From Bacteroides uniformis (lineage in GTDB: Bacteria; Bacteroidota; Bacteroidia; Bacteroidales; Bacteroidaceae): a stretch of DNA of 64,000 nucleotides. This document shows, piece by piece, positions 1 through 64,000 of this stretch. How positions within the stretch are numbered: the stretch's first letter is position 1; each line of letters begins with the position of its first letter. Position numbers and translations under genes: made by a program. The notes below the pieces were generated by a model. That model searched no databases. It was not told where the DNA came from and was given only the letters and a program-made list of their open reading frames with translations. Where the stretch lies: assembly GCF_025147485.1 (NCBI RefSeq), contig NZ_CP102263.1, forward strand, positions 2,369,501-2,433,500, read 5' to 3'.

Positions 1-1
1 A

Positions 2-226
2 AAGCAGGAATTGCTGATGGAGGAGATACAGCAACGGCATCGCGCTATCTTCCAAGGATTGGGTGGCAGTTTCGATGTCTATACAGGTCATGTGCAGCGC
101 GCACCGAAATGGTGGGTGGAGCATAATCTGGAATTTGCTTATCGCTTGATAAAAGAACCCAAAAGAATTAAACGTCAGATCCACTTGGTGAAGTATGCTT
201 GGTGGCTGATGAAGAAAAAATTATAA
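2..226 (+). CDS. C-terminal end of a WecG/TagA/CpsF-family glycosyltransferase (partial)
   Basis: The reading frame is open from the window edge to a TAA at 224-226 (74 residues visible). The pattern G-L-G-G-S-F-D-V-Y-T-G, then R-A-P-K-W, then R-L-I-K-E-P-K-R matches the C-terminal part of WecG/TagA/CpsF glycosyltransferases. These transfer N-acetylmannosaminuronic acid, N-acetylmannosamine or related sugars onto an undecaprenyl-diphosphate-linked sugar at the inner membrane. wecB, which makes UDP-ManNAc, follows after 11 bases, so the two probably work in one surface-polysaccharide pathway. The exact sugar cannot be told from this fragment. Confidence 0.75.
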   Translation, partial: KQELLMEEIQQRHRAIFQGLGGSFDVYTGHVQRAPKWWVEHNLEFAYRLIKEPKRIKRQIHLVKYAWWLMKKKL

Positions 227-237
227 ACAGAGGAAAT

Positions 238-1398
238 ATGAAGAAAGTGATGTTGGTCTTCGGCACCCGTCCGGAGGCAATCAAGATGGCTCCGCTGGTG
301 AAAGAATTCCAGAAACAGCCAAAACGGGTAGAGACTGTGGTGTGCGTAACCGGACAGCATCGGGAAATGCTGGATCAGGTGTTGAAGATATTCGACATCA
401 AACCGGATTATGATTTGAATATCATGAAGCAGGGACAGGATCTGTATGATGTGACCGCTCGTGTGCTGACCGGTATGCGTGATGTACTGAAAGAGGTAAA
501 GCCCGATGTGGTATTGGTACATGGGGATACTACCACTTCTACAGCTGCAGCTTTGGCTGCTTTTTATCAACAGATACCGGTGGGACATGTGGAAGCTGGT
601 TTGCGTACACATAATATTTATAGCCCATGGCCGGAGGAGATGAATCGGTTGTTGACGGGGCGTCTGGCGACCTATCATTTTTCTCCCACTCCGTTAAGTC
701 GTAATAATCTGATTAAAGAGAGCGTTGATGACCGCAATATCATTATAACTGGTAACACAGTGATTGATGCACTTTATTGGGTAGTGGATAAAATCAAGAA
801 CAACAAGGAGCTAGATAATGAATTGGAAGATATATTGAGCAAAGCGGGTTATGATGTAAACCGCTTGAACAATGGCAAGAAGCTGGTATTGATTACAGGG
901 CATCGTCGTGAGAATTTTGGTGACGGATTTATCAATATGTGTACAGCTATTAAAGATTTGACGGTTAAATATCCAGATTTGGATTTTGTTTATCCTATGC
1001 ACTTGAATCCTAATGTACGCAAGCCGATTCATGAGGTGTTCGGGGAGAATCTGTCCGGCTTAAAAAATATGTTCTTCATTGAACCATTGGAGTATTTGAG
1101 TTTTGTGTATCTAATGGAGAAGAGCAGCATCGTATTGACAGATAGCGGTGGCATTCAAGAGGAAGCTCCGGGACTGGGTAAACCGGTATTGGTGATGCGT
1201 GATACCACGGAGCGACCAGAAGCATTAGATGCCGGAACGGTGAAACTGGTAGGTACGGACTATAATAAGATTGTAAACGAAGTATCATCTTTGATTGATG
1301 ATAAAGCAGCTTATGAAAAAATGAGTAAGGCTGTAAATCCGTACGGTGACGGATTAGCCTGCGGACGTATTGTAAATGCATTGTTATATAGGATATAA
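238..1398 (+). CDS. wecB: UDP-N-acetylglucosamine 2-epimerase (non-hydrolysing)
   Basis: The enzyme interconverts UDP-GlcNAc and UDP-ManNAc in the cytoplasm for surface polysaccharide synthesis. The 386-residue protein has the family's usual length. It opens with V-F-G-T-R-P-E-A-I-K-M-A-P and carries V-H-G-D-T-T, H-V-E-A-G-L-R-T and T-G-H-R-R-E-N, then the C-terminal T-D-S-G-G-I-Q-E-E-A nucleotide-binding signature. The start at 238 is preferred over an in-frame upstream start because it gives the conserved N-terminus and follows an A/G-rich AGAGGAAAT. The upstream neighbour is a WecG-type transferase that would use the product. The genes downstream are decayed, so this looks like the end of a polysaccharide cluster. 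Confidence 0.95.
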   Translation: MKKVMLVFGTRPEAIKMAPLVKEFQKQPKRVETVVCVTGQHREMLDQVLKIFDIKPDYDLNIMKQGQDLYDVTARVLTGMRDVLKEVKPDVVLVHGDTTTSTAAALAAFYQQIPVGHVEAGLRTHNIYSPWPEEMNRLLTGRLATYHFSPTPLSRNNLIKESVDDRNIIITGNTVIDALYWVVDKIKNNKELDNELEDILSKAGYDVNRLNNGKKLVLITGHRRENFGDGFINMCTAIKDLTVKYPDLDFVYPMHLNPNVRKPIHEVFGENLSGLKNMFFIEPLEYLSFVYLMEKSSIVLTDSGGIQEEAPGLGKPVLVMRDTTERPEALDAGTVKLVGTDYNKIVNEVSSLIDDKAAYEKMSKAVNPYGDGLACGRIVNALLYRI

Positions 1399-1406
1399 GC
1401 TGAGCT

Positions 1407-1589
1407 ATGAAGCTGATACTGAAAAATATTTTTACAAATCGAAATACTTGTTATTACTTATGGTTTGCATTACCAAGAGCTAATAAACTTAAAGTGAAAG
1501 TTTTTTCTGGAGTTGAACTTCATTATCGGGACTTGTTTCATGGTAAGATATACGAATTGTTGCAAAACCTAACATCGGGTATAAAATGA
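1407..1589 (+). CDS. small unknown protein at the end of the polysaccharide operon
   Basis: A 60-residue lysine-rich frame begins 8 bases after wecB. It overlaps the next start codon by 4 bases (ATGA at 1586), an arrangement typical of translationally coupled genes. No family is recognised. It could be a truncated sugar-modifying gene, because the frame that follows is clearly broken. Confidence 0.3.
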   Translation: MKLILKNIFTNRNTCYYLWFALPRANKLKVKVFSGVELHYRDLFHGKIYELLQNLTSGIK

Positions 1590-2275
1590 AGAATGATAAA
1601 CGAAAAAAAGAAATTTTTCGGTGGATATTCCTCGGAGGACTTTTGTTGTTTGTGACTTTTCCTGTTTTTACGCAGTAAATACAAGAATGAGTGGATTGAT
1701 TTATGTGCCGAGCACGGACATAGATGATGGAGGAAAAACTCGCATAGGTGGTCACTTTTTCAGAAAAGAGTTCCTGCCCGATGTCAGCTTGAATTCGTTA
1801 GGAAAGTGGATGTATCATACAGGCAATCATTTTTTGAGCATCATTCCTTTTTCATAGATTGAGCTGGAATTATTTGTACTATACAGAAAAAATTAAAAGA
1901 CAGCAATATAGATAATATGGATTTTGATCACAAGAATTGATATTTATCTAAAAGAATCAGGCCTATCAAAGAAAACGAATGATGATCATGTATTGCTATT
2001 GGAAGTAATGATCACATTACGACGAGTGACAAGGTGAAAAGAGATGATTGGCCGGATAGTAGAAGAACCATATTGGGGAACTATTATGTTGCTGCCACTA
2101 AATATACGAAAAAAAAATATATCATAGGTTTCTATGTCACCTACCGAAAATGAAAACGTGATTACAATTAAATGGAATGGAGTGGCAGACTGTATGACTT
2201 ATCAGTCCTCTTTGCAAAACGGGAAATATTCTTCGGAAGGTATATGCTTTTACATCAACCTACTGTAAAATACTA
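1586..2275 (+). pseudogene. decayed exopolysaccharide outer-membrane protein (YjbH-like)
   Basis: The frame opens with a 30-residue signal-peptide-like segment (lysines, then hydrophobic F-L-G-G-L-L-L-F-V) and stops at a TAA at 1676. The next piece, in another frame, resembles the mature start of YjbH-type proteins (S-G-L-I-Y-V-P-S-T, then T-R-I-G-G-H-F). Further fragments contain R-I-R-P-I-K-E-N-E around 1955-1981 and N-Y-Y-V-A-A-T-K-Y near 2083. Stops and frameshifts separate them, so no working protein can be made. The YjbH assignment rests on remembered family patterns and is tentative. The decay suggests loss of the last gene of the polysaccharide locus beside the conjugative element. 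Confidence 0.4.
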
Positions 2276-2293
2276 ATCAAGAAAATAATAAGG

Positions 2294-2602
2294 ATGCCTA
2301 CAGTCGTTGTCCGTTTTGAGACTTGTAAGAAAGCCATAGGGTACGGTACGGTTTATTACCGTATCTACAAAGGACATAACCGACGTATGGAATTTTCTTC
2401 CCACCTTCACCTACCAACTTCTTCTTGGGATGAAACCACAAAGACAATCCGGGGAGAGCATCCCAAAGCCTGTCTCTTTCGTGCTCAGATGGAAGCGGAT
2501 CTTCGGCTTTTGAACCGGATTATAACGGAAGATGTTACCGGTCGACTGACAATGGGCGATATGATAGCCATCTTTAAACATCAAAGGACAATAATCAAAT
2601 GA
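2294..2602 (+). pseudogene. N-terminal remnant of a Bacteroides tyrosine recombinase
   Basis: The 102-residue frame looks like the arm-binding N-terminus plus the start of the core-binding domain of Bacteroides integrases. The features are a basic beta-strand start, Y-Y-R-I-Y-K-G, then W-D-E-T-T-K-T-I-R-G and a helix ending L-L-N-R-I-I. The whole catalytic domain (R, K, HxxR, H, Y) is absent and the frame stops at 2602. It is not a copy of the intact integrase at 50155-51390, whose N-terminus differs. It may mark the left edge of the present element or a scar of an older one. Confidence 0.55.
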
Positions 2603-2626
2603 ACTTTTGACTTGTAAGTCAATAGG

Positions 2627-4888
2627 ATGGTACCGTCTTTGACAGATTGCTATCACCGTCTAGGTTTTCAGGTAACAGAATCCGAAGATGGATTACGGAT
2701 AGGCTTCAAACCGGGAATGGCACATGCTATCGTGAAGGAGATTTGGAACGAGCAGCCTTTGACCCGTTCGGATGTTGAAAGGTTTTATGAAAAGCTTTCT
2801 TCACTGAACAAAGGATATCGAAATCTCTATTTCAGGATCGTGGCGCACGGTGGATTCCTGCCGGAAGCATTGGACTTTGAACTGCACGGGCTGACCGTTT
2901 CGGATGAAAGCTATATTGAAAGCCTCTTGTCCGGAAGACATGTGGAGCTTTATCCGCATAACGAAGCGGCTTACAGGGCGATCATGCGGGGATTCAAACA
3001 ACACCGTATCGGTACGGTCGTGCAGGCTACCGGAACAGGGAAATCCTATTTGCTGGCACGCTATATCGCAGATCATGCAAAGGAAAATATATTGGTCTTT
3101 GCTCCGAACATCACGATTCTGGATGAGATCCGGAAAGCCGTCGGATTCTCCATTCCGCAAGTGACGTACCGGACATTCCAGTCACTGATTCGTAACCGGG
3201 AGGACAATGGGTTGTTACGGGCAGATCATATTCTTATTGATGAATTCCATCATTTCGGGGCGGAAATTTGGGGAAGTGCCTTGCAGGAAGTGATAGAAAA
3301 CAATCCCTGTGCCTATGTCCTGGGAACATCGGCAACGCCAATCCGTCCGGAAGGAATGATCGATACGGTGGATCTTTATTTCGAAGGAAATTTGTTTTAT
3401 GAACTTACCTTGCCGCAAGCTTGGTATTACAATATCTTACCAGTGCCGATCCTGGTACAAAGTGCTTACGGGCTGGACAACGAACTGGATCGGCTGCAAA
3501 GAAAGCTGGAACGCAGCGGTTGTTCAGTCCGCCGGAGAGAGCGCATCCAAAAGAAACTGGACCTGGCGCGGGTCGATTTCAAAGGTGCTTTGGGCGCGTC
3601 GTCGGTGATCCGGAAGTTCCTACCCGAAAGCGTACGCAAACTGCTGGTTTTCTGTCGCGACCTGGCCGATCTCAGACAGATGGTGCCGGAAGTGTGCGAC
3701 TGGCTCACACAGGCAGGCCGATCGATTACGCCATTTGAAATCCATCATGCGCAAAGCGAGCAGGAGAATCAGCGGCTGTTGGCCGCTTTCCGAGAAGAGT
3801 CGGACCGGTTACACGTACTCTTTTCCGTCAATATGCTGATCGAAGGATTGCATGTCGAGGGAGTGGATGCCGTCTTGTTCCTGCGGCGCACCGAATCTTA
3901 CATTGTCACCCTGCAACAGCTGGGGCGCTGTCTGGATGCCGGAAGCGGGAAACAGCCGGTCGTCTTGGATTTCGTGAATAACCTGTCGGGTAAATCGGTC
4001 TACGACGTGATGGCGTGCCACTGGGAGCGACTCTCTTATCTTCCATCGCCCCACGGATTTGAAAGAACAACCTCGTTCCTCGCTACCGGCTATTTGTCGG
4101 ATATCCGGCTCCGCATCGAAGAGATCCTGGCCGAGCTGGAACCATGGCAGATTATGTACGAGCGGCTGGTCGAGTTCCACCGGGAAGAGAACGACTGGCC
4201 TTCAGTGACGGAAGGGAAACTGGGCCTTTGGTGCAACACGCAACGCATCGCCTACAAACGAGGCTGTCTTGCCAAGGAACGGTGCGACCAGCTTGATGCA
4301 ATCGGTTTTGAGTGGAATCAGCTCGACTCCAAATGGATGAGGGAATACCATGCATTGAAAGTCTTCTTTGATACCTGCGGACGCTGGCCCAAACGTGAAG
4401 ACGGCCCGCTTGCGACCTGGTGTTATACCCAGCGGGAAAGACGGAAGGATGGACGTTTGAGCAAAGAGCGCATCCGGGCTTTGAATGAGATCGGCTTTGT
4501 CTGGAATCAGAACCTCCAAGGGGAATGGATGAAGAACTACGAGGAGCTGAAGTCTTTTGTCAGAAAATATCGGCGTTTCCCTAAATCGACGGAAGGGAAT
4601 TTGGGCGGATGGTGCCATACACAACGGAAAATGCGTAAACAGGGAAAGTTACCCAATGACCGCCGGCTCCTGTTGGATAAAATAGGATTTGTCTGGTCGG
4701 CGGAACAGGTCTGGCAAGGCAACTTCGAACAATTGTGCCTGTTCCATAACCTGCAAGGACGATGGCCGGGATGCCGTGAAGGAGCATTGGGACGCTGGTG
4801 TACCATTCAAAGACGGGATTACCGCAAGGGGAACATGTCAGACGAGCGAAAAGCACAATTGGAAAGAATCGGTTTCCCTCTTGCCTGA
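2627..4888 (+). CDS. DEAH-type superfamily 2 helicase with four helicase-associated repeats
   Basis: The 753-residue protein has SF2 helicase motifs in order: motif I Q-A-T-G-T-G-K-S at 133-140, motif II D-E-F-H-H at 205-209, motif III G-T-S-A-T-P at 233-238, and motif VI Q-Q-L-G-R-C near 430-435. From residue about 507 to the end there are four tandem repeats of about 62 residues. Each follows the pattern W...Y..L..F....R.P.....G.L..WC..QR...K.G.L...R...L..IGF. This is the helicase-associated domain, thought to bind nucleic acid. An N-terminal region of about 120 residues is not assigned. In tetracycline-inducible relatives tetQ lies upstream of rteA; here this gene does. Its role in transfer or defence is unknown. 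Confidence 0.8.
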   Translation: MVPSLTDCYHRLGFQVTESEDGLRIGFKPGMAHAIVKEIWNEQPLTRSDVERFYEKLSSLNKGYRNLYFRIVAHGGFLPEALDFELHGLTVSDESYIESLLSGRHVELYPHNEAAYRAIMRGFKQHRIGTVVQATGTGKSYLLARYIADHAKENILVFAPNITILDEIRKAVGFSIPQVTYRTFQSLIRNREDNGLLRADHILIDEFHHFGAEIWGSALQEVIENNPCAYVLGTSATPIRPEGMIDTVDLYFEGNLFYELTLPQAWYYNILPVPILVQSAYGLDNELDRLQRKLERSGCSVRRRERIQKKLDLARVDFKGALGASSVIRKFLPESVRKLLVFCRDLADLRQMVPEVCDWLTQAGRSITPFEIHHAQSEQENQRLLAAFREESDRLHVLFSVNMLIEGLHVEGVDAVLFLRRTESYIVTLQQLGRCLDAGSGKQPVVLDFVNNLSGKSVYDVMACHWERLSYLPSPHGFERTTSFLATGYLSDIRLRIEEILAELEPWQIMYERLVEFHREENDWPSVTEGKLGLWCNTQRIAYKRGCLAKERCDQLDAIGFEWNQLDSKWMREYHALKVFFDTCGRWPKREDGPLATWCYTQRERRKDGRLSKERIRALNEIGFVWNQNLQGEWMKNYEELKSFVRKYRRFPKSTEGNLGGWCHTQRKMRKQGKLPNDRRLLLDKIGFVWSAEQVWQGNFEQLCLFHNLQGRWPGCREGALGRWCTIQRRDYRKGNMSDERKAQLERIGFPLA

Positions 4889-5067
4889 TATGGAATATAT
4901 TCGATTCTATCCGTTATGAAAGTTGTCTATTCAATTATAATCAACATTGGAACAGTGTCTGTCATTACCCGGATTTGGAACTGCCAGCATACGGGTGGAA
5001 CCAACTGATAAAACCGGAATAAGACCAATCTCATAAAGTAAATCGTTATTGATTCATCCCAATATGG

Positions 5068-5109
5068 AAGCCCTTGTCTGAAGCCGGTTATCGGAGAAGA
5101 CAGGGGCTT
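5068..5109 (+). terminator. probable terminator between the helicase and rteA
   Basis: AAGCCCTTGTCT at 5068-5079 pairs with AGACAGGGGCTT at 5098-5109 with one G-T wobble. A T-rich stretch (TCTTCTATATTTT) follows. It lies 180 bases after the helicase stop and about 100 bases before rteA, so rteA probably has its own promoter or is reached by regulated read-through. The rest of 4889-5205 holds no convincing gene. Confidence 0.6.
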
Positions 5110-5205
5110 CTTCTATATTTTATAAATGAATTATAGATAACTATTACACTGGCTTAACGAATCCGTTACAAATCCTTGGTGGTTTAAAGTGAGTGTTTAC
5201 GTAAA

Positions 5206-7593
5206 ATGAAAATATTTATGGTAGCAAGGAAAGTTTCATTACAGCATAAGGTTCTTTTAGGGTATATGATATTGATCATGGCTGTTTGCGGCATGGTTTC
5301 CATCTTGTTATACGAACGGAGCCGCATGCGTGAGATAAAAACGGAAACATCGGAGATACGCAGGATACGCCATGACATCAGTACGGCGCATCGCTATATC
5401 ACGGAGCTTGCCACCTATGGAGAGTCCGTCATTGTCTGGGAGGATACCGATTTTCGTGAGTATCGCAGAAAACGCTTGCAAACGGACAGCTTGTTACAAA
5501 TATTGAAAGTGAGTTGTGGCACGTTCGTCCTGCCAAAGCAGATAGACTCCCTATGTCATTTATTGGAAGCTAAGGAGATACATCTGCTCCGCATTATGGA
5601 GACCATTACCAGACAGGGGGAAGCGGACAGCCTGCTCGCAAATCGTCTGCCTATTGTTATCAGGGAAGCGGTTCGTACCCGGACAGTCACCCAAAAGAAA
5701 AAAGGGATTGCCGGTTGGTTCGGAGGGAAAAGGAGCGTACAGGTCTTCGAGCCATCGAAAGGACTGCAAGATTTGAATGAGAAGCTGATCGCCATGCAAG
5801 AGGAACGTGAACGCCGGATAGACATGTATACCGACAGTCTGCGCATACAGAATAAGGCCTTGAACCGGAAGTTGCAAATACTCATCACCCATCTTGACGG
5901 GCAAGCGCAGGCGGCGTTCATCAGTCGTGAGGAAAAAATCACGGAAGCCGGAGATTTTTCTTTCAAACTGTTTGTCTTGGTAATCGTCTCTGCTTCCTCC
6001 TTGCTATTCATCTCGTTCCTGATCATACGGCATGACATCAGGAAAGAAAGGGAAGGGCGGGCACAGCTCCAAAGGATAAACCGTGAGAACGAGGAACTGC
6101 TCGGTATGCGTAAACAGATCATCCTGACCATCTCGCACGATATACGAGGACCATTGGGTAATATCAACAACTGCGTGGAACTGGCCTCGGAAACCCGTGA
6201 AAAGAAAAAACGGGAAGGCTATCTGGAGAACATCCGCCATTCCTGCCGCCATATACTGAATCTGGTGAACAACCTGATGGATGTTTATAAGATCAATGAG
6301 ACCAAGGATACCCGTAACGAGGTTCCTTTCCGTCTAAACAACTTGCTTGACAACATATCGAAGGAATATGCCCGCAAAGCGGGTGGCCGGGCCTTGCTGT
6401 TCGAGCACCGGCATAAGAATGTCGGTGATATTACAGTGAGAGGAGACGCAGACAAATTGGAACAAATATTGGACAATCTGCTGACAAACGCCATCAAGTT
6501 CACCCTGTCGGGTACGATCCGTTTCCATACCGAGTACATGGCGGGAAGATTATATGTGGAGGTCGGTGATACCGGTATCGGTATGGACGAGGAGACATTG
6601 GAACGTGTCTTCCGTCCGTTCGAGCGTGCGGCGCAGGAGATAAACTCGGAAGGTTTCGGTCTTGGGCTTTTTATCACGAAAGCTCTTGTAAAGGTACTGG
6701 ACGGAAGCATTGAAGTAGAGAGCCGACCAGGTAAAGGTACAACATTCCGCCTGTCGTTTCCCCTTTCGGAAACGACAGGAGAACCGGAAACAGAGGAGCT
6801 TCCGGTACAATCTGCGACAATACTTCCCAAACATGTACTGGTAGTGGATGATGACAGCATCCTTCTGAAAATAACGGAAGACATGCTCGGGCGCAACGGG
6901 GTGGAATGCACGACCTGTCAAAATGCAAAAGAAGCCATTCTAGCACTCGACCGCTTGGATTATGATTTGGTATTGACAGATATACAGATGCCCGTGACCG
7001 ATGGTTTCGGCTTGTTGAGATTACTGCGTAACTCGGATATCGGAAATTCCCGTACCGTTCCGGTCGCTGTCATGACGGCACGGGGGGACGGGGACTCGGG
7101 CGTGTATATGAAGTCCGGTTTTTGCGGTTGCATACATAAGCCTTTCTCTTCAAAAGGACTGCTGGCCTTTATCTCCTCCGTTACGGAGGGCAGAAGTGCA
7201 GGCATGTCTCCGTTCGACTATTCCCGCCTGATGGAAAGTACGGACGACCGTCGTCATATGTTCGGTCTTGTCGCAAAAGAGTCAGAAAAGGATCTTGCCG
7301 AACTGGAGGAGGCTTTAAGAGAAAACGATCGGGAAGCCATGCGGAGGATCGTACATCGGATGGCTCCGGTCTGGGAGTTGTTAGGGGCCAACGATGTACT
7401 GTTCGGTTATCGGAAGCTCCTGCATGACAAGACCTCGAGCGACGAGACGGTCAGAGAGTACACGATGAGAATTATGAAACAGATACGGTTACTGATAGAC
7501 GAAGTAAATAATGAATTAAGAAAGAAAAATGACGGGGATGAAAAAGACTTTATTGATCGTGGAGGACAACCTGATTCTTTGCGATATTCTTGA
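5206..7593 (+). CDS. rteA: hybrid sensor histidine kinase RteA
   Basis: The 795-residue inner-membrane kinase has two membrane segments (residues about 15-32 and about 248-270) enclosing a helical sensor region. A HisKA domain follows with the phospho-acceptor H311 in S-H-D-I-R-G-P, then an HATPase domain (N-A-I-K-F, D-T-G-I-G-M, G-L-G-L-F). A receiver domain comes next, with D592 in L-T-D-I-Q-M-P, and a C-terminal HPt-like domain with H717 (V-H-R-M). This four-part layout and the rteB gene directly behind it match RteA of CTnDOT-type elements, which controls excision and transfer there. The reading frame overlaps rteB by about 60 bases. No tetQ lies upstream, so the inducing signal may not be tetracycline. 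Confidence 0.85.
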   Translation: MKIFMVARKVSLQHKVLLGYMILIMAVCGMVSILLYERSRMREIKTETSEIRRIRHDISTAHRYITELATYGESVIVWEDTDFREYRRKRLQTDSLLQILKVSCGTFVLPKQIDSLCHLLEAKEIHLLRIMETITRQGEADSLLANRLPIVIREAVRTRTVTQKKKGIAGWFGGKRSVQVFEPSKGLQDLNEKLIAMQEERERRIDMYTDSLRIQNKALNRKLQILITHLDGQAQAAFISREEKITEAGDFSFKLFVLVIVSASSLLFISFLIIRHDIRKEREGRAQLQRINRENEELLGMRKQIILTISHDIRGPLGNINNCVELASETREKKKREGYLENIRHSCRHILNLVNNLMDVYKINETKDTRNEVPFRLNNLLDNISKEYARKAGGRALLFEHRHKNVGDITVRGDADKLEQILDNLLTNAIKFTLSGTIRFHTEYMAGRLYVEVGDTGIGMDEETLERVFRPFERAAQEINSEGFGLGLFITKALVKVLDGSIEVESRPGKGTTFRLSFPLSETTGEPETEELPVQSATILPKHVLVVDDDSILLKITEDMLGRNGVECTTCQNAKEAILALDRLDYDLVLTDIQMPVTDGFGLLRLLRNSDIGNSRTVPVAVMTARGDGDSGVYMKSGFCGCIHKPFSSKGLLAFISSVTEGRSAGMSPFDYSRLMESTDDRRHMFGLVAKESEKDLAELEEALRENDREAMRRIVHRMAPVWELLGANDVLFGYRKLLHDKTSSDETVREYTMRIMKQIRLLIDEVNNELRKKNDGDEKDFIDRGGQPDSLRYS

Positions 7594-8842
7594 GAGATGG
7601 CTACAGAAAGCCGGTTACAGGGTATTGACGGCCATAGATGAGCCTTCGGCACGCCGGAAAATCAAGGGGAATAACGTGGCGCTGGTACTGACGGATGTCC
7701 GCCTTCCCGAAGGGGATGGCATCAGTTTACTGGAATGGAGCATCTCCCAAGGGTTACATATCCCTTTTGTGGTGATGACCGAACATGCCTCCATTGCAGA
7801 TGCGGTGCGTGCCGTCAAATTGGGCGCAAAGGACTACTTGCCCAAGCCTGTCCACGAGGAGTTACTGATGGAACTGTTACGGGGATTGATCGGTCTGCCA
7901 GTTTCCGTTCCCCCGAAGAAATCATTAATGAAAAGGCTTAGCGGGGCGGTCCGGGAGACCGAGCGGATAGCTTGTCGTGTGGCTCCTTTGAATTGTTCCG
8001 TCATGATCCTTGGACCGAACGGTAGCGGAAAAGAATCTGTCGCACAGCTGATCCAACAGCATAGCGGGCGTAAGGACAAGCCTTTTGTGGCGGTGAACTG
8101 TGGTTGTATCCGGGGGGAACTTGCCGCATCTGAGTTCTTCGGTCACGTGCAGGGGGCATTTACCGATGCGAAAAAGGATACTGCCGGCTATTTTGAGACG
8201 GCCAAGGGCGGTACGCTCTTCCTTGACGAGATCGGAAACATGCCTCCCGAAATGCAGACACTGCTGCTCAGGGTATTACAGGAAAGAGTGTATTGTCCAG
8301 TGGGCAGCCGCAAAGAACTTGAAGCCGATGTACGGATATTGTCGGCCACCAACGAGGATATGGAGCGTGCCATACGGGAGGGACGTTTCCGGGAGGATCT
8401 GTACTACCGTCTCGCCGAGTTTGAGATACGCCAGCCCTCTCTCTCCGAATGCCCGGAAGATATATTGCCACTGGCTGACTTCTTTCGTGAGCAACATTCA
8501 GAAGAGATACGTGTGGAGACCTCCGGTTTTACCGAACAAGCCAAAATCTCCATGCTTTCCCACTCATGGCCGGGCAATGTGCGTGAACTTGACAACCGGA
8601 TAAGACGTGCTGTCCTGTTGGCGGTATCTCCATTGTTAACCCATAAAGATCTGAATCTTAATGCGACCATCTGTAGGACAGGCGAAAAATGTAAAAAAGG
8701 CTTGATGGAAGAAGCAGAAGAGAAAGAACTAATAAGGAAGATTCTGGAAGAATGTGGAGGTAAGATCAGTCGTGTGGCGAGAATGTTGGGGATGAGCCGT
8801 CCGACGCTATACAAGAAAATGGAAAGGTATGGGTTGAGATAG
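7529..8842 (+). CDS. rteB: NtrC-type response regulator RteB
   Basis: The 437-residue regulator has an N-terminal receiver domain with phospho-acceptor D56 (L-T-D-V-R-L-P). A sigma-54-type AAA+ domain follows with Walker A G-P-N-G-S-G-K-E, a G-A-F-T-D-A loop in place of the usual GAFTGA, and L-F-L-D-E-I-G. The protein ends in a Fis-type helix-turn-helix (S-R-V-A-R-M-L-G-M-S-R-P-T-L-Y-K-K). It should receive phosphate from RteA and activate transcription. In CTnDOT its target is rteC, which is not present in this window. Starts at 7529 and 7538 are both possible. Confidence 0.85.
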   Translation: MTGMKKTLLIVEDNLILCDILERWLQKAGYRVLTAIDEPSARRKIKGNNVALVLTDVRLPEGDGISLLEWSISQGLHIPFVVMTEHASIADAVRAVKLGAKDYLPKPVHEELLMELLRGLIGLPVSVPPKKSLMKRLSGAVRETERIACRVAPLNCSVMILGPNGSGKESVAQLIQQHSGRKDKPFVAVNCGCIRGELAASEFFGHVQGAFTDAKKDTAGYFETAKGGTLFLDEIGNMPPEMQTLLLRVLQERVYCPVGSRKELEADVRILSATNEDMERAIREGRFREDLYYRLAEFEIRQPSLSECPEDILPLADFFREQHSEEIRVETSGFTEQAKISMLSHSWPGNVRELDNRIRRAVLLAVSPLLTHKDLNLNATICRTGEKCKKGLMEEAEEKELIRKILEECGGKISRVARMLGMSRPTLYKKMERYGLR

Positions 8843-8847
8843 CATCT

Positions 8848-9264
8848 TCATCCGTTTCGTTTATACATAAGCCGGCAGATTCCGTTGGAGAAAGTTTTGC
8901 AGCCAAGAAGTTTCCAGCGGGCAGACCGGAATTCTCCCGTCAAGGGGATTCCACCACCATAAGAAAGAGGCAGCAGAAAAAGTACTGTCTCATCCACCAG
9001 ATTATACCGAAAAAGTCCATCGGCATATTCCGCACTTCCTCCATCTCCCACTCCTGCCAGATAAATACAATCCTTGTCATGCTTTTCCTTTACATTCAGC
9101 AAGTCCATCAAACCGTAATGGGGGTAGATGTGGAATGTGGCCTGTCGCTGCCAGCGTGGGAAACCATACCGTTTGTTTTCCCTCACCCATCGCATAAGCA
9201 TCTCGTCTTCATGCGGAAGGAACCCGTCCAAAGTGAGTGCCATGATAACTTGAATTTTTGCCAT
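8848..9264 (-). CDS. RibD C-terminal/dihydrofolate-reductase-like protein
   Basis: The 138-residue protein starts I-Q-V-I-M-A-L-T-L-D-G-F and contains Y-L-A-G-V-G-D-G-G and L-L-P-L-S-Y-G-G-G-I-P, as in the RibD C-terminal reductase fold. Family members reduce pyrimidine or pterin substrates with NADPH; the substrate here is unknown. The start at 9264 is chosen because upstream in-frame codons run into the inverted repeats beyond 9280. It converges with rteB (5-base gap) and shares its strand with mobC. It may be a passenger gene. Confidence 0.65.
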   Translation of the reverse strand: MAKIQVIMALTLDGFLPHEDEMLMRWVRENKRYGFPRWQRQATFHIYPHYGLMDLLNVKEKHDKDCIYLAGVGDGGSAEYADGLFRYNLVDETVLFLLPLSYGGGIPLTGEFRSARWKLLGCKTFSNGICRLMYKRNG

Positions 9265-9300
9265 ACCTCTTGTTAAAAAAGCATGAAACCCATGCTTATT

Positions 9301-9419
9301 TCGAACAGAGGCTCTGACAAAGCCCAACACAGAAACCCGCATGGGCTCATGCTATAAGGTATAGCATAAGCCTCACGCAATAGCCTCTGTGTTTTTGAAT
9401 TTGTCAGATTCCTGTTCGA
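9301..9419. repeat. nested inverted-repeat element between mobC and the RibD-like gene
   Basis: Four arm pairs nest in one structure. TCGAACAG (9301-9308) pairs with CTGTTCGA (9412-9419), and CTGACAAA (9314-9321) with TTTGTCAG (9400-9407). AACACAGA (9326-9333) pairs with TCTGTGTT (9386-9393). The inner stem is GGCT-c-ATGCTATA (9344-9356) with TATAGCAT-a-AGCC (9360-9372), closed by a 3-base loop. A smaller hairpin, AGCATG/CATGCT, lies at about 9280-9296. The element fills most of the 300-base gap and could be a structured RNA, a processing site or a protein-binding cruciform. The rest of 9265-9563 shows nothing recognisable. Confidence 0.6.
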
Positions 9420-9563
9420 GACGTCTTGCGACTTATGTATAATAATGGCGGTCCCAATTGTCGAGACCGGCCTTATTTCTCTATTTCAAGTTTCAAATAT
9501 ACGGCATCTTTTTCAATAATCCGATCAGTCGGGGTATAATTTCTTCAATTACCCCTCCACTTG

Positions 9564-11600
9564 TCATGATTTGTCGGGGTCCTTTCCTTTTTCATCTTCC
9601 AGACCTAGTCGTTTACGGAGTTCAGGGTCATTTTTGATACGCCGCATCTCCTCATTGATAATAGCCTGCGCATCCGCCTTGATCTGGTCGTAATTGCGTT
9701 GTATCTGTTGCATCATGATGTCGTTACCGTTCCTGTCCTTGAAGTCGTTGATGACCGGGATTTTCTGATAAGCCTTTTCTTCTGCGCTGATCTTGGTATG
9801 GTCCACGACAATTTCGGCATGAAATATTTTTTGCTCTATCCTCTCATCAAAATTATCCGCCACAGCCCCGACAAACGTGCCTTGTGAGAGGTTGGCGATC
9901 TTTGATGCGGGAATGAGCGAGTCTAGCTGTGTGTTGATGGAGGTGGATACGTCCTGACGGTTGATGGATACGGACTGACGTTGCTGAAGCACCTTGCCGA
10001 AGCGCTCTGAAAGCGTTTTTGCGGTTTCACCGACCACCTGTCCGCTGAAAATATTCCCCACCGTGTTCTGGATGACCTTGGATTCTTTTTCTCCGTAGTC
10101 ACGTGTCAATTGACTGAAATCCTGAAAACCCAGAAGCACACCCACCTTGTTGCTTCTCGCCGTCGCGATCAGGTTGTCAAGCCCACGGAAATAGATGGTG
10201 GGAAGCTCGTCAATGATAACGGCGCATTTAAGCTGTTTTTTCTTGTTGATAAGCTTGACGATACGGGAATTATATAATCCGAGCGCTGCCGAATAAATGT
10301 TCTGCCTGTCCGGATTGTTGCCCACGCAGAGCAGTTTGGGCTCTTTCGGATTGTTGATATCCAATGAAAAATCATTACCGGTCATCACCCAGTAGAGTTG
10401 TGGGGAGATCATGCGCGTAAGGGGTATTTTAGCCGAGGCTATCTGGCCTTGGAGCTGGTCCTGGGCATTTCCCTTCCATGCGTCCATGAAGGGAGAAAGA
10501 TAGTTTTCCAGCTCCGGATAAGAGGTCAGAATGGTGAACAGGTCTGAGTAGGGTTTGTTGAGCAGTTCTACCGCATGGGGAAACGTACAGTAAATACCGT
10601 TTTTGTAAATCTTTAAATACCAGATTATTGCCGCAAGCAGAATGATAGGAGACTCCACGAAGAAGTCCCCCTGCTTTTCGATCCAGGTGCGATTGAGGTT
10701 GAGCATTATCGTATAGCTTGCCTCGTACGCATCGGAAATGTCCGTCATGAATTCCGGATTAATGGGATTGCACCGGTGAGACCTGCGCGGATCGTCGAAA
10801 TTGATGACATAGAACCGGGGCTTTACCTCGTACTTGTCCATATTCTTCAACAAAGAATTATAGGCGATGGTGGACAGGTCATCAAACTTGTAATCATAGA
10901 TGTAAATCGCAAAGCCTTTGGCTATAAGCTGGCGTATGTAACTGTTGACTATCGCATAGGATTTGCCGCTGCCCGGTGTCCCGATAACCATGCAGGCACG
11001 GAAAATATTGACAATATTGACAAATCCGTTATTCCAGCGTTTTTTATAATAGAATCTCGTCGGGAGGTTTACCGAATATTCATTCTCCATCAGTCGGGTT
11101 TCCTGCATGAAACTCTCATTTTCCATATTGAACACATCTTCCATGAGGTTGTGCCTGTAAAGGCGGCTCATCCATAATCCCGACATCAACAGGGCGAGAT
11201 AGCCTGCCGTAAGAGTAAAAATATAGAATGCGGTATTTGCCATGTGTGGCAATGGCAGTTTAAGAAGCCACCAGTTCAGAAAAAACAATGCGCATCCTGC
11301 CACCAACACCGCATAAATTTTAGGCCAGGTTATTTTTTCACCTTTGACCCCATGCGTACCCAGGCAGGAAACGGCCAACAGAAGCACTGCCAACAGTTTG
11401 CTCCAGAGAATACAGTTGAAAATTCCGGTCGTGTTGTTGAAGTTTACCAGAATCCGGTCTATCACCTCAAGGTTCAGGTGCCATGCGGTGATACTCGGAT
11501 AGCAGTACACATAGACGTGTACCACCAAAAGAAAAATACTCACGGCCCTGCCGAATTCCATTATCTTAGCGAGAGCCCTCAAATCATCTTCCTGCTGCAT
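9564..11600 (-). CDS. mobC: type IV coupling protein MobC (TraG/VirD4 family)
   Basis: The 678-residue inner-membrane ATPase brings the relaxase-DNA complex to the mating channel. Hydrophobic segments occupy residues about 19-35, 63-80, 94-112 and 122-142. Walker A is G-T-P-G-S-G-K-S at 207-214 and Walker B is C-A-V-I-I-D-E-L at 459-466. The sequence has the features of Bacteroides MobC proteins (R-A-C-M-V-I-G-T-P before Walker A, and F-Q-D-F-S-Q-L near the sensor region). The tail is charged and helical. It is the last gene of the mobA-mobB-mobC unit, 36 bases after mobB. Confidence 0.9.
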   Translation of the reverse strand: MQQEDDLRALAKIMEFGRAVSIFLLVVHVYVYCYPSITAWHLNLEVIDRILVNFNNTTGIFNCILWSKLLAVLLLAVSCLGTHGVKGEKITWPKIYAVLVAGCALFFLNWWLLKLPLPHMANTAFYIFTLTAGYLALLMSGLWMSRLYRHNLMEDVFNMENESFMQETRLMENEYSVNLPTRFYYKKRWNNGFVNIVNIFRACMVIGTPGSGKSYAIVNSYIRQLIAKGFAIYIYDYKFDDLSTIAYNSLLKNMDKYEVKPRFYVINFDDPRRSHRCNPINPEFMTDISDAYEASYTIMLNLNRTWIEKQGDFFVESPIILLAAIIWYLKIYKNGIYCTFPHAVELLNKPYSDLFTILTSYPELENYLSPFMDAWKGNAQDQLQGQIASAKIPLTRMISPQLYWVMTGNDFSLDINNPKEPKLLCVGNNPDRQNIYSAALGLYNSRIVKLINKKKQLKCAVIIDELPTIYFRGLDNLIATARSNKVGVLLGFQDFSQLTRDYGEKESKVIQNTVGNIFSGQVVGETAKTLSERFGKVLQQRQSVSINRQDVSTSINTQLDSLIPASKIANLSQGTFVGAVADNFDERIEQKIFHAEIVVDHTKISAEEKAYQKIPVINDFKDRNGNDIMMQQIQRNYDQIKADAQAIINEEMRRIKNDPELRKRLGLEDEKGKDPDKS

Positions 11601-11636
11601 AAGAATTGTATATAAATGGGTTGATACTTGTTTTGT

Positions 11637-12884
11637 CTAAATGCCACGCTTGCGTCCGGTCTTCTTTTTTTTCTTCATGCGGCGTGCAAAGGCTTCCTCC
11701 TCGTAATCCCGCGGATTGGTTTCCAAGGAAAAAATGCCTGCCGCCAGTTCGAGCGTGCTAGAGGATTCGTGACGGTGATGCTGCCAAAGTTCTGTAGCGG
11801 AATGTCCGTCCCGTTCCTTTTCGGGTATGTTTTCCAACCATTTGAAATAGTCGTTGAACACATTGGCAGAAAACACCTTGCCCATGCGTGAGCCGTTGAA
11901 CACCTCCCGATGGTTGTGATCAATAAAGGTGACACCATAGATACGTCCCCGCTCATTCTTGCGGAAAACCACATCAATACGCCTTTGCCCGAGCAGTTCC
12001 ACAAACCGTTTCTGTGAATCCGCCTGCCGCAAGGCACGAACGATGTCCGCCTGTATGGAGGGGGCCCATTTCCCATCTTTGAGAGCTTTCAGATTTATCA
12101 GCATCCGCTTTTCCAACTGTTCATTTCCGAAGCGTTTCCCAAATCGGGAACTTTTGAACGGTGGGCTGACAACCTTGCCGGTATCATCCGTGACCGAATA
12201 TACAATACTGGTATATGGGGTACCGTTGTATTCTCCCCTGACCTGTTTCGCCTCGATGTTGAGCGTGGAAAGCAGCGCATTGTATTCCCCGAAGGTTTGG
12301 AAACGGTAGCTTTCCAATACGGCTTTAAGGGTATTACCTACCTGATGGCGGACATCTCCCAAGGAAGCGTCCACCTTTCTTAGTTCCGCTTTTGGATTCC
12401 GCTTTTCCGCATCCGCTCCGTTTCGCAGACCGAAATCCACTTCCAGCTCCCGACAGGCGGTCATGGAACGCCGATGCTCGTAGGCATCGCTGATCTTTTT
12501 CCCCTGTTCATCCACACAGACACTGACAATATGGATATGGGTATTGTGTGTATCGGCATGTTTGTAGGTGATGTAAGGCTGATTCCCATACCCCATCTTC
12601 TGCATATAACGTTCCGCCAGTTCTGCCAGCCGCCCGTCGGTCAGCCGGTCTTCCGGTGCTGGGGAAAGGGAAATGTGCAGGACGGGCTTCTCCGTATTGC
12701 GGTTTGCCAGCAGGTAATTCTCAAAAGAGAGCAATGCCAAGCGCATGTCCTCGCTTGGCAATCCGAGCCGGTCGGAAATCATACGGTTACCGGAAAGAAT
12801 CTCAGCCGTACCAGCCGCTACCTTCTCGTAGTTATAAGCAAGCGCTCCGTAAAGACTCATGCCATGGCTTATTTTTGCAACCAT
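11637..12884 (-). CDS. mobB: relaxase MobB (MOB-P type)
   Basis: The 415-residue relaxase should nick oriT and stay bound to the 5' end of the transferred strand. The metal-binding motif H-A-D-T-H-N-T-H-I-H lies at 109-118 and the likely catalytic region is near the N-terminus (A-L-A-Y-N-Y-E, tyrosines at 12, 17 and 19). The C-terminus is strongly basic (K-K-K-K-K-T-G-R-K-R). It overlaps mobA by 16 bases, so translation is coupled. The layout with MobA upstream and MobC downstream is that of CTnDOT-family elements. Confidence 0.88.
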   Translation of the reverse strand: MVAKISHGMSLYGALAYNYEKVAAGTAEILSGNRMISDRLGLPSEDMRLALLSFENYLLANRNTEKPVLHISLSPAPEDRLTDGRLAELAERYMQKMGYGNQPYITYKHADTHNTHIHIVSVCVDEQGKKISDAYEHRRSMTACRELEVDFGLRNGADAEKRNPKAELRKVDASLGDVRHQVGNTLKAVLESYRFQTFGEYNALLSTLNIEAKQVRGEYNGTPYTSIVYSVTDDTGKVVSPPFKSSRFGKRFGNEQLEKRMLINLKALKDGKWAPSIQADIVRALRQADSQKRFVELLGQRRIDVVFRKNERGRIYGVTFIDHNHREVFNGSRMGKVFSANVFNDYFKWLENIPEKERDGHSATELWQHHRHESSSTLELAAGIFSLETNPRDYEEEAFARRMKKKKKTGRKRGI

Positions 12885-13291
12885 TTCCGCTCGTATTCCT
12901 GGGTTAGCGCCATGACCTTTTTGCAGATGAGCATCAGCTCAAGACTCAATCTTTCCAACTTATAGAGCAATGCCATCGCCCGTTTCTCCCCGAAATTGTT
13001 CTTCAAGGCACGGACGACCTGGTTGTAGTTGTTGCCGACAGCCTGGAACTGTTTGTGGAATTCTGTCAGCCTGATGTAATAGTCCATCGTCGCCTTGTCT
13101 ATTTTCACGACCTTTATCTGTCCCGAGAAGATGGATTTCTTGATGAACAGCGTGAGGTTGCCGGCTCCTGAATCCGCCAGCAACTTTTCAAATCTTGTGT
13201 TCTCCTCGGCGTTCAGGCGGAAACTGTACTTGTGGTCCGCCGGATCATTTTTAGGCTTTCTGCCCGTCCTTGTCCCTGTTGTTTTCTCCAT
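12869..13291 (-). CDS. mobA: relaxosome accessory protein MobA
   Basis: The 140-residue basic protein starts M-E-K-T-T-G-T-R-T-G-R-K-P-K and continues H-K-Y-S-F-R-L-N-A-E-E-N, a ribbon-helix-helix-like opening typical of relaxosome proteins that bind oriT and recruit the relaxase. The frame is open further upstream to 13420, but that extension runs through the inverted repeats of the presumed oriT and is rich in cysteine, proline and glycine, so it was left out. A start at 13297 (two residues longer) is equally possible. The end overlaps mobB. Confidence 0.75.
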   Translation of the reverse strand: MEKTTGTRTGRKPKNDPADHKYSFRLNAEENTRFEKLLADSGAGNLTLFIKKSIFSGQIKVVKIDKATMDYYIRLTEFHKQFQAVGNNYNQVVRALKNNFGEKRAMALLYKLERLSLELMLICKKVMALTQEYERKWLQK

Positions 13292-13339
13292 ACACATGAG
13301 ATTTTTGGTTTGTACTTTTTTCTCTTCCAGAATCCGCGA

Positions 13340-13520
13340 CTTTGGAGCGGATTCCCCCGCCCCTCTGGGCGGGCAAGTTGGTTCTTGTCGGACAAAAGAC
13401 TTTTTGTCGGACAAGGACACAACTTGCTCTGTTCGCTTGAACAGAGAATCCTCCTTCGTCGGATTGCTGCGCGACGTTCACGGCGTGCTGTGGTCCGGCG
13501 AAGTCAGTTCCTTTCCATTG
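13340..13520. other. oriT-like region upstream of mobA
   Basis: This stretch between the divergent mobA and traA units has clustered symmetry. There is a hairpin CCGCCC/GGGCGG (13357-13372), two direct copies of the near-palindrome TTGTCGGACAA (13385-13395 and 13404-13414, 19 bases apart), and a hairpin CTGTTC-gctt-GAACAG (13429-13444). In CTnDOT relatives oriT lies next to mobA. The position of the nick cannot be given from sequence alone. Confidence 0.45.
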
Positions 13521-13578
13521 TCTGATTCCGGTTTTGCAAAATTAGACAGTGATAACCGATTGGTAAACAGTGCTTGAT

Positions 13579-13618
13579 ATGACATTTGATGACATCTGAC
13601 GACATCTGATGTCAGGTA
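13579..13618. repeat. 10-bp tandem array upstream of traA
   Basis: Consecutive 10-base units read ATGACATTTG, ATGACATCTG and ACGACATCTG, then a degenerate ATGTCAGGTA. A homologous array lies upstream of traE (19100-19139), and its third unit carries the same CG variant. A Bacteroides-like -7 box TACTTTTG lies 36 bases downstream (13654-13661). Ten-base spacing puts each unit on the same helix face, as expected for cooperative binding of a regulator. Confidence 0.7.
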
Positions 13619-13653
13619 GGGGAAATGTTGGCGGAAGTTTCAAAAATAGCCGC

Positions 13654-13661
13654 TACTTTTG
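13654..13661 (+). promoter_or_regulatory. candidate traA promoter -7 box
   Basis: TACTTTTG matches the Bacteroides -7 consensus TAnnTTTG. The -33 element is weak (TTGG near 13628). It lies between the 10-bp array and the GCAATG-rich leader, so the traA message would start about 350 bases upstream of its first codon. Confidence 0.4.
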
Positions 13662-13763
13662 GCACAGTGCATGAGGGCATACATTGGAACATTGTCCTGT
13701 AAGGTGTATTGCTTGCCTGCCACAGGTGGTGCATGACGCGAATGCGGTATCATCCATGTATGC

Positions 13764-13984
13764 GCAATGCCATATATGCCGCATGGCAGTCCTGCATGAC
13801 GGGACACATTGCATCCGTGCAATGCAGTATGGGGTACATTGAACTCCATATTGCATGAATGCAATGCACCTTATACGGCAACACCCTCCGGCAACCGGCA
13901 TTACACTGATGCGATATGGTATGCAATGTATTCATGCAAACAGGCAAGCAATGCGTCATTGCCATATACCAACGGATGCATTGC
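13764..13984. repeat. GCAATG/CATTGC-rich array upstream of the ParA-like traA
   Basis: GCAATG occurs at about 13764, 13819, 13861, 13923 and 13948, and its complement CATTGC at 13807, 13957 and 13979: eight copies in 221 bases. Some are arranged as inverted pairs: ATTGCA-tccg-TGCAAT (13808-13823) and ATTGCAT-ga-ATGCAAT (13850-13865). No convincing gene is present. The position directly before a ParA-like ATPase resembles the binding-site arrays of plasmid partition loci, although a role in regulation is equally possible. Confidence 0.55.
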
Positions 13985-14015
13985 CGTGTGATGAAACGAA
14001 AAAATCCAGACAGAT

Positions 14016-14810
14016 ATGAAACAAGTCATACACTCTAAATTCAAGCCTATGAAGAGAGAACCTTTATTTGTCGCTTTGAGCAATCAGAAAGGCGGTGTGG
14101 GAAAATCCACGTTCACCGTGTTGCTCGCCAGTTATTTCCATTACCTGAACGGATATAACGTACTTGTGGTGGATTGTGATTATCCACAGCACAGCATCAG
14201 TGCCATGCGGGACTGGGAAGTGGGGAACATTGAAAAGAACGTGCATCTGCAAAACCTGCTGGTGGAACAGTTCGGAACAAGCGGCAGGAAAGCCTACAGC
14301 ATCCTGAACTCCACCCCGGAGGAAGCCAGGGAGACGGCCGGCCGCTTTCTCGAAAAGTCGGAGCTGGACTATGACCTTGTCCTTTTTGACCTCCCCGGTA
14401 CCGTGAATGTGCCCGGTGTCTTCCAGTCCGTAATCAATATGGACTATGTATTCACTCCGATTACACAGGAAAGGATGGTAATGCGGAGCAGCATGTCTTT
14501 TGTCCTTGCCATCAGGGAATACATGCACCGGCATGCGGACGTACCCTTGCGTGGCATCCATATGTTCTGGAACCGGATGGACAAACGGGTGTCCAAAGGG
14601 CTGTATAACGGCTATACCGAAATTTTCCGCTCTCTGAAACTGCCGGTGCTGGAGACCGTCATTCCCAGTGCGGAACGCTACAACAAAGATTCCGGGATGA
14701 AGGGGTCCCTGTTCCGCAGCACCTTGTTCCCTCCATCAGCCGCCGCACTGAAAGGCAGCAATCTGGATCTGCTGGTTGCGGAGATGGAAACCATACTGAA
14801 ACTTAAATAG
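14016..14810 (+). CDS. traA: ParA-like ATPase TraA
   Basis: The 264-residue protein has the deviant Walker A motif K-G-G-V-G-K-S at 25-31 (following S-N-Q), Walker A' V-V-D-C-D and a D-L-P-G switch region, all as in ParA/MinD ATPases. In CTnDOT-type elements the first tra gene is such a protein. Starts at 14016 and 14049 (M-K-R-E-P-L) are both possible; the second places the motif closer to the N-terminus as in ParA. A DUF3408 protein follows after 8 bases, and a repeat array lies upstream, which together resembles a partition cassette. Confidence 0.85.
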   Translation: MKQVIHSKFKPMKREPLFVALSNQKGGVGKSTFTVLLASYFHYLNGYNVLVVDCDYPQHSISAMRDWEVGNIEKNVHLQNLLVEQFGTSGRKAYSILNSTPEEARETAGRFLEKSELDYDLVLFDLPGTVNVPGVFQSVINMDYVFTPITQERMVMRSSMSFVLAIREYMHRHADVPLRGIHMFWNRMDKRVSKGLYNGYTEIFRSLKLPVLETVIPSAERYNKDSGMKGSLFRSTLFPPSAAALKGSNLDLLVAEMETILKLK

Positions 14811-14818
14811 GAATCATC

Positions 14819-15268
14819 ATGGCTACCAAGAGAAGAACGGATTACCGGGTGGACGAGGATGCCCTGAAGCGTATGATGGCGGGGGATGTCACGGCATTGG
14901 AGGAAACAGCAGCTCCGGCTGAGACTCCGGAAATAAAGCCCTCCCTTTCCCGGGAGAGACAGGAGAAGAAAACCTCTGCCGATTCCCCAAAACAGCAAAC
15001 AAGAAAATTTCCGGATGAGGCATCAGGTGCCGATGAATACCGGCTGCGTTTTCTGGAAGCAAAGCTGACGGGTACCAGAAGGCAGACCTATATCCACGAT
15101 TCCCTGTATAGGGCGGTTGCCAGGGTGCTGCCGGTCATTGCGCCGGACATGTCCGTCCCGATGTTTCTAAGCAGCGTCCTGTCAGACCATCTGGAAAGGT
15201 ACCAGGACATCATCAATGAGATATATAATCAGGAAGCCACACAAAAACCGATAGAATGGAAGAAATAG
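14819..15268 (+). CDS. DUF3408 protein (TraB/TraC-type, possible ParB-like partner)
   Basis: The 149-residue protein has a charged, proline- and glutamate-rich N-terminal half. The compact C-terminal domain reads R-R-Q-T-Y-I-H-D-S-L-Y-R-A-V-A-R-V-L-P, typical of DUF3408 proteins in Bacteroides conjugative elements. That domain looks like a short DNA-binding fold (strand, then two helices). Placed right after a ParA-like gene, it may be the DNA-binding partner; this is inferred from context only. It overlaps the next gene by 13 bases. Confidence 0.7.
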   Translation: MATKRRTDYRVDEDALKRMMAGDVTALEETAAPAETPEIKPSLSRERQEKKTSADSPKQQTRKFPDEASGADEYRLRFLEAKLTGTRRQTYIHDSLYRAVARVLPVIAPDMSVPMFLSSVLSDHLERYQDIINEIYNQEATQKPIEWKK

Positions 15269-15924
15269 TTTATTTGTCAATACGGCTCGGCTGTACCGCT
15301 TATCTATTATATAAGGTATGGGAGCAGAAAAAGAGAATAGGTAAGATATGCGATCTGCTTTATACTCCCCGTAAGAAACCGGAAATGGAGAAGGGCCACC
15401 ACCGGAATCCGGAAAATGCGGCAGATGTGATGGGGGCCACCCGTTTTGTCTATCTGGATGAGAATGCCGGAAAGACCGTTGCCCCTTACATGAGCCAGCA
15501 ACTGGAAATGGGAAGCGACCTTATCGGCAAGGATGAGGATATTCCGGAAGATGAAGTGGAATGCAAACTGCCTTTGGAGGAGATGAGAATGCTGAAAGAC
15601 GAACAGGAGGAGCTGGACAGCCGTTCTCCCGAGGCGGAAGCCATTGTTCCGGCAGTCACTCCTGCCGACCTGCTCAATGTAGGTGACGTGCTGCTTAATC
15701 TGGACGGTGCCGGTTCGGATGAGGACAAATCATACCGGGCCGCCATGACACTGCGTGCCATCCGGGAAACGGACATGTTCGAGCTGTTCTCCTCCCAGGT
15801 GGAGAACAAGAAACTGATAGAGGAGCTGATGGAAAGGTATGTGGATGAGGAAGGGAATGCTCTGCCTTTAAAAAAAGAGAGGAACGTTTCCAAACCTGTC
15901 GCAGACTGGAGGAAGCTGGTCTGA
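15256..15924 (+). CDS. DUF4122-type conjugation protein (TraD-like)
   Basis: The 222-residue protein starts with a short hydrophobic stretch (Y-L-S-I-R-L-G-C-T-A-Y-L-L-Y-K-V-W), followed by a long acidic region. It ends R-N-V-S-K-P-V-A-D-W-R-K-L-V. This layout is familiar from the third or fourth tra gene of CTnDOT-type elements, annotated as DUF4122/TraD. No enzymatic motif is visible and the role is unknown. It ends the first tra block; the next tra gene lies 3.3 kb away, beyond a cargo insertion. Confidence 0.65.
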   Translation: MEEIVYLSIRLGCTAYLLYKVWEQKKRIGKICDLLYTPRKKPEMEKGHHRNPENAADVMGATRFVYLDENAGKTVAPYMSQQLEMGSDLIGKDEDIPEDEVECKLPLEEMRMLKDEQEELDSRSPEAEAIVPAVTPADLLNVGDVLLNLDGAGSDEDKSYRAAMTLRAIRETDMFELFSSQVENKKLIEELMERYVDEEGNALPLKKERNVSKPVADWRKLV

Positions 15925-16238
15925 AAGTAATATGCTATTATGCCACAAAATTCCATATTGTTGAATATTATATATAGGATATTCATTATGTACCCAACTT
16001 TGTATTTTTCTATAATCTATGAAAAAGGTTGAAGTTTGTCTTTTGTTAAGGGTCATAGAAAGGAACAAACACTCAAAACATAGAAATCACGGGGACAACT
16101 CAGAAAATCGGATACTTCCTCACTGTTGCTTACGATTCAAAAGTAAAAGAATGAAATTATCCTGATTTGCTGACAGGAAAAACTATAACTCAATTTATTA
16201 AATGAAATTTCTTTATAAGAGACCTATAAACGACTATA

Positions 16239-16280
16239 AAAAAGTAAGGAGCTGCTTACCAAGCCAGCTCCTTACTTTTT
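16239..16280 (+). terminator. strong terminator after the traA-traD block
   Basis: A 16-base perfect inverted repeat, with left arm AAAAAGTAAGGAGCTG (16239-16254), closes on a 10-base loop and ends in TTTTT. Because the left arm begins with AAAAA it can stop transcription from both sides, so it separates the tra block from the minus-strand AbiH gene. The remaining 15925-16238 and 16281-16390 is AT-rich. A 48-codon frame at 16019-16165 is not supported by any family and is not called. Confidence 0.85.
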
Positions 16281-16390
16281 CTAATGGATGAAAATCCGTT
16301 TCCCTGCTTCCTTTTGCACAATATTTTTGTCGTACTTTATGTGCATAACAAGATATCATAGAAAAAATCACATTTAAATTTAGTGTTCCA

Positions 16391-17530
16391 TTACATGGTT
16401 TTGCATTGCTCCTTGTTCACAACTCTATCTCTGAATAACTTCATATTAGTAAAGTTTCGGGAAATATTTTGAACAAGTTCCAAGTAATTATCTCTGCCAT
16501 CTTCCCATTTATGATAAAACGGCTTTATGGAAACACAGTTTTCATGTTCAAAGACGGTATTTAGTAATGTTCGGTCTGAATTTCCGCAAGAATGCCCCAT
16601 TATCAAAACTTGAAAAGGTGCAGCTAAAAGAAATTCGAGCAAATCATGATAATGTCTTGTTTCTAAATATTTAACGGATTTGACATATCTAAGTAACTCA
16701 TTGTCATTCATATCAAGAATAGACTGGTAACTTTTGTCAAGTTCATCCCCATAGCCAAAAATTATATTTTCAGGTTTTTCTAATTCGCCATGAATATAAT
16801 TGTGGGTAATATTAAAGTTACCATACATCTTAGCTGTTTTTGTATAGTTGAAACTCAGCAACATGATACGTTTAGGGATAAGTTTATCGCGTTCTCCATA
16901 ATTGTATTCAACATCTGCAAGGCTGGATATATCCAGCCCAATGTTATCCAGAGCTTTCTTTTTTCCTTCTGTTGAGAAATCAGCAGGATCAAAGAAGTCA
17001 ATTATTGCATTTTGAAGGTCATTCCTTACATTGTCTGTTTCTATTGTATGGAGGTATTCAATTAATTTTTCTTGAAGGAATGCAAATTGTTCATTCAACT
17101 CACTGATTGTATAATTACAACCAGGGCTATCCATGCCAACTTTCAACAGTTGGTAATAGTCGTTTTCAATATCCACCCATCCTTTGGTTTCTATTGATTG
17201 CAGAATAGTTTTAAAAAAAGGGCAACATTCAATAGAAAAAATGTTTGGTTGGTCCTTGATATACTGAATAACTTCGCTTCCTGAGTATCTTTCTTTACGA
17301 TAGATATCCTTAAAAAAACATGAGTTGTTGAAGACAAAAACATTCCAGCAATTAATGCCTACATTATCTTTGATAACCAAACGGCAAAGGCAATCTTCTG
17401 ATACATTTGTAGTATTACCGGAAAAAGTATACACTCGTTGGTCCCAATACCAGTTGATAAAATCCATATAACTTGTTTTAAAGCCATGTGCCATGTCAAA
17501 TCCGTTTCCTATGATAACAAGTCTATTCAT
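16391..17530 (-). CDS. AbiH-family protein (putative phage abortive infection)
   Basis: The 379-residue protein starts with I-I-G-N-G-F-D at residues 6-12, then H-G-F-K-T-S-Y-M-D-F. It has the late motif G-H-S-C-G-N-S-D at 312-319. Both ends match the AbiH family, whose founder gives phage abortive infection in Lactococcus. The N-terminal glycine loop suggests nucleotide binding. It is the second gene of a two-gene unit, 32 bases after a SIR2-like gene. The pair is more AT-rich than the tra genes and opposite in strand, so it is probably a separately acquired cargo. Confidence 0.75.
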   Translation of the reverse strand: MNRLVIIGNGFDMAHGFKTSYMDFINWYWDQRVYTFSGNTTNVSEDCLCRLVIKDNVGINCWNVFVFNNSCFFKDIYRKERYSGSEVIQYIKDQPNIFSIECCPFFKTILQSIETKGWVDIENDYYQLLKVGMDSPGCNYTISELNEQFAFLQEKLIEYLHTIETDNVRNDLQNAIIDFFDPADFSTEGKKKALDNIGLDISSLADVEYNYGERDKLIPKRIMLLSFNYTKTAKMYGNFNITHNYIHGELEKPENIIFGYGDELDKSYQSILDMNDNELLRYVKSVKYLETRHYHDLLEFLLAAPFQVLIMGHSCGNSDRTLLNTVFEHENCVSIKPFYHKWEDGRDNYLELVQNISRNFTNMKLFRDRVVNKEQCKTM

Positions 17531-17562
17531 TCGGTTGTAATGATGATGTTAGTGTTATTGAC

Positions 17563-18573
17563 TTAAATTATAGAATAATCTCCTTGCTCTTCATTTACAA
17601 GAAGTGGCTTTAAAAGCGTTTCCACCGACTCAAAAGTATCTTGTTTTGAGAAGTGTATCTTTGGTTGTCCCCACCATCCTCTAATGAATTGTTGGTATTG
17701 GTATTGCAAGGTACGGCGAGGTGCCTGCGCCAAGTAGCTATTATAAAAGGAGTCCACAATGTCAGAATGGTAATTGGTCAATGAAAAGAAATACTGCCAA
17801 GTTTCTGATATTTCATTCGCGTTGAATCCGGGACGTTCAATTATTTCCACTGCATCCAATCTATGAACACCATCATGTTTAGAGAACGCAGCTTTAAGTA
17901 TTTCACTTGCCTCCTTATCAGAAGAAAGTGCGCTATACCCAAAGATTGTTACCTTGCCTGCTTTCGATATGTAGTACTTTGCAACACTCCATTGGTCACG
18001 GATAAAGCTGTCGCTGTTGTAATCCTTTTGTTCTACAGGATACAGCAAAGGAACAGCGTTGTATGGTTTGCCACACTTTCTGCAATAGTTTTGTATAAGA
18101 CCAAAGGTCATACAGTCTTTGCACACACCAGCCCCCACATTTCCATGCAAGAACAGAATCTTTGGTCTGTTCCAGGTAATCTTTGCCACTCTGTTATATG
18201 CTTGGATAAGCAGACTATCCCAGTTGAAGGATACAATGCAGTCTTTTTCTGTGAGCGAAAGAATCAAAAGGTCGTAGATGGTCAAGAAGGATGGAAGCTG
18301 CACATTTGAAAAATATTCATAAAGTTTTTTTTCCATTGCTATCCGTGCGTTTTTACACTCATCACCACGTCTAAACAGCTCACTATATATATCTTCAAGA
18401 TTCTTGCTTTTCGTTTCTAACATAAATCCTTCAAGGATCCTATCTAACCCAACCTGTTCAATGGCTTCATTCATCGTCGGGCAAGATTTTCCCATGACCG
18501 CTCTTGAAGCACCAGCTCCAACTATCACGACATGAGGGCGTTGGCAATACAAATCTTTAAGTTTTTTCTTCAT
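17563..18573 (-). CDS. SIR2-like protein with a zinc-binding motif
   Basis: The 336-residue protein carries the sirtuin-type NAD site: G-A-G-A-S at 19-23, F-N-W-D-S at 116-120 and F-L-H-G with the expected catalytic H143. Four cysteines in two pairs (C151/C154, C164/C167) form a likely structural zinc site, and I-F-G-Y-S follows at about 214. SIR2-like proteins in defence systems often degrade NAD on infection; others deacylate proteins. The complete motif set suggests an active enzyme. It is the promoter-proximal gene of the pair with the AbiH protein, and a 20-bp palindrome lies 105 bases upstream of its start. Confidence 0.75.
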   Translation of the reverse strand: MKKKLKDLYCQRPHVVIVGAGASRAVMGKSCPTMNEAIEQVGLDRILEGFMLETKSKNLEDIYSELFRRGDECKNARIAMEKKLYEYFSNVQLPSFLTIYDLLILSLTEKDCIVSFNWDSLLIQAYNRVAKITWNRPKILFLHGNVGAGVCKDCMTFGLIQNYCRKCGKPYNAVPLLYPVEQKDYNSDSFIRDQWSVAKYYISKAGKVTIFGYSALSSDKEASEILKAAFSKHDGVHRLDAVEIIERPGFNANEISETWQYFFSLTNYHSDIVDSFYNSYLAQAPRRTLQYQYQQFIRGWWGQPKIHFSKQDTFESVETLLKPLLVNEEQGDYSII

Positions 18574-18677
18574 ACACTAACTGATTAAATATTTTGCCCG
18601 TAAGCAATTGTTGCATCATGCTTTATTTTACGGCCTCATATTTTGTTCGTTTTGTTTCAGGCACAATAATTTCATTG

Positions 18678-18697
18678 TTCATACTTATAAGTATGAA
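18678..18697. promoter_or_regulatory. 20-bp perfect palindrome upstream of the SIR2-like gene
   Basis: TTCATACTTATAAGTATGAA is identical on both strands. It is framed by an outer inverted pair, ACAATAA (18663-18669) and TTATTGT (18700-18706). It lies in the 640-base AT-rich gap between the SIR2-like gene and traE. No regulator gene was found nearby. It is a candidate operator for the defence-like pair. The rest of 18574-19099 holds no convincing gene. Confidence 0.55.
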
Positions 18698-19099
18698 AGT
18701 TATTGTTCTCTGTTTGGCTGTTCTTGAATATAAACAGATATATTACTTAAAAATGCCTTATCAAGGTGTGATATTGTTACTCTCTTTATACACTACTACA
18801 TGATATACTATTTTTAACCTGTTTACATTGGCCATAAAACTGCGTTTGATATGCAAATATAGCTATTTTAATCCAATATCAATAATAGTCGTTTTTGACA
18901 AGAAATCAACTTTATGGAATTTGCTGGCTTTTGTATGGCAATTATATAAATGGTACAGAAAAACATGTAACCGTTTGAACAATCCATGTTTGTGCCAAAA
19001 TCATCAATTAATCATGTATTATGCTTGAGGTAAGCGTCTCCGCAATGACGTAAAACAGTGTTGAAAATCTCTGTAGAGACGCGCAAAAGCACTTGTTGG

Positions 19100-19139
19100 A
19101 TGACATCTGATGACATCTGGCGACATCTGATGACACCTC
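19100..19139. repeat. 10-bp tandem array upstream of traE
   Basis: Four consecutive 10-base units read ATGACATCTG, ATGACATCTG, GCGACATCTG and ATGACACCTC. They match the array before traA in unit length, sequence and the position of the CG variant. A weak -7 box (TATCTTCG, 19165-19172) lies 25 bases downstream and traE starts at 19214. This suggests that the two tra blocks answer to the same regulator. Confidence 0.7.
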
Positions 19140-19213
19140 TGAATAACAGCGTATTATCCCTTTTTATCTTCGCCGTCGAATTCAAATTTATGTCTTACCC
19201 AAACGATTCGACA

Positions 19214-19516
19214 ATGAAGAGAAGAATCCTTTTTTCAGTGATGTGCGCGGCGATTGCCGCCGGTGCTTTCGCGCAGGGCCAAGGCCAGGGCCTTGCCGGT
19301 ATCAACGAGGCGACCAGCCTCATGACCTCGTATTTCGATCCCGCCACCAAACTGTGCTATGCCATCGGTGCGGTGCTCGGCCTGGTGGGCGGCATCAAGA
19401 CCTACGGCAAGTTCTCCAGCGGTGATCCCGACACCTCGAAAACCGCCGCCAGCTGGTTCTTTGCCTGCATCTTTCTGATTGTAGCCGCCACCATCCTGCG
19501 TTCCTTCTTCCTCTAA
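19214..19516 (+). CDS. traE: conjugation protein TraE (DUF4134, VirB2-like)
   Basis: The 100-residue protein has a cleavable signal peptide (M-K-R-R-I-L-F-S-V-M ... A-G-A-F-A-Q) and two membrane segments (residues about 45-62 and 80-98) around a short polar loop. The size and topology fit pilin-type VirB2 subunits, and the sequence is that of the DUF4134 family found at this position in Bacteroides transfer operons. An upstream start at 19190 is possible but would precede the signal peptide. traF follows after 5 bases. Confidence 0.85.
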   Translation: MKRRILFSVMCAAIAAGAFAQGQGQGLAGINEATSLMTSYFDPATKLCYAIGAVLGLVGGIKTYGKFSSGDPDTSKTAASWFFACIFLIVAATILRSFFL

Positions 19517-19521
19517 GCGGT

Positions 19522-19848
19522 ATGGAGTATTCTGTAAACAAGGGGGCGGGCAATCCCGTCGAGTTCAAGGGGCTCAAGTCACAATACCTGTTCGTCTTCG
19601 CGGGCGGTCTGGTGACGGTGCTCCTGGCGGTAGTCATCCTTTACCTGGCAGGCGTGGACCAATGGATATGCATCCCTTTCGGGACCGTATCCGGCGGTCT
19701 GCTGGCATGGGCGGTGTTCCGGCTGAACGCCCGCTACGGCGAACACGGTCTTATGAAGCTGCTGGCGGAGAAACGCCATCCGCGCTACCTGATCCACCGC
19801 AAGAGAGTTTTCAGATTATTTGCAAAAAGAAAAAAACGACAATCATGA
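19522..19848 (+). CDS. traF: conjugation protein TraF (DUF4133, VirB3-like)
   Basis: The 108-residue protein has two adjacent membrane segments (residues about 24-44 and 48-66) followed by a basic tail, as in VirB3 proteins that pair with the VirB4 ATPase. It begins M-E-Y-S-V-N-K-G, typical of DUF4133. Its stop codon overlaps the traG start (ATGA at 19845), which couples translation of the two partners. Confidence 0.85.
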   Translation: MEYSVNKGAGNPVEFKGLKSQYLFVFAGGLVTVLLAVVILYLAGVDQWICIPFGTVSGGLLAWAVFRLNARYGEHGLMKLLAEKRHPRYLIHRKRVFRLFAKRKKRQS

Positions 19849-22379
19849 GAAATGTATTGAAAGCGGAAACGCTGGAACGCAAGTTCCCCCTGCTCTCGGT
19901 GGAGAACGGCTGCATCGTGAGCAAGGACGCCGACCTGACCGTGGCCTTCGAGGTGGAGCTTCCCGAGCTGTACACGGTGACGGCGGAAGAGTATGAGGCC
20001 ATGCACTCCACCTGGATAAAGGCCGCCAGGGTACTGCCCGAGCACAGCATCGTCTGCAAGCAGGACTGGTTCACGAAGGAGAGCTACCGTCCCCAAAACG
20101 GCGGGGAGGAACAGAGCTTCCTCTCGCGCAGCTATGAGCGGCACTTCAACGAGAGGCCGTACCTGAACCACCGCTGTTACCTGTATCTGACAAAGACCAC
20201 CCGTGAGCGCAACCGCCGGCAAAGTGACTTCAGCACCCTCTGCCGGGGATTCCTGCTGCCCAGGGAGATTACCGACAAGGACATGGCGGCCCGCTTTCTG
20301 GAAGCGGTGGAGCAGTTCGAGCATATCGTGAACGACTCCGCCCATATCCGGCTGCGCCGCCTGGAAACGGAGGAGATTACCGGCACGAAGGAACATCCCG
20401 GGCTGGTGGAGAAATACCTCTCCCTCTCGATGGAGGACGGGACCGCCGTGCTGCAGGACATCTGCCTCAAGCCCGGACGGATGCGTATCGGGGACAAGCG
20501 GCTCTGCCTGCACACACTTTCGGATACGGAAGACCTGCCGGGCAAGCTCTCCACCGACATGCGCTACGAGCGTATGTCCACCGACAGGAGCGACTGCCGC
20601 CTTTCCTTCGCCGCACCCGTGGGGCTGCTGCTCTCCTGCAACCACATCTACTCGCAGTACGTGTTCATCGACAACGCGCAGGAAATCCTGCAGATGATGG
20701 AGAAGAACTCGCGCAACATGCTCTCTCTGTCACGGTACAGCCGGAGCAATGCCGTGAACCAGGAATGGACGGAGATGTATCTGGACGAGGCGCATACCAA
20801 GGGAGTGCTTCCCGTCAGATGCCACTGCAATGTCATCGCCTGGGCGGAGGATGCGGAGGAGTTCCGCCGTATCAGGAACGACACGGGCAGCCAGCTTGCC
20901 ATGATGGAATGCACCCCCCGTTACAACACCGTCGACACCCCGGTGCTTTACTGGGCGGGCATTCCGGGCAATGCGGGCGACTTTCCTGCCGAAGAGTCAT
21001 TCTACACGTTCCTGGAGCAGGCGGTCTGCCTCTTTGCCGGGGAGACCAATTACAGAAGTTCTCCCAGTCCGTTCGGCATCCGCATGGCGGACCGGCAGAA
21101 CGGCATTCCGGTGCACGTGGACATTTCCGACCTTCCGATGAAACGGGGCATCATCACCAACCGCAACAAATTTATCCTGGGACCAAGCGGCAGCGGCAAG
21201 TCCTTTTTCACCAACCATCTGGTGCGCAACTATTACGAGCAGGGAGCGCATATCCTGCTGGTGGACACGGGCAACAGCTATCAGGGGTTGTGCCGGATGA
21301 TCCACGACCGCACACGCGGCGGGGACGGCATCTACATCACGTATGAGGAGGACAATCCGATATCCTTCAACCCGTTCTACACCGATTCCGGACAGTTCGA
21401 TGTGGAAAAGCGCGAGAGCATCAAGACTCTGATACTGACCTTGTGGAAACGGGAGGACGAGGCGCCGAAACGTTCGGAAGAGGTGGCGCTCTCGGGAGCG
21501 GTGAACGCCTATATCCGTAAAATTACCGGGAATCGGGAGGCAAGGCCGGACTTCAACGGCTTCTACGAGTTCGTGGACGGTGACTACCGCCGGATGATAG
21601 CGGAAAAGAAGGTACGCGAGAAGGATTTCGACATCGACGGTTTCCTGAACGTGCTGGAGCCTTTCTACAAGGGTGGCGACTACGACTTCCTGCTGAACTC
21701 CGACAGGGAACTGGACCTGACAAACAGGCGGTTCATCGTGTTCGAGCTGGACAACATCAGCGGCAACAAGGTGCTGCTGCCTGTGGTGACGCTGATCATC
21801 ATGGAGACCTTCATCGCCAAGATGCGCCGTCTGAAAGGAATCCGCAAGGTAATATTGATAGAGGAGTGTTGGAAAGCCCTTATGTCCGCCAACATGAGCG
21901 GCTATATCCAATATTTGTTCAAGACCGTCCGTAAATATTTCGGTGAGGCCGTTGTGGTGACCCAGGAGGTGGACGACATCATCAGCTCCCCGATTGTGAA
22001 GGAGGCCATCATCAACAACTCCGACTGCAAGATCCTTCTGGACCAGCGGAAATACATGAACAAGTTCGAGCATATCCAGCGGCTGCTCGGCCTGACGGAG
22101 AAAGAGAAAAGCCAGATACTCTCCATCAACCAGGCGAACCATCCCGGACGTTTTTACCGTGAAGTCTGGATAGGGCTTGGCGGCACCCGTTCGGCGGTCT
22201 ATGCTACGGAAGTGAGCGCGGAAGAGTATTTCACGTTCACGACGGAAGAGTCCGAGAAACTGGAAGTGCAACGGCTTGCCGAGGAGCTGGACGGCAACCT
22301 GGAACTTGCCATCCGCCGGATGGCAGAGAGAAAACGAGAGGAACAAAGACAAGTATCAACCCCAAAAAGAGAACAATGA
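19845..22379 (+). CDS. traG: VirB4-like conjugation ATPase TraG
   Basis: The 844-residue ATPase powers pilus and channel assembly of the type IV secretion system. Walker A is G-P-S-G-S-G-K-S at 446-453, and Walker B is V-I-L-I-E-E-C-W at about 669-676. Motifs T-Q-E-V-D-D and Q-R-K-Y-M-N-K-F follow, all typical of Bacteroides TraG. The start at 19845 is chosen for the 4-base overlap with traF and the family-typical N-terminus M-R-N-V-L-K. GC content is visibly higher than in the host genes. Confidence 0.93.
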   Translation: MRNVLKAETLERKFPLLSVENGCIVSKDADLTVAFEVELPELYTVTAEEYEAMHSTWIKAARVLPEHSIVCKQDWFTKESYRPQNGGEEQSFLSRSYERHFNERPYLNHRCYLYLTKTTRERNRRQSDFSTLCRGFLLPREITDKDMAARFLEAVEQFEHIVNDSAHIRLRRLETEEITGTKEHPGLVEKYLSLSMEDGTAVLQDICLKPGRMRIGDKRLCLHTLSDTEDLPGKLSTDMRYERMSTDRSDCRLSFAAPVGLLLSCNHIYSQYVFIDNAQEILQMMEKNSRNMLSLSRYSRSNAVNQEWTEMYLDEAHTKGVLPVRCHCNVIAWAEDAEEFRRIRNDTGSQLAMMECTPRYNTVDTPVLYWAGIPGNAGDFPAEESFYTFLEQAVCLFAGETNYRSSPSPFGIRMADRQNGIPVHVDISDLPMKRGIITNRNKFILGPSGSGKSFFTNHLVRNYYEQGAHILLVDTGNSYQGLCRMIHDRTRGGDGIYITYEEDNPISFNPFYTDSGQFDVEKRESIKTLILTLWKREDEAPKRSEEVALSGAVNAYIRKITGNREARPDFNGFYEFVDGDYRRMIAEKKVREKDFDIDGFLNVLEPFYKGGDYDFLLNSDRELDLTNRRFIVFELDNISGNKVLLPVVTLIIMETFIAKMRRLKGIRKVILIEECWKALMSANMSGYIQYLFKTVRKYFGEAVVVTQEVDDIISSPIVKEAIINNSDCKILLDQRKYMNKFEHIQRLLGLTEKEKSQILSINQANHPGRFYREVWIGLGGTRSAVYATEVSAEEYFTFTTEESEKLEVQRLAEELDGNLELAIRRMAERKREEQRQVSTPKREQ

Positions 22380-22732
22380 GAAACAAATCCCTTATGAGAC
22401 TGGCGGTGTGCCTGATCGGTATGGCCGCCATGGTATTGCAAGGCTGCTCGGAGAGCGGCACCGACCGTGACAAGCTCTGCGGCTCGTGGAGCAGCGTGGA
22501 AGGCAAGCCGGACGTGTTGGTATATAAGGAAGGGGAAGCCTACAAGGTGACGGTGTTCGCCCGTAGCGGAAAGATGCGCCGTCTCAGGCCTCAGACCTAC
22601 CTGCTGGTTGAGGAGAACGGGAACCTGTTCATCAACACGGGGCACCGCATCGACATCTCCTACAACGAGGCCGCCGACGTGCTGACCTTCTCCCCGAACG
22701 GTGACTATGTGCGGAAGGAGGAACGCCCATGA
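22376..22732 (+). CDS. DUF3876-type small lipoprotein in the tra operon
   Basis: The 118-residue protein has a lipoprotein signal peptide ending in V-L-Q-G-C (Cys24), then W-S-S-V-E-G-K-P-D-V-L-V-Y-K-E-G. The second half looks like a small beta-barrel. DUF3876 proteins are found in Bacteroides conjugative elements between TraG and TraI. Start and stop overlap both neighbours by 4 bases. A role as an assembly or surface factor is possible; no direct evidence is seen. Confidence 0.7.
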   Translation: MRNKSLMRLAVCLIGMAAMVLQGCSESGTDRDKLCGSWSSVEGKPDVLVYKEGEAYKVTVFARSGKMRRLRPQTYLLVEENGNLFINTGHRIDISYNEAADVLTFSPNGDYVRKEERP

Positions 22733-23358
22733 AAGCGAAGTCACTCCTGATCGGAACGGTACTCGCCCTGTGCGGCACCGGCGCCAATGCCCAGTGGGTG
22801 GTGACCGATCCCGGCAACCTTGCCCAAAGCATCATCAACATGTCGGACAACATCGCCCATACCTCGAAAACGGCGGTCAATACGGCCGACAGCTTTGCGG
22901 AGACGGTGAAGATTTACGAGCAGGCCAAGAAGTATTACGACCAGTTAAAGGCGGTGAACGACCTGATACAGGACGCCCGCAAGGTGCGCGACATCATCCT
23001 GATGGTGGGCGACGTGTCCGACATCTATGTAACGAACTTCGGCAAGATGATGAACGACGGGAACTTCTCGCCCCGCGAGCTGGACGCCATCGCCTTCGGC
23101 TACACCCGCCTGCTGGAGGAGAGCAACGGCGTGCTGCAGGATCTCAGGCAGGTCATCAACGTGAGCACGCTCTCCATGACCGACAAGGACCGCATGGACG
23201 TGGTGGACCGCTGCTACTATGAGATGCGCCGCTACCGCAACCTGGTGAGCTATTACACGAACAAGAACATCGCCGTGAGCTATCTCCGTGCCAGAAAGAA
23301 GAACGACCTGGACCGGGTGATGCGGCTTTACGGGAATGAAACCTCCAAATACTGGTAG
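22729..23358 (+). CDS. traI: conjugation protein TraI (DUF4141, VirB5-like)
   Basis: The 209-residue protein has an N-terminal signal peptide (L-L-I-G-T-V-L-A-L-C-G ... A-N-A-Q). A long helical mature part is rich in coiled-coil stretches (T-A-D-S-F-A-E-T-V-K-I-Y-E-Q-A-K-K-Y-Y-D-Q-L). This is DUF4141, a periplasmic protein compared to VirB5. It lies between the VirB4-like and VirB6-like genes, as VirB5 does in classic systems. It overlaps the previous gene by 4 bases. Confidence 0.85.
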   Translation: MKAKSLLIGTVLALCGTGANAQWVVTDPGNLAQSIINMSDNIAHTSKTAVNTADSFAETVKIYEQAKKYYDQLKAVNDLIQDARKVRDIILMVGDVSDIYVTNFGKMMNDGNFSPRELDAIAFGYTRLLEESNGVLQDLRQVINVSTLSMTDKDRMDVVDRCYYEMRRYRNLVSYYTNKNIAVSYLRARKKNDLDRVMRLYGNETSKYW

Positions 23359-23360
23359 CC

Positions 23361-24374
23361 ATGATGCCGTTGTCGATAGATTTTGCCAACCTGCATACCA
23401 TACTGGCGACCCTGTATGACGATATGCAGCCCCTTTGCAAGGACATGATGGACGTGGGAAAGGGACTTGCCGGGCTGGGTGCCCTGTTCTATGTCGCCGT
23501 CCGCGTGTGGCAGTCGATGGCCCGTGCCGAACCGATAGATGTCTATCCCCTGCTGCGTCCCTTCGCCATCGGCATCTGCATCCTGCTTTTCCCCACGCTG
23601 GTGCTCGGCACGCTGAACACCGTGCTCAGCCCGATAGTACAGGGTACGCACAAGATGCTTGAGGGGCAGACGCTGGATATGGAACAGTACAGGGCGCAGA
23701 AGGAGGAACTGGAAAGGGAGGCCATGCTGCGCAATCCCGAAACCGCCTACCTGGTGAGCGACGAGGAATTCGACCGTCAGCTGGATGAGCTGGGCTGGTC
23801 AACCATAGATACCGCCTCCCGCCTGGGCATGTACGTGGAGGTGGGGATGTACAATCTGGAGAAGAAAATCCGTGACGCCTTCCGCAGCCTGCTGGAACTG
23901 ATATTCGCGGCGGCATCGCTGCTGATAGACACCGTGAGGACCTTTTTCCTTGTCGTGCTCTCCATACTGGGACCGGTGGCGTTCGCCTTCAGCGTATGGG
24001 ACGGTTTCCAGTCCACGCTCGGGCAGTGGTTCACGAGGTACATATCCGTCTACCTTTGGCTTCCGGTCAGCGACCTGTTCAGCACCCTGCTCGCCAAGCT
24101 CCAGGTGCTGATGCTCCAAAATGACATTCTGGAATTACAGAACAACCCCGACTACTCGATAGACAACTCAAATAGCGTCTATATCATATTCATGCTGATA
24201 GGGATTATCGGGTACTTCACCGTCCCGACGGTGGCGGGCTGGATCGTACAGGCGGGCGGAGCCGGAAACTTCAGCCGTAACCTGAACCGCACGGCCACGA
24301 AAGCGGGCGGTTTCGCTGCCGGGACGGGCGGTGCCGTACTGGGGAATATCGGGGGAAGGCTGCGGGGCAAATAG
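23361..24374 (+). CDS. traJ: conjugation protein TraJ (VirB6-like membrane protein)
   Basis: The 337-residue multi-spanning protein has hydrophobic segments at residues about 29-47, 61-88, 172-215, 225-245 and 270-295, joined by a charged helical loop. The C-terminus is glycine-rich (G-G-F-A-A-G-T-G-G). It matches TraJ of CTnDOT-type elements, the inner-membrane channel component. traK follows after a 122-base gap that holds a short GC-rich repeat and an AT-rich leader but no gene. Confidence 0.87.
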   Translation: MMPLSIDFANLHTILATLYDDMQPLCKDMMDVGKGLAGLGALFYVAVRVWQSMARAEPIDVYPLLRPFAIGICILLFPTLVLGTLNTVLSPIVQGTHKMLEGQTLDMEQYRAQKEELEREAMLRNPETAYLVSDEEFDRQLDELGWSTIDTASRLGMYVEVGMYNLEKKIRDAFRSLLELIFAAASLLIDTVRTFFLVVLSILGPVAFAFSVWDGFQSTLGQWFTRYISVYLWLPVSDLFSTLLAKLQVLMLQNDILELQNNPDYSIDNSNSVYIIFMLIGIIGYFTVPTVAGWIVQAGGAGNFSRNLNRTATKAGGFAAGTGGAVLGNIGGRLRGK

Positions 24375-24496
24375 GCTCTATGGCAACCCGTTTCCGTGAG
24401 TCGGCAACTTGGATTACCGGGTTGGCGACTTGTCGGAAGGAGCCGCCCGGTCATACCGGAACATTTATTTATTCATTCAAACCAATCATTCGCTAA

Positions 24497-25120
24497 ATGG
24501 AATTCAAGTCATTGACCAACATTGAGAGCAGCTTCAGGCGTATCCGGTTGATGCTGGCTGTCTTTACCGGCTGCTGTGCGCTCATTACCGGCTATGCGTT
24601 GTGGAGCTCGTACCGTTTCGCCGAGAAGCAACGGGAAAAGATCTATGTGCTGGATAAGGGCAAGTCGCTGATGCTCGCCCTCTCGCAGGATCTTTCACAG
24701 AACCGCCCCGCCGAGGCGCGGGAACACGTCCGGCGTTTTCACGAGCTGTTCTTCTCGCTCTCCCCGCAGAAGGACGCGATCGAGCACAATATAGGCCGTG
24801 CCCTGCAGCTGGCGGACAAGAGCGCCTATCACTACTATGTGGACTTTGCCGAAAAGGGATATTACAACCGGCTGATTTCGGGCAACATCAACCAGGTGGT
24901 ACACGTGGACAGCGTGGTGTGCGACTTTGCCGCCTATCCCTACAAGGCGCGTACATATGCCCGGCAGCTGATCATCCGTGAGAGCAACGTGACCGAGCGA
25001 AGCCTTGTCACCTCCTGTTCGCTCCAGAATACGGGGCGTTCGGACGACAATCCCAACGGGTTCATCATCGAGCAGTTCACCATACTGGAGAACAGGGATA
25101 TAAGGAGTGTGGAACGATGA
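24497..25120 (+). CDS. traK: conjugation protein TraK (VirB8-like)
   Basis: The 207-residue protein has one N-terminal membrane segment (residues about 17-34) and a periplasmic domain, like VirB8 scaffold proteins. It starts M-E-F-K-S-L-T-N-I-E-S-S-F-R-R-I-R, typical of Bacteroides TraK. The stop overlaps the traL start (ATGA at 25117). Confidence 0.87.
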   Translation: MEFKSLTNIESSFRRIRLMLAVFTGCCALITGYALWSSYRFAEKQREKIYVLDKGKSLMLALSQDLSQNRPAEAREHVRRFHELFFSLSPQKDAIEHNIGRALQLADKSAYHYYVDFAEKGYYNRLISGNINQVVHVDSVVCDFAAYPYKARTYARQLIIRESNVTERSLVTSCSLQNTGRSDDNPNGFIIEQFTILENRDIRSVER

Positions 25121-25416
25121 GAGGGAAACCTGCCGTCTTAAAACGTGCGGACAGCCGTATCTGGCTGTTCTGCCGCCGGCTGACCGGGAAGCAGCGCATT
25201 GTCTTGACAAGTGTCGTCTCGCTTCTGTTCACGGCAGCCTGCCTGTACTCGGTTGTCTCTTCCGTGTCCCGTTTGGGGGAACGGAAGGGCGACATGAAAA
25301 CCGGGCATATCCGGCCCGTCATGTTACGGCCGGAAACAACAACCATTCATTCAAACATCCAGAAACATGAAAATGGACTTTCAGAAAATCAGGGAACGGC
25401 TGGGGCTGTCGAGTGA
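25117..25416 (+). CDS. traL: small conjugation membrane protein TraL (DUF3989)
   Basis: The 99-residue protein has a basic N-terminus and one membrane segment (residues about 32-52), then a polar tail. The size and position between the VirB8-like and VirB10-like genes fit DUF3989/TraL. Its last 17 codons overlap the start of traM in another frame, an unusually long overlap for this operon. Confidence 0.75.
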   Translation: MRGKPAVLKRADSRIWLFCRRLTGKQRIVLTSVVSLLFTAACLYSVVSSVSRLGERKGDMKTGHIRPVMLRPETTTIHSNIQKHENGLSENQGTAGAVE

Positions 25417-26674
25417 CAAGCCGCTGACTCCCGAAGAGAAGCGCCGACGCGCGAGGTATATTGTCTATCCGTTCTTCTGCCTGCTGTGCGCCGGATTTCT
25501 CCTGCTGGTATTCAGCCCGTCGGAAAAGGAGAAGGCGGAAAAGGAAAAGGGCAAGGGATTCAACGTAGAGATGCCCTCGCCGAAAGATTCGGAAATGGAG
25601 GGCGACAAGGTAAGCGCCTACGAGCAGGAAGCACTGGCTAAAAAGGAAAAATGGCGCAGGGGAACCTTCCAGGAGATGTCCAAGCTGCTCAACAAGGACA
25701 GTCAGGATACTGCCGGCCTTACCGCAGGAAAAGCCAACACGGAACTTCCGCCGGAACCGGAAACGGGGAAATCCCCCGGCTCCGTCCATTCCTCTGCGGA
25801 AGCCTACCGGAATATGAACCGCTCGCTGGGTGCTGTATATACCCGGAATGAAAACCAACAAAATGCCGATCTGCTCCGCCGTATAGAGGAACTGGAAAAA
25901 GAAAAGAGACCGGCGGAAGGACAGCCGGAAGGACAGACCCTGGAAGAAAAGATGGCACTGCTGGAAAAGTCTTACGAGCTGGCCGCCCGGTACAACGGGA
26001 AGCAACCGGATGCCCCGGCTGCCGTGAATGGCCGGAGCGACCGGAAAGACAGGACAGCCGTCCGCCCGGTGAAACAGGTACGGAATCAGGTGGTGTCATC
26101 GCTTGCACAACCTATGGGCAATGAGGATTTCATCGCCGAATTTGCGGGAGAGAGGAATACCGGTTTCCACACCCCTATAGGCAGGACACTCCCTTCCGGC
26201 AGGAATACCATCGCCGCCTGTGTACACGGCACGCAGACCGTATCGGACGGGCAGGTGTTGCGCATCCGGTTACTGGAGCCGATGGCGGTGGACGACCGGC
26301 TCATTCCCCAAGGGATGGTATTGACCGGCGGTACACGCATCCAGGGGGAGCGGATGGACATCCTTGTAGAGACGGTGGAATACAAGGGCACGCTGTTTCC
26401 TGTGGAACTGGAGGTATATGATGCCGACGGACAGCGGGGAATCCTCGTGCCGAACTCGATGGAGTATGATGCGGCGCGTGAGATAGCCGCGGGTATGGGC
26501 GCCTCAATGGGGAGCAGCATCAACATCTCGACGGATGCCGGGGCGCAGATTGCCTCGGACGTGGGCAAGGGGGTAATACAGGGCGTGTCGCAATATGTGG
26601 AAAAGAAAATGCGTGCGGTGAAAATCACCCTAAAAGCCGGACACCGGCTGTTGCTGCACTCTCCCGAAAAATGA
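25367..26674 (+). CDS. traM: conjugation protein TraM (VirB10-like)
   Basis: The 435-residue protein has a short cytoplasmic part, one membrane segment (residues about 29-47) and a long charged, coiled-coil linker. The C-terminal beta domain carries L-I-P-Q-G-M-V-L-T-G and G-M-G-A-S-M-G-S-S. This is the layout of VirB10 proteins, which bridge the inner and outer membranes. traN follows after 49 bases with an AT-rich leader. Confidence 0.88.
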   Translation: MKMDFQKIRERLGLSSDKPLTPEEKRRRARYIVYPFFCLLCAGFLLLVFSPSEKEKAEKEKGKGFNVEMPSPKDSEMEGDKVSAYEQEALAKKEKWRRGTFQEMSKLLNKDSQDTAGLTAGKANTELPPEPETGKSPGSVHSSAEAYRNMNRSLGAVYTRNENQQNADLLRRIEELEKEKRPAEGQPEGQTLEEKMALLEKSYELAARYNGKQPDAPAAVNGRSDRKDRTAVRPVKQVRNQVVSSLAQPMGNEDFIAEFAGERNTGFHTPIGRTLPSGRNTIAACVHGTQTVSDGQVLRIRLLEPMAVDDRLIPQGMVLTGGTRIQGERMDILVETVEYKGTLFPVELEVYDADGQRGILVPNSMEYDAAREIAAGMGASMGSSINISTDAGAQIASDVGKGVIQGVSQYVEKKMRAVKITLKAGHRLLLHSPEK

Positions 26675-26723
26675 AAAGAGAAAAGAAACCAACCATTTAT
26701 TCACCAACCAATCAAGAACGCAC

Positions 26724-27638
26724 ATGAAGAAGATTCTGATGATGTTTGCCCTGATTATGGGCGCAGTGGCTGCATACGCGCAGCAAGGCAGCGGGGATTA
26801 TTACGAGGGATTGAGCCGCAAGATCGGCTTCAGCCAAATGATTCCCCCGCATGGTCTGGAAATCACGTATGACAAGACTGTACATATAATTTTCCCCTCT
26901 CCCGTAAGATACGTGGATTTGGGTTCCCCCAACCTGATAGCGGGCAAGGCGGACGGTGCGGAAAACGTCATCCGTGTGAAGGCGACCCGGAAACATTTCC
27001 GCAGTGAAACCAATATGAGCGTGATAACCGAGGACGGCAACTTTTACACATTCAACGTCAAGTATGCCGACGAGCCGTTGCTGCTGAACGTGGAGATGTG
27101 CGACTTCATCCATGACGGGGAGTCGGTTAACCGTCCGAACAATGCGATGGAAATCTACTTGCAGGAACTCGCCGGGGAGTCGCCCCGTCTGGTACGGCTG
27201 ATCATGAAATCCGTGTATGGGCAGGACAAACGCAAGGTCAAGCACATCGGCAGCAAGCGGTTCGGGGTTCAATACCTGCTCAAGGGGCTTTACGCACACG
27301 GCGAGCTGCTCTATTTCCATACCGAGGTGAAGAACGCCACGCACGTGCCTTTCGATGTGGACTTCGTAACTTTCAAGATTGTAGACAAGAAAATCGTGAA
27401 GCGTACCGCCATGCAGGAGCAGGTTATCTATCCGCTGCGTGCCTTCAACTATGTGACCCGTGTGGACGGGAAGAAGAACGAGCGGACGGTGTTCGCCCTG
27501 CCCAAGTTCACCATCCCCGACGGCAAGAAGCTGGTCGTGGAGATGTACGAGAAACAGGGTGGCCGCCATCAGTCGTTTGAGGTGGAGAACGAAGACCTTG
27601 TACGCGCCGAGACTGTCAATGAACTGAAAGTAAGATGA
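26724..27638 (+). CDS. traN: conjugation protein TraN (VirB9-like)
   Basis: The 304-residue protein has a signal peptide (M-K-K-I-L-M-M-F-A-L-I-M-G ... A-Y-A-Q). The mature domain contains H-I-I-F-P-S-P-V-R-Y-V-D-L-G, the conserved opening of TraN in Bacteroides elements. VirB9-type proteins line the periplasmic and outer-membrane channel. It overlaps traO by 4 bases. Confidence 0.88.
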   Translation: MKKILMMFALIMGAVAAYAQQGSGDYYEGLSRKIGFSQMIPPHGLEITYDKTVHIIFPSPVRYVDLGSPNLIAGKADGAENVIRVKATRKHFRSETNMSVITEDGNFYTFNVKYADEPLLLNVEMCDFIHDGESVNRPNNAMEIYLQELAGESPRLVRLIMKSVYGQDKRKVKHIGSKRFGVQYLLKGLYAHGELLYFHTEVKNATHVPFDVDFVTFKIVDKKIVKRTAMQEQVIYPLRAFNYVTRVDGKKNERTVFALPKFTIPDGKKLVVEMYEKQGGRHQSFEVENEDLVRAETVNELKVR

Positions 27639-28222
27639 GTGCCATGAAAAGAAACTTCATCTTTATTATCCTCCTGCTTGCCCTCTTTACGGGGCAGGCG
27701 GAAGCCCAGCGCCGGCTGCCGGGGATGAAATCCGTCCGCTTTACCGCTGAAATGGCCGACGGCTTTTACAGCCGGGCAGACCGCCATGATGCGGGCTACG
27801 CCTTTTCGCTGGCTGTTGCCACTTACACAAAGAAAGGGAACCAGTGGGTGTTTGGCTGTGAGATGCTACAACGTAATAACCCTTACCGGAACACGTATGT
27901 CCCACTGTCGCAATATACAGGGGAAGGCGGTTATTATCATACAATCCTTTCCACATCCGGCAAGTCTTTCTTTCTGAACCTCGGCGCTTCCGCCTTGCTG
28001 GGCTACGAGGCCGTGAACAACGGAAACCGCCTGTTGGATGACGGAGCTTCCTTGCGCAAGTATGAGTCCTTCATCTATGGAGGCGCGGTGACACTGGAAG
28101 CGGAGGGATACCTGTCGGACAGGATAGCCCTGCTGATACGCCTGCGTGAACGTTTTGTATGGGGTGGCGCTTCCGGCCGCTGCCATTTCCAGTATGGAGC
28201 CGGAGTCAAATACATTTTCTAA
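27635..28222 (+). CDS. traO: conjugation protein TraO
   Basis: The 195-residue protein has a signal peptide (F-I-F-I-I-L-L-L-A-L-F-T-G-Q-A-E-A-Q). The alternating mature sequence ends in an aromatic residue (G-A-G-V-K-Y-I-F), as expected for a small outer-membrane beta-barrel. It matches TraO by position and pattern. traQ begins only 21 bases later, so the primase gene traP found here in CTnDOT is missing. Confidence 0.83.
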   Translation: MSAMKRNFIFIILLLALFTGQAEAQRRLPGMKSVRFTAEMADGFYSRADRHDAGYAFSLAVATYTKKGNQWVFGCEMLQRNNPYRNTYVPLSQYTGEGGYYHTILSTSGKSFFLNLGASALLGYEAVNNGNRLLDDGASLRKYESFIYGGAVTLEAEGYLSDRIALLIRLRERFVWGGASGRCHFQYGAGVKYIF

Positions 28223-28243
28223 CCTTAAAAAGAACATATACCC

Positions 28244-28705
28244 ATGAAAAGAAGAATCCTTGATTTTATGATGACAGCCTGTTGCATGGTATTTTCCTTT
28301 CTTGCCCTTGTCGCCTGTGACAATGAGCTGGATATCAGACAAGAATACCCGTTCACGGTGGAGTCCATGCCGGTGGCGGACGAAATCGTAAACGGTGAGA
28401 CGGTGGAAATCCGTCTGGAAATCAAGCCGGAAGGAAACTTTTCCGGAACTGTCTATACGCTGAGGTATTTCCAGCCCGACGGAAAGGGCAGTCTGAAGAT
28501 GGAGGACGGAACGGTACTGAAACCCAATGACCGTTATTTGCTGAACGAATGGAAATTCCGTCTTTACTATACCTCGCAGAGCGGCAAGGAATCACAGACC
28601 ATAGACCTCTATTTTGAAGACAATTGGGGAAATCTGCAACAGTTGACATATGATTTCAATGGAAAGGATGCGGAGGAGGAAGACAATAATACGGAGGCCG
28701 CATGA
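28244..28705 (+). CDS. traQ: conjugation protein TraQ (DUF3872)
   Basis: The 153-residue lipoprotein-like protein has an N-terminal hydrophobic signal ending in L-V-A-C-D and an Ig-like beta-rich mature part (V-E-I-R-L-E-I-K-P-E-G-N-F). This is DUF3872/TraQ. The tail is acidic. It overlaps the lysozyme-like gene by 4 bases and is part of the same transcript. Confidence 0.8.
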   Translation: MKRRILDFMMTACCMVFSFLALVACDNELDIRQEYPFTVESMPVADEIVNGETVEIRLEIKPEGNFSGTVYTLRYFQPDGKGSLKMEDGTVLKPNDRYLLNEWKFRLYYTSQSGKESQTIDLYFEDNWGNLQQLTYDFNGKDAEEEDNNTEAA

Positions 28706-29181
28706 AAAGAATACCGGTTATTATGATTTTTCTGTCACTTGTTCTGTATGGCAAGGCGGAAAATCCCCCGTCTGACAAGGATAAGGCGGTAGCCTGCATC
28801 AAGCGGTGGGAAGGCTGGCACCGGGGGAAAATGCCTTACATCGGTTACGGACACCGCCTGCTCCCCCATGAGAAGCTGACCGAGAACCTGAGTGAGGCAC
28901 AGGCGGACTCACTTTTGAGATGCGACCTTGAACGGTGCCTGAACGTATTCCGTAAATATGGAAAAGACTCGCTTCTTTTAAGTCTGTTAGGCTTTAATGT
29001 AGGCTGTTACCGTCTGATCGGAAACGGCAAAATACCTAAAAGCAGACTGATTCAGAAACTGGACAGCGGCAACCGGGATATTTACAGGGAATATGTATCG
29101 TTCCGCTGTTATCGGGGGAAAGTCATTCCAGGCATAGAGAGAAGAAGAAAAGAGGAGTTTGAACTGTTCTATATACCGTAG
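28702..29181 (+). CDS. lysozyme-like transglycosylase of the transfer operon
   Basis: The 159-residue secreted protein has a signal peptide (V-I-M-I-F-L-S-L-V-L-Y-G-K-A) and R-W-E-G-W with the likely catalytic E37, followed by Y-I-G-Y-G-H. It should open the cell wall locally for the mating channel. The loop between E37 and G-Y-G-H is short, and the Asp and Thr that follow Glu in T4 lysozyme are not visible, so the catalytic site differs from the classic one. It is the last gene of the tra operon and is followed by a terminator. Confidence 0.75.
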   Translation: MKRIPVIMIFLSLVLYGKAENPPSDKDKAVACIKRWEGWHRGKMPYIGYGHRLLPHEKLTENLSEAQADSLLRCDLERCLNVFRKYGKDSLLLSLLGFNVGCYRLIGNGKIPKSRLIQKLDSGNRDIYREYVSFRCYRGKVIPGIERRRKEEFELFYIP

Positions 29182-29194
29182 ATTGAAATTATGC

Positions 29195-29235
29195 AAAGCC
29201 GTGAACGGACGCTTGCCATCGCCGTTCACGGCTTT
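29195..29235. terminator. bidirectional terminator between the tra operon and the accessory block
   Basis: AAAGCCGTGAACGG (29195-29208) pairs perfectly with CCGTTCACGGCTTT (29222-29235) around a 13-base loop. It lies between convergent genes (lysozyme-like on plus, DUF932 on minus). The A/T ends are short, so efficiency is uncertain, but the position is as expected for a shared stop. Confidence 0.7.
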
Positions 29236-29249
29236 AGTCTTAGCCACTC

Positions 29250-30404
29250 TTAATTTACCTTTACCCGGTTCATCAGCTGCCCCGATATTTCATGCAGTTC
29301 CCGGCAGCGTTCCGGCTGCTGTTCCCTTGCAAAGGCGGTGATTCCCTGTGTCAGTTTCCAGAGCGTGGCCCCGCCTGTCACTCCGTCGTCAGGATTGTTG
29401 TTCATCAGCAGTTTTTCCACCTCGCGTCCTTCGTTTTTCAACAAGGCTCCTTTCTGCACCAGATTCTTCAGTTCCTTGTCGAAATCCACGTCAATTTCCG
29501 ATGCTCCTTGAATTTCGATGGCCTTCTGCATGATGGTGTCTTTGCTGTACAGTCCTTTGGTCAGGTCGGAAACAGCCGATACGGTGGTCTGCGTGTCCAG
29601 TTCGTAGGTCTTTTGGGAGAGGGACAGGGATTCCGGCAGTCGGCCTCCAAGGTGTATCTGCCGCATGACGGACTCCCTGACCATCCCGTTCAGGCACGCC
29701 CCGTTGAGCAGGAACGACCGCATGTCCACCGATCCGTTGCCATAGTCGGATGTGGAGAAGCGTGCTCCTGCGAAGATGATGACCGTTCCGTTCTTACGGG
29801 TGGGTATCTCTATCGGAGTGGGCAGGATTGTCTCACACCATACTTTCGTGTCGTTCATATAGGCATCGGACACGACCGCCCCCTGTCCTCCCGCCTCACG
29901 GATGAAAGCGGTCAGGATATCCACCGAGTTCAGCCGACGGTAGGAGTCCGACAATACGCCCCGGACTTCCATTCCTACCGCCCGTATCAGTACCCGTGTA
30001 CGCTCGGTCCATCCCGAATGCTCGTTCAGGATGGTGGCGCACAACTGTTTCTGCCAAACATCCCCGGCGGAAAGCTCGCGCAGGTATTTGGCGGGAATGC
30101 CCATCTTCTCCGAAATCTGGCTTATGGCGTTGCCGTGCAGGTTGAAGTTCCCTTCGGGCATTGCCATCTGTACCCTTCCTTCCGCTTTGAAAGAGATAAC
30201 GGGGCGTTCCTTGCTACGTTGGCTTACCCCGATGGGAGCGATGAAATCCTGCGCGATCCGTCCCTCACTGAGCAGACGGTTGATGGTGTCCATGACATCC
30301 CCCTGCCTGCCTTCTATCATTCGCCGTACCTTGTTGATGACTACCTGGTTGAGTCCCTGCTGTTTCTGTACCGGTGCAGTGGCCGGCATGACTGTTGCTT
30401 CCAT
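29250..30404 (-). CDS. DUF932 protein of conjugative elements
   Basis: The 384-residue cytoplasmic protein reads M-P-E-G-N-F-N-L-H-G-N-A and L-S-D-S-Y-R-R-L-N-S-V-D, patterns of the DUF932 (phage/plasmid-like) family. Such proteins are common on conjugative elements and phages, but their function is not established. The start at 30404 is chosen because the upstream frame (to 30686) runs through the end of the neighbouring peptidase gene. It is the last gene of a minus-strand unit beginning at 34408. Confidence 0.75.
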   Translation of the reverse strand: MEATVMPATAPVQKQQGLNQVVINKVRRMIEGRQGDVMDTINRLLSEGRIAQDFIAPIGVSQRSKERPVISFKAEGRVQMAMPEGNFNLHGNAISQISEKMGIPAKYLRELSAGDVWQKQLCATILNEHSGWTERTRVLIRAVGMEVRGVLSDSYRRLNSVDILTAFIREAGGQGAVVSDAYMNDTKVWCETILPTPIEIPTRKNGTVIIFAGARFSTSDYGNGSVDMRSFLLNGACLNGMVRESVMRQIHLGGRLPESLSLSQKTYELDTQTTVSAVSDLTKGLYSKDTIMQKAIEIQGASEIDVDFDKELKNLVQKGALLKNEGREVEKLLMNNNPDDGVTGGATLWKLTQGITAFAREQQPERCRELHEISGQLMNRVKVN

Positions 30405-30432
30405 ATTTCTTGTTTTTAAAGTCGTTGATAAA

Positions 30433-31314
30433 TTACAATTTGTTCTTATGGCTTGTCCTGCTTGTTTTAGTAAATTCAGATCTGTACTCTTCTGACAGAC
30501 GGATATAATCCTTTTCGCTATATCCGGCCGTTCCGAACAGTTCATAATATCCGGGGAAGGGTTTTCTTTCCGTTTCCGGTATATGCGTGCTGGTTTCCTT
30601 ATGGCAACAGATGATGTGCCGGACAAACCGGTAGCACTTGCAAAGATCCGCCAGGATGGTGTACTCGTTGTCCGTATGAGGTTCATAATATCCGCAGGAG
30701 AGATTGACGCAGGATACTTCCAGCCCGTTCCTTTTCAATGCCGCCACATCCGTAGCCAGCCCCTGTGCAGGCTTGTAACCGTACCTCCGGGGATCTACTG
30801 CCGAAATGAACTCATTGGAGCAGAGCCTCATTCCGTTGATTTGTGTCACCATGTCCCCGTTCCCTTTCCGGTCGCACTGGATGACGAAACGGCAGTCGGA
30901 AAAGAAGGACATGTCGGCATGGCCGCTGCCTATGCATCCTATCTCCTCCTGTACGAAGAAGGCGCATTTCACCGCCTTGAAATCCTCCAGGCATTTCAGG
31001 CAGATCCAGATGCCGTTCTTGTCATCCGCGCCGATTCCGGCCATCCGTTTACGCTTGCGGTCATAGCCGACAATCATCGAGTCCGCCACAAGATGGGCTG
31101 CATAGGTGCCTGTCTTGCGCCGGTGTACCTCGTCCATGTGCGCCACGACACAGGGGTAGCTTTTCCGGTTGCCTTTGACCGCGTAGATGTTTCCGTGCCG
31201 GTCTTGCCGGAAAGGAATACCCATCCGCCTGAGTTCCCCGATGATGAACCCGGCCATCTTCCCCTCCTTGCCGGAGGGGGAGGAGATGTTGTAAAGAGCC
31301 ATTAATTTTTCCAT
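30433..31314 (-). CDS. M20/M42-like zinc peptidase
   Basis: The 293-residue protein has the metal ligands of co-catalytic zinc peptidases in order: H59 and D61 (V-A-H-M-D), D96 (G-A-D-D-K-N-G), the E-E pair at 122-123 (Q-E-E-I-G-C), D147 and H212 (E-P-H-T-D-N-E-Y). It begins with S-S-P-S-G-K-E, as M20/M42 peptidases do. It lacks a signal peptide, so it acts in the cytoplasm. The lid domain seems reduced. Its substrate and its reason for being on the element are unknown. Confidence 0.7.
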   Translation of the reverse strand: MEKLMALYNISSPSGKEGKMAGFIIGELRRMGIPFRQDRHGNIYAVKGNRKSYPCVVAHMDEVHRRKTGTYAAHLVADSMIVGYDRKRKRMAGIGADDKNGIWICLKCLEDFKAVKCAFFVQEEIGCIGSGHADMSFFSDCRFVIQCDRKGNGDMVTQINGMRLCSNEFISAVDPRRYGYKPAQGLATDVAALKRNGLEVSCVNLSCGYYEPHTDNEYTILADLCKCYRFVRHIICCHKETSTHIPETERKPFPGYYELFGTAGYSEKDYIRLSEEYRSEFTKTSRTSHKNKL

Positions 31315-31326
31315 GATACTGACTTT

Positions 31327-32562
31327 TCAGGAGATGAACAACTTTTCGATTTGCAGGTACCGTCTGAACTCCGGTACGGGACGTCCCTTCTTGAAGAGGA
31401 AGGACGGATATTTCTTTCCCTTGTATTCCGCGGACGTGCCTTTCAGTACTTTTCCGAATACGGTGGATATATAGAACATGTCCTGACAATTCTTGCAGAA
31501 TGCCGTATCCGGAAAGGAATGTATCTTTCCGCATTTGGGACATACATATTTTCTCCTGTTTGCGCGCCCTTCCGTGCTCCGGCAGGTGGCTATGCTCGTG
31601 TCGCCCTCCGTATTTCTCAGTTCCAGGTTACCGTCCGTCAGATGGAGGCTGTAGAACGTGTCGAGGTAAGGCACCCCTTTCTTGTGCCACCTGCAGGCGG
31701 GCACTTTCACCGTCAATGAAACCTGTATATTGTCTCCGGCCGCCCATTCCTGCCCCTCAATGGGATTCAGTACGGTGAAATCCGTTGTATGTGTATAATC
31801 GTTGTATCTGCGTCGCAACAGGATGCCCGCCTCCTGCGCCTGCTTGCGGATCAGTTCGGCGACGAATGCGTGTGAGGAATAGATGCGGTCCAGCAGGGAG
31901 GCGGCAATCGGTGTGTTTATTGATTTCCACAATGTTACCTCGTTCCATACGACAGCCCGTCCGAGTATGTTGTTGCTCTCGTCCCTTGCCACAAGGATTT
32001 TAGCGCCGGCGAAGTTGGTATAGAAGTCAGCGGCGTTGCGTGCCTTGTCCTCATACCGCATACAGGAACTGTGCAGGCTGGATGTGTCACTGTCGGAGAT
32101 GGGGCTGTAGTTGCTTTCCAGATAGGCTTCCATGAAGTCGTTCATGCTTTCATGCAGCCTGACCGTGACTTTGCTGTCCAATGAGAGAGAACTACAGAAA
32201 TAATTGATTTCGTCGGGTGAGTACTTGGGCAGGTTCTTGAACAGTTCCACAAACGTGGAGGGTTCCAGGTCTGTCCGGTTCTCCGGGAACCAGGGTGCCT
32301 GCGGGTTGTTCCGGTCCGGGAAACTGGGATGGGCCAGATCCTTGCTGCAGGCCGTGAACACGATTCGGATTTTCTTGAACGTGCCCGCTTCCGTCCGCTT
32401 GCGCTTGGTGGAGAAGCAGTTGTAGGTACCGCGTATGATCTCTTCCACCGGTACGTTCTTTTTTACTTCCGAAAGGATGTCTTTGGCTATCACACTTCCG
32501 TTTTCCGCCGCATGCACCAGGCGGGATTTCAATTCATTGCTAACATTCAGTTTCATAATCAT
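31327..32562 (-). CDS. unknown protein with C-terminal zinc ribbon
   Basis: The 411-residue protein has no recognised catalytic domain. Its middle part reads S-S-C-M-R-Y-E-D-K-A-R and I-L-V-A-R-D-E-S-N-N-I-L-G-R-A-V-V-W, a pattern also seen in phage and plasmid proteins. A zinc ribbon (C-P-K-C, then C-K-N-C) lies near residues 345-365. Starts at 32562 and 32556 are both possible. It is in the minus-strand unit with the peptidase (12-base gap). Confidence 0.55.
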   Translation of the reverse strand: MIMKLNVSNELKSRLVHAAENGSVIAKDILSEVKKNVPVEEIIRGTYNCFSTKRKRTEAGTFKKIRIVFTACSKDLAHPSFPDRNNPQAPWFPENRTDLEPSTFVELFKNLPKYSPDEINYFCSSLSLDSKVTVRLHESMNDFMEAYLESNYSPISDSDTSSLHSSCMRYEDKARNAADFYTNFAGAKILVARDESNNILGRAVVWNEVTLWKSINTPIAASLLDRIYSSHAFVAELIRKQAQEAGILLRRRYNDYTHTTDFTVLNPIEGQEWAAGDNIQVSLTVKVPACRWHKKGVPYLDTFYSLHLTDGNLELRNTEGDTSIATCRSTEGRANRRKYVCPKCGKIHSFPDTAFCKNCQDMFYISTVFGKVLKGTSAEYKGKKYPSFLFKKGRPVPEFRRYLQIEKLFIS

Positions 32563-32594
32563 TCGTTTTATTGTTTATAAATTCTGCCATGTTT

Positions 32595-33335
32595 TTATGG
32601 CAATTGTTTCTTGTCCGGCTGCATTTGGCGCAATTTCTCTTTCCGCTTTCTGAGCAGGTCAACGGACATGTTCCTGCTTGTCCGATATTCCTCCTCGCTC
32701 ATCCGGCGAATGGAAGGAATGCCCGTCTGGGTCAGTGTATGGTTTACCATCCAGCCGTCCATGAAGTTTTCGGTGCAGAGGCTGTCATGGTGGATGACTT
32801 CCCCCACGCAGCCGTGAATGAGCATATTGCATATGGTCATCAGGCAACAGGTACGGTTGACATCTTCCGCGACAAGATAATTACCCAGGTGGCGTACATG
32901 ATATGCCAGCAGGAGACGCCCACTTCCGCAGGTAGGGTCGTTTATCCTCTGCCCGGTCTTTTTTCCGTCCGTTTCCGTACACATTACCATCAGGTCGCAG
33001 ATATGTACGGGAGTGAAGAACTGCCCTTGCGCCTGTTGTCCCTTTCTGGAACTGAGCGCCATGAAAAGGTCTCCTAACGCGTCATACCAGGATGCGGCCT
33101 CCAGCTGCTTCTGCATGAGCCGCACCCATTCCGCAAACATTTTCATGAATGCGGCATTCTGCTGCCGCTTGTACCTCCAGTCTTTCAGCGGAGGAGCGCC
33201 CGGTGAGAATCCGTGTATGACGTAACGCAGGAAATCTGTGAACACGTTCATCGGATCGTACCCGTTCAAGCCTGCAAACTCACAGATTGTCTTTTCAAGT
33301 GGCCGGACTTCTGGGGATGTCTCATAGCGTGTCAT
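32595..33335 (-). CDS. N6-adenine methyltransferase-like protein lacking motif IV
   Basis: The 246-residue protein has the SAM-binding half of HsdM-type methylases: F-F-T-P at 106-109, D-P-T-C-G-S-G-R at 133-140 and E-D-V-N-R around 158. Where the catalytic N-P-P-Y/F is expected after the H-H-D-S-L segment (182-186), it reads M-V-N-H-T. The protein also ends soon after, without a target-recognition domain. It is therefore probably not an active methylase, or a diverged one. It overlaps the next upstream gene by 14 bases. Confidence 0.65.
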   Translation of the reverse strand: MTRYETSPEVRPLEKTICEFAGLNGYDPMNVFTDFLRYVIHGFSPGAPPLKDWRYKRQQNAAFMKMFAEWVRLMQKQLEAASWYDALGDLFMALSSRKGQQAQGQFFTPVHICDLMVMCTETDGKKTGQRINDPTCGSGRLLLAYHVRHLGNYLVAEDVNRTCCLMTICNMLIHGCVGEVIHHDSLCTENFMDGWMVNHTLTQTGIPSIRRMSEEEYRTSRNMSVDLLRKRKEKLRQMQPDKKQLP

Positions 33336-34143
33336 ATTGTTCTGTTTTTTTATAGAAGGTTACTGTATGTCCGTTATGGTCTGTCCGTATCTTGACGGGG
33401 GAGACGCCAAGGAAAAAGAGGTGCGTTTCCGCTTTCAGCATGTTCCATTCCCATGTGGGAAGTTCCTTCCATTCCATACGGTATGCCCAGAGTATGAACA
33501 GACCGGGACGGAATCCGTTGAAAAGTTCTCCGTGCAGAATCCCGACCAGCCGCTCCAGTTCTTCCCGCGAGTAAAGGGTGAATGACTCATTCCGATAGAT
33601 AAAGGCATCAGCCGGTTCAATATCCGGCTGACACTCGATGATGTATCTCGTCCATTCTTTTGTGGTGTACTTTCCGTACAGAGGATCGGGTTCCGTGTAT
33701 TTCCATGCCCTGACGAATGTGTGGAAGAGGACGGCACCGTTCCTGTGCCTTCCGGTATGCCCCCACATCCGGAACTGTTTGCTGCGTATGCCATCGGGAA
33801 GCAGCAATTCCGGACCGGTTATAACCCAAGGGCCTCCTTCCGTATTGTAACCGGTACACTTTTCATTTTCATGGCAGAAAGGTGTCTGTGGGAGAAGGCA
33901 AATATGGACTTCCCGGTCATCGCCCCTTTCAATGTGTGCCTGCGGATAATAGTCACCGCCACGGGTAGTATAAGTGACGACATCCCCTGCGGTCGGTAAA
34001 CTGACTCTTTCCCTGTCCTCCCGCATCCTTGAAATCAGCCGGTTCACCTTCTCCACGTCGCACTCCTTTATGGAACAGGCACACCCTTCATGCCTGTTGA
34101 GCAGAGTCAGGCTTTCCAAATCATAAAAATTACCGTACTTCAT
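33322..34143 (-). CDS. unknown accessory protein of the conjugative element
   Basis: The 273-residue protein is rich in aromatic and charged residues and has no recognised domain. The start at 34143 (M-K-Y-G-N-F-Y-D-L) is preferred because it gives a 14-base overlap with the upstream gene, the same overlap as at its other end. No signal peptide or membrane segment is seen. It was not recognised beyond being a typical Bacteroides mobile-element hypothetical. Confidence 0.5.
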   Translation of the reverse strand: MKYGNFYDLESLTLLNRHEGCACSIKECDVEKVNRLISRMREDRERVSLPTAGDVVTYTTRGGDYYPQAHIERGDDREVHICLLPQTPFCHENEKCTGYNTEGGPWVITGPELLLPDGIRSKQFRMWGHTGRHRNGAVLFHTFVRAWKYTEPDPLYGKYTTKEWTRYIIECQPDIEPADAFIYRNESFTLYSREELERLVGILHGELFNGFRPGLFILWAYRMEWKELPTWEWNMLKAETHLFFLGVSPVKIRTDHNGHTVTFYKKTEQYDTL

Positions 34144-34408
34144 ATTGAGAGCGTTTTTGTTGGTACAATTTGACCTGGCGGGCAACCATATCACAGAACT
34201 TCTGTCCGTTCTCCTTCTCGCTTCTGAAATAGGCAATCATGTCCCAGAGATTCTGATTGAAGTAGCCGGTCCATTTTTCGTAGCAGTGACTTCCATAGAC
34301 CTTTCCGAACGTTTCCTCGAAAAGTGCGGGAGTCAGCCCTTCATCCCCATGGTGGTTGTATTGCCACAGAGAGACAAGCAGCAGCCGGTTATAATCCAGT
34401 GTTTCCAT
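34130..34408 (-). CDS. small unknown accessory protein
   Basis: The 92-residue protein is rich in aromatics (Y-E-K-W-T-G-Y-F-N-Q-N-L-W-D). It is the first gene of the minus-strand unit that runs to 29250. Its leader carries copy 1 of the three-way-junction element. No family is recognised. Confidence 0.5.
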   Translation of the reverse strand: METLDYNRLLLVSLWQYNHHGDEGLTPALFEETFGKVYGSHCYEKWTGYFNQNLWDMIAYFRSEKENGQKFCDMVARQVKLYQQKRSQYEVR

Positions 34409-34435
34409 ATCCGTTCTTTTTTAAGTAAAACATCG

Positions 34436-34600
34436 GCCTACATGGGTAGGCATTTTTATTTCTTGGTGTCTTTCCGGCCTGTTTGCCGGGGATTGCGACA
34501 AGGCTTGGCGAAAGAAAATACCGGAGCGAAGCGAGGATGATTTTCTTTCAGCCAACCCAGCCCCTGAAAGGGGCCGCCTTGCGCAATCAGCCCGGGAAAC
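34436..34600. repeat. three-way-junction element, copy 1
   Basis: The outer stem has its left arm at 34481-34504 and its right arm at 34575-34600. A long inner hairpin pairs 34505-34519 with 34540-34555, and a short hairpin GCCCC-tgaaa-GGGGC lies at 34560-34574. A separate hairpin, GCCTAC/GTAGGC (34436-34451), followed by CATTTTTATTTC, lies on the gene side. On the plus strand a -7-like TATCTTTA (34604-34611) follows. The element forms the leader of the minus-strand unit starting at 34408. Confidence 0.7.
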
Positions 34601-34624
34601 GGCTATCTTTACAGCAAGAAATGA

Positions 34625-34663
34625 AAAAGCAGACCTCGGATTCTCTGTTCTGAAGTCTGCTTT
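34625..34663. terminator. terminator downstream of the DUF4120-like gene
   Basis: AAAAGCAGAC pairs with GTCTGCTTTT, a 10-bp perfect stem with a loop of about 17 bases. It has A-rich and T-rich ends, so it can work in both directions. It lies 27 bases behind the minus-strand gene at 34690-34980. Confidence 0.65.
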
Positions 34664-34689
34664 TCGGTCATTGTCGAGTCTCATGTTTT

Positions 34690-34980
34690 TCAGGTATGTA
34701 TCTGCCATCCGTGGAACGGCTGCAATGTTACGGCAAACGATCTGTCAGGTATTCCATGATAGAGCAGACCTCCCACGATACCTGTCCTTCCGTCGGGATA
34801 GCGCTGTGTAAAGCCGAACGAGTACGGGGCATGGTCGTAGTAGAGTGAGATTTCGCAGGGACAGTCAGGGTTTTCTTCCCAGCTTTTCAACCGTTCCAGA
34901 CATTTTTGGAGCGAGGTGTCACCGATGGATTCGGCATAGCGCCTTACATTCTCGAAATGTTCTTCATTCAGGATTTTCAT
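34690..34980 (-). CDS. DUF4120-like small protein
   Basis: The 96-residue protein starts M-K-I-L-N-E-E-H-F-E-N-V-R-R-Y-A-E-S-I and ends L-Q-P-F-H-G-W-Q-I-H-T, as remembered for DUF4120 proteins of Bacteroides mobile elements. Function unknown. The longer open frame upstream (to 35592) passes through the repeat element and a divergent gene and is not real. It is a single-gene unit with its own leader element (copy 2) and terminator. Confidence 0.55.
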   Translation of the reverse strand: MKILNEEHFENVRRYAESIGDTSLQKCLERLKSWEENPDCPCEISLYYDHAPYSFGFTQRYPDGRTGIVGGLLYHGIPDRSFAVTLQPFHGWQIHT

Positions 34981-35010
34981 GACTTTTGTATTTTTATCTG
35001 TTAAACACGT

Positions 35011-35173
35011 CCGGCTCCGGGAGCCGGTATTTTTATTTCTCGCCTGCCTGACAGTCCCGTGGCCGTACCCGCAAGGTTTGGCGAAAGAAAATACCGCAGC
35101 GAAGCGAGGATGATTTTCTTTCAGCCAACCCCGCAGGGGCCTGACCTTGTACGGGTACACAGGACACGGGACT
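35011..35173. repeat. three-way-junction element, copy 2
   Basis: The outer stem pairs AGTCCCGTG (35053-35061) with CACGGGACT (35165-35173), and GTACCCG-CAAGG (35065-35076) with CCTTG-ta-CGGGTAC (35145-35158). These arms differ in sequence from copies 1 and 3 but still pair. The inner hairpin (35078-35092 with 35113-35128) is almost identical to copy 1. The small hairpin is CCCC-gca-GGGG. A hairpin CCGGCTC/GAGCCGG (35011-35027) followed by TATTTTTATTTC lies on the gene side. It is the leader of the minus-strand gene at 34980. Confidence 0.7.
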
Positions 35174-35282
35174 ACCTTTGCAGGGTGGGAAATAAAATAT
35201 GCGGTTGTTCCTTGTTGCGGGATCTTGTATGGCTTCCGGAGATAATCTTCCTGATTTGTTCGCCATTGCCGGACAAATGGTG

Positions 35283-35290
35283 TATTTTTG
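35283..35290 (+). promoter_or_regulatory. -7 box for the gene at 35311
   Basis: TATTTTTG matches TAnnTTTG, and a TTG lies at a suitable upstream distance (CATTGCC near 35262). The start codon is 21 bases downstream, so the leader is very short. A second match, TACCTTTG (35173-35180), directly adjoins element copy 2. Confidence 0.5.
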
Positions 35291-35310
35291 CAGTTTCTAA
35301 TTTCAGGATC

Positions 35311-35655
35311 ATGGAAAACTATATAAAGAAAGCGGCGGATGCTTTCCTTGTGGAGCGTCCGTATGGTATGCGTGTGGATTACAGGAAGAAAGGATTCGTG
35401 CTGTTTAACCGCAACCTGAACGTATTGGGCAATGCGGAGCATGCCCGTCTGGAAGAGCTGCCTCTGGAGCGGTTCAATGTGGAGGAGATTCCGTTGGATG
35501 GTGAAATTGTGGAGGAACACGCGGGATTTACCGATGTATTCTTCTATACCGATCTGACCAGCCCCTATGCCGGATATGCGCTGAATTTGCAAAAGCTCAA
35601 GGCCTATAACCGGTTTATGTTTCCGTTGGCGATGGCGCTGAACCGTAAGTTGTGA
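35311..35655 (+). CDS. unknown 114-residue protein, lone plus-strand gene in the accessory block
   Basis: The protein begins M-E-N-Y-I-K-K-A-A-D-A-F-L-V-E-R-P-Y-G-M-R-V and is soluble, mixed alpha/beta, without a known domain. It is the only plus-strand gene in a 13-kb minus-strand block, has its own -7 box (35283-35290) and is closed by a hairpin. It may be a regulator or an independent cargo; nothing in the sequence decides. Confidence 0.55.
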   Translation: MENYIKKAADAFLVERPYGMRVDYRKKGFVLFNRNLNVLGNAEHARLEELPLERFNVEEIPLDGEIVEEHAGFTDVFFYTDLTSPYAGYALNLQKLKAYNRFMFPLAMALNRKL

Positions 35656-35669
35656 GTCCGGAAGCCGGC

Positions 35670-35712
35670 AACGGTAACAGCCGCATGGAGCACGCCGTTA
35701 CCGCCAGGTTTT
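35670..35712. terminator. terminator between convergent accessory genes
   Basis: CGGTAACAGC near 35675 pairs with GCCGTTACCG near 35697 apart from one mismatch, and GTTTTATTATTTG follows. It lies between the plus-strand gene at 35311 and the minus-strand gene ending at 35714. Confidence 0.5.
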
Positions 35713-35713
35713 A

Positions 35714-36424
35714 TTATTTGCCCTTTCTTGTTGTTATAAATGCAAGATAATCGCCCACGGCCTTATGGCATCCGGTAAAGTCCGGAGTCCGGAGACCTTT
35801 GATTTTCCGGTAACTGACGGTTCCGTTCCTGTCAATGCCTCTTACATGCCTGTTGAATGTCCCTTTGGTTCTGATATGGATGTCAAAACCGTCCCTTCCG
35901 GTGATTTCAAGGAACATTCCTCCCGTGATCCGTTCCCCGTCCAGGAATTTCTGTTTCTGTTCATCGAGCAGCCGCTGATATTGCTCTTCCCGCGCTCTGC
36001 GCTCTTCCGCCTCTTTCTCCTCCTGTTCCCTGCGTTTCTGTTCCTGCCTCCTTTTGTATGCCTCACGGGCTTGCACCAGGGGGGTGGTGTCAAGTCCGAG
36101 AGCCTCGAACACGCGGACGGAGATCAACCTGACAAAGGCTCCTCTTTCCGCGCCCTGAAGCGTATCCGCGATCCAGTTCCTGCAATAGGCGGCAGTTTCG
36201 TCCCTGCGGTTTTCTCCGTTGAGGAACCGGCGTGAATACTGCCCGCTGGAGAAATAAACGTTTTCAATCCGGCAGACCACATGGAAACAGTCATCGTCCT
36301 CATTCCCATATTCGTTCTTTCTAGACAGGGAGAGATATACATTCTCGGCGTACGGTTCCAGTTCCATATAAGGAGCCACGACGGTATTCCCGTCAGACCT
36401 GTACTTGAATACTTTTGCTTTCAT
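35714..36424 (-). CDS. unknown protein with central coiled coil
   Basis: The 236-residue protein has a strongly charged helical centre (repeats of Q-E-K-R-R-E-Q-E-E-K-E-A-E-E-R-R) between two compact ends. The start at 36424 is preferred: it follows the upstream stop by one base, while the alternative at 36460 would overlap it by 35. No family recognised. It is the last gene of the minus-strand unit that begins at 42482. Confidence 0.5.
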   Translation of the reverse strand: MKAKVFKYRSDGNTVVAPYMELEPYAENVYLSLSRKNEYGNEDDDCFHVVCRIENVYFSSGQYSRRFLNGENRRDETAAYCRNWIADTLQGAERGAFVRLISVRVFEALGLDTTPLVQAREAYKRRQEQKRREQEEKEAEERRAREEQYQRLLDEQKQKFLDGERITGGMFLEITGRDGFDIHIRTKGTFNRHVRGIDRNGTVSYRKIKGLRTPDFTGCHKAVGDYLAFITTRKGK

Positions 36425-36425
36425 A

Positions 36426-37127
36426 CTATCGTTCAGTTTGTCGGTTGTTGCATATTTCATCTATAATCTCTTTCCCGCTTCTTTCACCCTTCAGGAAGGC
36501 AAGGAAGCGCCTCAAAAAGAGCCGGGCACAGTCAGTTCCCAGCTGGGAGCTTTCACCGTCTTTGGTAGCGCATACCGCAAAACGCCCCAGTCCGAAACTG
36601 TCCTGTTGCGGTACGATGTGGTAAGACAAGTCCTCGCTTGCGTTGATGTGCAACCCACGACGGAAAACATAGAAAGTTTTCGGGATTCTTCTGTCGGTAT
36701 CGATTTCCATACGCTTGTAACCGTGATGTTCCAATAACCGGACCAGTTCCCTGTTTGTCGGAATTGTATGTCCGATCCAGTCCGGCCAGCTTATATTTTC
36801 TATTGTATGTCCGTAATTGTCATATAATATGTCGAACTGTTCCTGGTATTCATCGTAAAATTCCCCGTTCCCGTTGCACATTTTCTCCAAAGCGATGCCG
36901 TTTTTACGGACAAGGGCAAGGTCGCCCAGTCCGCACGCGATTTCATTGAGCAGCGTGCGTTCCTCATCCCTGTCCTTTGCCGTTCCGTAAATTCTAAGCC
37001 GGGAATACCGGTGTAGCGCCGAACGGGACGGCATATCCAGTTTTTCCCATATCCCATCGTTTCCTATAGCCTGTCTGGTGTTTTCCGGAAGTCCGTACCA
37101 CCACTTGTCCAAATTGTTTGTATCCAT
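36426..37127 (-). CDS. unknown accessory protein
   Basis: The 233-residue soluble protein starts M-D-T-N-N-L-D-K-W-W-Y-G-L-P-E-N-T-R and carries no recognised motif. It is tightly packed in the minus-strand unit (10 bases after the J-domain gene). No signal peptide, membrane segment or metal site is seen. Confidence 0.5.
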   Translation of the reverse strand: MDTNNLDKWWYGLPENTRQAIGNDGIWEKLDMPSRSALHRYSRLRIYGTAKDRDEERTLLNEIACGLGDLALVRKNGIALEKMCNGNGEFYDEYQEQFDILYDNYGHTIENISWPDWIGHTIPTNRELVRLLEHHGYKRMEIDTDRRIPKTFYVFRRGLHINASEDLSYHIVPQQDSFGLGRFAVCATKDGESSQLGTDCARLFLRRFLAFLKGERSGKEIIDEICNNRQTER

Positions 37128-37137
37128 AATTTCTGAA

Positions 37138-38163
37138 TCAGATTGTTTTTAAATTCTGTTTTGAGTACCATGCCTGATACGCGGCGGCATACTCCTGACG
37201 TTCCCGTTCCAGGGAATTTCTCATCTCAGGGGTGTATCCGAGCAGGCGGATGTATCCTCCGTTATAGCCGGTGAGTTCGCACCTTATTCCGGCTTCCTCC
37301 AGTTTGTCGATGCGTTTTTGGGCCATTTTTGCGCTTGAATATTCCTTCGGCCAAAAATAGACTTCGCCCCGTGAGCCGAAACAGTCTTCCCCCAGAATTA
37401 TTTCCCCGGCATACTTCCGGCTTTCGATGAAGCCGAAACGCGCTTTGCCCAATGCCCGGCGCATTGCCTCGTGTGCCGGACCTTCCGGATGCTTGAATAT
37501 CTCCGGCTTGTCTTTGCTGCCGAGTTTGGGCGGTTCCACCTTGTACGGCTGTTTGTAACTTCCGATTCCGAGCGTCAGGTAAAAGTTGGTGTGAAAATAG
37601 TCCGTCATGGGGTCGCTGTCATCGAAATTGTACGACATGATGAAATCGCAGATATTCACCATTACATCCTTTGCCCTGTCCGTCAAGGATTTGTCTGAAT
37701 GGATATGATGGTGGTTGACATCGCCTTGAACTTTTCCGGACTCTTTGGTGAACGCCTCGAAATCCGCTTTCATCAACCGGATATGGATGGAGTGGCAATT
37801 CTCCCGTCTGACAGAGAACTTGTATCCCGGATAGGTCTCCTTGAGCCATGCCCGTACCAGTCCCACGATTTCAGGAGCGTGCTGCCCCTTGTAATTGCGG
37901 CCTTTCCAGCGGTATTCGTTATACACATACTTGGTGTATTCCTTTGCCGTGGCTCCCGGATAGTCATATTCATATCCGGTTGAGGTCGAGGGAATATCCG
38001 GTTTTTCTTTCCAAGCCTCAAAAAGCCTTCCAAACTCGGTGTTCACCTGTTGCATGATTGCGGTGTCACCACCCTTGTCCGGGTGGTGCTCCAATGCCAG
38101 CCGGCGGTATTCTTTCTTCAAGTCCGCCAGAGAGTGTATGTTCTGAAAATAAGTCATAGCCAT
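37138..38163 (-). CDS. J-domain protein of the accessory block
   Basis: The 341-residue protein starts with a J domain: helix L-K-K-E-Y-R-R-L-A-L-E-H, then H-P-D at 27-29 in H-H-P-D-K-G-G-D. J domains stimulate the ATPase of Hsp70 (DnaK). The C-terminal half contains A-K-M-A-Q-K-R-I-D-K-L-E-E-A-G-I-R, a helix-strand motif seen in proteins of conjugative elements. It may recruit host DnaK for a transfer or anti-defence step; this is inference. Starts at 38163 and 38157 are both possible. Confidence 0.65.
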   Translation of the reverse strand: MAMTYFQNIHSLADLKKEYRRLALEHHPDKGGDTAIMQQVNTEFGRLFEAWKEKPDIPSTSTGYEYDYPGATAKEYTKYVYNEYRWKGRNYKGQHAPEIVGLVRAWLKETYPGYKFSVRRENCHSIHIRLMKADFEAFTKESGKVQGDVNHHHIHSDKSLTDRAKDVMVNICDFIMSYNFDDSDPMTDYFHTNFYLTLGIGSYKQPYKVEPPKLGSKDKPEIFKHPEGPAHEAMRRALGKARFGFIESRKYAGEIILGEDCFGSRGEVYFWPKEYSSAKMAQKRIDKLEEAGIRCELTGYNGGYIRLLGYTPEMRNSLERERQEYAAAYQAWYSKQNLKTI

Positions 38164-38170
38164 AAGTTTT

Positions 38171-38380
38171 TTATGCCCCTGCGAGGCGGTTGATAAAATA
38201 TTCCCGGTAGTCAAGGTCAAGACCGAGGTTGAGACAGGCCGTTTCCATGTCATCTTCTCTCAGGTCGTCCGCCTCCTGCAATTCGCGCAGGTACCGGATT
38301 TCGGAGTCCAGGTATTCCTGTGCTTCCGTTTGACCGCAACCGCATGAGTTGCAGATCAGACTGATAATGTTTCCCTGCAT
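38171..38380 (-). CDS. small acidic unknown protein
   Basis: The 69-residue protein starts M-Q-G-N-I-I-S-L-I-C-N-S-C-G-C-G, with three cysteines close together, then an acidic helical part. It overlaps the upstream gene by 25 bases and is followed by the J-domain gene after 7 bases. The longer frame upstream of 38380 is not used. Confidence 0.45.
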   Translation of the reverse strand: MQGNIISLICNSCGCGQTEAQEYLDSEIRYLRELQEADDLREDDMETACLNLGLDLDYREYFINRLAGA

Positions 38381-38655
38381 GCTGTTTGATTTTTTATGTT
38401 TCTGTTCCTGTTTCTGAGGCCTCGTCCGTCGTATATCGAGACGGCCCGTTCCACCAAAAGCCTGCGGTTGTCTTCCGAAAGTTCCAGATAGAACCGTTCC
38501 GCCGCGCCGAATGTGCCCTTGTCTGTCGCCACGCACCATTTTTCCCAGAAATGCGGGTACATGCCGCCATACACGGTTTTGCATTCCTCCTCGCTCCAGG
38601 CGTTCCACATGTAGTAGAAGAAACTGGAGACGGTATTTTCCGCTTGATATTTCAT
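38356..38655 (-). CDS. small unknown protein
   Basis: The 99-residue protein (M-K-Y-Q-A-E-N-T-V-S-S-F-F-Y-Y-M-W-N-A-W) is rich in aromatics and looks helical. Its start overlaps the end of the upstream gene by 4 bases (ATGA), which supports translation from 38655. No family recognised. Confidence 0.5.
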   Translation of the reverse strand: MKYQAENTVSSFFYYMWNAWSEEECKTVYGGMYPHFWEKWCVATDKGTFGAAERFYLELSEDNRRLLVERAVSIYDGRGLRNRNRNIKNQTACRETLSV

Positions 38656-39251
38656 GGTTCTTCTATTTGTGATTCTACATTGTTTGTTTCTCTCAGTTGA
38701 TGCCACACAGCCTCATACATCTCATGAAGCCAGTCTATGTTCTTCGCGCCGAGTTCAAACGGGCTGTGACACTGCACCTCGTCACCGCTTTCTTTCTCTT
38801 CGGCAAGGACGGTCAGGCTGTCCGCCGTTACCCGGAGTCCTGTCACCCTGCATTCATATGGTTCTCCGTTCTTGCCAAACCATATCACCCAGACCGGATC
38901 ATAATCCTCTTCCGGAAGACGAATTTCTTTCACGCAGTGAGCATGGAGCAACTGCCGTATCGCGTCGATGATGTCCCCCCGCAGTTCCTTGATCCTGCCG
39001 CTGAAATCAACGGCTTCTGACGGTAAACTTCCTTTTCCGCCTCTTTCCTGCAAGGAGAGAATCTGCGTGTCGGGATGGATACAGAAATCCCAGTCCAACA
39101 CTTCATCGTCATCGCGTGTCGTGTGGATATCGCCGCCCAAAACAAGACCGCAATCGTCATTTACCATTCTTTTTGCTTCATCGCGGTCTTCTGCCGCTAC
39201 CGTGTAAGTGCCCTCGAAGGAATACCTTACTCTTATGTCATATCTTTTCAT
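38652..39251 (-). CDS. unknown protein of the accessory block
   Basis: The 199-residue protein starts M-K-R-Y-D-I-R-V-R-Y-S-F-E-G-T-Y-T-V-A-A-E, a short beta-sheet opening often seen in mobile-element hypotheticals, and continues as an acidic soluble protein. A start at 39263 is also possible. The 134-base gap upstream (39252-39385) shows nothing recognisable. Confidence 0.5.
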   Translation of the reverse strand: MKRYDIRVRYSFEGTYTVAAEDRDEAKRMVNDDCGLVLGGDIHTTRDDDEVLDWDFCIHPDTQILSLQERGGKGSLPSEAVDFSGRIKELRGDIIDAIRQLLHAHCVKEIRLPEEDYDPVWVIWFGKNGEPYECRVTGLRVTADSLTVLAEEKESGDEVQCHSPFELGAKNIDWLHEMYEAVWHQLRETNNVESQIEEP

Positions 39252-39385
39252 GATTCTTTCCATTTGATTGTTGATACCAGATTCATTGCCCGGAAGGATT
39301 ACCGGATATTCAATATTGCGCTAAAGGCATGTGGGTCAAGCCTGTAAAACGTCGGAAGGTTAAGTGTGACCATCGGGTAGCTTAC

Positions 39386-39796
39386 TCAGCCGCTCTGACG
39401 TCTATAACCTGTATCCTCAGCCAATTTGTTAGACAGAAGGAACTCCATGGCATCAGGATTGTTGTTGATGTCCACGAATGCCCTGTCAGGCAGTGAGAAT
39501 GCCGCCTTATCTTCTAAGTTGACCGTCAGGACCGTGTATATCTCATGGGTCACGGGATCTTTCAGAGACAATGCCGGCCAGCCGTTATGGTACATTTCAA
39601 TCACGATTGAGAGACGGCTTTCCTGATACAGGAAAGTCTCTTCCATGGACGGATGGTCGCATTTGGCAATTTCAAAATCATCCTCCCCTTTGGTAAATGT
39701 CACCATCGGATAGGATACATCGACAAAACATTCCTCTTCCCGGTAGCAGAGATGTTCTTTTCCCTCTGAACGGATTATAGCCAATCGGGTGTTCAT
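39386..39796 (-). CDS. DUF4313-like protein
   Basis: The 136-residue acidic protein starts M-N-T-R-L-A-I-I-R-S-E-G-K-E and contains H-N-G-W-P-A-L-S-L-K-D-P-V-T-H-E, patterns remembered for DUF4313 proteins of Bacteroides mobile elements. Function unknown. The start at 39796 is preferred over 39850, which would read through an inverted repeat (39820-39835). Confidence 0.5.
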   Translation of the reverse strand: MNTRLAIIRSEGKEHLCYREEECFVDVSYPMVTFTKGEDDFEIAKCDHPSMEETFLYQESRLSIVIEMYHNGWPALSLKDPVTHEIYTVLTVNLEDKAAFSLPDRAFVDINNNPDAMEFLLSNKLAEDTGYRRQSG

Positions 39797-39846
39797 ATTC
39801 GTAACTGGTTTTAAAATTATTGACTTGCAAGTTAATTGGCCGGCAT

Positions 39847-40098
39847 TCACCTGCCTGTTTCTTTAAACGTGTGATTGTCACCGCCTGCGGACATTTGGGA
39901 GAGTTGCTGTCTCACCGCCTTGATTTTCCCAATCAGTTCGTCCTCCCTTCGGAATGAGGGGGTACATTTGGTACGCCTCATCCCGGCTCCCCAGGGGATG
40001 CCGCCGCATACTTTTCTCAGGCGTGCCTTTTCGCTTTCCAGGGCCGACTCCAGACGGGCCAGCCTGCGTCGCAACGATTCTTCGGTCACAGTTCTCAT
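39847..40098 (-). CDS. small basic helical protein
   Basis: The 83-residue protein has two charged helices (E-E-S-L-R-R-R-L-A-R-L-E-S-A-L-E-S-E-K and E-L-I-G-K-I-K-A-V-R-Q-Q-L) around a glycine-rich loop. It could be a small coiled-coil or DNA-associated protein. No family recognised. Confidence 0.45.
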   Translation of the reverse strand: MRTVTEESLRRRLARLESALESEKARLRKVCGGIPWGAGMRRTKCTPSFRREDELIGKIKAVRQQLSQMSAGGDNHTFKETGR

Positions 40099-40167
40099 GA
40101 TTTCATTGTTTTTTTAGTATGGTGACGGGTCGGAAAGACAGTCACCATACCGTCGTTATGTGTCACG

Positions 40168-41055
40168 TTATATTTTAGCTTTTTCCCTTTTGATGCCTCT
40201 CAGGACGTACAACAGGTGCAGGAACAGCTCCCTGTCGTAAATCCGGAAGAAGAACGGCTCGCCTGTTTCCCTGACCGTTCCGGTAAAAGACACGGACTCC
40301 CGGTTCACGGGATATTGGAGGAAGTTGCCGTTTGCCAGCAGGGTGTGCTTTTTCTTCATCACTTCGCCTAGGAACTTGTCCATATCGTCGTTTCCCTCAT
40401 AGCCGGAGAAGTAGAGGAAATGATGACGGCGCAGGCTTCGCAGGATTTTGGCGGTTTCCAGCCTTACATCCCTGCCTGACGATTCGTCCGTTCCTCTCAT
40501 CAGGTTGCAGATGAACTTCTTCTCGCCATTTATGTCAAGAAACAGATAAGGAACTATAATTATAGAGGCATGCCGTGCGTGGTCAGAGATGACCATCGGC
40601 TTTTCTTTCAGGATGTCTCCTTTGAAGGTAATGTTCCGGTAATGGTTGTCCATCTGCCGTTCCAGTTCCTTTCTTGGCGTGGTAACGGAGCGGAGTCCCG
40701 TGAAGTAGCGTCCGCCCGCCCGGAAGCAGAACCGGTAGATGTCCGCATGATAAGGCTCTCCCAGGAAAAAGAAATTCCGGGTATGGCGGATGGGGGGCAA
40801 GACATCCATGTAGTCGAAATATCTTTCTTCCGTAATCTCACTGAACGGGGCGCAGAGGGATTGCAGGTGGATGCGTATCATCTTGCGGACGGTATTTCCG
40901 GACACGGCTGTGAGGTACGGGTTCTTTTCCCTGTCCCTCAGTTCCTCCAGTGTCTCATGATGGTAGTCGCCGTGTATTCCGTCAGACATGGTGGTCACGC
41001 AGCTGCCGTCAAAACTGCGTGAATCGACTACGAATTTCAGTTTGTCGTTATTCAT
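40168..41055 (-). CDS. unknown 295-residue accessory protein
   Basis: The soluble protein is rich in Arg, Phe and Tyr (F-F-F-L-G-E-P-Y-H-A-D-I-Y-R-F-C-F-R) and has no recognised domain or metal site. It lies 3 bases after the next upstream gene, so both are in one unit. The gap 40099-40167 is short and empty. Confidence 0.5.
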   Translation of the reverse strand: MNNDKLKFVVDSRSFDGSCVTTMSDGIHGDYHHETLEELRDREKNPYLTAVSGNTVRKMIRIHLQSLCAPFSEITEERYFDYMDVLPPIRHTRNFFFLGEPYHADIYRFCFRAGGRYFTGLRSVTTPRKELERQMDNHYRNITFKGDILKEKPMVISDHARHASIIIVPYLFLDINGEKKFICNLMRGTDESSGRDVRLETAKILRSLRRHHFLYFSGYEGNDDMDKFLGEVMKKKHTLLANGNFLQYPVNRESVSFTGTVRETGEPFFFRIYDRELFLHLLYVLRGIKREKAKI

Positions 41056-41058
41056 GGT

Positions 41059-42201
41059 TCAGATGTTTTGAAGGTTCAACACTCTCTTGGCGGCACTGAG
41101 GGCATTGGAGGTGAGCTGCCGTTGCCATGCCTTGTTTCTGGGTGACCAGCGGAATCCGGAGGATTTCAGTTCCTTTCGTCTGTTGTCTTCGGGAATCCTG
41201 TCAAACAGGATCTGAAGGCGGTCTTCCCCATAGTTCCATACAAGTGTCCCGCCCTCGAACGGCACTTCCTTGTTTTCCCGGCTTTGCACCGCTTTCAGCC
41301 TTTCGCGCATCCGTTCCGCAAGTTCCGGCAATTGGAAGAATTTGTTTCTCGGGGTGATGACGGGTTTCCTTAGCCTTGCGTTATATTCGGAAATGAAGTC
41401 CACGGCCCTGCGGACGATTTCCACTTCCCCGTGATTGGCGAAGGTGGATACCTTGTTCAGGATGCTGCTGACGAACAGGGCACGGTTATAACCCCGGCAT
41501 TGTCCGGTGTCAATCCCGTGGATGGTGTCGGCGCTGCTCTTGATGTCGCGTTTGAGCGTCTGCCATGCCTTTTCCAGTTTTTCTTCCTCCGGTCGTGCGG
41601 CTTCCTTTTTTCGTCTGACGGCTTCAAGAACCTTTTGCCGCCAATTGCGGAACTCCTCGTAGCGGTTCTGATAGCTTCTGTTCGTATTCTCCTGCCTGTG
41701 GTAATCAAATCCGCCTCGTCCCGTCACCATCGGGTTGGCGCAGCGTGAGAGGGCCGAGAGCTGGGCGGATAGCTTTTTCCGGTAGGCGGCGATGTATGTA
41801 TCCCGTTCCTCTTCCTGCATGAGTTGCAGGTCGTTGTGCAGCTCCTCCCCGTAAATCATGATGTCCGTCTCGCCACGAATCTCCGGGTCGAAGGAACTCC
41901 AGGCGTATGCGTCGCAAGCCTGTTTCCACATATCCTCCAGATAGCCAGGATGTTTGAACGCTACGGCTTCCCAGTCTTTGAAGTCCCTGGAATGCAATTC
42001 ATTCCGATCTTCCGGATTTCCGTACAGGTGTACATAGTTGCCCGTTCCATGATGCTCCTTTCTGAAATGGAACGGTACGGGAGGATGGTCCGTACCCTTT
42101 TCCCGGATCATCGTGACCCGGTGCGCATTCTCTGCGGTAAGGCCCGTTACTTGTTCTTCCCGGACCTTTGCTGTTGTTGTTTCAGTCATAACCGTTGCCA
42201 T
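41059..42201 (-). CDS. conjugative-element protein with a polyvalent-protein-type C-terminal domain
   Basis: The 380-residue protein has a central part reading A-L-S-R-C-A-N-P-M-V-T-G-R-G-G-F and N-R-Y-E-E-F-R-N-W-R, patterns seen in phage and plasmid proteins. The C-terminal domain of about 60 residues contains L-K-S-S-G-F-R-W-S-P-R-N-K-A-W-Q-R-Q-L-T, which recurs in large polyvalent proteins of mobile elements, some of them anti-restriction factors. A role in protecting incoming DNA is possible but not shown. Confidence 0.6.
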   Translation of the reverse strand: MATVMTETTTAKVREEQVTGLTAENAHRVTMIREKGTDHPPVPFHFRKEHHGTGNYVHLYGNPEDRNELHSRDFKDWEAVAFKHPGYLEDMWKQACDAYAWSSFDPEIRGETDIMIYGEELHNDLQLMQEEERDTYIAAYRKKLSAQLSALSRCANPMVTGRGGFDYHRQENTNRSYQNRYEEFRNWRQKVLEAVRRKKEAARPEEEKLEKAWQTLKRDIKSSADTIHGIDTGQCRGYNRALFVSSILNKVSTFANHGEVEIVRRAVDFISEYNARLRKPVITPRNKFFQLPELAERMRERLKAVQSRENKEVPFEGGTLVWNYGEDRLQILFDRIPEDNRRKELKSSGFRWSPRNKAWQRQLTSNALSAAKRVLNLQNI

Positions 42202-42482
42202 TCATAAATTATTTCTACCAGTTCTTCGTCCGCCAGTTTTTGGATTTCCTCGTCCGAGCAATAGCAGGCGATTTCCTCGTCCAGCTTGAAAGCTGCCGGG
42301 TCAAGGCTTCTGATGCCGTCCAGCAGTTCCGGCACCAGGCTGTCTGCGGCAACCGTATAGCTTCCGTCCCTGCCTTGCACCTTCCGTGCGGGATAGCTCC
42401 TTTCCCGATAAACCAACATTCTCATTTTCGGATTGGCACCCTGCTGTCCTTTGTGGACTTTGCTTGTTGTCTCTCTGTTCAT
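42186..42482 (-). CDS. small unknown protein, first gene of the long accessory unit
   Basis: The 98-residue protein has a basic first half and an acidic helical second half (C-Y-C-S-D-E-E-I-Q-K-L-A-D-E-E-L-V-E-I). It overlaps the following gene by 16 bases. Its leader holds copy 3 of the three-way-junction element. No family recognised. Confidence 0.5.
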   Translation of the reverse strand: MNRETTSKVHKGQQGANPKMRMLVYRERSYPARKVQGRDGSYTVAADSLVPELLDGIRSLDPAAFKLDEEIACYCSDEEIQKLADEELVEIIYEWQRL

Positions 42483-42513
42483 ACCTTCATTTTTTTAGTT
42501 TGTTTGACATGAT

Positions 42514-42678
42514 CGGCTCCGTGGAGCCGGTTTTTCGGTTTCTTACTTGCCGGACTGTCCTTTGCCGGGGATTGCGCAAGGCTTGGCAAAAGAAAATACC
42601 GCAGCGAAGCGAGGATGATTTTCTTTTAGCCAACCAGCCCCTGAAAGGGGCCGCCTTGCGCAATCAACCCGGCAAAGG
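42514..42678. repeat. three-way-junction element, copy 3
   Basis: CCTTTGCC (42559-42566) pairs with GGCAAAGG (42671-42678), then GGG with CCC, then GATTGCGCAAGGC (42570-42582) with GCCTTGCGCAATC (42653-42665). The inner hairpin (42583-42597 with 42618-42633) carries an A-T pair where copies 1 and 2 have G-C. The small hairpin GCCCC-tgaaa-GGGGC is at 42637-42651. CGGCTCC/GGAGCCG (42514-42529) lies on the gene side, and a plus-strand TATATTTG (42681-42688) follows. Confidence 0.7.
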
Positions 42679-42753
42679 GCTATATTTGCAGGTAAGAAAT
42701 TGAAAGAATGGCTGGGATTTTCAATTTGTCGGATACAACATGTAATAAGTATA

Positions 42754-42885
42754 ATGAGCAAATTTAAAAGCATACAACGAAGGTTTTTCAAATATTTTCC
42801 AAACTATCGGATATCAATATCATATCGTAAAACAAGCGAAGGCGTGGCATTCCGGAATAAATACATGTCTTCGCGTCAAAGGTGA
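42754..42885 (+). CDS. possible 43-residue basic peptide
   Basis: The frame (M-S-K-F-K-S-I-Q-R-R-F-F-K-Y-F-P) is short and very basic. It lies between a possible promoter (TATATTTG at 42681) and the membrane-protein gene, 9 bases before its start. It may be spurious. Confidence 0.2.
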   Translation: MSKFKSIQRRFFKYFPNYRISISYRKTSEGVAFRNKYMSSRQR

Positions 42886-42894
42886 TTGATTGAA

Positions 42895-43302
42895 ATGAAT
42901 ATATTCTCTGCTTTTGATACGGGTGTCATGGTAGCTCTCTTGCTGGGTATTGAGTTTCTTAGGAGTGATATCCAAACAATTCTCTATTGTAAAAGAAACG
43001 ATCCCGGGATTTTTAAGAGCTGCCTGTATACATTATTTATATTGTTGGCAAGTCTTTATTCCATTGTGGCCGGAGCCATGCTTAACCCCGAGCCCGTACC
43101 CGTTTATGAATTGATGCCCGGTTTTCAAATAGGAGTTTATGGTTCTTGTTCTTTGTTTATATTTCTTGTTATCGCCGGTCTTTACCGTAAAATATTACCT
43201 CTCGTCCTTTTGGGGTACGCTATGGTATATGTAATCGGTGTACTGATACCGTTACTTGGATATGTAGTGTCCATGATGAATTATTTCGCCAGCGTAGGAT
43301 GA
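42895..43302 (+). CDS. unknown membrane protein with four predicted membrane segments
   Basis: The 135-residue protein has hydrophobic segments at about 8-22, 43-60, 73-95 and 100-125 and almost no soluble part. No family recognised. It is on the plus strand, convergent with the integrase, and lies at the edge of the composite transposon. A possible role in mating-pair or surface exclusion is speculation. Confidence 0.5.
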   Translation: MNIFSAFDTGVMVALLLGIEFLRSDIQTILYCKRNDPGIFKSCLYTLFILLASLYSIVAGAMLNPEPVPVYELMPGFQIGVYGSCSLFIFLVIAGLYRKILPLVLLGYAMVYVIGVLIPLLGYVVSMMNYFASVG

Positions 43303-43359
43303 TTATGAAGATCAAAGATGTTTTCCAGAGAAAATGGATAACAGACAGTATAACAAAAA

Positions 43360-43384
43360 GAAGGTATCCTTTTCAGATACCTTC
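43360..43384 (-). terminator. original integrase terminator, now displaced
   Basis: GAAGGTATC (43360-43368) pairs with GATACCTTC (43376-43384), and on the minus strand CTTTTTGTTA follows. Before the composite transposon inserted at 43405-43409 this hairpin lay about 20-45 bases behind the integrase stop codon. It now sits 6.7 kb from it. Confidence 0.7.
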
Positions 43385-43702
43385 AATGACGGGCCGGTTG
43401 CATATTTACCCTAATTTCCGCAAGCGAATGAAATCAGAGATTGCCATGCATTTTTTAGTGAGTTTATTATCTTTACATTGTGTTTTAGTGAAACGAAGGT
43501 GCCAAAGGTCCACTCTTTTGCATAACTTCCCCTTACCCCATGAAGCGACTTGAGGCAATACGCATTACCCACCATTAGAATAAGGATTAGCCAAAATCCT
43601 GTTGAAAGGCTATTTTATACGCTGGATTCTCGGTATAGATGTTTAGCACGTACGTCCTTGAAGTCCTAATCCACTTTGCGGCAATCGAGATGTATTTGAA
43701 AA

Positions 43703-45147
43703 TATTGGTGTCCGGTAAAAGTTTGACCGAATCAAAAATACAAGGCTGAATCCCCTCTCGGAGGTCCAGCCTTTTTCGTTACCTTTGTTTCTGCTAAAAA
43801 ATAAATCAATAACGATGAACAAAGGTAGTCATTTCAACGGACAGCCGGCATATGGTCAGCTGATAAATTTGCTGGACAAGTCAAAAATTCTCCAAATCAG
43901 TCAAGAAAAGGGCGGCGAACGGTATGTCAAACACTTTGACGCCTGGCAGCATCTGCTGATAATGTTGTATGCCGTGATCAAACGGTTCGATTCGCTGCGG
44001 GAAATCACGGACTCGATGTTCCCTGAAGCGAGAAAGCTTGCCCATCTTGGGATAAGCATGATGCCCCGGCGCAGTACTCTGTCTGACGCAAATGCACGCA
44101 GGTCAGAGGGAATCTTTGAGGCAATCTATCGCGACCTGTACAAGACATACCGCAACGAACTTTCATCGGACAGCCGAAACAATCCATCTTCCAGTTGGAT
44201 AAACCGGCTGCAGATTATCGATTCGACGACAATCAGCCTGTTCTCCAACCTTATCTTCACGGGAGTCGGACGCCATCCGAAGACGGGGAAGAAGAAAGGC
44301 GGCATAAAGGTCCACACCAATATCCATGCAAACGAGGGAGTTTCTTCAGATATCAGGTTCACATCTGCCGCCACTAATGACAGTTTCATGCTCAAGCCGT
44401 CAAATTACACAAGCGGAGACATCGTTGCCCTGGACAGGGCCTACATCGATTACGCCAAGTTCGAGGAGCTGAGCCGGGCAGGTGTCATATATGTCACCAA
44501 GATGAAGAAGAATCTTGTCTATGAGGTTTCTGCTGATACCGATATACATGACAGAAAGTGGGTTGATGGCACTTCGGGAACGCCATGTGACATTCACGAA
44601 GAAGGTCAAAGATGGCGACGATATAAAGCACCATGCACGCATAGTCACCTACGTCGACCAAAAGAAAAGAGGGGCCAAGCTCATATCCCTCCTCACAAAC
44701 GACATGGAGATGAGCGCCGAGGATATTGTGGCAATCTACCGGAAACGCTGGGAGATAGAGCTGTTGTTCAAGCAGATAAAGCAGAACTTCCCCCTTCGGT
44801 ACTTTTACGGCGAAAGCGCCAATGCCATCAAAATCCAGATATGGATAACCCTCATCGCCAACCTTCTACTGATGGTGCTGAAGAAACGCATCAAACGCAG
44901 CTGGAGCTTCTCGGGATTGGCAACAATGGTCAGAATCATGTTAATGTATTACGTCAACCTCTACACCTTCCTCGAAGAACCCGACAAAGACTGGTCAAAA
45001 CTGGTAGCCGAGGCAGAATCGCCACCCAAGGAACTCCTGCTCTTTGGATAGAGGGGCTTACCAGACAAAACAAACACCCGCAATGCCTATCAAGTGACAC
45101 TGCGGGTAGGCGAATCGTACTACACTAAACTTTAGCGGACAGCAATG
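43703..45147 (+). mobile_element. IS4-type element nested in the left IS1380 copy
   Basis: The 1445-base element has terminal repeats that share TGTCCG followed by an A-rich TAAAAGTTT or TAAAGTTT. It is flanked by a 9-base duplication ATTTGAAAA (43694-43702 and 45148-45156), exactly at the point where the intact IS1380 copy reads through. It carries one transposase gene with a frameshift. Confidence 0.8.
43815..45051 (+). pseudogene. frameshifted IS4-type transposase
   Basis: The first frame (start M-N-K-G-S-H-F-N) holds the first Asp (I-D-S-T-T) and second Asp (A-L-D-R-A-Y-I-D). Near 44545 the coding sense moves to the +1 frame, which holds the Y-R-K-R-W-E-I-E-L-L-F-K motif with the catalytic Glu and ends at 45051. 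Joined, the two parts give a DDE transposase of about 412 residues. No slippery heptamer is evident at the shift, so a mutation is more likely than programmed frameshifting. Confidence 0.75.
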
Positions 45148-46597
45148 ATTTGAAAACGAAAGTCTTAATACGACTCGATATGGATAGGCCAAAATCCTTA
45201 ACGTTTAATTTTCGGATGATTGTTTTGTAGAAGTTCCTTATCAATGCAGTCATCAGCAGGTATACTGCATTTTCTGCCATGAATGACTTTGGCAAATGTT
45301 TCCATCCAAACCCGTTGTTCATGTCATCGAGGATTCTTTCCTTCCCACCGCACAGGTTATAGAACTCTACGACATCCCTTATGTCGGATTCGAAATCATT
45401 GGTAAGGATACACCGGTAGGTATATTCTCCTTCCCATAGCTCCCGTATGTCATCTGTTCTTCTTTGTCTTTGGATGACAAGACGGTATGGTTTCCCCTTC
45501 CACTTTTCTACGACAATCGAATTCAGCTCGAACCTGATTCCGTTGATCTCCTCAGCCTTCCATCCCCTGAGGGCGAACATGTCATCGTAAAAAGCGGAGC
45601 ATCTGTTGGCTCTGATATAGAAGTACTTGCAATGGGCCTTGACGGTATCTACAATCTCTTCGGAGCACGACCCACAATCCATACGAGCTCTATTTATATG
45701 AATGCCGTTACATTCCAGCCTGGTGAAGATTCTTTCCAATGTACACTGCTGGCAGAACCGGACATTCGTGTTGCCATCCCGATTTTCAATGCCGACAATA
45801 TGGTCACCTATAACGGCCACTCCCGGGCTGTATCCTGTGAACTTCTTGTATGTACGTTTGGCATCATACTTCTCCGTTTCAATGAACTGGTGGTCAAAAT
45901 CCAGATCGTAACCCTGCTCCTGACATAATTCTCCGGTAGCAATGAGAGACTTGACCAACAATTCGTTCATTGTGTCAGCTGTATTGAAGTCATATGATTT
46001 ACCTGAGTCTGGAGATGAATACGTTATGTTGTCTGTAGTCAGTTCTTTTATGGCGCGAAGAATCGTGTCTGCGCTGCAGGTTTTAAGTTTGGGATGCAGG
46101 GAAAGATGGGGCATGAGATGAGTGGATATGTCTTCAATGCACGAGCCGCCACAGAAGAATACGCACATGAGAGAACGGATGATTTCACTGTATTGGTAAC
46201 CATAGGTTCTGCTATGCAGTCCTAATGTGGAGTCGATTACGTCCGATAAAAGAGCATCAAATTGCTCCATGATTGAAAATATTCCGCCAAAAGGTGTGAT
46301 TGAATCGAATTTTATTTGTACTTTAGCCATGTCTGCTGAAGATTGGTTTGATTTTTATTGCAACACGAAGTTAAGTGAATCTTCTGACATGACAAAGCAC
46401 TGGGTAATACATTACTACTCAGTGCTTTAAATTATTCTTGTACAAAAGTGTTGCGGAAATTAGGTATATCAACAATTGAGGAAGCGTTATGCTTGTTTTG
46501 TTGTGACTCCACTCAAAATGCGGTGTTCCGGTTTCACGCTTCCATGTATTATCAGGTTCTTCCAAGAAACCTGGAAGGCGTAAAATAATCCACATTT

Positions 46598-47965
46598 ATG
46601 AAGCAGTATTGGTCTTTTTTCAAATCGGGCAAGTTTGCTTTTCTTGCCTTGTTCTTCGTATCACTTACGGTAATATCTTGTGACAACGATGACGATAACA
46701 ATGTTTCTCCCGATCCGCCTATTGAGAAAGGCGAAATTGAGCTTGCAGAAAATGCCCAAGCTCTCAACTATTTTGATTTTATCAATCCGAACGATGTGGA
46801 GATCTTAAATGCTGACACAACACAGATTCGTGTGAGCCAGGCATACCTGGATAAGATAAAGACAAAGGTAAACAAGAACGATGTGTTGTCTATATGGCGC
46901 AGCATCGACACGCCACCTTTCATTCGGAAGGTATCAAATGTATCGGCAAACGGAAAGGATGCTATTCTGACGACAACCCAAGGTACATTGGCAGACCTGA
47001 TAGAGCATGGCGACTTCAAGCTGAGCACGGAATTGTATGTTAACTACGGCGAGAAAGGCTTGAAGAACCGTTATTCCAAAGACGGCGTTTATCATCCCAG
47101 CGTGGTTATCTTCAGCGGTACAGAAGACAATGGCAAAAAGTATGCAACAGCCGAAGAGCTGCTGGCCCAAGAAGCTACATGGCATATTTTCAACAAGGAT
47201 GGAATAACCAATTATTCATACGAAGAAAAAGGCTTACGCATTGGACTGAAGGATGTACAGACCCACACAGCATTAGACCTTGAAATCGGCATCAACATTT
47301 CCTGGTTCAAATTACGTAACTTTGATTGCTACTTCACAGGTGAGTACAAACTGGATGGTCCTCTGTTCGTTGAATGGGATGTGAAGGATAAATCAAGCGG
47401 CGGTGAAGTCCCATTAGTCTATTATCCTCCTATTGTAGTTGTATTCCCGATAGCAGGTCCCATTCACATTTCGGTCATGGTTATACCCACTTTAACTATG
47501 GACTGTAATGCACATGCAAAAGGCACGATAGGCATAACTCTGCCCATGACTTTTGATTCTTCCTTTAAGCTGGGTCCTTCCTATGCAAGAGACAGAGGCT
47601 GGGTCTTTTATAAAGAATACAACCATTCGTTTAACTGCTATGTAGATCGAACCAACATCACTTACTCTGGTGAAGTGGCTGCAAGCCTGGGTGTATATTT
47701 CAAGACGGAAGTCAATATAGCCTATTGCGGAGGTCCTTTCGTTAAAGTAGGTCCTTCTGTTTCAACAGATCTGTCTGCAAGTGTAGTAACGGGTTCCGAC
47801 TATCAGTTCAAGGTCAACACCAGCGGCAAGTTTAAGCTGGCCGGTAAGACAGGAGCCGAATTGCATATAGTGGGATATTCGTTAGGCAAGTGGGAAACGG
47901 AATATGTTTTAGCGGAGAAAGATGCCTGGAATAAAGAATTTATAGTAGATATGTGGCCTAAGTAG
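46598..47965 (+). CDS. surface-type lipoprotein carried by the composite transposon
   Basis: The 455-residue protein has a lipoprotein signal peptide ending V-I-S-C (Cys28), followed by the acidic stretch D-N-D-D-D, which in Bacteroides favours export to the cell surface. The mature part is beta-rich with many Tyr, Gly and Val residues. It contains a hydrophobic stretch around 275-295 (Y-P-P-I-V-V-V-F-P-I-A-G-P) and ends in a repeated beta pattern. No family is recognised. It is the only intact gene in the transposon and lies 134 bases from the left IS, so IS-borne transcription may help to express it. Confidence 0.7.
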   Translation: MKQYWSFFKSGKFAFLALFFVSLTVISCDNDDDNNVSPDPPIEKGEIELAENAQALNYFDFINPNDVEILNADTTQIRVSQAYLDKIKTKVNKNDVLSIWRSIDTPPFIRKVSNVSANGKDAILTTTQGTLADLIEHGDFKLSTELYVNYGEKGLKNRYSKDGVYHPSVVIFSGTEDNGKKYATAEELLAQEATWHIFNKDGITNYSYEEKGLRIGLKDVQTHTALDLEIGINISWFKLRNFDCYFTGEYKLDGPLFVEWDVKDKSSGGEVPLVYYPPIVVVFPIAGPIHISVMVIPTLTMDCNAHAKGTIGITLPMTFDSSFKLGPSYARDRGWVFYKEYNHSFNCYVDRTNITYSGEVAASLGVYFKTEVNIAYCGGPFVKVGPSVSTDLSASVVTGSDYQFKVNTSGKFKLAGKTGAELHIVGYSLGKWETEYVLAEKDAWNKEFIVDMWPK

Positions 47966-48116
47966 GGCTTTTAGCGGATAAACCTCAATCAGTCATTAGA
48001 ACGAGAAAAGTAAAGCGACTGACTATTTTTATTCGTTCTAACGACCGAATTGGGTTAAAAGAGACAAAATGGGCGAGGAAGACCACTGAGCTTTCAGCCT
48101 ATTTTGTGACTTTCAC

Positions 48117-48388
48117 TTATAGTCTAAAACGATATAGCATTAATGAATTGTCTTCCTCGTCCATATTGGGTATGATATACGAATAATAATAGGGTGCCAT
48201 ATATCCCATTACTCTAAAATTCGTAGGAACGGATACATCTGCAATGAGCTTACCTTCTTTATAAATTTGCAGCCCATCTTTTTCTATATCCTTCTTTTTA
48301 TACGATCTGAATAAAGATTGATTGCTGATTACGTGTGTTGAAAATAGTTTAGGATATCTTTTGTCCGCCTGACTACTCTAATGCTATC
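48117..48388 (-). pseudogene. C-terminal remnant of a six-bladed beta-propeller-like protein
   Basis: The minus-strand frame ends at a TAA at 48117-48119 and reads F-R-V-M-G-Y-M-A-P-Y-Y-Y-S-Y-I-I-P, then L-M-L-Y-R-F-R-L. This resembles the end of Bacteroides beta-propeller lipoproteins. Upstream of about 48388 the frame meets stops. The rest of the gene is gone, so this is a fragment of the donor chromosome picked up by the transposon. The assignment is tentative. 48389-48553 holds a possible -7 box (TACTTTTG near 48452) but no gene. Confidence 0.45.
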
Positions 48389-48553
48389 CACTTTCTATCC
48401 ACCCTTATTTTTGTGACAGACTGTTGGCTGGATGCTCGTGGAAAATCGTTACTTTTGCAGCCGTTTTCAGGCAGGATAGGTTCATGTAATTGGGATAAAG
48501 TGGCATTAGCCGTAGGAATTCCTGCATCAGAAAGTGATTATTATCAACATAAA

Positions 48554-50153
48554 CCTAATTTCCGCAACACTTTTGTACAAGAATAATTTAAAGCAGTGAG
48601 TAGTAATATATTACTCAGTGCTTTGTCATGTTCGAAGATTTACTTAACTTCGTGTTGCGTAAAAATCAAACCAATCTTCAGCAGACATGGCTAAAGTACA
48701 AATAAAATTCGATTCAATCACACCTTTTGGCGGAATATTTTCAATCATGGAGCAATTTGATGCTCTTTTATCGGACGTAATCGACTCCACATTAGGACTG
48801 CGTAGCAGAACCTATGGTTACCAATACAGTGAAATCATCCGTTCTCTCATGTGCGTATTCTTCTGTGGCGGCTCGTGCATTGAAGACATATCCACTCATC
48901 TCATGCCCCATCTTTCCCTGCATCCCAAACTTAAAACCTGCAGCGCAGACACGATTCTTCGCGCCATAAAAGAACTGACTACAGACAACATAACGTATTC
49001 ATCTCCAGACTCAGGTAAATCATATGACTTCAATACAGCTGACACAATGACCGAATTGTTGGTCAAGTCTCTCATTGCTACCGGAGAATTATGTCAGGAG
49101 CAGGGTTACGATCTGGATTTTGACCACCAGTTCATTGAAACGGAGAAGTATGATGCCAAACGTACATACAAGAAGTTCACAGGATACAGCCCGGGAGTGG
49201 CCGTTATAGGTGACCATATTGTCGGCATTGAAAATCGGGATGGCAACACGAATGTCCGGTTCTGTCAGCAGTGTACATTGGAAAGAATCTTCACCAGGCT
49301 GGAATGGAACGGCATTCATATAAATAGAGCCCGTATGGATTGTGGGTCGTGCTCCGAAGAGATTGTAGATACCGTCAAGGCCCATTGCAAGTACTTCTAT
49401 ATCAGAGCCAACAGATGCTCCGCTTTTTATGAAGACATGTTCGCTCTCAGGGGATGGAAAGCTGAGGAAATCAACGGGATCAGGTTTGAGTTGAACTCGA
49501 TTGTCGTAGAAAAATGGAAGGGGAAACCATACCGTCTTGTCATCCAAAGACAAAGAAGAGCAGATGACATACGGGAGCTATGGGAAGGAGAATATACCTA
49601 CCGGTGTATCCTTACCAATGATTTCGAATCCGATATAAGGGATGTCGTAGAGTTCTATAACCTGCGCGGTGGGAAGGAAAGAATCCTCGATGACATGAAC
49701 AACGGGTTTGGATGGAAACATTTGCCAAAGTCATTCATGGCAGAAAATGCAGTATACCTGCTGATGACTGCATTGATAAGGAACTTCTACAAAACGATCA
49801 TCCGAAAATTAAACGTTAAGGATTTTGGCCTATCCATATCGAGTCGTATTAAGACTTTCGTTTTCAAATACATCTCGGTTGCCGCAAAGTGGATTAGGAC
49901 TTCAAGGACGTACGTGCTAAACATCTATACCGAGAATCCAGCGTATAAAATAGCCTTTCAACAGGATTTTGGCTAATCCTTATTCTAATGGTGGGTAATG
50001 CGTATTGCCTCAAGTCGCTTCATGGGGTAAGGGGAAGTTATGCAAAAGAGTGGACCTTTGGCACCTTCGTTTCACTAAAACACAATGTAAAGATAATAAA
50101 CTCACTAAAAAATGCATGGCAATCTCTGATTTCATTCGCTTGCGGAAATTAGG
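48554..50153 (+). mobile_element. right IS1380-type element, intact
   Basis: The 1600-base element begins and ends with CCTAATTTCCGCAA and its complement. It contains one intact transposase gene. It has no target duplication of its own (ATAAA on the left, TTTAC on the right), in keeping with its role as one end of a composite transposon. Confidence 0.85.
48687..49976 (+). CDS. IS1380-family transposase
   Basis: The 429-residue transposase begins M-A-K-V-Q-I-K-F-D-S-I-T-P-F-G-G-I and carries D-L-D-F-D-H-Q-F-I-E-T-E-K-Y and R-M-D-C-G-S-C-S-E-E-I, consistent with the DDE core of the IS1380 family. The frame is complete and probably active, and could also mobilise the whole composite unit. The end is at 49976, about 180 bases before the right terminal repeat; no second gene is seen in that stretch. 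Confidence 0.9.
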   Translation: MAKVQIKFDSITPFGGIFSIMEQFDALLSDVIDSTLGLRSRTYGYQYSEIIRSLMCVFFCGGSCIEDISTHLMPHLSLHPKLKTCSADTILRAIKELTTDNITYSSPDSGKSYDFNTADTMTELLVKSLIATGELCQEQGYDLDFDHQFIETEKYDAKRTYKKFTGYSPGVAVIGDHIVGIENRDGNTNVRFCQQCTLERIFTRLEWNGIHINRARMDCGSCSEEIVDTVKAHCKYFYIRANRCSAFYEDMFALRGWKAEEINGIRFELNSIVVEKWKGKPYRLVIQRQRRADDIRELWEGEYTYRCILTNDFESDIRDVVEFYNLRGGKERILDDMNNGFGWKHLPKSFMAENAVYLLMTALIRNFYKTIIRKLNVKDFGLSISSRIKTFVFKYISVAAKWIRTSRTYVLNIYTENPAYKIAFQQDFG

Positions 50154-50154
50154 T

Positions 50155-51390
50155 TTACCATTCCAGACGTTCCTTCACATTGTTCATCGCCTCTTTCAGG
50201 CTGCTGTTCATGACCCGCGCATAATGCTGCGTCATGCGTGTGGAGGCATGTCCGAGCATGACGGACACGTCCTGCAAGGGTACATTGTTGGCGAGCGTGA
50301 CGGTGGTCCCGAAAGTGTGCCTGGCCACATGCGTGGTCAGATTTTTCTTTATGCCGCAGAAATCGGCGATTTCCTTGAGGTAGCTGTTCATTTTCTGGTT
50401 GCACATGACAGGCAGGCAGCATCCTTTCTTTACGCAGATCGGATGTTCCCTGTATTTCTCCAATATGGCCAGTGGAACGGGCAGCAGCGGGATGTTGCTG
50501 ATGGAAGACGCTTTTCTGCGGTGTTCCAACTTGACCCTTCCTTTCCTTATCCACCAGTCACCGAGATTGTCCTGTACCAGGTTTTCACCACTCAGAGTGG
50601 CGACATCGGAGAACGCCAGACCGGTGAAGCACGCGAAGACAAATATGTCCCTGACCAGCTCGAGCCGTGGGATGGTGAATTTCTTTTTCATGACGGCCTG
50701 CAACTCGTCGTAGGTCAGGAATACCGGATCGGTCTCGTCCTGTTCCATCTTGTAACCGTAAAAGGGATTCTTACGCATCCATTCCTTTGCCAATGCCATG
50801 TTGGTGAATTTCTTGAAACATTTCATGTAGCGGACTATCGTGTTACGGCACAGTCCCCCCTCCGTTTTCAGGTAAATGTCAAACGCGCGGATGAACTCCG
50901 GTGTCAGCTCATGGAAGGTGATATCCTCCTTGCCGTAATAAGAGGGGATAAGCCGCTGCAATTTCTTCACCACGTTCTTGTACCGGTTGATCGTAACGGG
51001 AGAGTAGTCTATGCCTGTCAGTGTTTCCATTTCCTTGATGCCATCCTGCATGGTACCGAGCAATGTACGCATTTCGGTGTCTTTCCCGAAAACACGTTTC
51101 AGGATCAGTTTCGGGGTAATCAGGGCCTGTTCCAATACCAGTTCCTTGTGTTTCTCGAGGGCACGTGCGTGTAACTCCGCAATATAGGTATTCAATGCGA
51201 TGGATGCCCTGTCCCTGCCCTTGCTGCATCCTTTGGCCGCATTCCATAAGTTCAGAGGCACGCTTCTTTGGATACGGGCATCGTCGTAGCTCCCGTTGAT
51301 GGTTATCCGCATCAGTACGGGGGCCTCACCGTTTTTCAACAATTTCGTTTTGAGCACGAAAAAAAGAATGTTCATTGTTCCTTGTTTCAT
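50155..51390 (-). CDS. CTnDOT-type tyrosine recombinase (integrase)
   Basis: The 411-residue recombinase integrates and excises the conjugative element. Catalytic residues are K287 (or nearby), H354-x-x-R357 (H-V-A-R-H-T-F-G), H381 and nucleophile Y390 (Q-H-Y-A-R-V). At the place of the first catalytic Arg it has S261 (T-G-L-A-F-S-D), the same unusual substitution known from the CTnDOT integrase, which is also 411 residues long. The start at 51390 (M-K-Q-G-T-M) is favoured; 51375 is possible. The stop codon overlaps the TTTAC duplication of the composite transposon. Confidence 0.88.
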   Translation of the reverse strand: MKQGTMNILFFVLKTKLLKNGEAPVLMRITINGSYDDARIQRSVPLNLWNAAKGCSKGRDRASIALNTYIAELHARALEKHKELVLEQALITPKLILKRVFGKDTEMRTLLGTMQDGIKEMETLTGIDYSPVTINRYKNVVKKLQRLIPSYYGKEDITFHELTPEFIRAFDIYLKTEGGLCRNTIVRYMKCFKKFTNMALAKEWMRKNPFYGYKMEQDETDPVFLTYDELQAVMKKKFTIPRLELVRDIFVFACFTGLAFSDVATLSGENLVQDNLGDWWIRKGRVKLEHRRKASSISNIPLLPVPLAILEKYREHPICVKKGCCLPVMCNQKMNSYLKEIADFCGIKKNLTTHVARHTFGTTVTLANNVPLQDVSVMLGHASTRMTQHYARVMNSSLKEAMNNVKERLEW

Positions 51391-51527
51391 CACTTTTGTT
51401 TTTTTAGAGGTGTTACATCCAATTGTTTCGTCAAAACCGGATGGCATGAGGACGTGAAACGAAATGTTAAATTCGGTGGCTTTTTTGAGGGACTTGTGGA
51501 ATAGCCATAAAAATCCCATTTTTATCA

Positions 51528-51576
51528 GGTTCGAATTGCCTTTTGTATCCCGGGTTCGATTCCTTTTTTTATCCCG
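51528..51576. repeat. tandem direct repeat beside the integrase, possible arm-type sites
   Basis: Two adjacent units (51528-51552 and 51553-51576) share GGTTCGA at the start, a CTTTT run in the middle and ATCCCG at the end. They lie between the integrase gene and the presumed attachment core. Arm-type integrase sites in CTnDOT-like elements have this kind of position. Confidence 0.5.
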
Positions 51577-51635
51577 ATGGGAAATACCGAATTTTTAAAT
51601 TTATTTCACATTTTCAACTCCATCCGGTCATGTGT

Positions 51636-51645
51636 GCAAAATTAC
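51636..51645. other. candidate attachment-site core at the right end of the element
   Basis: GCAAAATTAC is the complement of GTAATTTTGC, which fits the GTAnnTTTGC core used by CTnDOT. It lies between the integrase with its repeats and the host tRNA-Phe. A matching left core could not be fixed: GCAAAA also occurs at 2214 and 1561, but neither keeps the TAC part. The site may also act as a minus-strand promoter (TAATTTTG). Confidence 0.4.
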
Positions 51646-51801
51646 TTTTTCACACCGGAGATTGAAATTGTCAAACAGTTGAAAAACAATGAAGTATGAT
51701 ACATATTTATGGCTTTTTCAAAAGCCTTAAAAAAAGCCACTGAACTGGCAAAATCCAACTTCACAAATATGTAATGAAATGCGTAGCGAGGGTAAAAAAA
51801 G

Positions 51802-51831
51802 AACCCTTGAACTATCTCTAATTCAAGGGTT
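51802..51831 (-). terminator. terminator of the tRNA-Phe transcript
   Basis: AACCCTTGAA (51802-51811) pairs with TTCAAGGGTT (51822-51831). On the minus strand a run of seven T follows, about 22 bases after the tRNA 3' end. Confidence 0.75.
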
Positions 51832-51852
51832 TTCTAAAATTGAAAAGCTTTT

Positions 51853-51928
51853 TGGTGGTGCCACCAGGAATCGAACCGGGGACACAAGGATTTTCAGTCC
51901 TTTGCTCTACCAACTGAGCTATGGCACC
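51853..51928 (-). tRNA. tRNA-Phe (GAA)
   Basis: The minus strand gives a full cloverleaf: acceptor GGTGCCA/TGGCACC, D arm AGCTC-AGTTGGT-AGAGC, anticodon loop ACTGAAAAT with anticodon GAA, T arm CCGGTTCGATTCCTGG, and an encoded CCA (51853-51855). It is 76 nt including CCA. It is intact and not the integration site itself, as the candidate core lies about 210 bases away. Confidence 0.95.
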
Positions 51929-52071
51929 ATGTTTATCTCTTTTGCGGTTGCAAAGGTAGTGAAACTTTTGGACTATGCAATAGCTTTCATAATAAAAAAC
52001 GCTGATAATTGGCTATATGGCTAATTATCAGCGTTTATGATTTGAGAAAAAATACTGAAAAAGTTTTATAG

Positions 52072-53121
52072 TTATGCTTTTTCCGCTTCTTCTTCCTTCA
52101 AAGGATTCCATCCTTGTGCTTTGAGTTCAAACTCTTGACCGTCACGGGTAATTAGGGCGCAGCCTAATTCCGGTTTGGTGATATGGCCAATCAGCTTGAC
52201 GCCTTCCATTTCGGCAACCTTTTCATGGTCGGCAATGGGGACGGTGAACAATAACTCATAATCCTCGCCTCCGTTCAGTGCACAAGTGCTCAGGTTCATA
52301 TTGAATTCTTCTGCCATTACAGCCGTCTGATAGTCGATAGGAATATGTTCTTCGTAAACTCGGCAACCCACTTTGCTTTGGGTACAAATATGCAGTAATT
52401 CCGAAGAAAGTCCGTCCGATATATCCATCATGGAGGTGGGTTGTATACCTTCTTCTGCCAGTTTCTGAATGATGTCACGGCGTGCTTCGGGCTTCAGTTG
52501 ACGTTCCAGAAGATACTCCTTCCCCGAGAAGTCCGGTTGCAAGTCTTTGTCACCTCCTTTGAGCACCGCCTTTTCGCGTTCCAAAAGCTGTAGTCCCATG
52601 TAGGCGGCACCCAAGTCGCCGCTGACGCAAATCAGGTCGGTTTCGCGGGCACCATTGCGGTAGACCACTTTTCCTTTCTCACCCTCGCCTATGCAGGTGA
52701 TGCTGATGGTAAGCCCAGTATAGGAAGCGGAGGTGTCTCCTCCCACGATGTCAACATCATATTCTTCGCAAGCCAAACGGATGCCGGCATAGAGTTCCTC
52801 CATGTCTTCTATACTGAAACGCTTGGATATACCCAAGGAAACGGTAATCTGCTTCGGTGTGCCGTTCATGGCATAGATATCGGAGAAATTGACTACGGCC
52901 GATTTATACCCCAAATGCTTGAGCGGTACATACACAAGGTCGAAGTGGACGCCTTCCATTAGCAAGTCGGTGGTAACGAGCACTTCCTTTTCGGCCGGGT
53001 AGGAGAGGACGGCGGCATCATCTCCGACACCATATCGGCTCGACTCATTCTTTAGTTCAATGCCTTCGGTGAGGTGACGGATGAGGCCGAATTCACCGAG
53101 GGTAGCTATTTCTGTTCTCAT
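52072..53121 (-). CDS. thiL: thiamine-monophosphate kinase
   Basis: The 349-residue enzyme phosphorylates thiamine monophosphate to the diphosphate cofactor in the cytoplasm. Motifs G-V-G-D-D-A-A-V-L near residue 32, T-T-D-L-L-M-E-G-V-H-F-D, V-G-G-D-T-S, and M-D-I-S-D-G-L-S-S-E match ThiL and its ATP- and magnesium-binding acidic residues. It lies 6 bases after the purine nucleoside phosphorylase gene in a minus-strand run (sppA, lpxK, PNP, thiL). Confidence 0.93.
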   Translation of the reverse strand: MRTEIATLGEFGLIRHLTEGIELKNESSRYGVGDDAAVLSYPAEKEVLVTTDLLMEGVHFDLVYVPLKHLGYKSAVVNFSDIYAMNGTPKQITVSLGISKRFSIEDMEELYAGIRLACEEYDVDIVGGDTSASYTGLTISITCIGEGEKGKVVYRNGARETDLICVSGDLGAAYMGLQLLEREKAVLKGGDKDLQPDFSGKEYLLERQLKPEARRDIIQKLAEEGIQPTSMMDISDGLSSELLHICTQSKVGCRVYEEHIPIDYQTAVMAEEFNMNLSTCALNGGEDYELLFTVPIADHEKVAEMEGVKLIGHITKPELGCALITRDGQEFELKAQGWNPLKEEEAEKA

Positions 53122-53127
53122 GCTTTC

Positions 53128-53943
53128 TTATGCTCTATTAATCAATTCACGCATAATCTCTGTCATTCTCGGTTGTGCCTCGTCTGCAGCTTTCTGCACT
53201 TCTTCGTGAGAAACTTCTACGATTTTACCTTCTACCCCCAAGTCTGTAATGACAGATACGCCGAACACTTTGATTCCGCAATGATTTGCCACGATGACTT
53301 CCGGCACGGTGGACATGCCCACTGCATCGGCACCCAGAATATGGAACATCTTGTATTCCGCAGGTGTTTCGAATGTGGGACCTTGCGTACCGATATAGAC
53401 ACCGTGCTGAACCTTGATGCCCTTTTCTGCTGCAATGGCGTCGGCCTTACGAATCAGCTCTTTGTCATAGGCCTCGCTCATATCCGGGAAACGAGGGCCG
53501 TAAGGTATGTTTTTGCCACGCAATGGATGTTCGGGGAAGTAGTTTATATGGTCGGTGATAATCATCAGGTCGCCGATCGCAAAATCCGGATTTGTGCCGC
53601 CACTGGCATTGGAAACGAACAAGGTCTTGATACCCAGTTCGCGCATTACACGTACCGGGAAGGTTACTTCCTTCATGGAATAGCCCTCGTAAAAATGGAA
53701 ACGTCCCTGCATCGCCATGATGTCTTTATGGCCCAGTTTGCCGAAGATAAGTTTTCCGCTGTGTCCCTCTACGGTAGAGACGGGGAAGTTGGGGATTTCT
53801 TCGTACCTTATCTCATACTTTTCAGTGATTTCACCGGCAAGACTGCCGAGGCCGGTACCGAGGATGATTGCTGTCTCAGGCTGGGTGTGCATCTTTCCCT
53901 TCAGAAAGGCTGCTGTTTCTTGAATGCGCTCTAACATAGCCAA
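53128..53943 (-). CDS. purine nucleoside phosphorylase (trimeric, PunA type)
   Basis: The 271-residue enzyme splits purine nucleosides with phosphate. Motifs I-L-G-T-G-L-G-S, G-H-S-G-K-L, R-F-H-F-Y-E-G-Y-S, N-A-S-G-G, G-P-T-F-E-T-P-A-E and G-M-S-T-V-P-E match trimeric PNPs of the inosine/guanosine type. The start overlaps the end of lpxK by 68 bases (62 if M-L-E-R-I is used), a long overlap that suggests coupled translation or a slightly later true start. Confidence 0.92.
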   Translation of the reverse strand: MAMLERIQETAAFLKGKMHTQPETAIILGTGLGSLAGEITEKYEIRYEEIPNFPVSTVEGHSGKLIFGKLGHKDIMAMQGRFHFYEGYSMKEVTFPVRVMRELGIKTLFVSNASGGTNPDFAIGDLMIITDHINYFPEHPLRGKNIPYGPRFPDMSEAYDKELIRKADAIAAEKGIKVQHGVYIGTQGPTFETPAEYKMFHILGADAVGMSTVPEVIVANHCGIKVFGVSVITDLGVEGKIVEVSHEEVQKAADEAQPRMTEIMRELINRA

Positions 53944-55006
53944 TAATGTTTTGGTTAAATATATATTGTTGATTTTGTAAAATTTCTATTTCTATCGGCA
54001 GCACGTAGATGTACGGCTTTAGTGTTTCGTCCAGTGCGGGATGGAGTTTCAGCCTTGCCGCATCTTTCTCCGTGGTGATTATCAGTCTTTTCCACTCTTC
54101 CAGGTGCAGGAATTGTTCCTTTATTTGCAATAAATCCTTGGGAGTAAAGTCATGATGGTCATCAAATGACAGCAATTTGACGTGTGGCGTGTAAGATTCC
54201 ACTTCTTTCTGTAAGGGGGCGGGGGAGGCGATGCCTGTCACCAGCAGTACTTGCTCGTCTCTGGTGAGGGAGGAGAGCACTTTCCGGCTGTTCGTTTTCT
54301 CGGGAAATAGCGGTGTCAACATTCCATAGCGGAATCTGGAGAAATACAGTTGTTGGTATGGATAGAGGTGGAGCCGTTTAGCTATGATGTTGAAGTCTAT
54401 CGGCTTGATATCATCCGGACATTTGGTGACGATGACCATCTGTGCCCGGTTTTTACCGCTTGAAGGTTCGCGGAGTCTTCCGGCAGGGAGCAAGGCATCA
54501 TCGCACAGTAACCGGTGAAAATCAGTTAGTAGAATGTTCAGCCCAGCTTTTACATGGCGATGTTGGAAGGCATCGTCCAGGATGATGGCTTCTACAGTGG
54601 GATTTTCCAGTTTCAGCAGTTGCTCAATGCCGTGGCAACGGTTTTCGTCTACCGCTACCCGTGCATTGGGGAATTTATTTTTAATTTGATACGGCTCGTC
54701 ACCTATTTGGCGTACATTGCTCTTGTCATCGGCCAATACATAGCCTCGGCTTTTACGCTTGTAACCCCGACTGAGGGTGGCTACATTTACTCCGTTTTTT
54801 TGTAATAGCTTTATCAGATATTCGGTATGTGGCGTCTTGCCAGTTCCGCCCACAGCAAGATTGCCCACGCATATTACTGGAACGTCAAAACTCTTTGACC
54901 GGAGCCAGCCCCAGTCAAAGAGTTTATTTCGCAAGCATACCCCTATCCCATAAAGCCATGATAGGGGATATAGCCAATGATATATCTTGATAAAGTTTTC
55001 CTCCAT
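53876..55006 (-). CDS. lpxK: tetraacyldisaccharide 4'-kinase (lipid A synthesis)
   Basis: The 376-residue membrane-associated enzyme phosphorylates the 4' position of the lipid A disaccharide. It has a short N-terminal hydrophobic helix (Y-P-L-S-W-L-Y-G-I-G-V) and a Walker A-like V-G-N-L-A-V-G-G-T-G-K-T-P, then L-S-R-G-Y-K-R-K-S-R-G-Y and the L-D-D-A-F-Q-H-R segment typical of LpxK. It starts directly after sppA ends. Confidence 0.93.
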   Translation of the reverse strand: MEENFIKIYHWLYPLSWLYGIGVCLRNKLFDWGWLRSKSFDVPVICVGNLAVGGTGKTPHTEYLIKLLQKNGVNVATLSRGYKRKSRGYVLADDKSNVRQIGDEPYQIKNKFPNARVAVDENRCHGIEQLLKLENPTVEAIILDDAFQHRHVKAGLNILLTDFHRLLCDDALLPAGRLREPSSGKNRAQMVIVTKCPDDIKPIDFNIIAKRLHLYPYQQLYFSRFRYGMLTPLFPEKTNSRKVLSSLTRDEQVLLVTGIASPAPLQKEVESYTPHVKLLSFDDHHDFTPKDLLQIKEQFLHLEEWKRLIITTEKDAARLKLHPALDETLKPYIYVLPIEIEILQNQQYIFNQNIIGYVRAHSRNSSLSEGKDAHPA

Positions 55007-56776
55007 TTATTGAATATTCAGTTCAAAGGGTACACGTGCTTGTATACGGTCACATTTGTCAAAATTCTCCAGGACGCTGAACTGCTGGTATATCTCGCCC
55101 ATTGTGCCTTTCAGCATACGTGCTTTGATGTAGTTACCCGGATTGGTGTTCATCAGACTTTCAAAGAAACTTTCCTTTTTCGGATAGCTCATCACGGTAT
55201 AGGCATCTACTCCGGCCTTTGCAATGGCAATGTCCAAAGCTTTGTCCAAACCACCCAATTCGTCGACTAGTCCTAGTTCCTTGGCCTTGCTTCCGGTCCA
55301 TACACGGCCTTGGGCAATTTTATCCAGGTCTTCCTTGCTGATGCCTCGGCCATCGGAGCAGCGGGTGAGGAAGAGGTCATATCCGTTGTTCACATACATT
55401 TGCATCAGCCCTTTTTCTCCGTCATTCATCGGGCGTGTCAGCATGCCGAAGTCTGCGTATTTATTGGTTTTCACTACATCAAAATTTACCCCGATTTTAT
55501 CAGTCAGCCCCTTTGCGTTGGGGAACATGCCGAAGATGCCGATAGAACCCGTCAGTGTGGTAGGCTCGGCCACGATGGTGTCTGCATTACAAGAAATGTA
55601 GTAACCTCCTGAAGCTGCATAGTCACCCATGGAAACAATGACTGGTTTCTCTTTCTTCAATTCGCTGACGGCATACCATATCTGTTCTGAACCATAGGCG
55701 CTTCCGCCCGGTGAGTTTACGCGTAATACTACAGCTTTTACATCTTCGTCATCTTTCAGCTTGCGCAGGTCTTTAATCACCTTTTTAGAGTCGATGCCTT
55801 CTTCGCTGGAGGCAGAAGATGAACCACCGTCAATTTCTCCATAGGCATAGTATACGGCAATCACATTTCCACTTTTGTCTTTGGGAACATTCTTCTTTAC
55901 GTTAATCATGTCCTGCAAACCAAGTACGGGCATGCGGTCGTCTTTGTCGATGCCTACCATCGCTTTCAGGTAGTTGCGTACATCATTCTTATATATTAAT
56001 GTATCGACCAGTCCGCATTGCACACTTTCTTCTGCGGGATAGAACATCAACATGCGGTCGGCAATGGCGTTCAGTGAGTCTACAGATATTTTGCGTGATT
56101 CTGCAACATCATTGGTCACTTGTCCCCAGATGGAGGTCAGGTAAGCGTCGATTTGTTCACGGTTGGCAGGGCTCATTTCGGTAGAGATGAAAGGCTCTAC
56201 AGCCGATTTGTAGGTACCTACTTTGAATATCTGCATTTCTACTCCGATTTTGGCCAGCAAATCCTTGAAGAACATGGGGGTAGCGGCCAAGCCCCTCCAC
56301 TCGACCATACCTTGCGGGTTCAGCAACACCTTGTCGGCTATACTTGACAGATAATAAAGACCTTGGGAATAGCTGTCACCATAAGCCACGATGAATTTTC
56401 CCGATTCCTTGAAATCCTTCAATGCATTGCGTATTTCTTCGCGTGAAGCAAATCCTGCACCCAGCGAAGTCGCTTCTATATAGATACCTTTAATGTCGTC
56501 ATTCTCTTTTGCTTTTTTGATAGAAGAGAGGATATCATCCAGGCCATAAGTCTTATAATTGTCTCCCATAAGGGCATCGAACGGATTGTCTTGGCTGCGT
56601 TCAGCCAGTGCACCATTCAAATCCAGCATCATAATGGAGTTTTTGCGTACTTGCGTTTCTGACTCCGAAGATGATACCATGCTGAAAACCACCAAAATAC
56701 TGATGAAAACTAAAACAACGACTGATACGATGATGCCGGTAATGGTGGCAAACGTAAATTTCAGAAAATCTTTCAT
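55007..56776 (-). CDS. sppA: signal peptide peptidase SppA, long form
   Basis: The 589-residue inner-membrane protease cleaves left-over signal peptides. It has one N-terminal membrane segment (residues about 8-33) and two Clp-like halves. The catalytic Lys lies in G-T-Y-K-S-A-V-E-P-F (first half) and the Ser in M-G-D-Y-A-A-S-G-G-Y-Y (second half), as in the 67-kDa SppA type. It is the first gene of the minus-strand run with lpxK, PNP and thiL. Confidence 0.93.
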   Translation of the reverse strand: MKDFLKFTFATITGIIVSVVVLVFISILVVFSMVSSSESETQVRKNSIMMLDLNGALAERSQDNPFDALMGDNYKTYGLDDILSSIKKAKENDDIKGIYIEATSLGAGFASREEIRNALKDFKESGKFIVAYGDSYSQGLYYLSSIADKVLLNPQGMVEWRGLAATPMFFKDLLAKIGVEMQIFKVGTYKSAVEPFISTEMSPANREQIDAYLTSIWGQVTNDVAESRKISVDSLNAIADRMLMFYPAEESVQCGLVDTLIYKNDVRNYLKAMVGIDKDDRMPVLGLQDMINVKKNVPKDKSGNVIAVYYAYGEIDGGSSSASSEEGIDSKKVIKDLRKLKDDEDVKAVVLRVNSPGGSAYGSEQIWYAVSELKKEKPVIVSMGDYAASGGYYISCNADTIVAEPTTLTGSIGIFGMFPNAKGLTDKIGVNFDVVKTNKYADFGMLTRPMNDGEKGLMQMYVNNGYDLFLTRCSDGRGISKEDLDKIAQGRVWTGSKAKELGLVDELGGLDKALDIAIAKAGVDAYTVMSYPKKESFFESLMNTNPGNYIKARMLKGTMGEIYQQFSVLENFDKCDRIQARVPFELNIQ

Positions 56777-57015
56777 TGCACTTTATTGTTTTTAGTATGC
56801 TAACTTTTAAAAGCTAACAAAGATAAATAATTAGGTTGATATTTACCCTATCTGTCGCTGAGTTTTTCGGTTTGTCACAGTATTGTGGGAGATTTCATTC
56901 TCTTTTCTTTTATCTTTGGAGTATTTCATTTCGTTCTTTATGGATAGTTAGTTTCTAAAATGCCAGATATAATTGCTATCTCTTTACTTTCTGAGTCTGT
57001 TTCTCTAAAAACTAG

Positions 57016-57107
57016 TCTTTCCACAGCAATGTTCTTTTCTTACCACAGCTGTGGAAAGAAAGAAACGCGGGTGTGGTAAGAAAGAAACATATCTGTGGTG
57101 AGAAAAG
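57016..57107. repeat. cluster of TGTGG-(A/T)-AAGAAA half-sites between sppA and rrn
   Basis: Five related half-sites occur in 92 bases: two inverted (57016-57025 and 57035-57047) and three direct (57050-57066, 57072-57088 and 57094-57107). The second and third form the palindromic core CCACAGCTGTGG. The half-sites are 14-22 bases apart. No gene is present in 56777-57400, so this may be a protein-binding cluster for sppA, for rrn, or a remnant of a repeat. Confidence 0.4.
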
Positions 57108-57379
57108 TTGTTCAGTAGTTCTCGTTTAGTATCCGGGCTTTCCGGATGTAGCCTTTCGCAGGTTTATTGTCAGTTCTCTTTGGGCTCCTCAAGCGTGGTG
57201 CCGGCCGTTCAGTGGTCTATGTCAAGGGGTGAACTTAGTATATTCCGATGCGCGCGCGTATATATATAATGTGTCCCCTTCCTTCCTGCCTTTCTTTCCC
57301 TTTAAAAAACATGCTTTAAAACATATCTATCAATCAGCTAGTTATGAAAAAGTTCACGTAAACCCTCAAAAAAAGCTTG

Positions 57380-57800
57380 TATATATTTTGCAGATGTCCG
57401 TAAAAGCCCTACTTTTGCATCCGCTTTCGGGAACGAAGGCGGCGATGTTTTGACATTCTGACAGTAAAACGGAGCGGTAAGCTTCCATTTTTCTCTTCTT
57501 TGCCATAGGTTTCTTTCGGAACTTCGGCCTTGGAAAAGAAAAATGAAAAAAAACTTCCGAAACATTTGGAAGTTATGCTTTAAAGTCCTTACCTTTGCAC
57601 CCGCTTTTGAAAACGAAAGCAGCGCGAGTTGACATTCTTTTTAAAGAAACGGTGCCTGGTCCTTCTTCCTTTTTCTTTTTGCCTCCCTTTCGACAAGAGA
57701 GACGACGAGGAAAGAGAAAAAAAGAAAAAATGAAAAAAACTTCCGAAAATATTTGGAAGATATGCTTTAAAGTTCTTACCTTTGCATCCGCTTTCTGAAA
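57380..57800 (+). promoter_or_regulatory. triplicated rrn promoter region
   Basis: Three similar modules of about 180-187 bases each end in a Bacteroides -7 box: TACTTTTG (57409-57416), TACCTTTG (57590-57597) and TACCTTTG (57777-57784). Each is followed by GC-A-T/C-CCGCTTT. Modules 2 and 3 also share the upstream ACTTCCGAAA and ATGCTTTAAAGT. Tandem promoters explain the strong transcription of rRNA operons. The leader between the last box and the 16S gene is about 265 bases. Confidence 0.75.
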
Positions 57801-58054
57801 AGAACAGCAATCGTGAAACAAGCGATCTTTGAACAGATTTACATAAACAATACAAGTAGTACAAGAGCAGGTGCTTCGCAAATTAATAATTGGAAACTAA
57901 TGATTAAGGCGCGTCGTACCTGGGTAAAACAAAAGAACCGTCAATACTTATTTTATATAGATAGGTAAAGATAGACTTTTTGAATTCGAGCGTCCTGAAC
58001 AGATAATTAAGCTGTCGCACTTTAATTTTTAATATGCGCAGTCAAGATACTTTT

Positions 58055-59582
<1,528 letters not shown>

Positions 59583-59716
59583 TGGAGTGACGTCTCGACT
59601 CGATCGTTGGTTCTTGAAGTTATGCTTCCATAAGAACCTCTTGTACTGCGCGTACTTGTTTATTAAAATATACGAGAAAAGTAGAAGCCGAGCCGTAAGG
59701 CGAGGGTTTGACTGAC

Positions 59717-59790
59717 AGTCCTATAGCTCAGTTGGTTAGAGCGCTACACTGATAATGTAGAGGTCGGCAGTTCAACTCTGCCTGGGACTA
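59717..59790 (+). tRNA. tRNA-Ile (GAT)
   Basis: Cloverleaf with acceptor AGTCCTA/TGGGACT, D arm AGCTC...GAGC, anticodon GAT in CTGATAA, and a T arm with GTTCAACTC. CCA is not encoded. Located in the 16S-23S spacer, as usual in Bacteroides. Confidence 0.95.
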
Positions 59791-59880
59791 CTTCAAAGTT
59801 GAAAACTGAAAATTGAGAAATGAAAATCGGGAACTCTCCGGATTTTCCACTTTCCACTTTCCGTTTTCCACTTATAAGAA

Positions 59881-59954
59881 GGGGGATTAGCTCAGCTGGC
59901 TAGAGCACCTGCTTTGCACGCAGGGGGTCAACGGTTCGAATCCGTTATTCTCCA
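59881..59954 (+). tRNA. tRNA-Ala (TGC)
   Basis: Cloverleaf with acceptor GGGGGAT/ATTCTCC, anticodon TGC in TTTGCAC and T-arm AACGGTTCGAATCCGTT. CCA is not encoded. It lies 90 bases after tRNA-Ile. Confidence 0.95.
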
Positions 59955-60070
59955 CTCCGTTTTGATTATTGTTTTATAATTGAAACACCGTTCTTTGACA
60001 TGATGTGACCAAAAAAAAGTAAAGTTAAAAGCTGAAAGTATATATCGACCATACGTGATCGGTAAGACAA

Positions 60071-62940
<2,870 letters not shown>

Positions 62941-63019
62941 TTTTGCCTTCCGTGTATGGAGGTATATACGTTCAGCAATGTATGGACACTTTACTTTTTT
63001 CTCATCATGTCTGCCTTAT

Positions 63020-63130
<111 letters not shown>

Positions 63131-63137
63131 TCAGAAG

Positions 63138-63170
63138 AAGCCTCCGTGTCTGATAAGGATACGGAGGCTT
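63138..63170 (+). terminator. rrn operon terminator
   Basis: AAGCCTCCGTGTC (63138-63150) pairs with GATACGGAGGCTT (63158-63170) with one wobble, and TTGTTCGTTTTT follows. It lies 8 bases after 5S. Confidence 0.85.
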
Positions 63171-63202
63171 TGTTCGTTTTTGGCGGTCTCATAAACTTTT
63201 CT

Positions 63203-63210
63203 TATATTTG
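63203..63210 (+). promoter_or_regulatory. -7 box of the Cys-rich lipoprotein gene
   Basis: TATATTTG matches TAnnTTTG; the start codon is 44 bases downstream. A clear -33 element is not seen (GGCGGTCT lies at that distance). Confidence 0.5.
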
Positions 63211-63253
63211 CGCCGAACTAATTTTATATCAACGTTTAAAGCAAATTGAAAGT

Positions 63254-63490
63254 ATGAAGACTAAAGTTTTATTGGCTGCCGTTGCGGTAGCGTTTTCTTT
63301 CGCAGTGACATCTTGTGGCAACAAAAAGGCTGCAGATTCTAATGCAACTGAGGCAGATTCTTGCTGTGCTGCAAAAACAGAACAAGTATGTGACTCTGCA
63401 AAGGCATGTTGCCAGGCTGCTGATTCAGCAGCGTGTCCTAAGGCTGCATGTGATGGTGCCAAGTGTGACAAACCTTGTGAGAAGAAGTAA
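63254..63490 (+). CDS. small cysteine-rich lipoprotein
   Basis: The 78-residue protein has a lipoprotein signal (F-A-V-T-S-C, Cys21). A mature part of 57 residues contains nine more cysteines in an Ala/Asp/Lys-rich background, three of them in C-C or A-C-C clusters. Such a density could bind metal or form disulfides in the periplasm. The start at 63254 is chosen because the earlier frame begins inside the rrn terminator region. No family is recognised. It has its own promoter and terminator. Confidence 0.7.
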   Translation: MKTKVLLAAVAVAFSFAVTSCGNKKAADSNATEADSCCAAKTEQVCDSAKACCQAADSAACPKAACDGAKCDKPCEKK

Positions 63491-63522
63491 TTCAGAACTT
63501 GTATTGAACTGAAGAATAAGGA

Positions 63523-63546
63523 AAGGCGTACCTTGAGGTACGCCTT
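63523..63546 (+). terminator. terminator of the Cys-rich lipoprotein gene
   Basis: AAGGCGTACC pairs with GGTACGCCTT around TTGA, followed by seven or more T (63545-63552). Confidence 0.85.
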
Positions 63547-63625
63547 TTTTTGTGATATATTTCAGCGATAAATGAATACAAACTTATAAAATGATATTTT
63601 TTATCGGAAAAAAGTAACGAATTTG

Positions 63626-63656
63626 TTTGTGTGGTACGAAATAATATCTACCTTTG
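63626..63656 (+). promoter_or_regulatory. promoter of the leu leader
   Basis: TTTG at 63626-63629 and the -7 box TACCTTTG at 63649-63656 are separated by 19 bases, the best Bacteroides promoter match in the window. The leader peptide starts 23 bases after the -7 box. Confidence 0.75.
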
Positions 63657-63678
63657 CAACGTCAAAACAAAAAAGAAG

Positions 63679-63762
63679 ATGATTCAGAACTTTACATATA
63701 TTCTACTGTGTGGTATTATTATTCTACTGGCAAAGTTTAGTGGAAGTGAGTGCTGTGCGTGA
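63679..63762 (+). CDS. leader peptide of the leu operon attenuator
   Basis: The 27-residue peptide contains five Ile and four Leu codons, with the runs I-L-L and I-I-I-L-L (residues 8-10 and 13-17); two of the Leu codons are CTA. Its start lies just downstream of the promoter and its stop codon (63760-63762) lies before a terminator hairpin. It serves as a sensor of charged Leu/Ile tRNA. The start follows AAAAAGAAG. Confidence 0.8.
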   Translation: MIQNFTYILLCGIIILLAKFSGSECCA

Positions 63763-63827
63763 ATATATATGTAAGATGCAATGATATATGAAGCCTTTCT
63801 CACTTCCAAGTGTGAAAGGCTTTTTTT
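63741..63827 (+). promoter_or_regulatory. leu operon attenuator (terminator and antiterminator)
   Basis: The terminator stem is AAGCCTTTC-T-CACTT (63791-63805) with AAGTG-T-GAAAGGCTT (63808-63822), one mismatch, followed by seven T. TGGAAGTGAG (63741-63750), inside the leader-peptide frame, is the perfect complement of CTCACTTCCA (63799-63808), which overlaps the 5' arm. A ribosome stalled on the last Leu codons (63724-63729) leaves 63741-63750 free and so prevents the terminator. A ribosome at the stop codon covers it. Confidence 0.8.
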
Positions 63828-63856
63828 ATGGAACATAAATTAAATACAATAAAGCA

Positions 63857-64000
63857 ATGAGTGACAAATTATTTATTTTCGACACAACGCTCCGCGATGG
63901 CGAGCAGGTTCCGGGATGCCAATTGAATACAGTGGAAAAGATTCAGGTAGCCAGACAACTGGAAGCCCTGGGGGTGGACGTGATTGAAGCCGGATTTCCG
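63857..64000 (+). CDS. leuA: 2-isopropylmalate synthase (N-terminal part, cut by window end)
   Basis: The first 48 residues read [17 protein letters not shown], the conserved DTTLRDGEQ start of the LeuA family, then [15 protein letters not shown]. The enzyme condenses acetyl-CoA with 2-oxoisovalerate, the first step of leucine synthesis. A homocitrate or citramalate synthase would look similar here, but the Leu/Ile leader supports LeuA. It is preceded by the attenuator. Confidence 0.9.

Follow-up and report, generated by a model that had tools for sequence, protein, structure and literature searches.

Hairpins heading operons of a Bacteroidales integrative conjugative element are probable single-stranded-DNA promoters

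Much of the gene transfer between gut Bacteroidales is carried by integrative conjugative elements (ICEs) and, to our knowledge, little is known of how they survive the first minutes inside a new cell. We analysed 64,000 nucleotides of Bacteroides uniformis DNA (hereafter the window; contig NZ_CP102263.1, positions 2,369,501–2,433,500), in which an ICE of 92 kb, inserted in tRNA-Phe, has three minus-strand operons that each begin with a hairpin. We asked what these hairpins do.

The three copies lie where a sequence-only reading of the window had placed them, each with an inner hairpin, a small hairpin and an outer stem. That reading missed that the outer structure continues past an internal loop holding a promoter box, so that the whole element spans ~170 nt. 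By DNA folding, the elements occupy plus-strand positions 34453–34627 (copy 1, also supported by core match), 35031–35197 (copy 2) and 42533–42705 (copy 3), with fold energies of −49.2, −44.5 and −54.4 kcal/mol, respectively (161–166 nt folded each). A second, short hairpin ahead of each start codon was confirmed in the minus-strand leaders at 34436–34451 (seen as a plus-strand fold), 35011–35027 and 42514–42529. Copy 2 has outer arms of different sequence that still pair, and one inner-stem pair is G-C in copies 1 and 2 and A-T in copy 3.

These signs that the fold is kept by compensatory change persisted in a larger alignment. We assembled 98 distinct copies, excluding duplicates within a genome and copies containing N or lying near sequence ends; 39 of them share less than 85% identity, and 37 of these were aligned (the box-less L045 and L060 were excluded, while the box-less L022:1841-2050 was retained). 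Half of the 28 pairs in the RNAalifold structure carry a double change. Cells were paired in 94.6% of cases compared with 82.5% in shuffles, the covariation score was 0.355 compared with 0.132, and double-change cells numbered 132 compared with 35.5, with none of 500 shuffles reaching any of these values. Counting simply how many pairs show at least one double change gave an unexceptional result (14 compared with 12.7 in shuffles; 125/500 as high). A fourth core copy, in the same orientation, lies 26.5 kb beyond the left end of the window. Considering a phage origin, we found the core in 9 stretches of viral_contigs.

We then turned to the internal loop. The sigma-ABfr promoter consensus of Bacteroides is TAnnTTTG at −7 with TTTG near −33 (PMC7366714). 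TTG and [T/G]AnnTTTG are present in most hairpin copies, although the first T of the −33 TTTG is not kept and the element is mostly CTTG. In the window, by sequence and spacing rule, CTTG lies in the right arm at 34578–34581, 35146–35149 and 42655–42658 of copies 1 to 3, and the DNA fold and box-word scan place the −7 boxes TATCTTTA (34604–34611, in the internal loop), TACCTTTG (35173–35180) and TATATTTG (42681–42688), all on the plus strand. Across the collection, 95/98 distinct copies have a −7 box of the form [TGC]AnnTT[TC][GA] where it would be expected on the plus strand, within the right (3′) arm. The strict word TAnnTTTG occurred in 53/94 right arms, whereas neither the opposite strand in the left arm (0/94) nor a search for the reversed word (0/94) gave any, counted on 94 of 101 deduplicated copies after omitting 7 too near the end of a locus. 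As a pair in a 420-nt stretch, TTG and TAnnTTTG were found on the plus strand of 23/36 non-redundant copies, on the minus strand of 1/36 and in 13/720 shuffles. Where both words were found (36 of 39 copies), the spacer between them was 18–23 nt in 35. Apart from the core hairpin and the CAAGG/C.TT helix, the columns that never vary among the 37 aligned sequences are the A and the TT of the box.

The box lies between two helices and is mostly unpaired: at least 5 of its 8 bases are unpaired in 61/95 folds, and 3 or fewer in 18/95. Beyond the loop, 8 or more distal pairs form in 85/95 folds; the distal stem is absent from the other 10 and from the consensus fold of the alignment. The orientation of this promoter is that, in duplex DNA, it aims away from the operons, while in the folded plus strand it aims into them.

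To look beyond the core sequence, we scanned 1.17 Mb for the box word combined with the fold. This yielded 102 hits (54 distinct), compared with 1 for the rev word, 5 for the rc word and 0 for three other control words, although the count is not an unbiased rate because the DNA scanned includes loci fetched for holding the core. Of the 3 distinct rc hits, 2 are genuine elements detected from their complementary strand. These counts use an energy cut-off; a variant lacking it gave 3–5 hits for each of 4 control words. In 800 kb of ordinary chromosome there were no box-word hits and 1 hit for the control word perm2, and ICE-region DNA totalling 499 kb, selected because it contains the core, gave 14 box-word hits. 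Other ICE regions of the same genome (160 kb round the relaxases at 28021, 231673 and 3186201) contained none. Of the 13 distinct hits that lacked the core pattern, 9 were judged by eye to be core variants, 3 (L016, L023 and L049) belong to an unrelated group and 1 was L202. The unrelated group, centred on L199:12730, resembles the 39 core copies no more than shuffled DNA does, and in 5/5 loci it has the loop and the strand, together with a gene of ~610 amino acids at 353–391 nt. We considered L202 as a third unrelated type and rejected this, as its score marks it as related to the core family, though diverged (49, compared with a shuffled best of at most 30).

The position of the hairpins relative to genes is close to fixed. 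In 83/92 copies, a minus-strand gene starts between −10 and +35 nt from the left edge of the element. We rejected a rightward duplex promoter serving the right-hand gene, as a plus-strand open reading frame (ORF) starts close by in only 4/89 copies. The first ORFs fall into 15 blastp clusters, some perhaps of spurious ORFs, and the kinds of gene are many. In the window, copy 1 heads a minus-strand operon (29250–34408) of a 92-aa ORF, DUF4121, an orphan N6 DNA methyltransferase (32595–33335), a 411-aa ORF and further ORFs, in an order also annotated in a P. distasonis record. Copy 2 heads a DUF4120 gene (34690–34980, minus), and copy 3 an operon (35714–42482, minus) that includes a primase-like gene (41059–42201), DUF4313 and a DnaJ/LPD29 protein. 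Operons encoding a primase-like protein, an orphan DNA methyltransferase and uncharacterized small proteins have contents as expected of establishment genes, a role that we assign to them provisionally. Searches of downstream genes with PADLOC and NCBIfam returned little for anti-defence function and only weak matches, PHROGs matched 1/8 downstream proteins, and neither of two downstream proteins tried had a solved relative.

Position ahead of genes together with covariation would also suit a regulatory leader RNA of the minus-strand transcript, such as a riboswitch, attenuator or thermometer. Stem mismatches distinguish the strands. With the plus strand folded, the 39 non-redundant copies contain 28 G.T and 6 A.C mismatches (p = 2e-4); folding the minus strand as a check gave the same excess (31 compared with 5), and simulated hairpins gave 168 compared with 182. 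Outside the box the counts were 28 and 5, and per element the balance was 19 to 3 with 17 ties. The mismatches that have been kept are those tolerated in a plus-strand fold, and thus the plus strand is the folding strand. On this strand bias we discarded an mRNA-leader structure. The promoter words likewise lie on the plus strand, as counted above, and an Rfam search of the window gave matches above the gathering score to rRNA and tRNA only, with nothing for the hairpins; a leader RNA is therefore a very unlikely explanation. The sequence-only reading had proposed that accessory genes are co-regulated by RNAs or, alternatively, by DNA structures; our results support the co-regulation and the DNA alternative, but not the minus-strand leader RNA. 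The geometry itself implies that most of the hairpin would be absent from the mRNA, as a transcript of the folded strand would start inside the element and carry the left flank only.

The G.T excess also fits a plus-strand non-coding RNA with the same fold, acting in cis or in trans. However, TAnnTTTG is present on the plus strand of the left arm in just 1/94 copies, a transcript from the conserved box would begin after the hairpin, and the sequence-unrelated group shares the box and not the RNA sequence. We regard such an RNA as highly improbable.

We next placed the hairpins on the map of the ICE. Its right end is the 3′ end of the tRNA, with a tyrosine integrase adjoining tRNA-Phe (50155–51519, minus); a relaxase (PF03432; 11637–12884, minus) and the TraG ATPase of the tra operon (19662–22379, plus) are also encoded. 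There is an imperfect oriT inverted repeat (13381–13418, plus), followed by a predicted nic site, ACAACTTG^C (13419–13427, plus; cut between 13426 and 13427), and a small hairpin 3′ of it (13427–13446, plus). The position of nic is predicted by analogy with IncP-type geometry. ACA[AC]CTTG^C follows the inverted repeat in 30/30 relaxase loci, some of them nearly identical, and the predicted nic at this conserved oriT suggests that the transferred strand is likely to be the plus strand, the one that folds.

Among the relaxase matches listed, 91 copies have one no more than 150 kb away, and in 89 of these the hairpin lies on the strand opposite its nearest match. The polarity set comprised 94 copies, namely those on contigs with a listed match together with 3 scored ‘none’ (G681, outside the relaxase-searched genomes; G628, with one weak match; and G648, with no listed match within 150 kb); the relaxase search covered 36 of 47 hairpin-positive genomes. 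Weak matches at shorter distances may exist beyond those listed; the nearest in G513 is weak, and one G626 copy is 134 kb from its relaxase. Both same-strand copies are from G581 and have TraG nearby on their own strand, so the relaxase there may belong to a neighbouring ICE.

The core is multicopy and clustered in ICE-like regions, as would be expected also of a mobile repeat (MITE or REP-like) or an attC-like recombination site scattered in ICEs. The near-fixed gene distance disfavours a transposable repeat and, together with gene direction, strand polarity and the occurrence of one architecture in unrelated sequences, makes either of these most improbable.

Plasmids of E. coli and related bacteria are known to carry single-stranded-DNA promoters; in the literature that could be searched, we found none described in Bacteroidales. 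We consider it probable that the hairpins are such promoters and act as Frpo does in plasmid F. In a conjugation event, the ICE would enter the recipient as its single plus strand, and each hairpin would fold back and rebuild a promoter for the Bacteroidota housekeeping RNA polymerase. With TTG (−33) in duplex, an internal loop round [T/G]AnnTTTG (−7) and duplex downstream, the folded promoter would resemble a pre-made open complex, the 3′ arm serving as the non-template and the 5′ arm as the template strand. Polymerase would leave the hairpin onto the 5′ flank and transcribe the minus-strand operon there, switching on establishment genes at once in the newly entered cell. Once the second strand was made, the hairpin would be ironed out, the duplex boxes would aim away from the genes and the operons would fall silent.

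Published descriptions state that in Frpo1 and Frpo2 of plasmid F and ssi2 and ssi3 of ColIb-P9 a hairpin of the transferred strand rebuilds promoter boxes, that several occur per conjugative element, each heading an establishment-gene operon read from the entering strand, and that a DNA methyltransferase gene follows one such hairpin on a different plasmid (PMC9849209, PMC7736820). The Bacteroidales hairpins similarly fold stably on one strand with promoter boxes, here of the Bacteroidota type, in the stem. They head operons at the expected place and strand, with entry of that strand being probable from the predicted nic. Unlike the plasmid hairpins, they use Bacteroidota promoter words rather than TATAAT and TTGACA, sit in ICEs and form a three-way junction. 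Homology was not apparent: blastn with copy 3 against 72,556 plasmids returned 4 records (3 Parabacteroides and 1 Phocaeicola). In the F plasmid, taken as a positive control, a long fold precedes ssb on the strand where it would be expected, with a −10 word too loose to score. The candidates of Samuel et al. 2024 embody the same idea, in conjugative elements and with anti-defence genes; they were found by BLAST to known Frpo and ssi together with E. coli-type −35/−10 words, and ‘Bacteroid’ appears 0 times in the main text (PMC11541004).

One feature is in tension with reading the hairpins as single-stranded promoters. Frpo lies in the first-entering leading region by oriT, whereas the three hairpins follow the tra genes, at distances of about 21, 22 and 29 kb from the predicted nic, and two more are at 52 and 57 kb. 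Positions vary in other ICEs: in several with more distant relaxases, such as G543, G577, G635, G636, G654 and G670, the sole listed copies are ~12–20 kb away towards the relaxase, a position of late entry. Copies are spread round the ICE, some in parts that enter late, from which priming would cover most of the strand. The single-strand origins (sso) of rolling-circle plasmids and ICEBs1 are likewise folded single strands recognized by RNA polymerase; they make primers and are not known to be tied to operon starts. The hairpins could be sso or ssi origins at which polymerase makes second-strand primers, with gene expression incidental. Frpo is reported to act as both promoter and priming site (PMC7736820) and an sso is described in ICEBs1 (PMC4595007). 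Priming alone would not need the near-fixed distance to the start codon, and we therefore think it unlikely as the sole function, while priming of second-strand synthesis may be a second use of these promoters.

Taken together, it is likely that Bacteroidales ICEs have single-stranded promoters of a class of their own, derived from the Bacteroidota promoter and present in at least two sequence-unrelated versions, and that gut mobile elements use them generally for establishment. Transcription from entering single strands would then have arisen more than once or diverged beyond recognition. If this holds, single-stranded transcription would extend beyond the plasmids of Enterobacteriaceae, and the question would become testable by a simple assay. 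The hairpins would mark genes that act in the first minutes after entry, providing a handle for discovering anti-defence and establishment genes.

The three hairpins noticed in the sequence-only reading (whole folded elements here 34453-34627, 35031-35197 and 42533-42705 on the plus strand) do head minus-strand units, starting at 34408, 34980 and 42482, and DNA folding showed all three folds to be real and strong. Covariation in a larger alignment, which had been named beforehand as a test, was present. Using RNAalifold on 37 non-redundant copies, we found 28 pairs, 14 of which carried at least one double change. Against 500 column shuffles, the proportion of cells paired (94.6% versus 82.5%), the number of double-change cells (132 versus 35.5) and the covariation score (0.355 versus 0.132) were each above every shuffle; the count of pairs with any double change was unexceptional (14 versus 12.7). 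Shifting the partner by 1–3 columns removed most of the covariation signal. The outer stem extends past an internal loop, and 85 of 95 copies have at least 8 distal pairs; this distal stem is visible in single-copy DNA folds and not in the alignment. Separately, each predicted mRNA leader has a short hairpin directly ahead of its start codon (34436-34451, 35011-35027 and 42514-42529), conserved in position and not in sequence.

A search of the GTDB species collection found the core, the conserved inner part of the element, in 104 stretches. Among the 80 titles listed, 78 are Bacteroidales by name, and the remaining 2 are MAGs named Clostridium or Clostridiales; Bacteroidales with the core include Bacteroides, Phocaeicola, Parabacteroides, Barnesiella, Prevotella, Alistipes, Tannerella, Muribaculaceae and others. 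It was found in 47 of 398 genomes of the family (≤2 mismatches) and in 4 of 393 sampled evenly across the order (≤3 mismatches). Core-bearing loci yielded 98 distinct copies, 39 of them mutually below 85% identity (the non-redundant set). In a P. distasonis record, an annotated hypothetical protein, probably spurious, spans the hairpin (L263:15928-16158).

The internal loop of the outer stem holds [T/G]AnnTTTG, which corresponds to the −7 word that PMC7366714 gives in its consensus for the housekeeping promoter of Bacteroidota. A relaxed form of this box is present in 95 of 98 copies and the strict word in 53 of 94 right arms; the opposite strand of the left arms and the reversed word each gave 0 of 94. 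Both words were found in 36 of the 39 non-redundant copies, and in 35 of these TTG precedes the box by 18–23 nt. Among 36 non-redundant copies scored for a TTG/TAnnTTTG pair, 23 have one on the plus strand and 1 has one on the minus strand. Read as duplex DNA, these words point rightward and away from the genes. Near the promoter, on the right, a gene starts on the plus strand in only 4 of 89 copies, and a minus-strand gene start occupies a nearly constant place on the left in 83 of 92 (31 of 34 non-redundant). The first ORFs, a few possibly spurious, form 15 clusters, and thus the element is conserved while the gene changes. Were the plus strand single-stranded and folded, its 3′ arm would act as the non-template strand, and polymerase would leave the hairpin across the 5′ flank and run directly into the operon on the minus strand. 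Frpo of plasmid F has this geometry, and we favour reading the hairpins as Frpo-like, single-stranded-DNA promoters.

The mismatches bear on which strand folds. Folding without G–T pairs and naming single mismatches within stems on the plus strand, we counted more G·T than A·C (28 versus 6 in the 39 non-redundant copies; 55 versus 11 in all 98). Minus-strand folding gave a like excess (31 versus 5 in 39 copies), excluding the box left 28 versus 5, and hairpins simulated under symmetric mutation showed no such excess (168 versus 182). By element, with the box excluded, 19 favour G·T, 3 favour A·C and 17 are tied; p values for the 39 copies (7e-5 to 9e-4) are a guide only, the copies being related. 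Since a G·T wobble is tolerable in a folded plus strand, the bias fits plus-strand folding. A fold in the mRNA leader, that is, of the minus strand, would be expected to leave the opposite bias, yet G·T exceeds A·C, and we rejected it in favour of the folded plus strand.

The window covers part of a ~91.9-kb ICE in tRNA-Phe, whose 3′ end is repeated at C1:2329490 and C1:2421356 on the genome contig. A tyrosine integrase (50155-51519) adjoins the tRNA repeat; coupling protein, relaxase and a further ORF lie on the minus strand (9564-13420), the tra operon runs on the plus strand up to ~29.2 kb, and the hairpin-headed units occupy the minus strand between 42.5 and 29.2 kb. Three DDE transposase genes (43785-49976) separate the copy-3 hairpin from the integrase. 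Within the tra region, the minus strand carries an AbiH-family abortive-infection gene (16391-17530; PF14253, E 6e-29), before which a scan for box-in-loop hairpins found none of the kind.

Across 35 relaxase neighbourhoods, 89 of 91 copies are opposite in strand to the nearest relaxase match (≤150 kb). The two same-strand exceptions have TraG on their own strand, which suggests that the nearest relaxase belongs to a neighbouring ICE. Upstream of mobA, all 30 relaxase loci, whose relaxases range in identity from 100 to 51%, have ACA[A/C]CTTGC 0–3 nt behind an inverted repeat; the repeat varies in sequence and scores low in about five of the 30. In IncP-type oriTs, the nick falls before a C that follows 8 nt placed behind an inverted repeat. 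From this layout we predict a plus-strand nick at 13426/13427, which would make plus the transferred strand. The nick in CTn341 has reportedly been mapped. Of the 30 relaxase loci, 29 retain the motif CGACTTTGGAG near the mobA start (within 13300-13360 here).

A scan of 1.17 Mb of mostly ICE-linked DNA for strong hairpins with a [T/G]AnnTTTG box in an internal loop produced 102 matches, versus 1 for the reversed word, 5 for the reverse complement and 0 for three other control words. Ordinary chromosome from the B. uniformis genome (800 kb) yielded 0 box-word matches and one control-word match; 499 kb of ICE-region DNA, picked for holding the core, gave 14 and 0. All five hairpins detected in this ICE lie on the plus strand. 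The scan also revealed a hairpin group of other sequence but with the same promoter loop, with a member in this ICE at C1:2347729 (L199:12565-12770) and relatives elsewhere (at L016:1367, L049:666, L023:6130 and L260:8983; in G553 and G567); the L199, L016, L049 and L023 members resemble the 39 core copies no more than shuffled DNA does. In 5 of 5 loci, the gene headed by this group (~610 aa) begins 353–391 nt away from the left end of the stretch scanned, a greater distance than in the core family. Another match, at C1:2191640 (L202:6476-6680), is a diverged core-family relative with a different loop; it lies ~7 kb away from one of this genome's other relaxases and 85 nt from a 71-aa ORF. No such hairpin was detected in the 160 kb fetched from three further ICE regions of this genome.

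First genes behind the hairpins are mostly small and of unrecognised function. The copy-1 operon encodes an orphan N6 DNA methyltransferase (PF02384), and the copy-3 operon a protein with a primase-family match (41059-42201; phrog_19458, E 8e-22) with no solved relative by sequence. Units elsewhere encode PRTRC_E, Prok_Ub, E2-like and ThiF proteins, DUF4121 and DUF4313. PMC7736820 reports that a methyltransferase behind Frpo on an E. coli plasmid shields entering DNA.

Among the literature matches listed (titles and abstract openings, with most subscription papers and bioRxiv preprints outside this scope), no such element was described for Bacteroidota. 'Bacteroid' is absent from the main text of PMC12826799 and from that of PMC11541004, the main survey of leading regions; the portion covered of one paper mentioning fragilis ArdA names no Bacteroides promoter.

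For Frpo, a place in the leading region is the rule, whereas the hairpins here lie far from the predicted nic, by which those of this ICE would enter after ~21–57 kb. Several other ICEs have listed copies only at ~12–20 kb on the relaxase side, and these would enter late. Priming of second-strand synthesis is a second use of Frpo, as described in PMC7736820. We conjecture that a late hairpin could prime second-strand synthesis across most of the strand.
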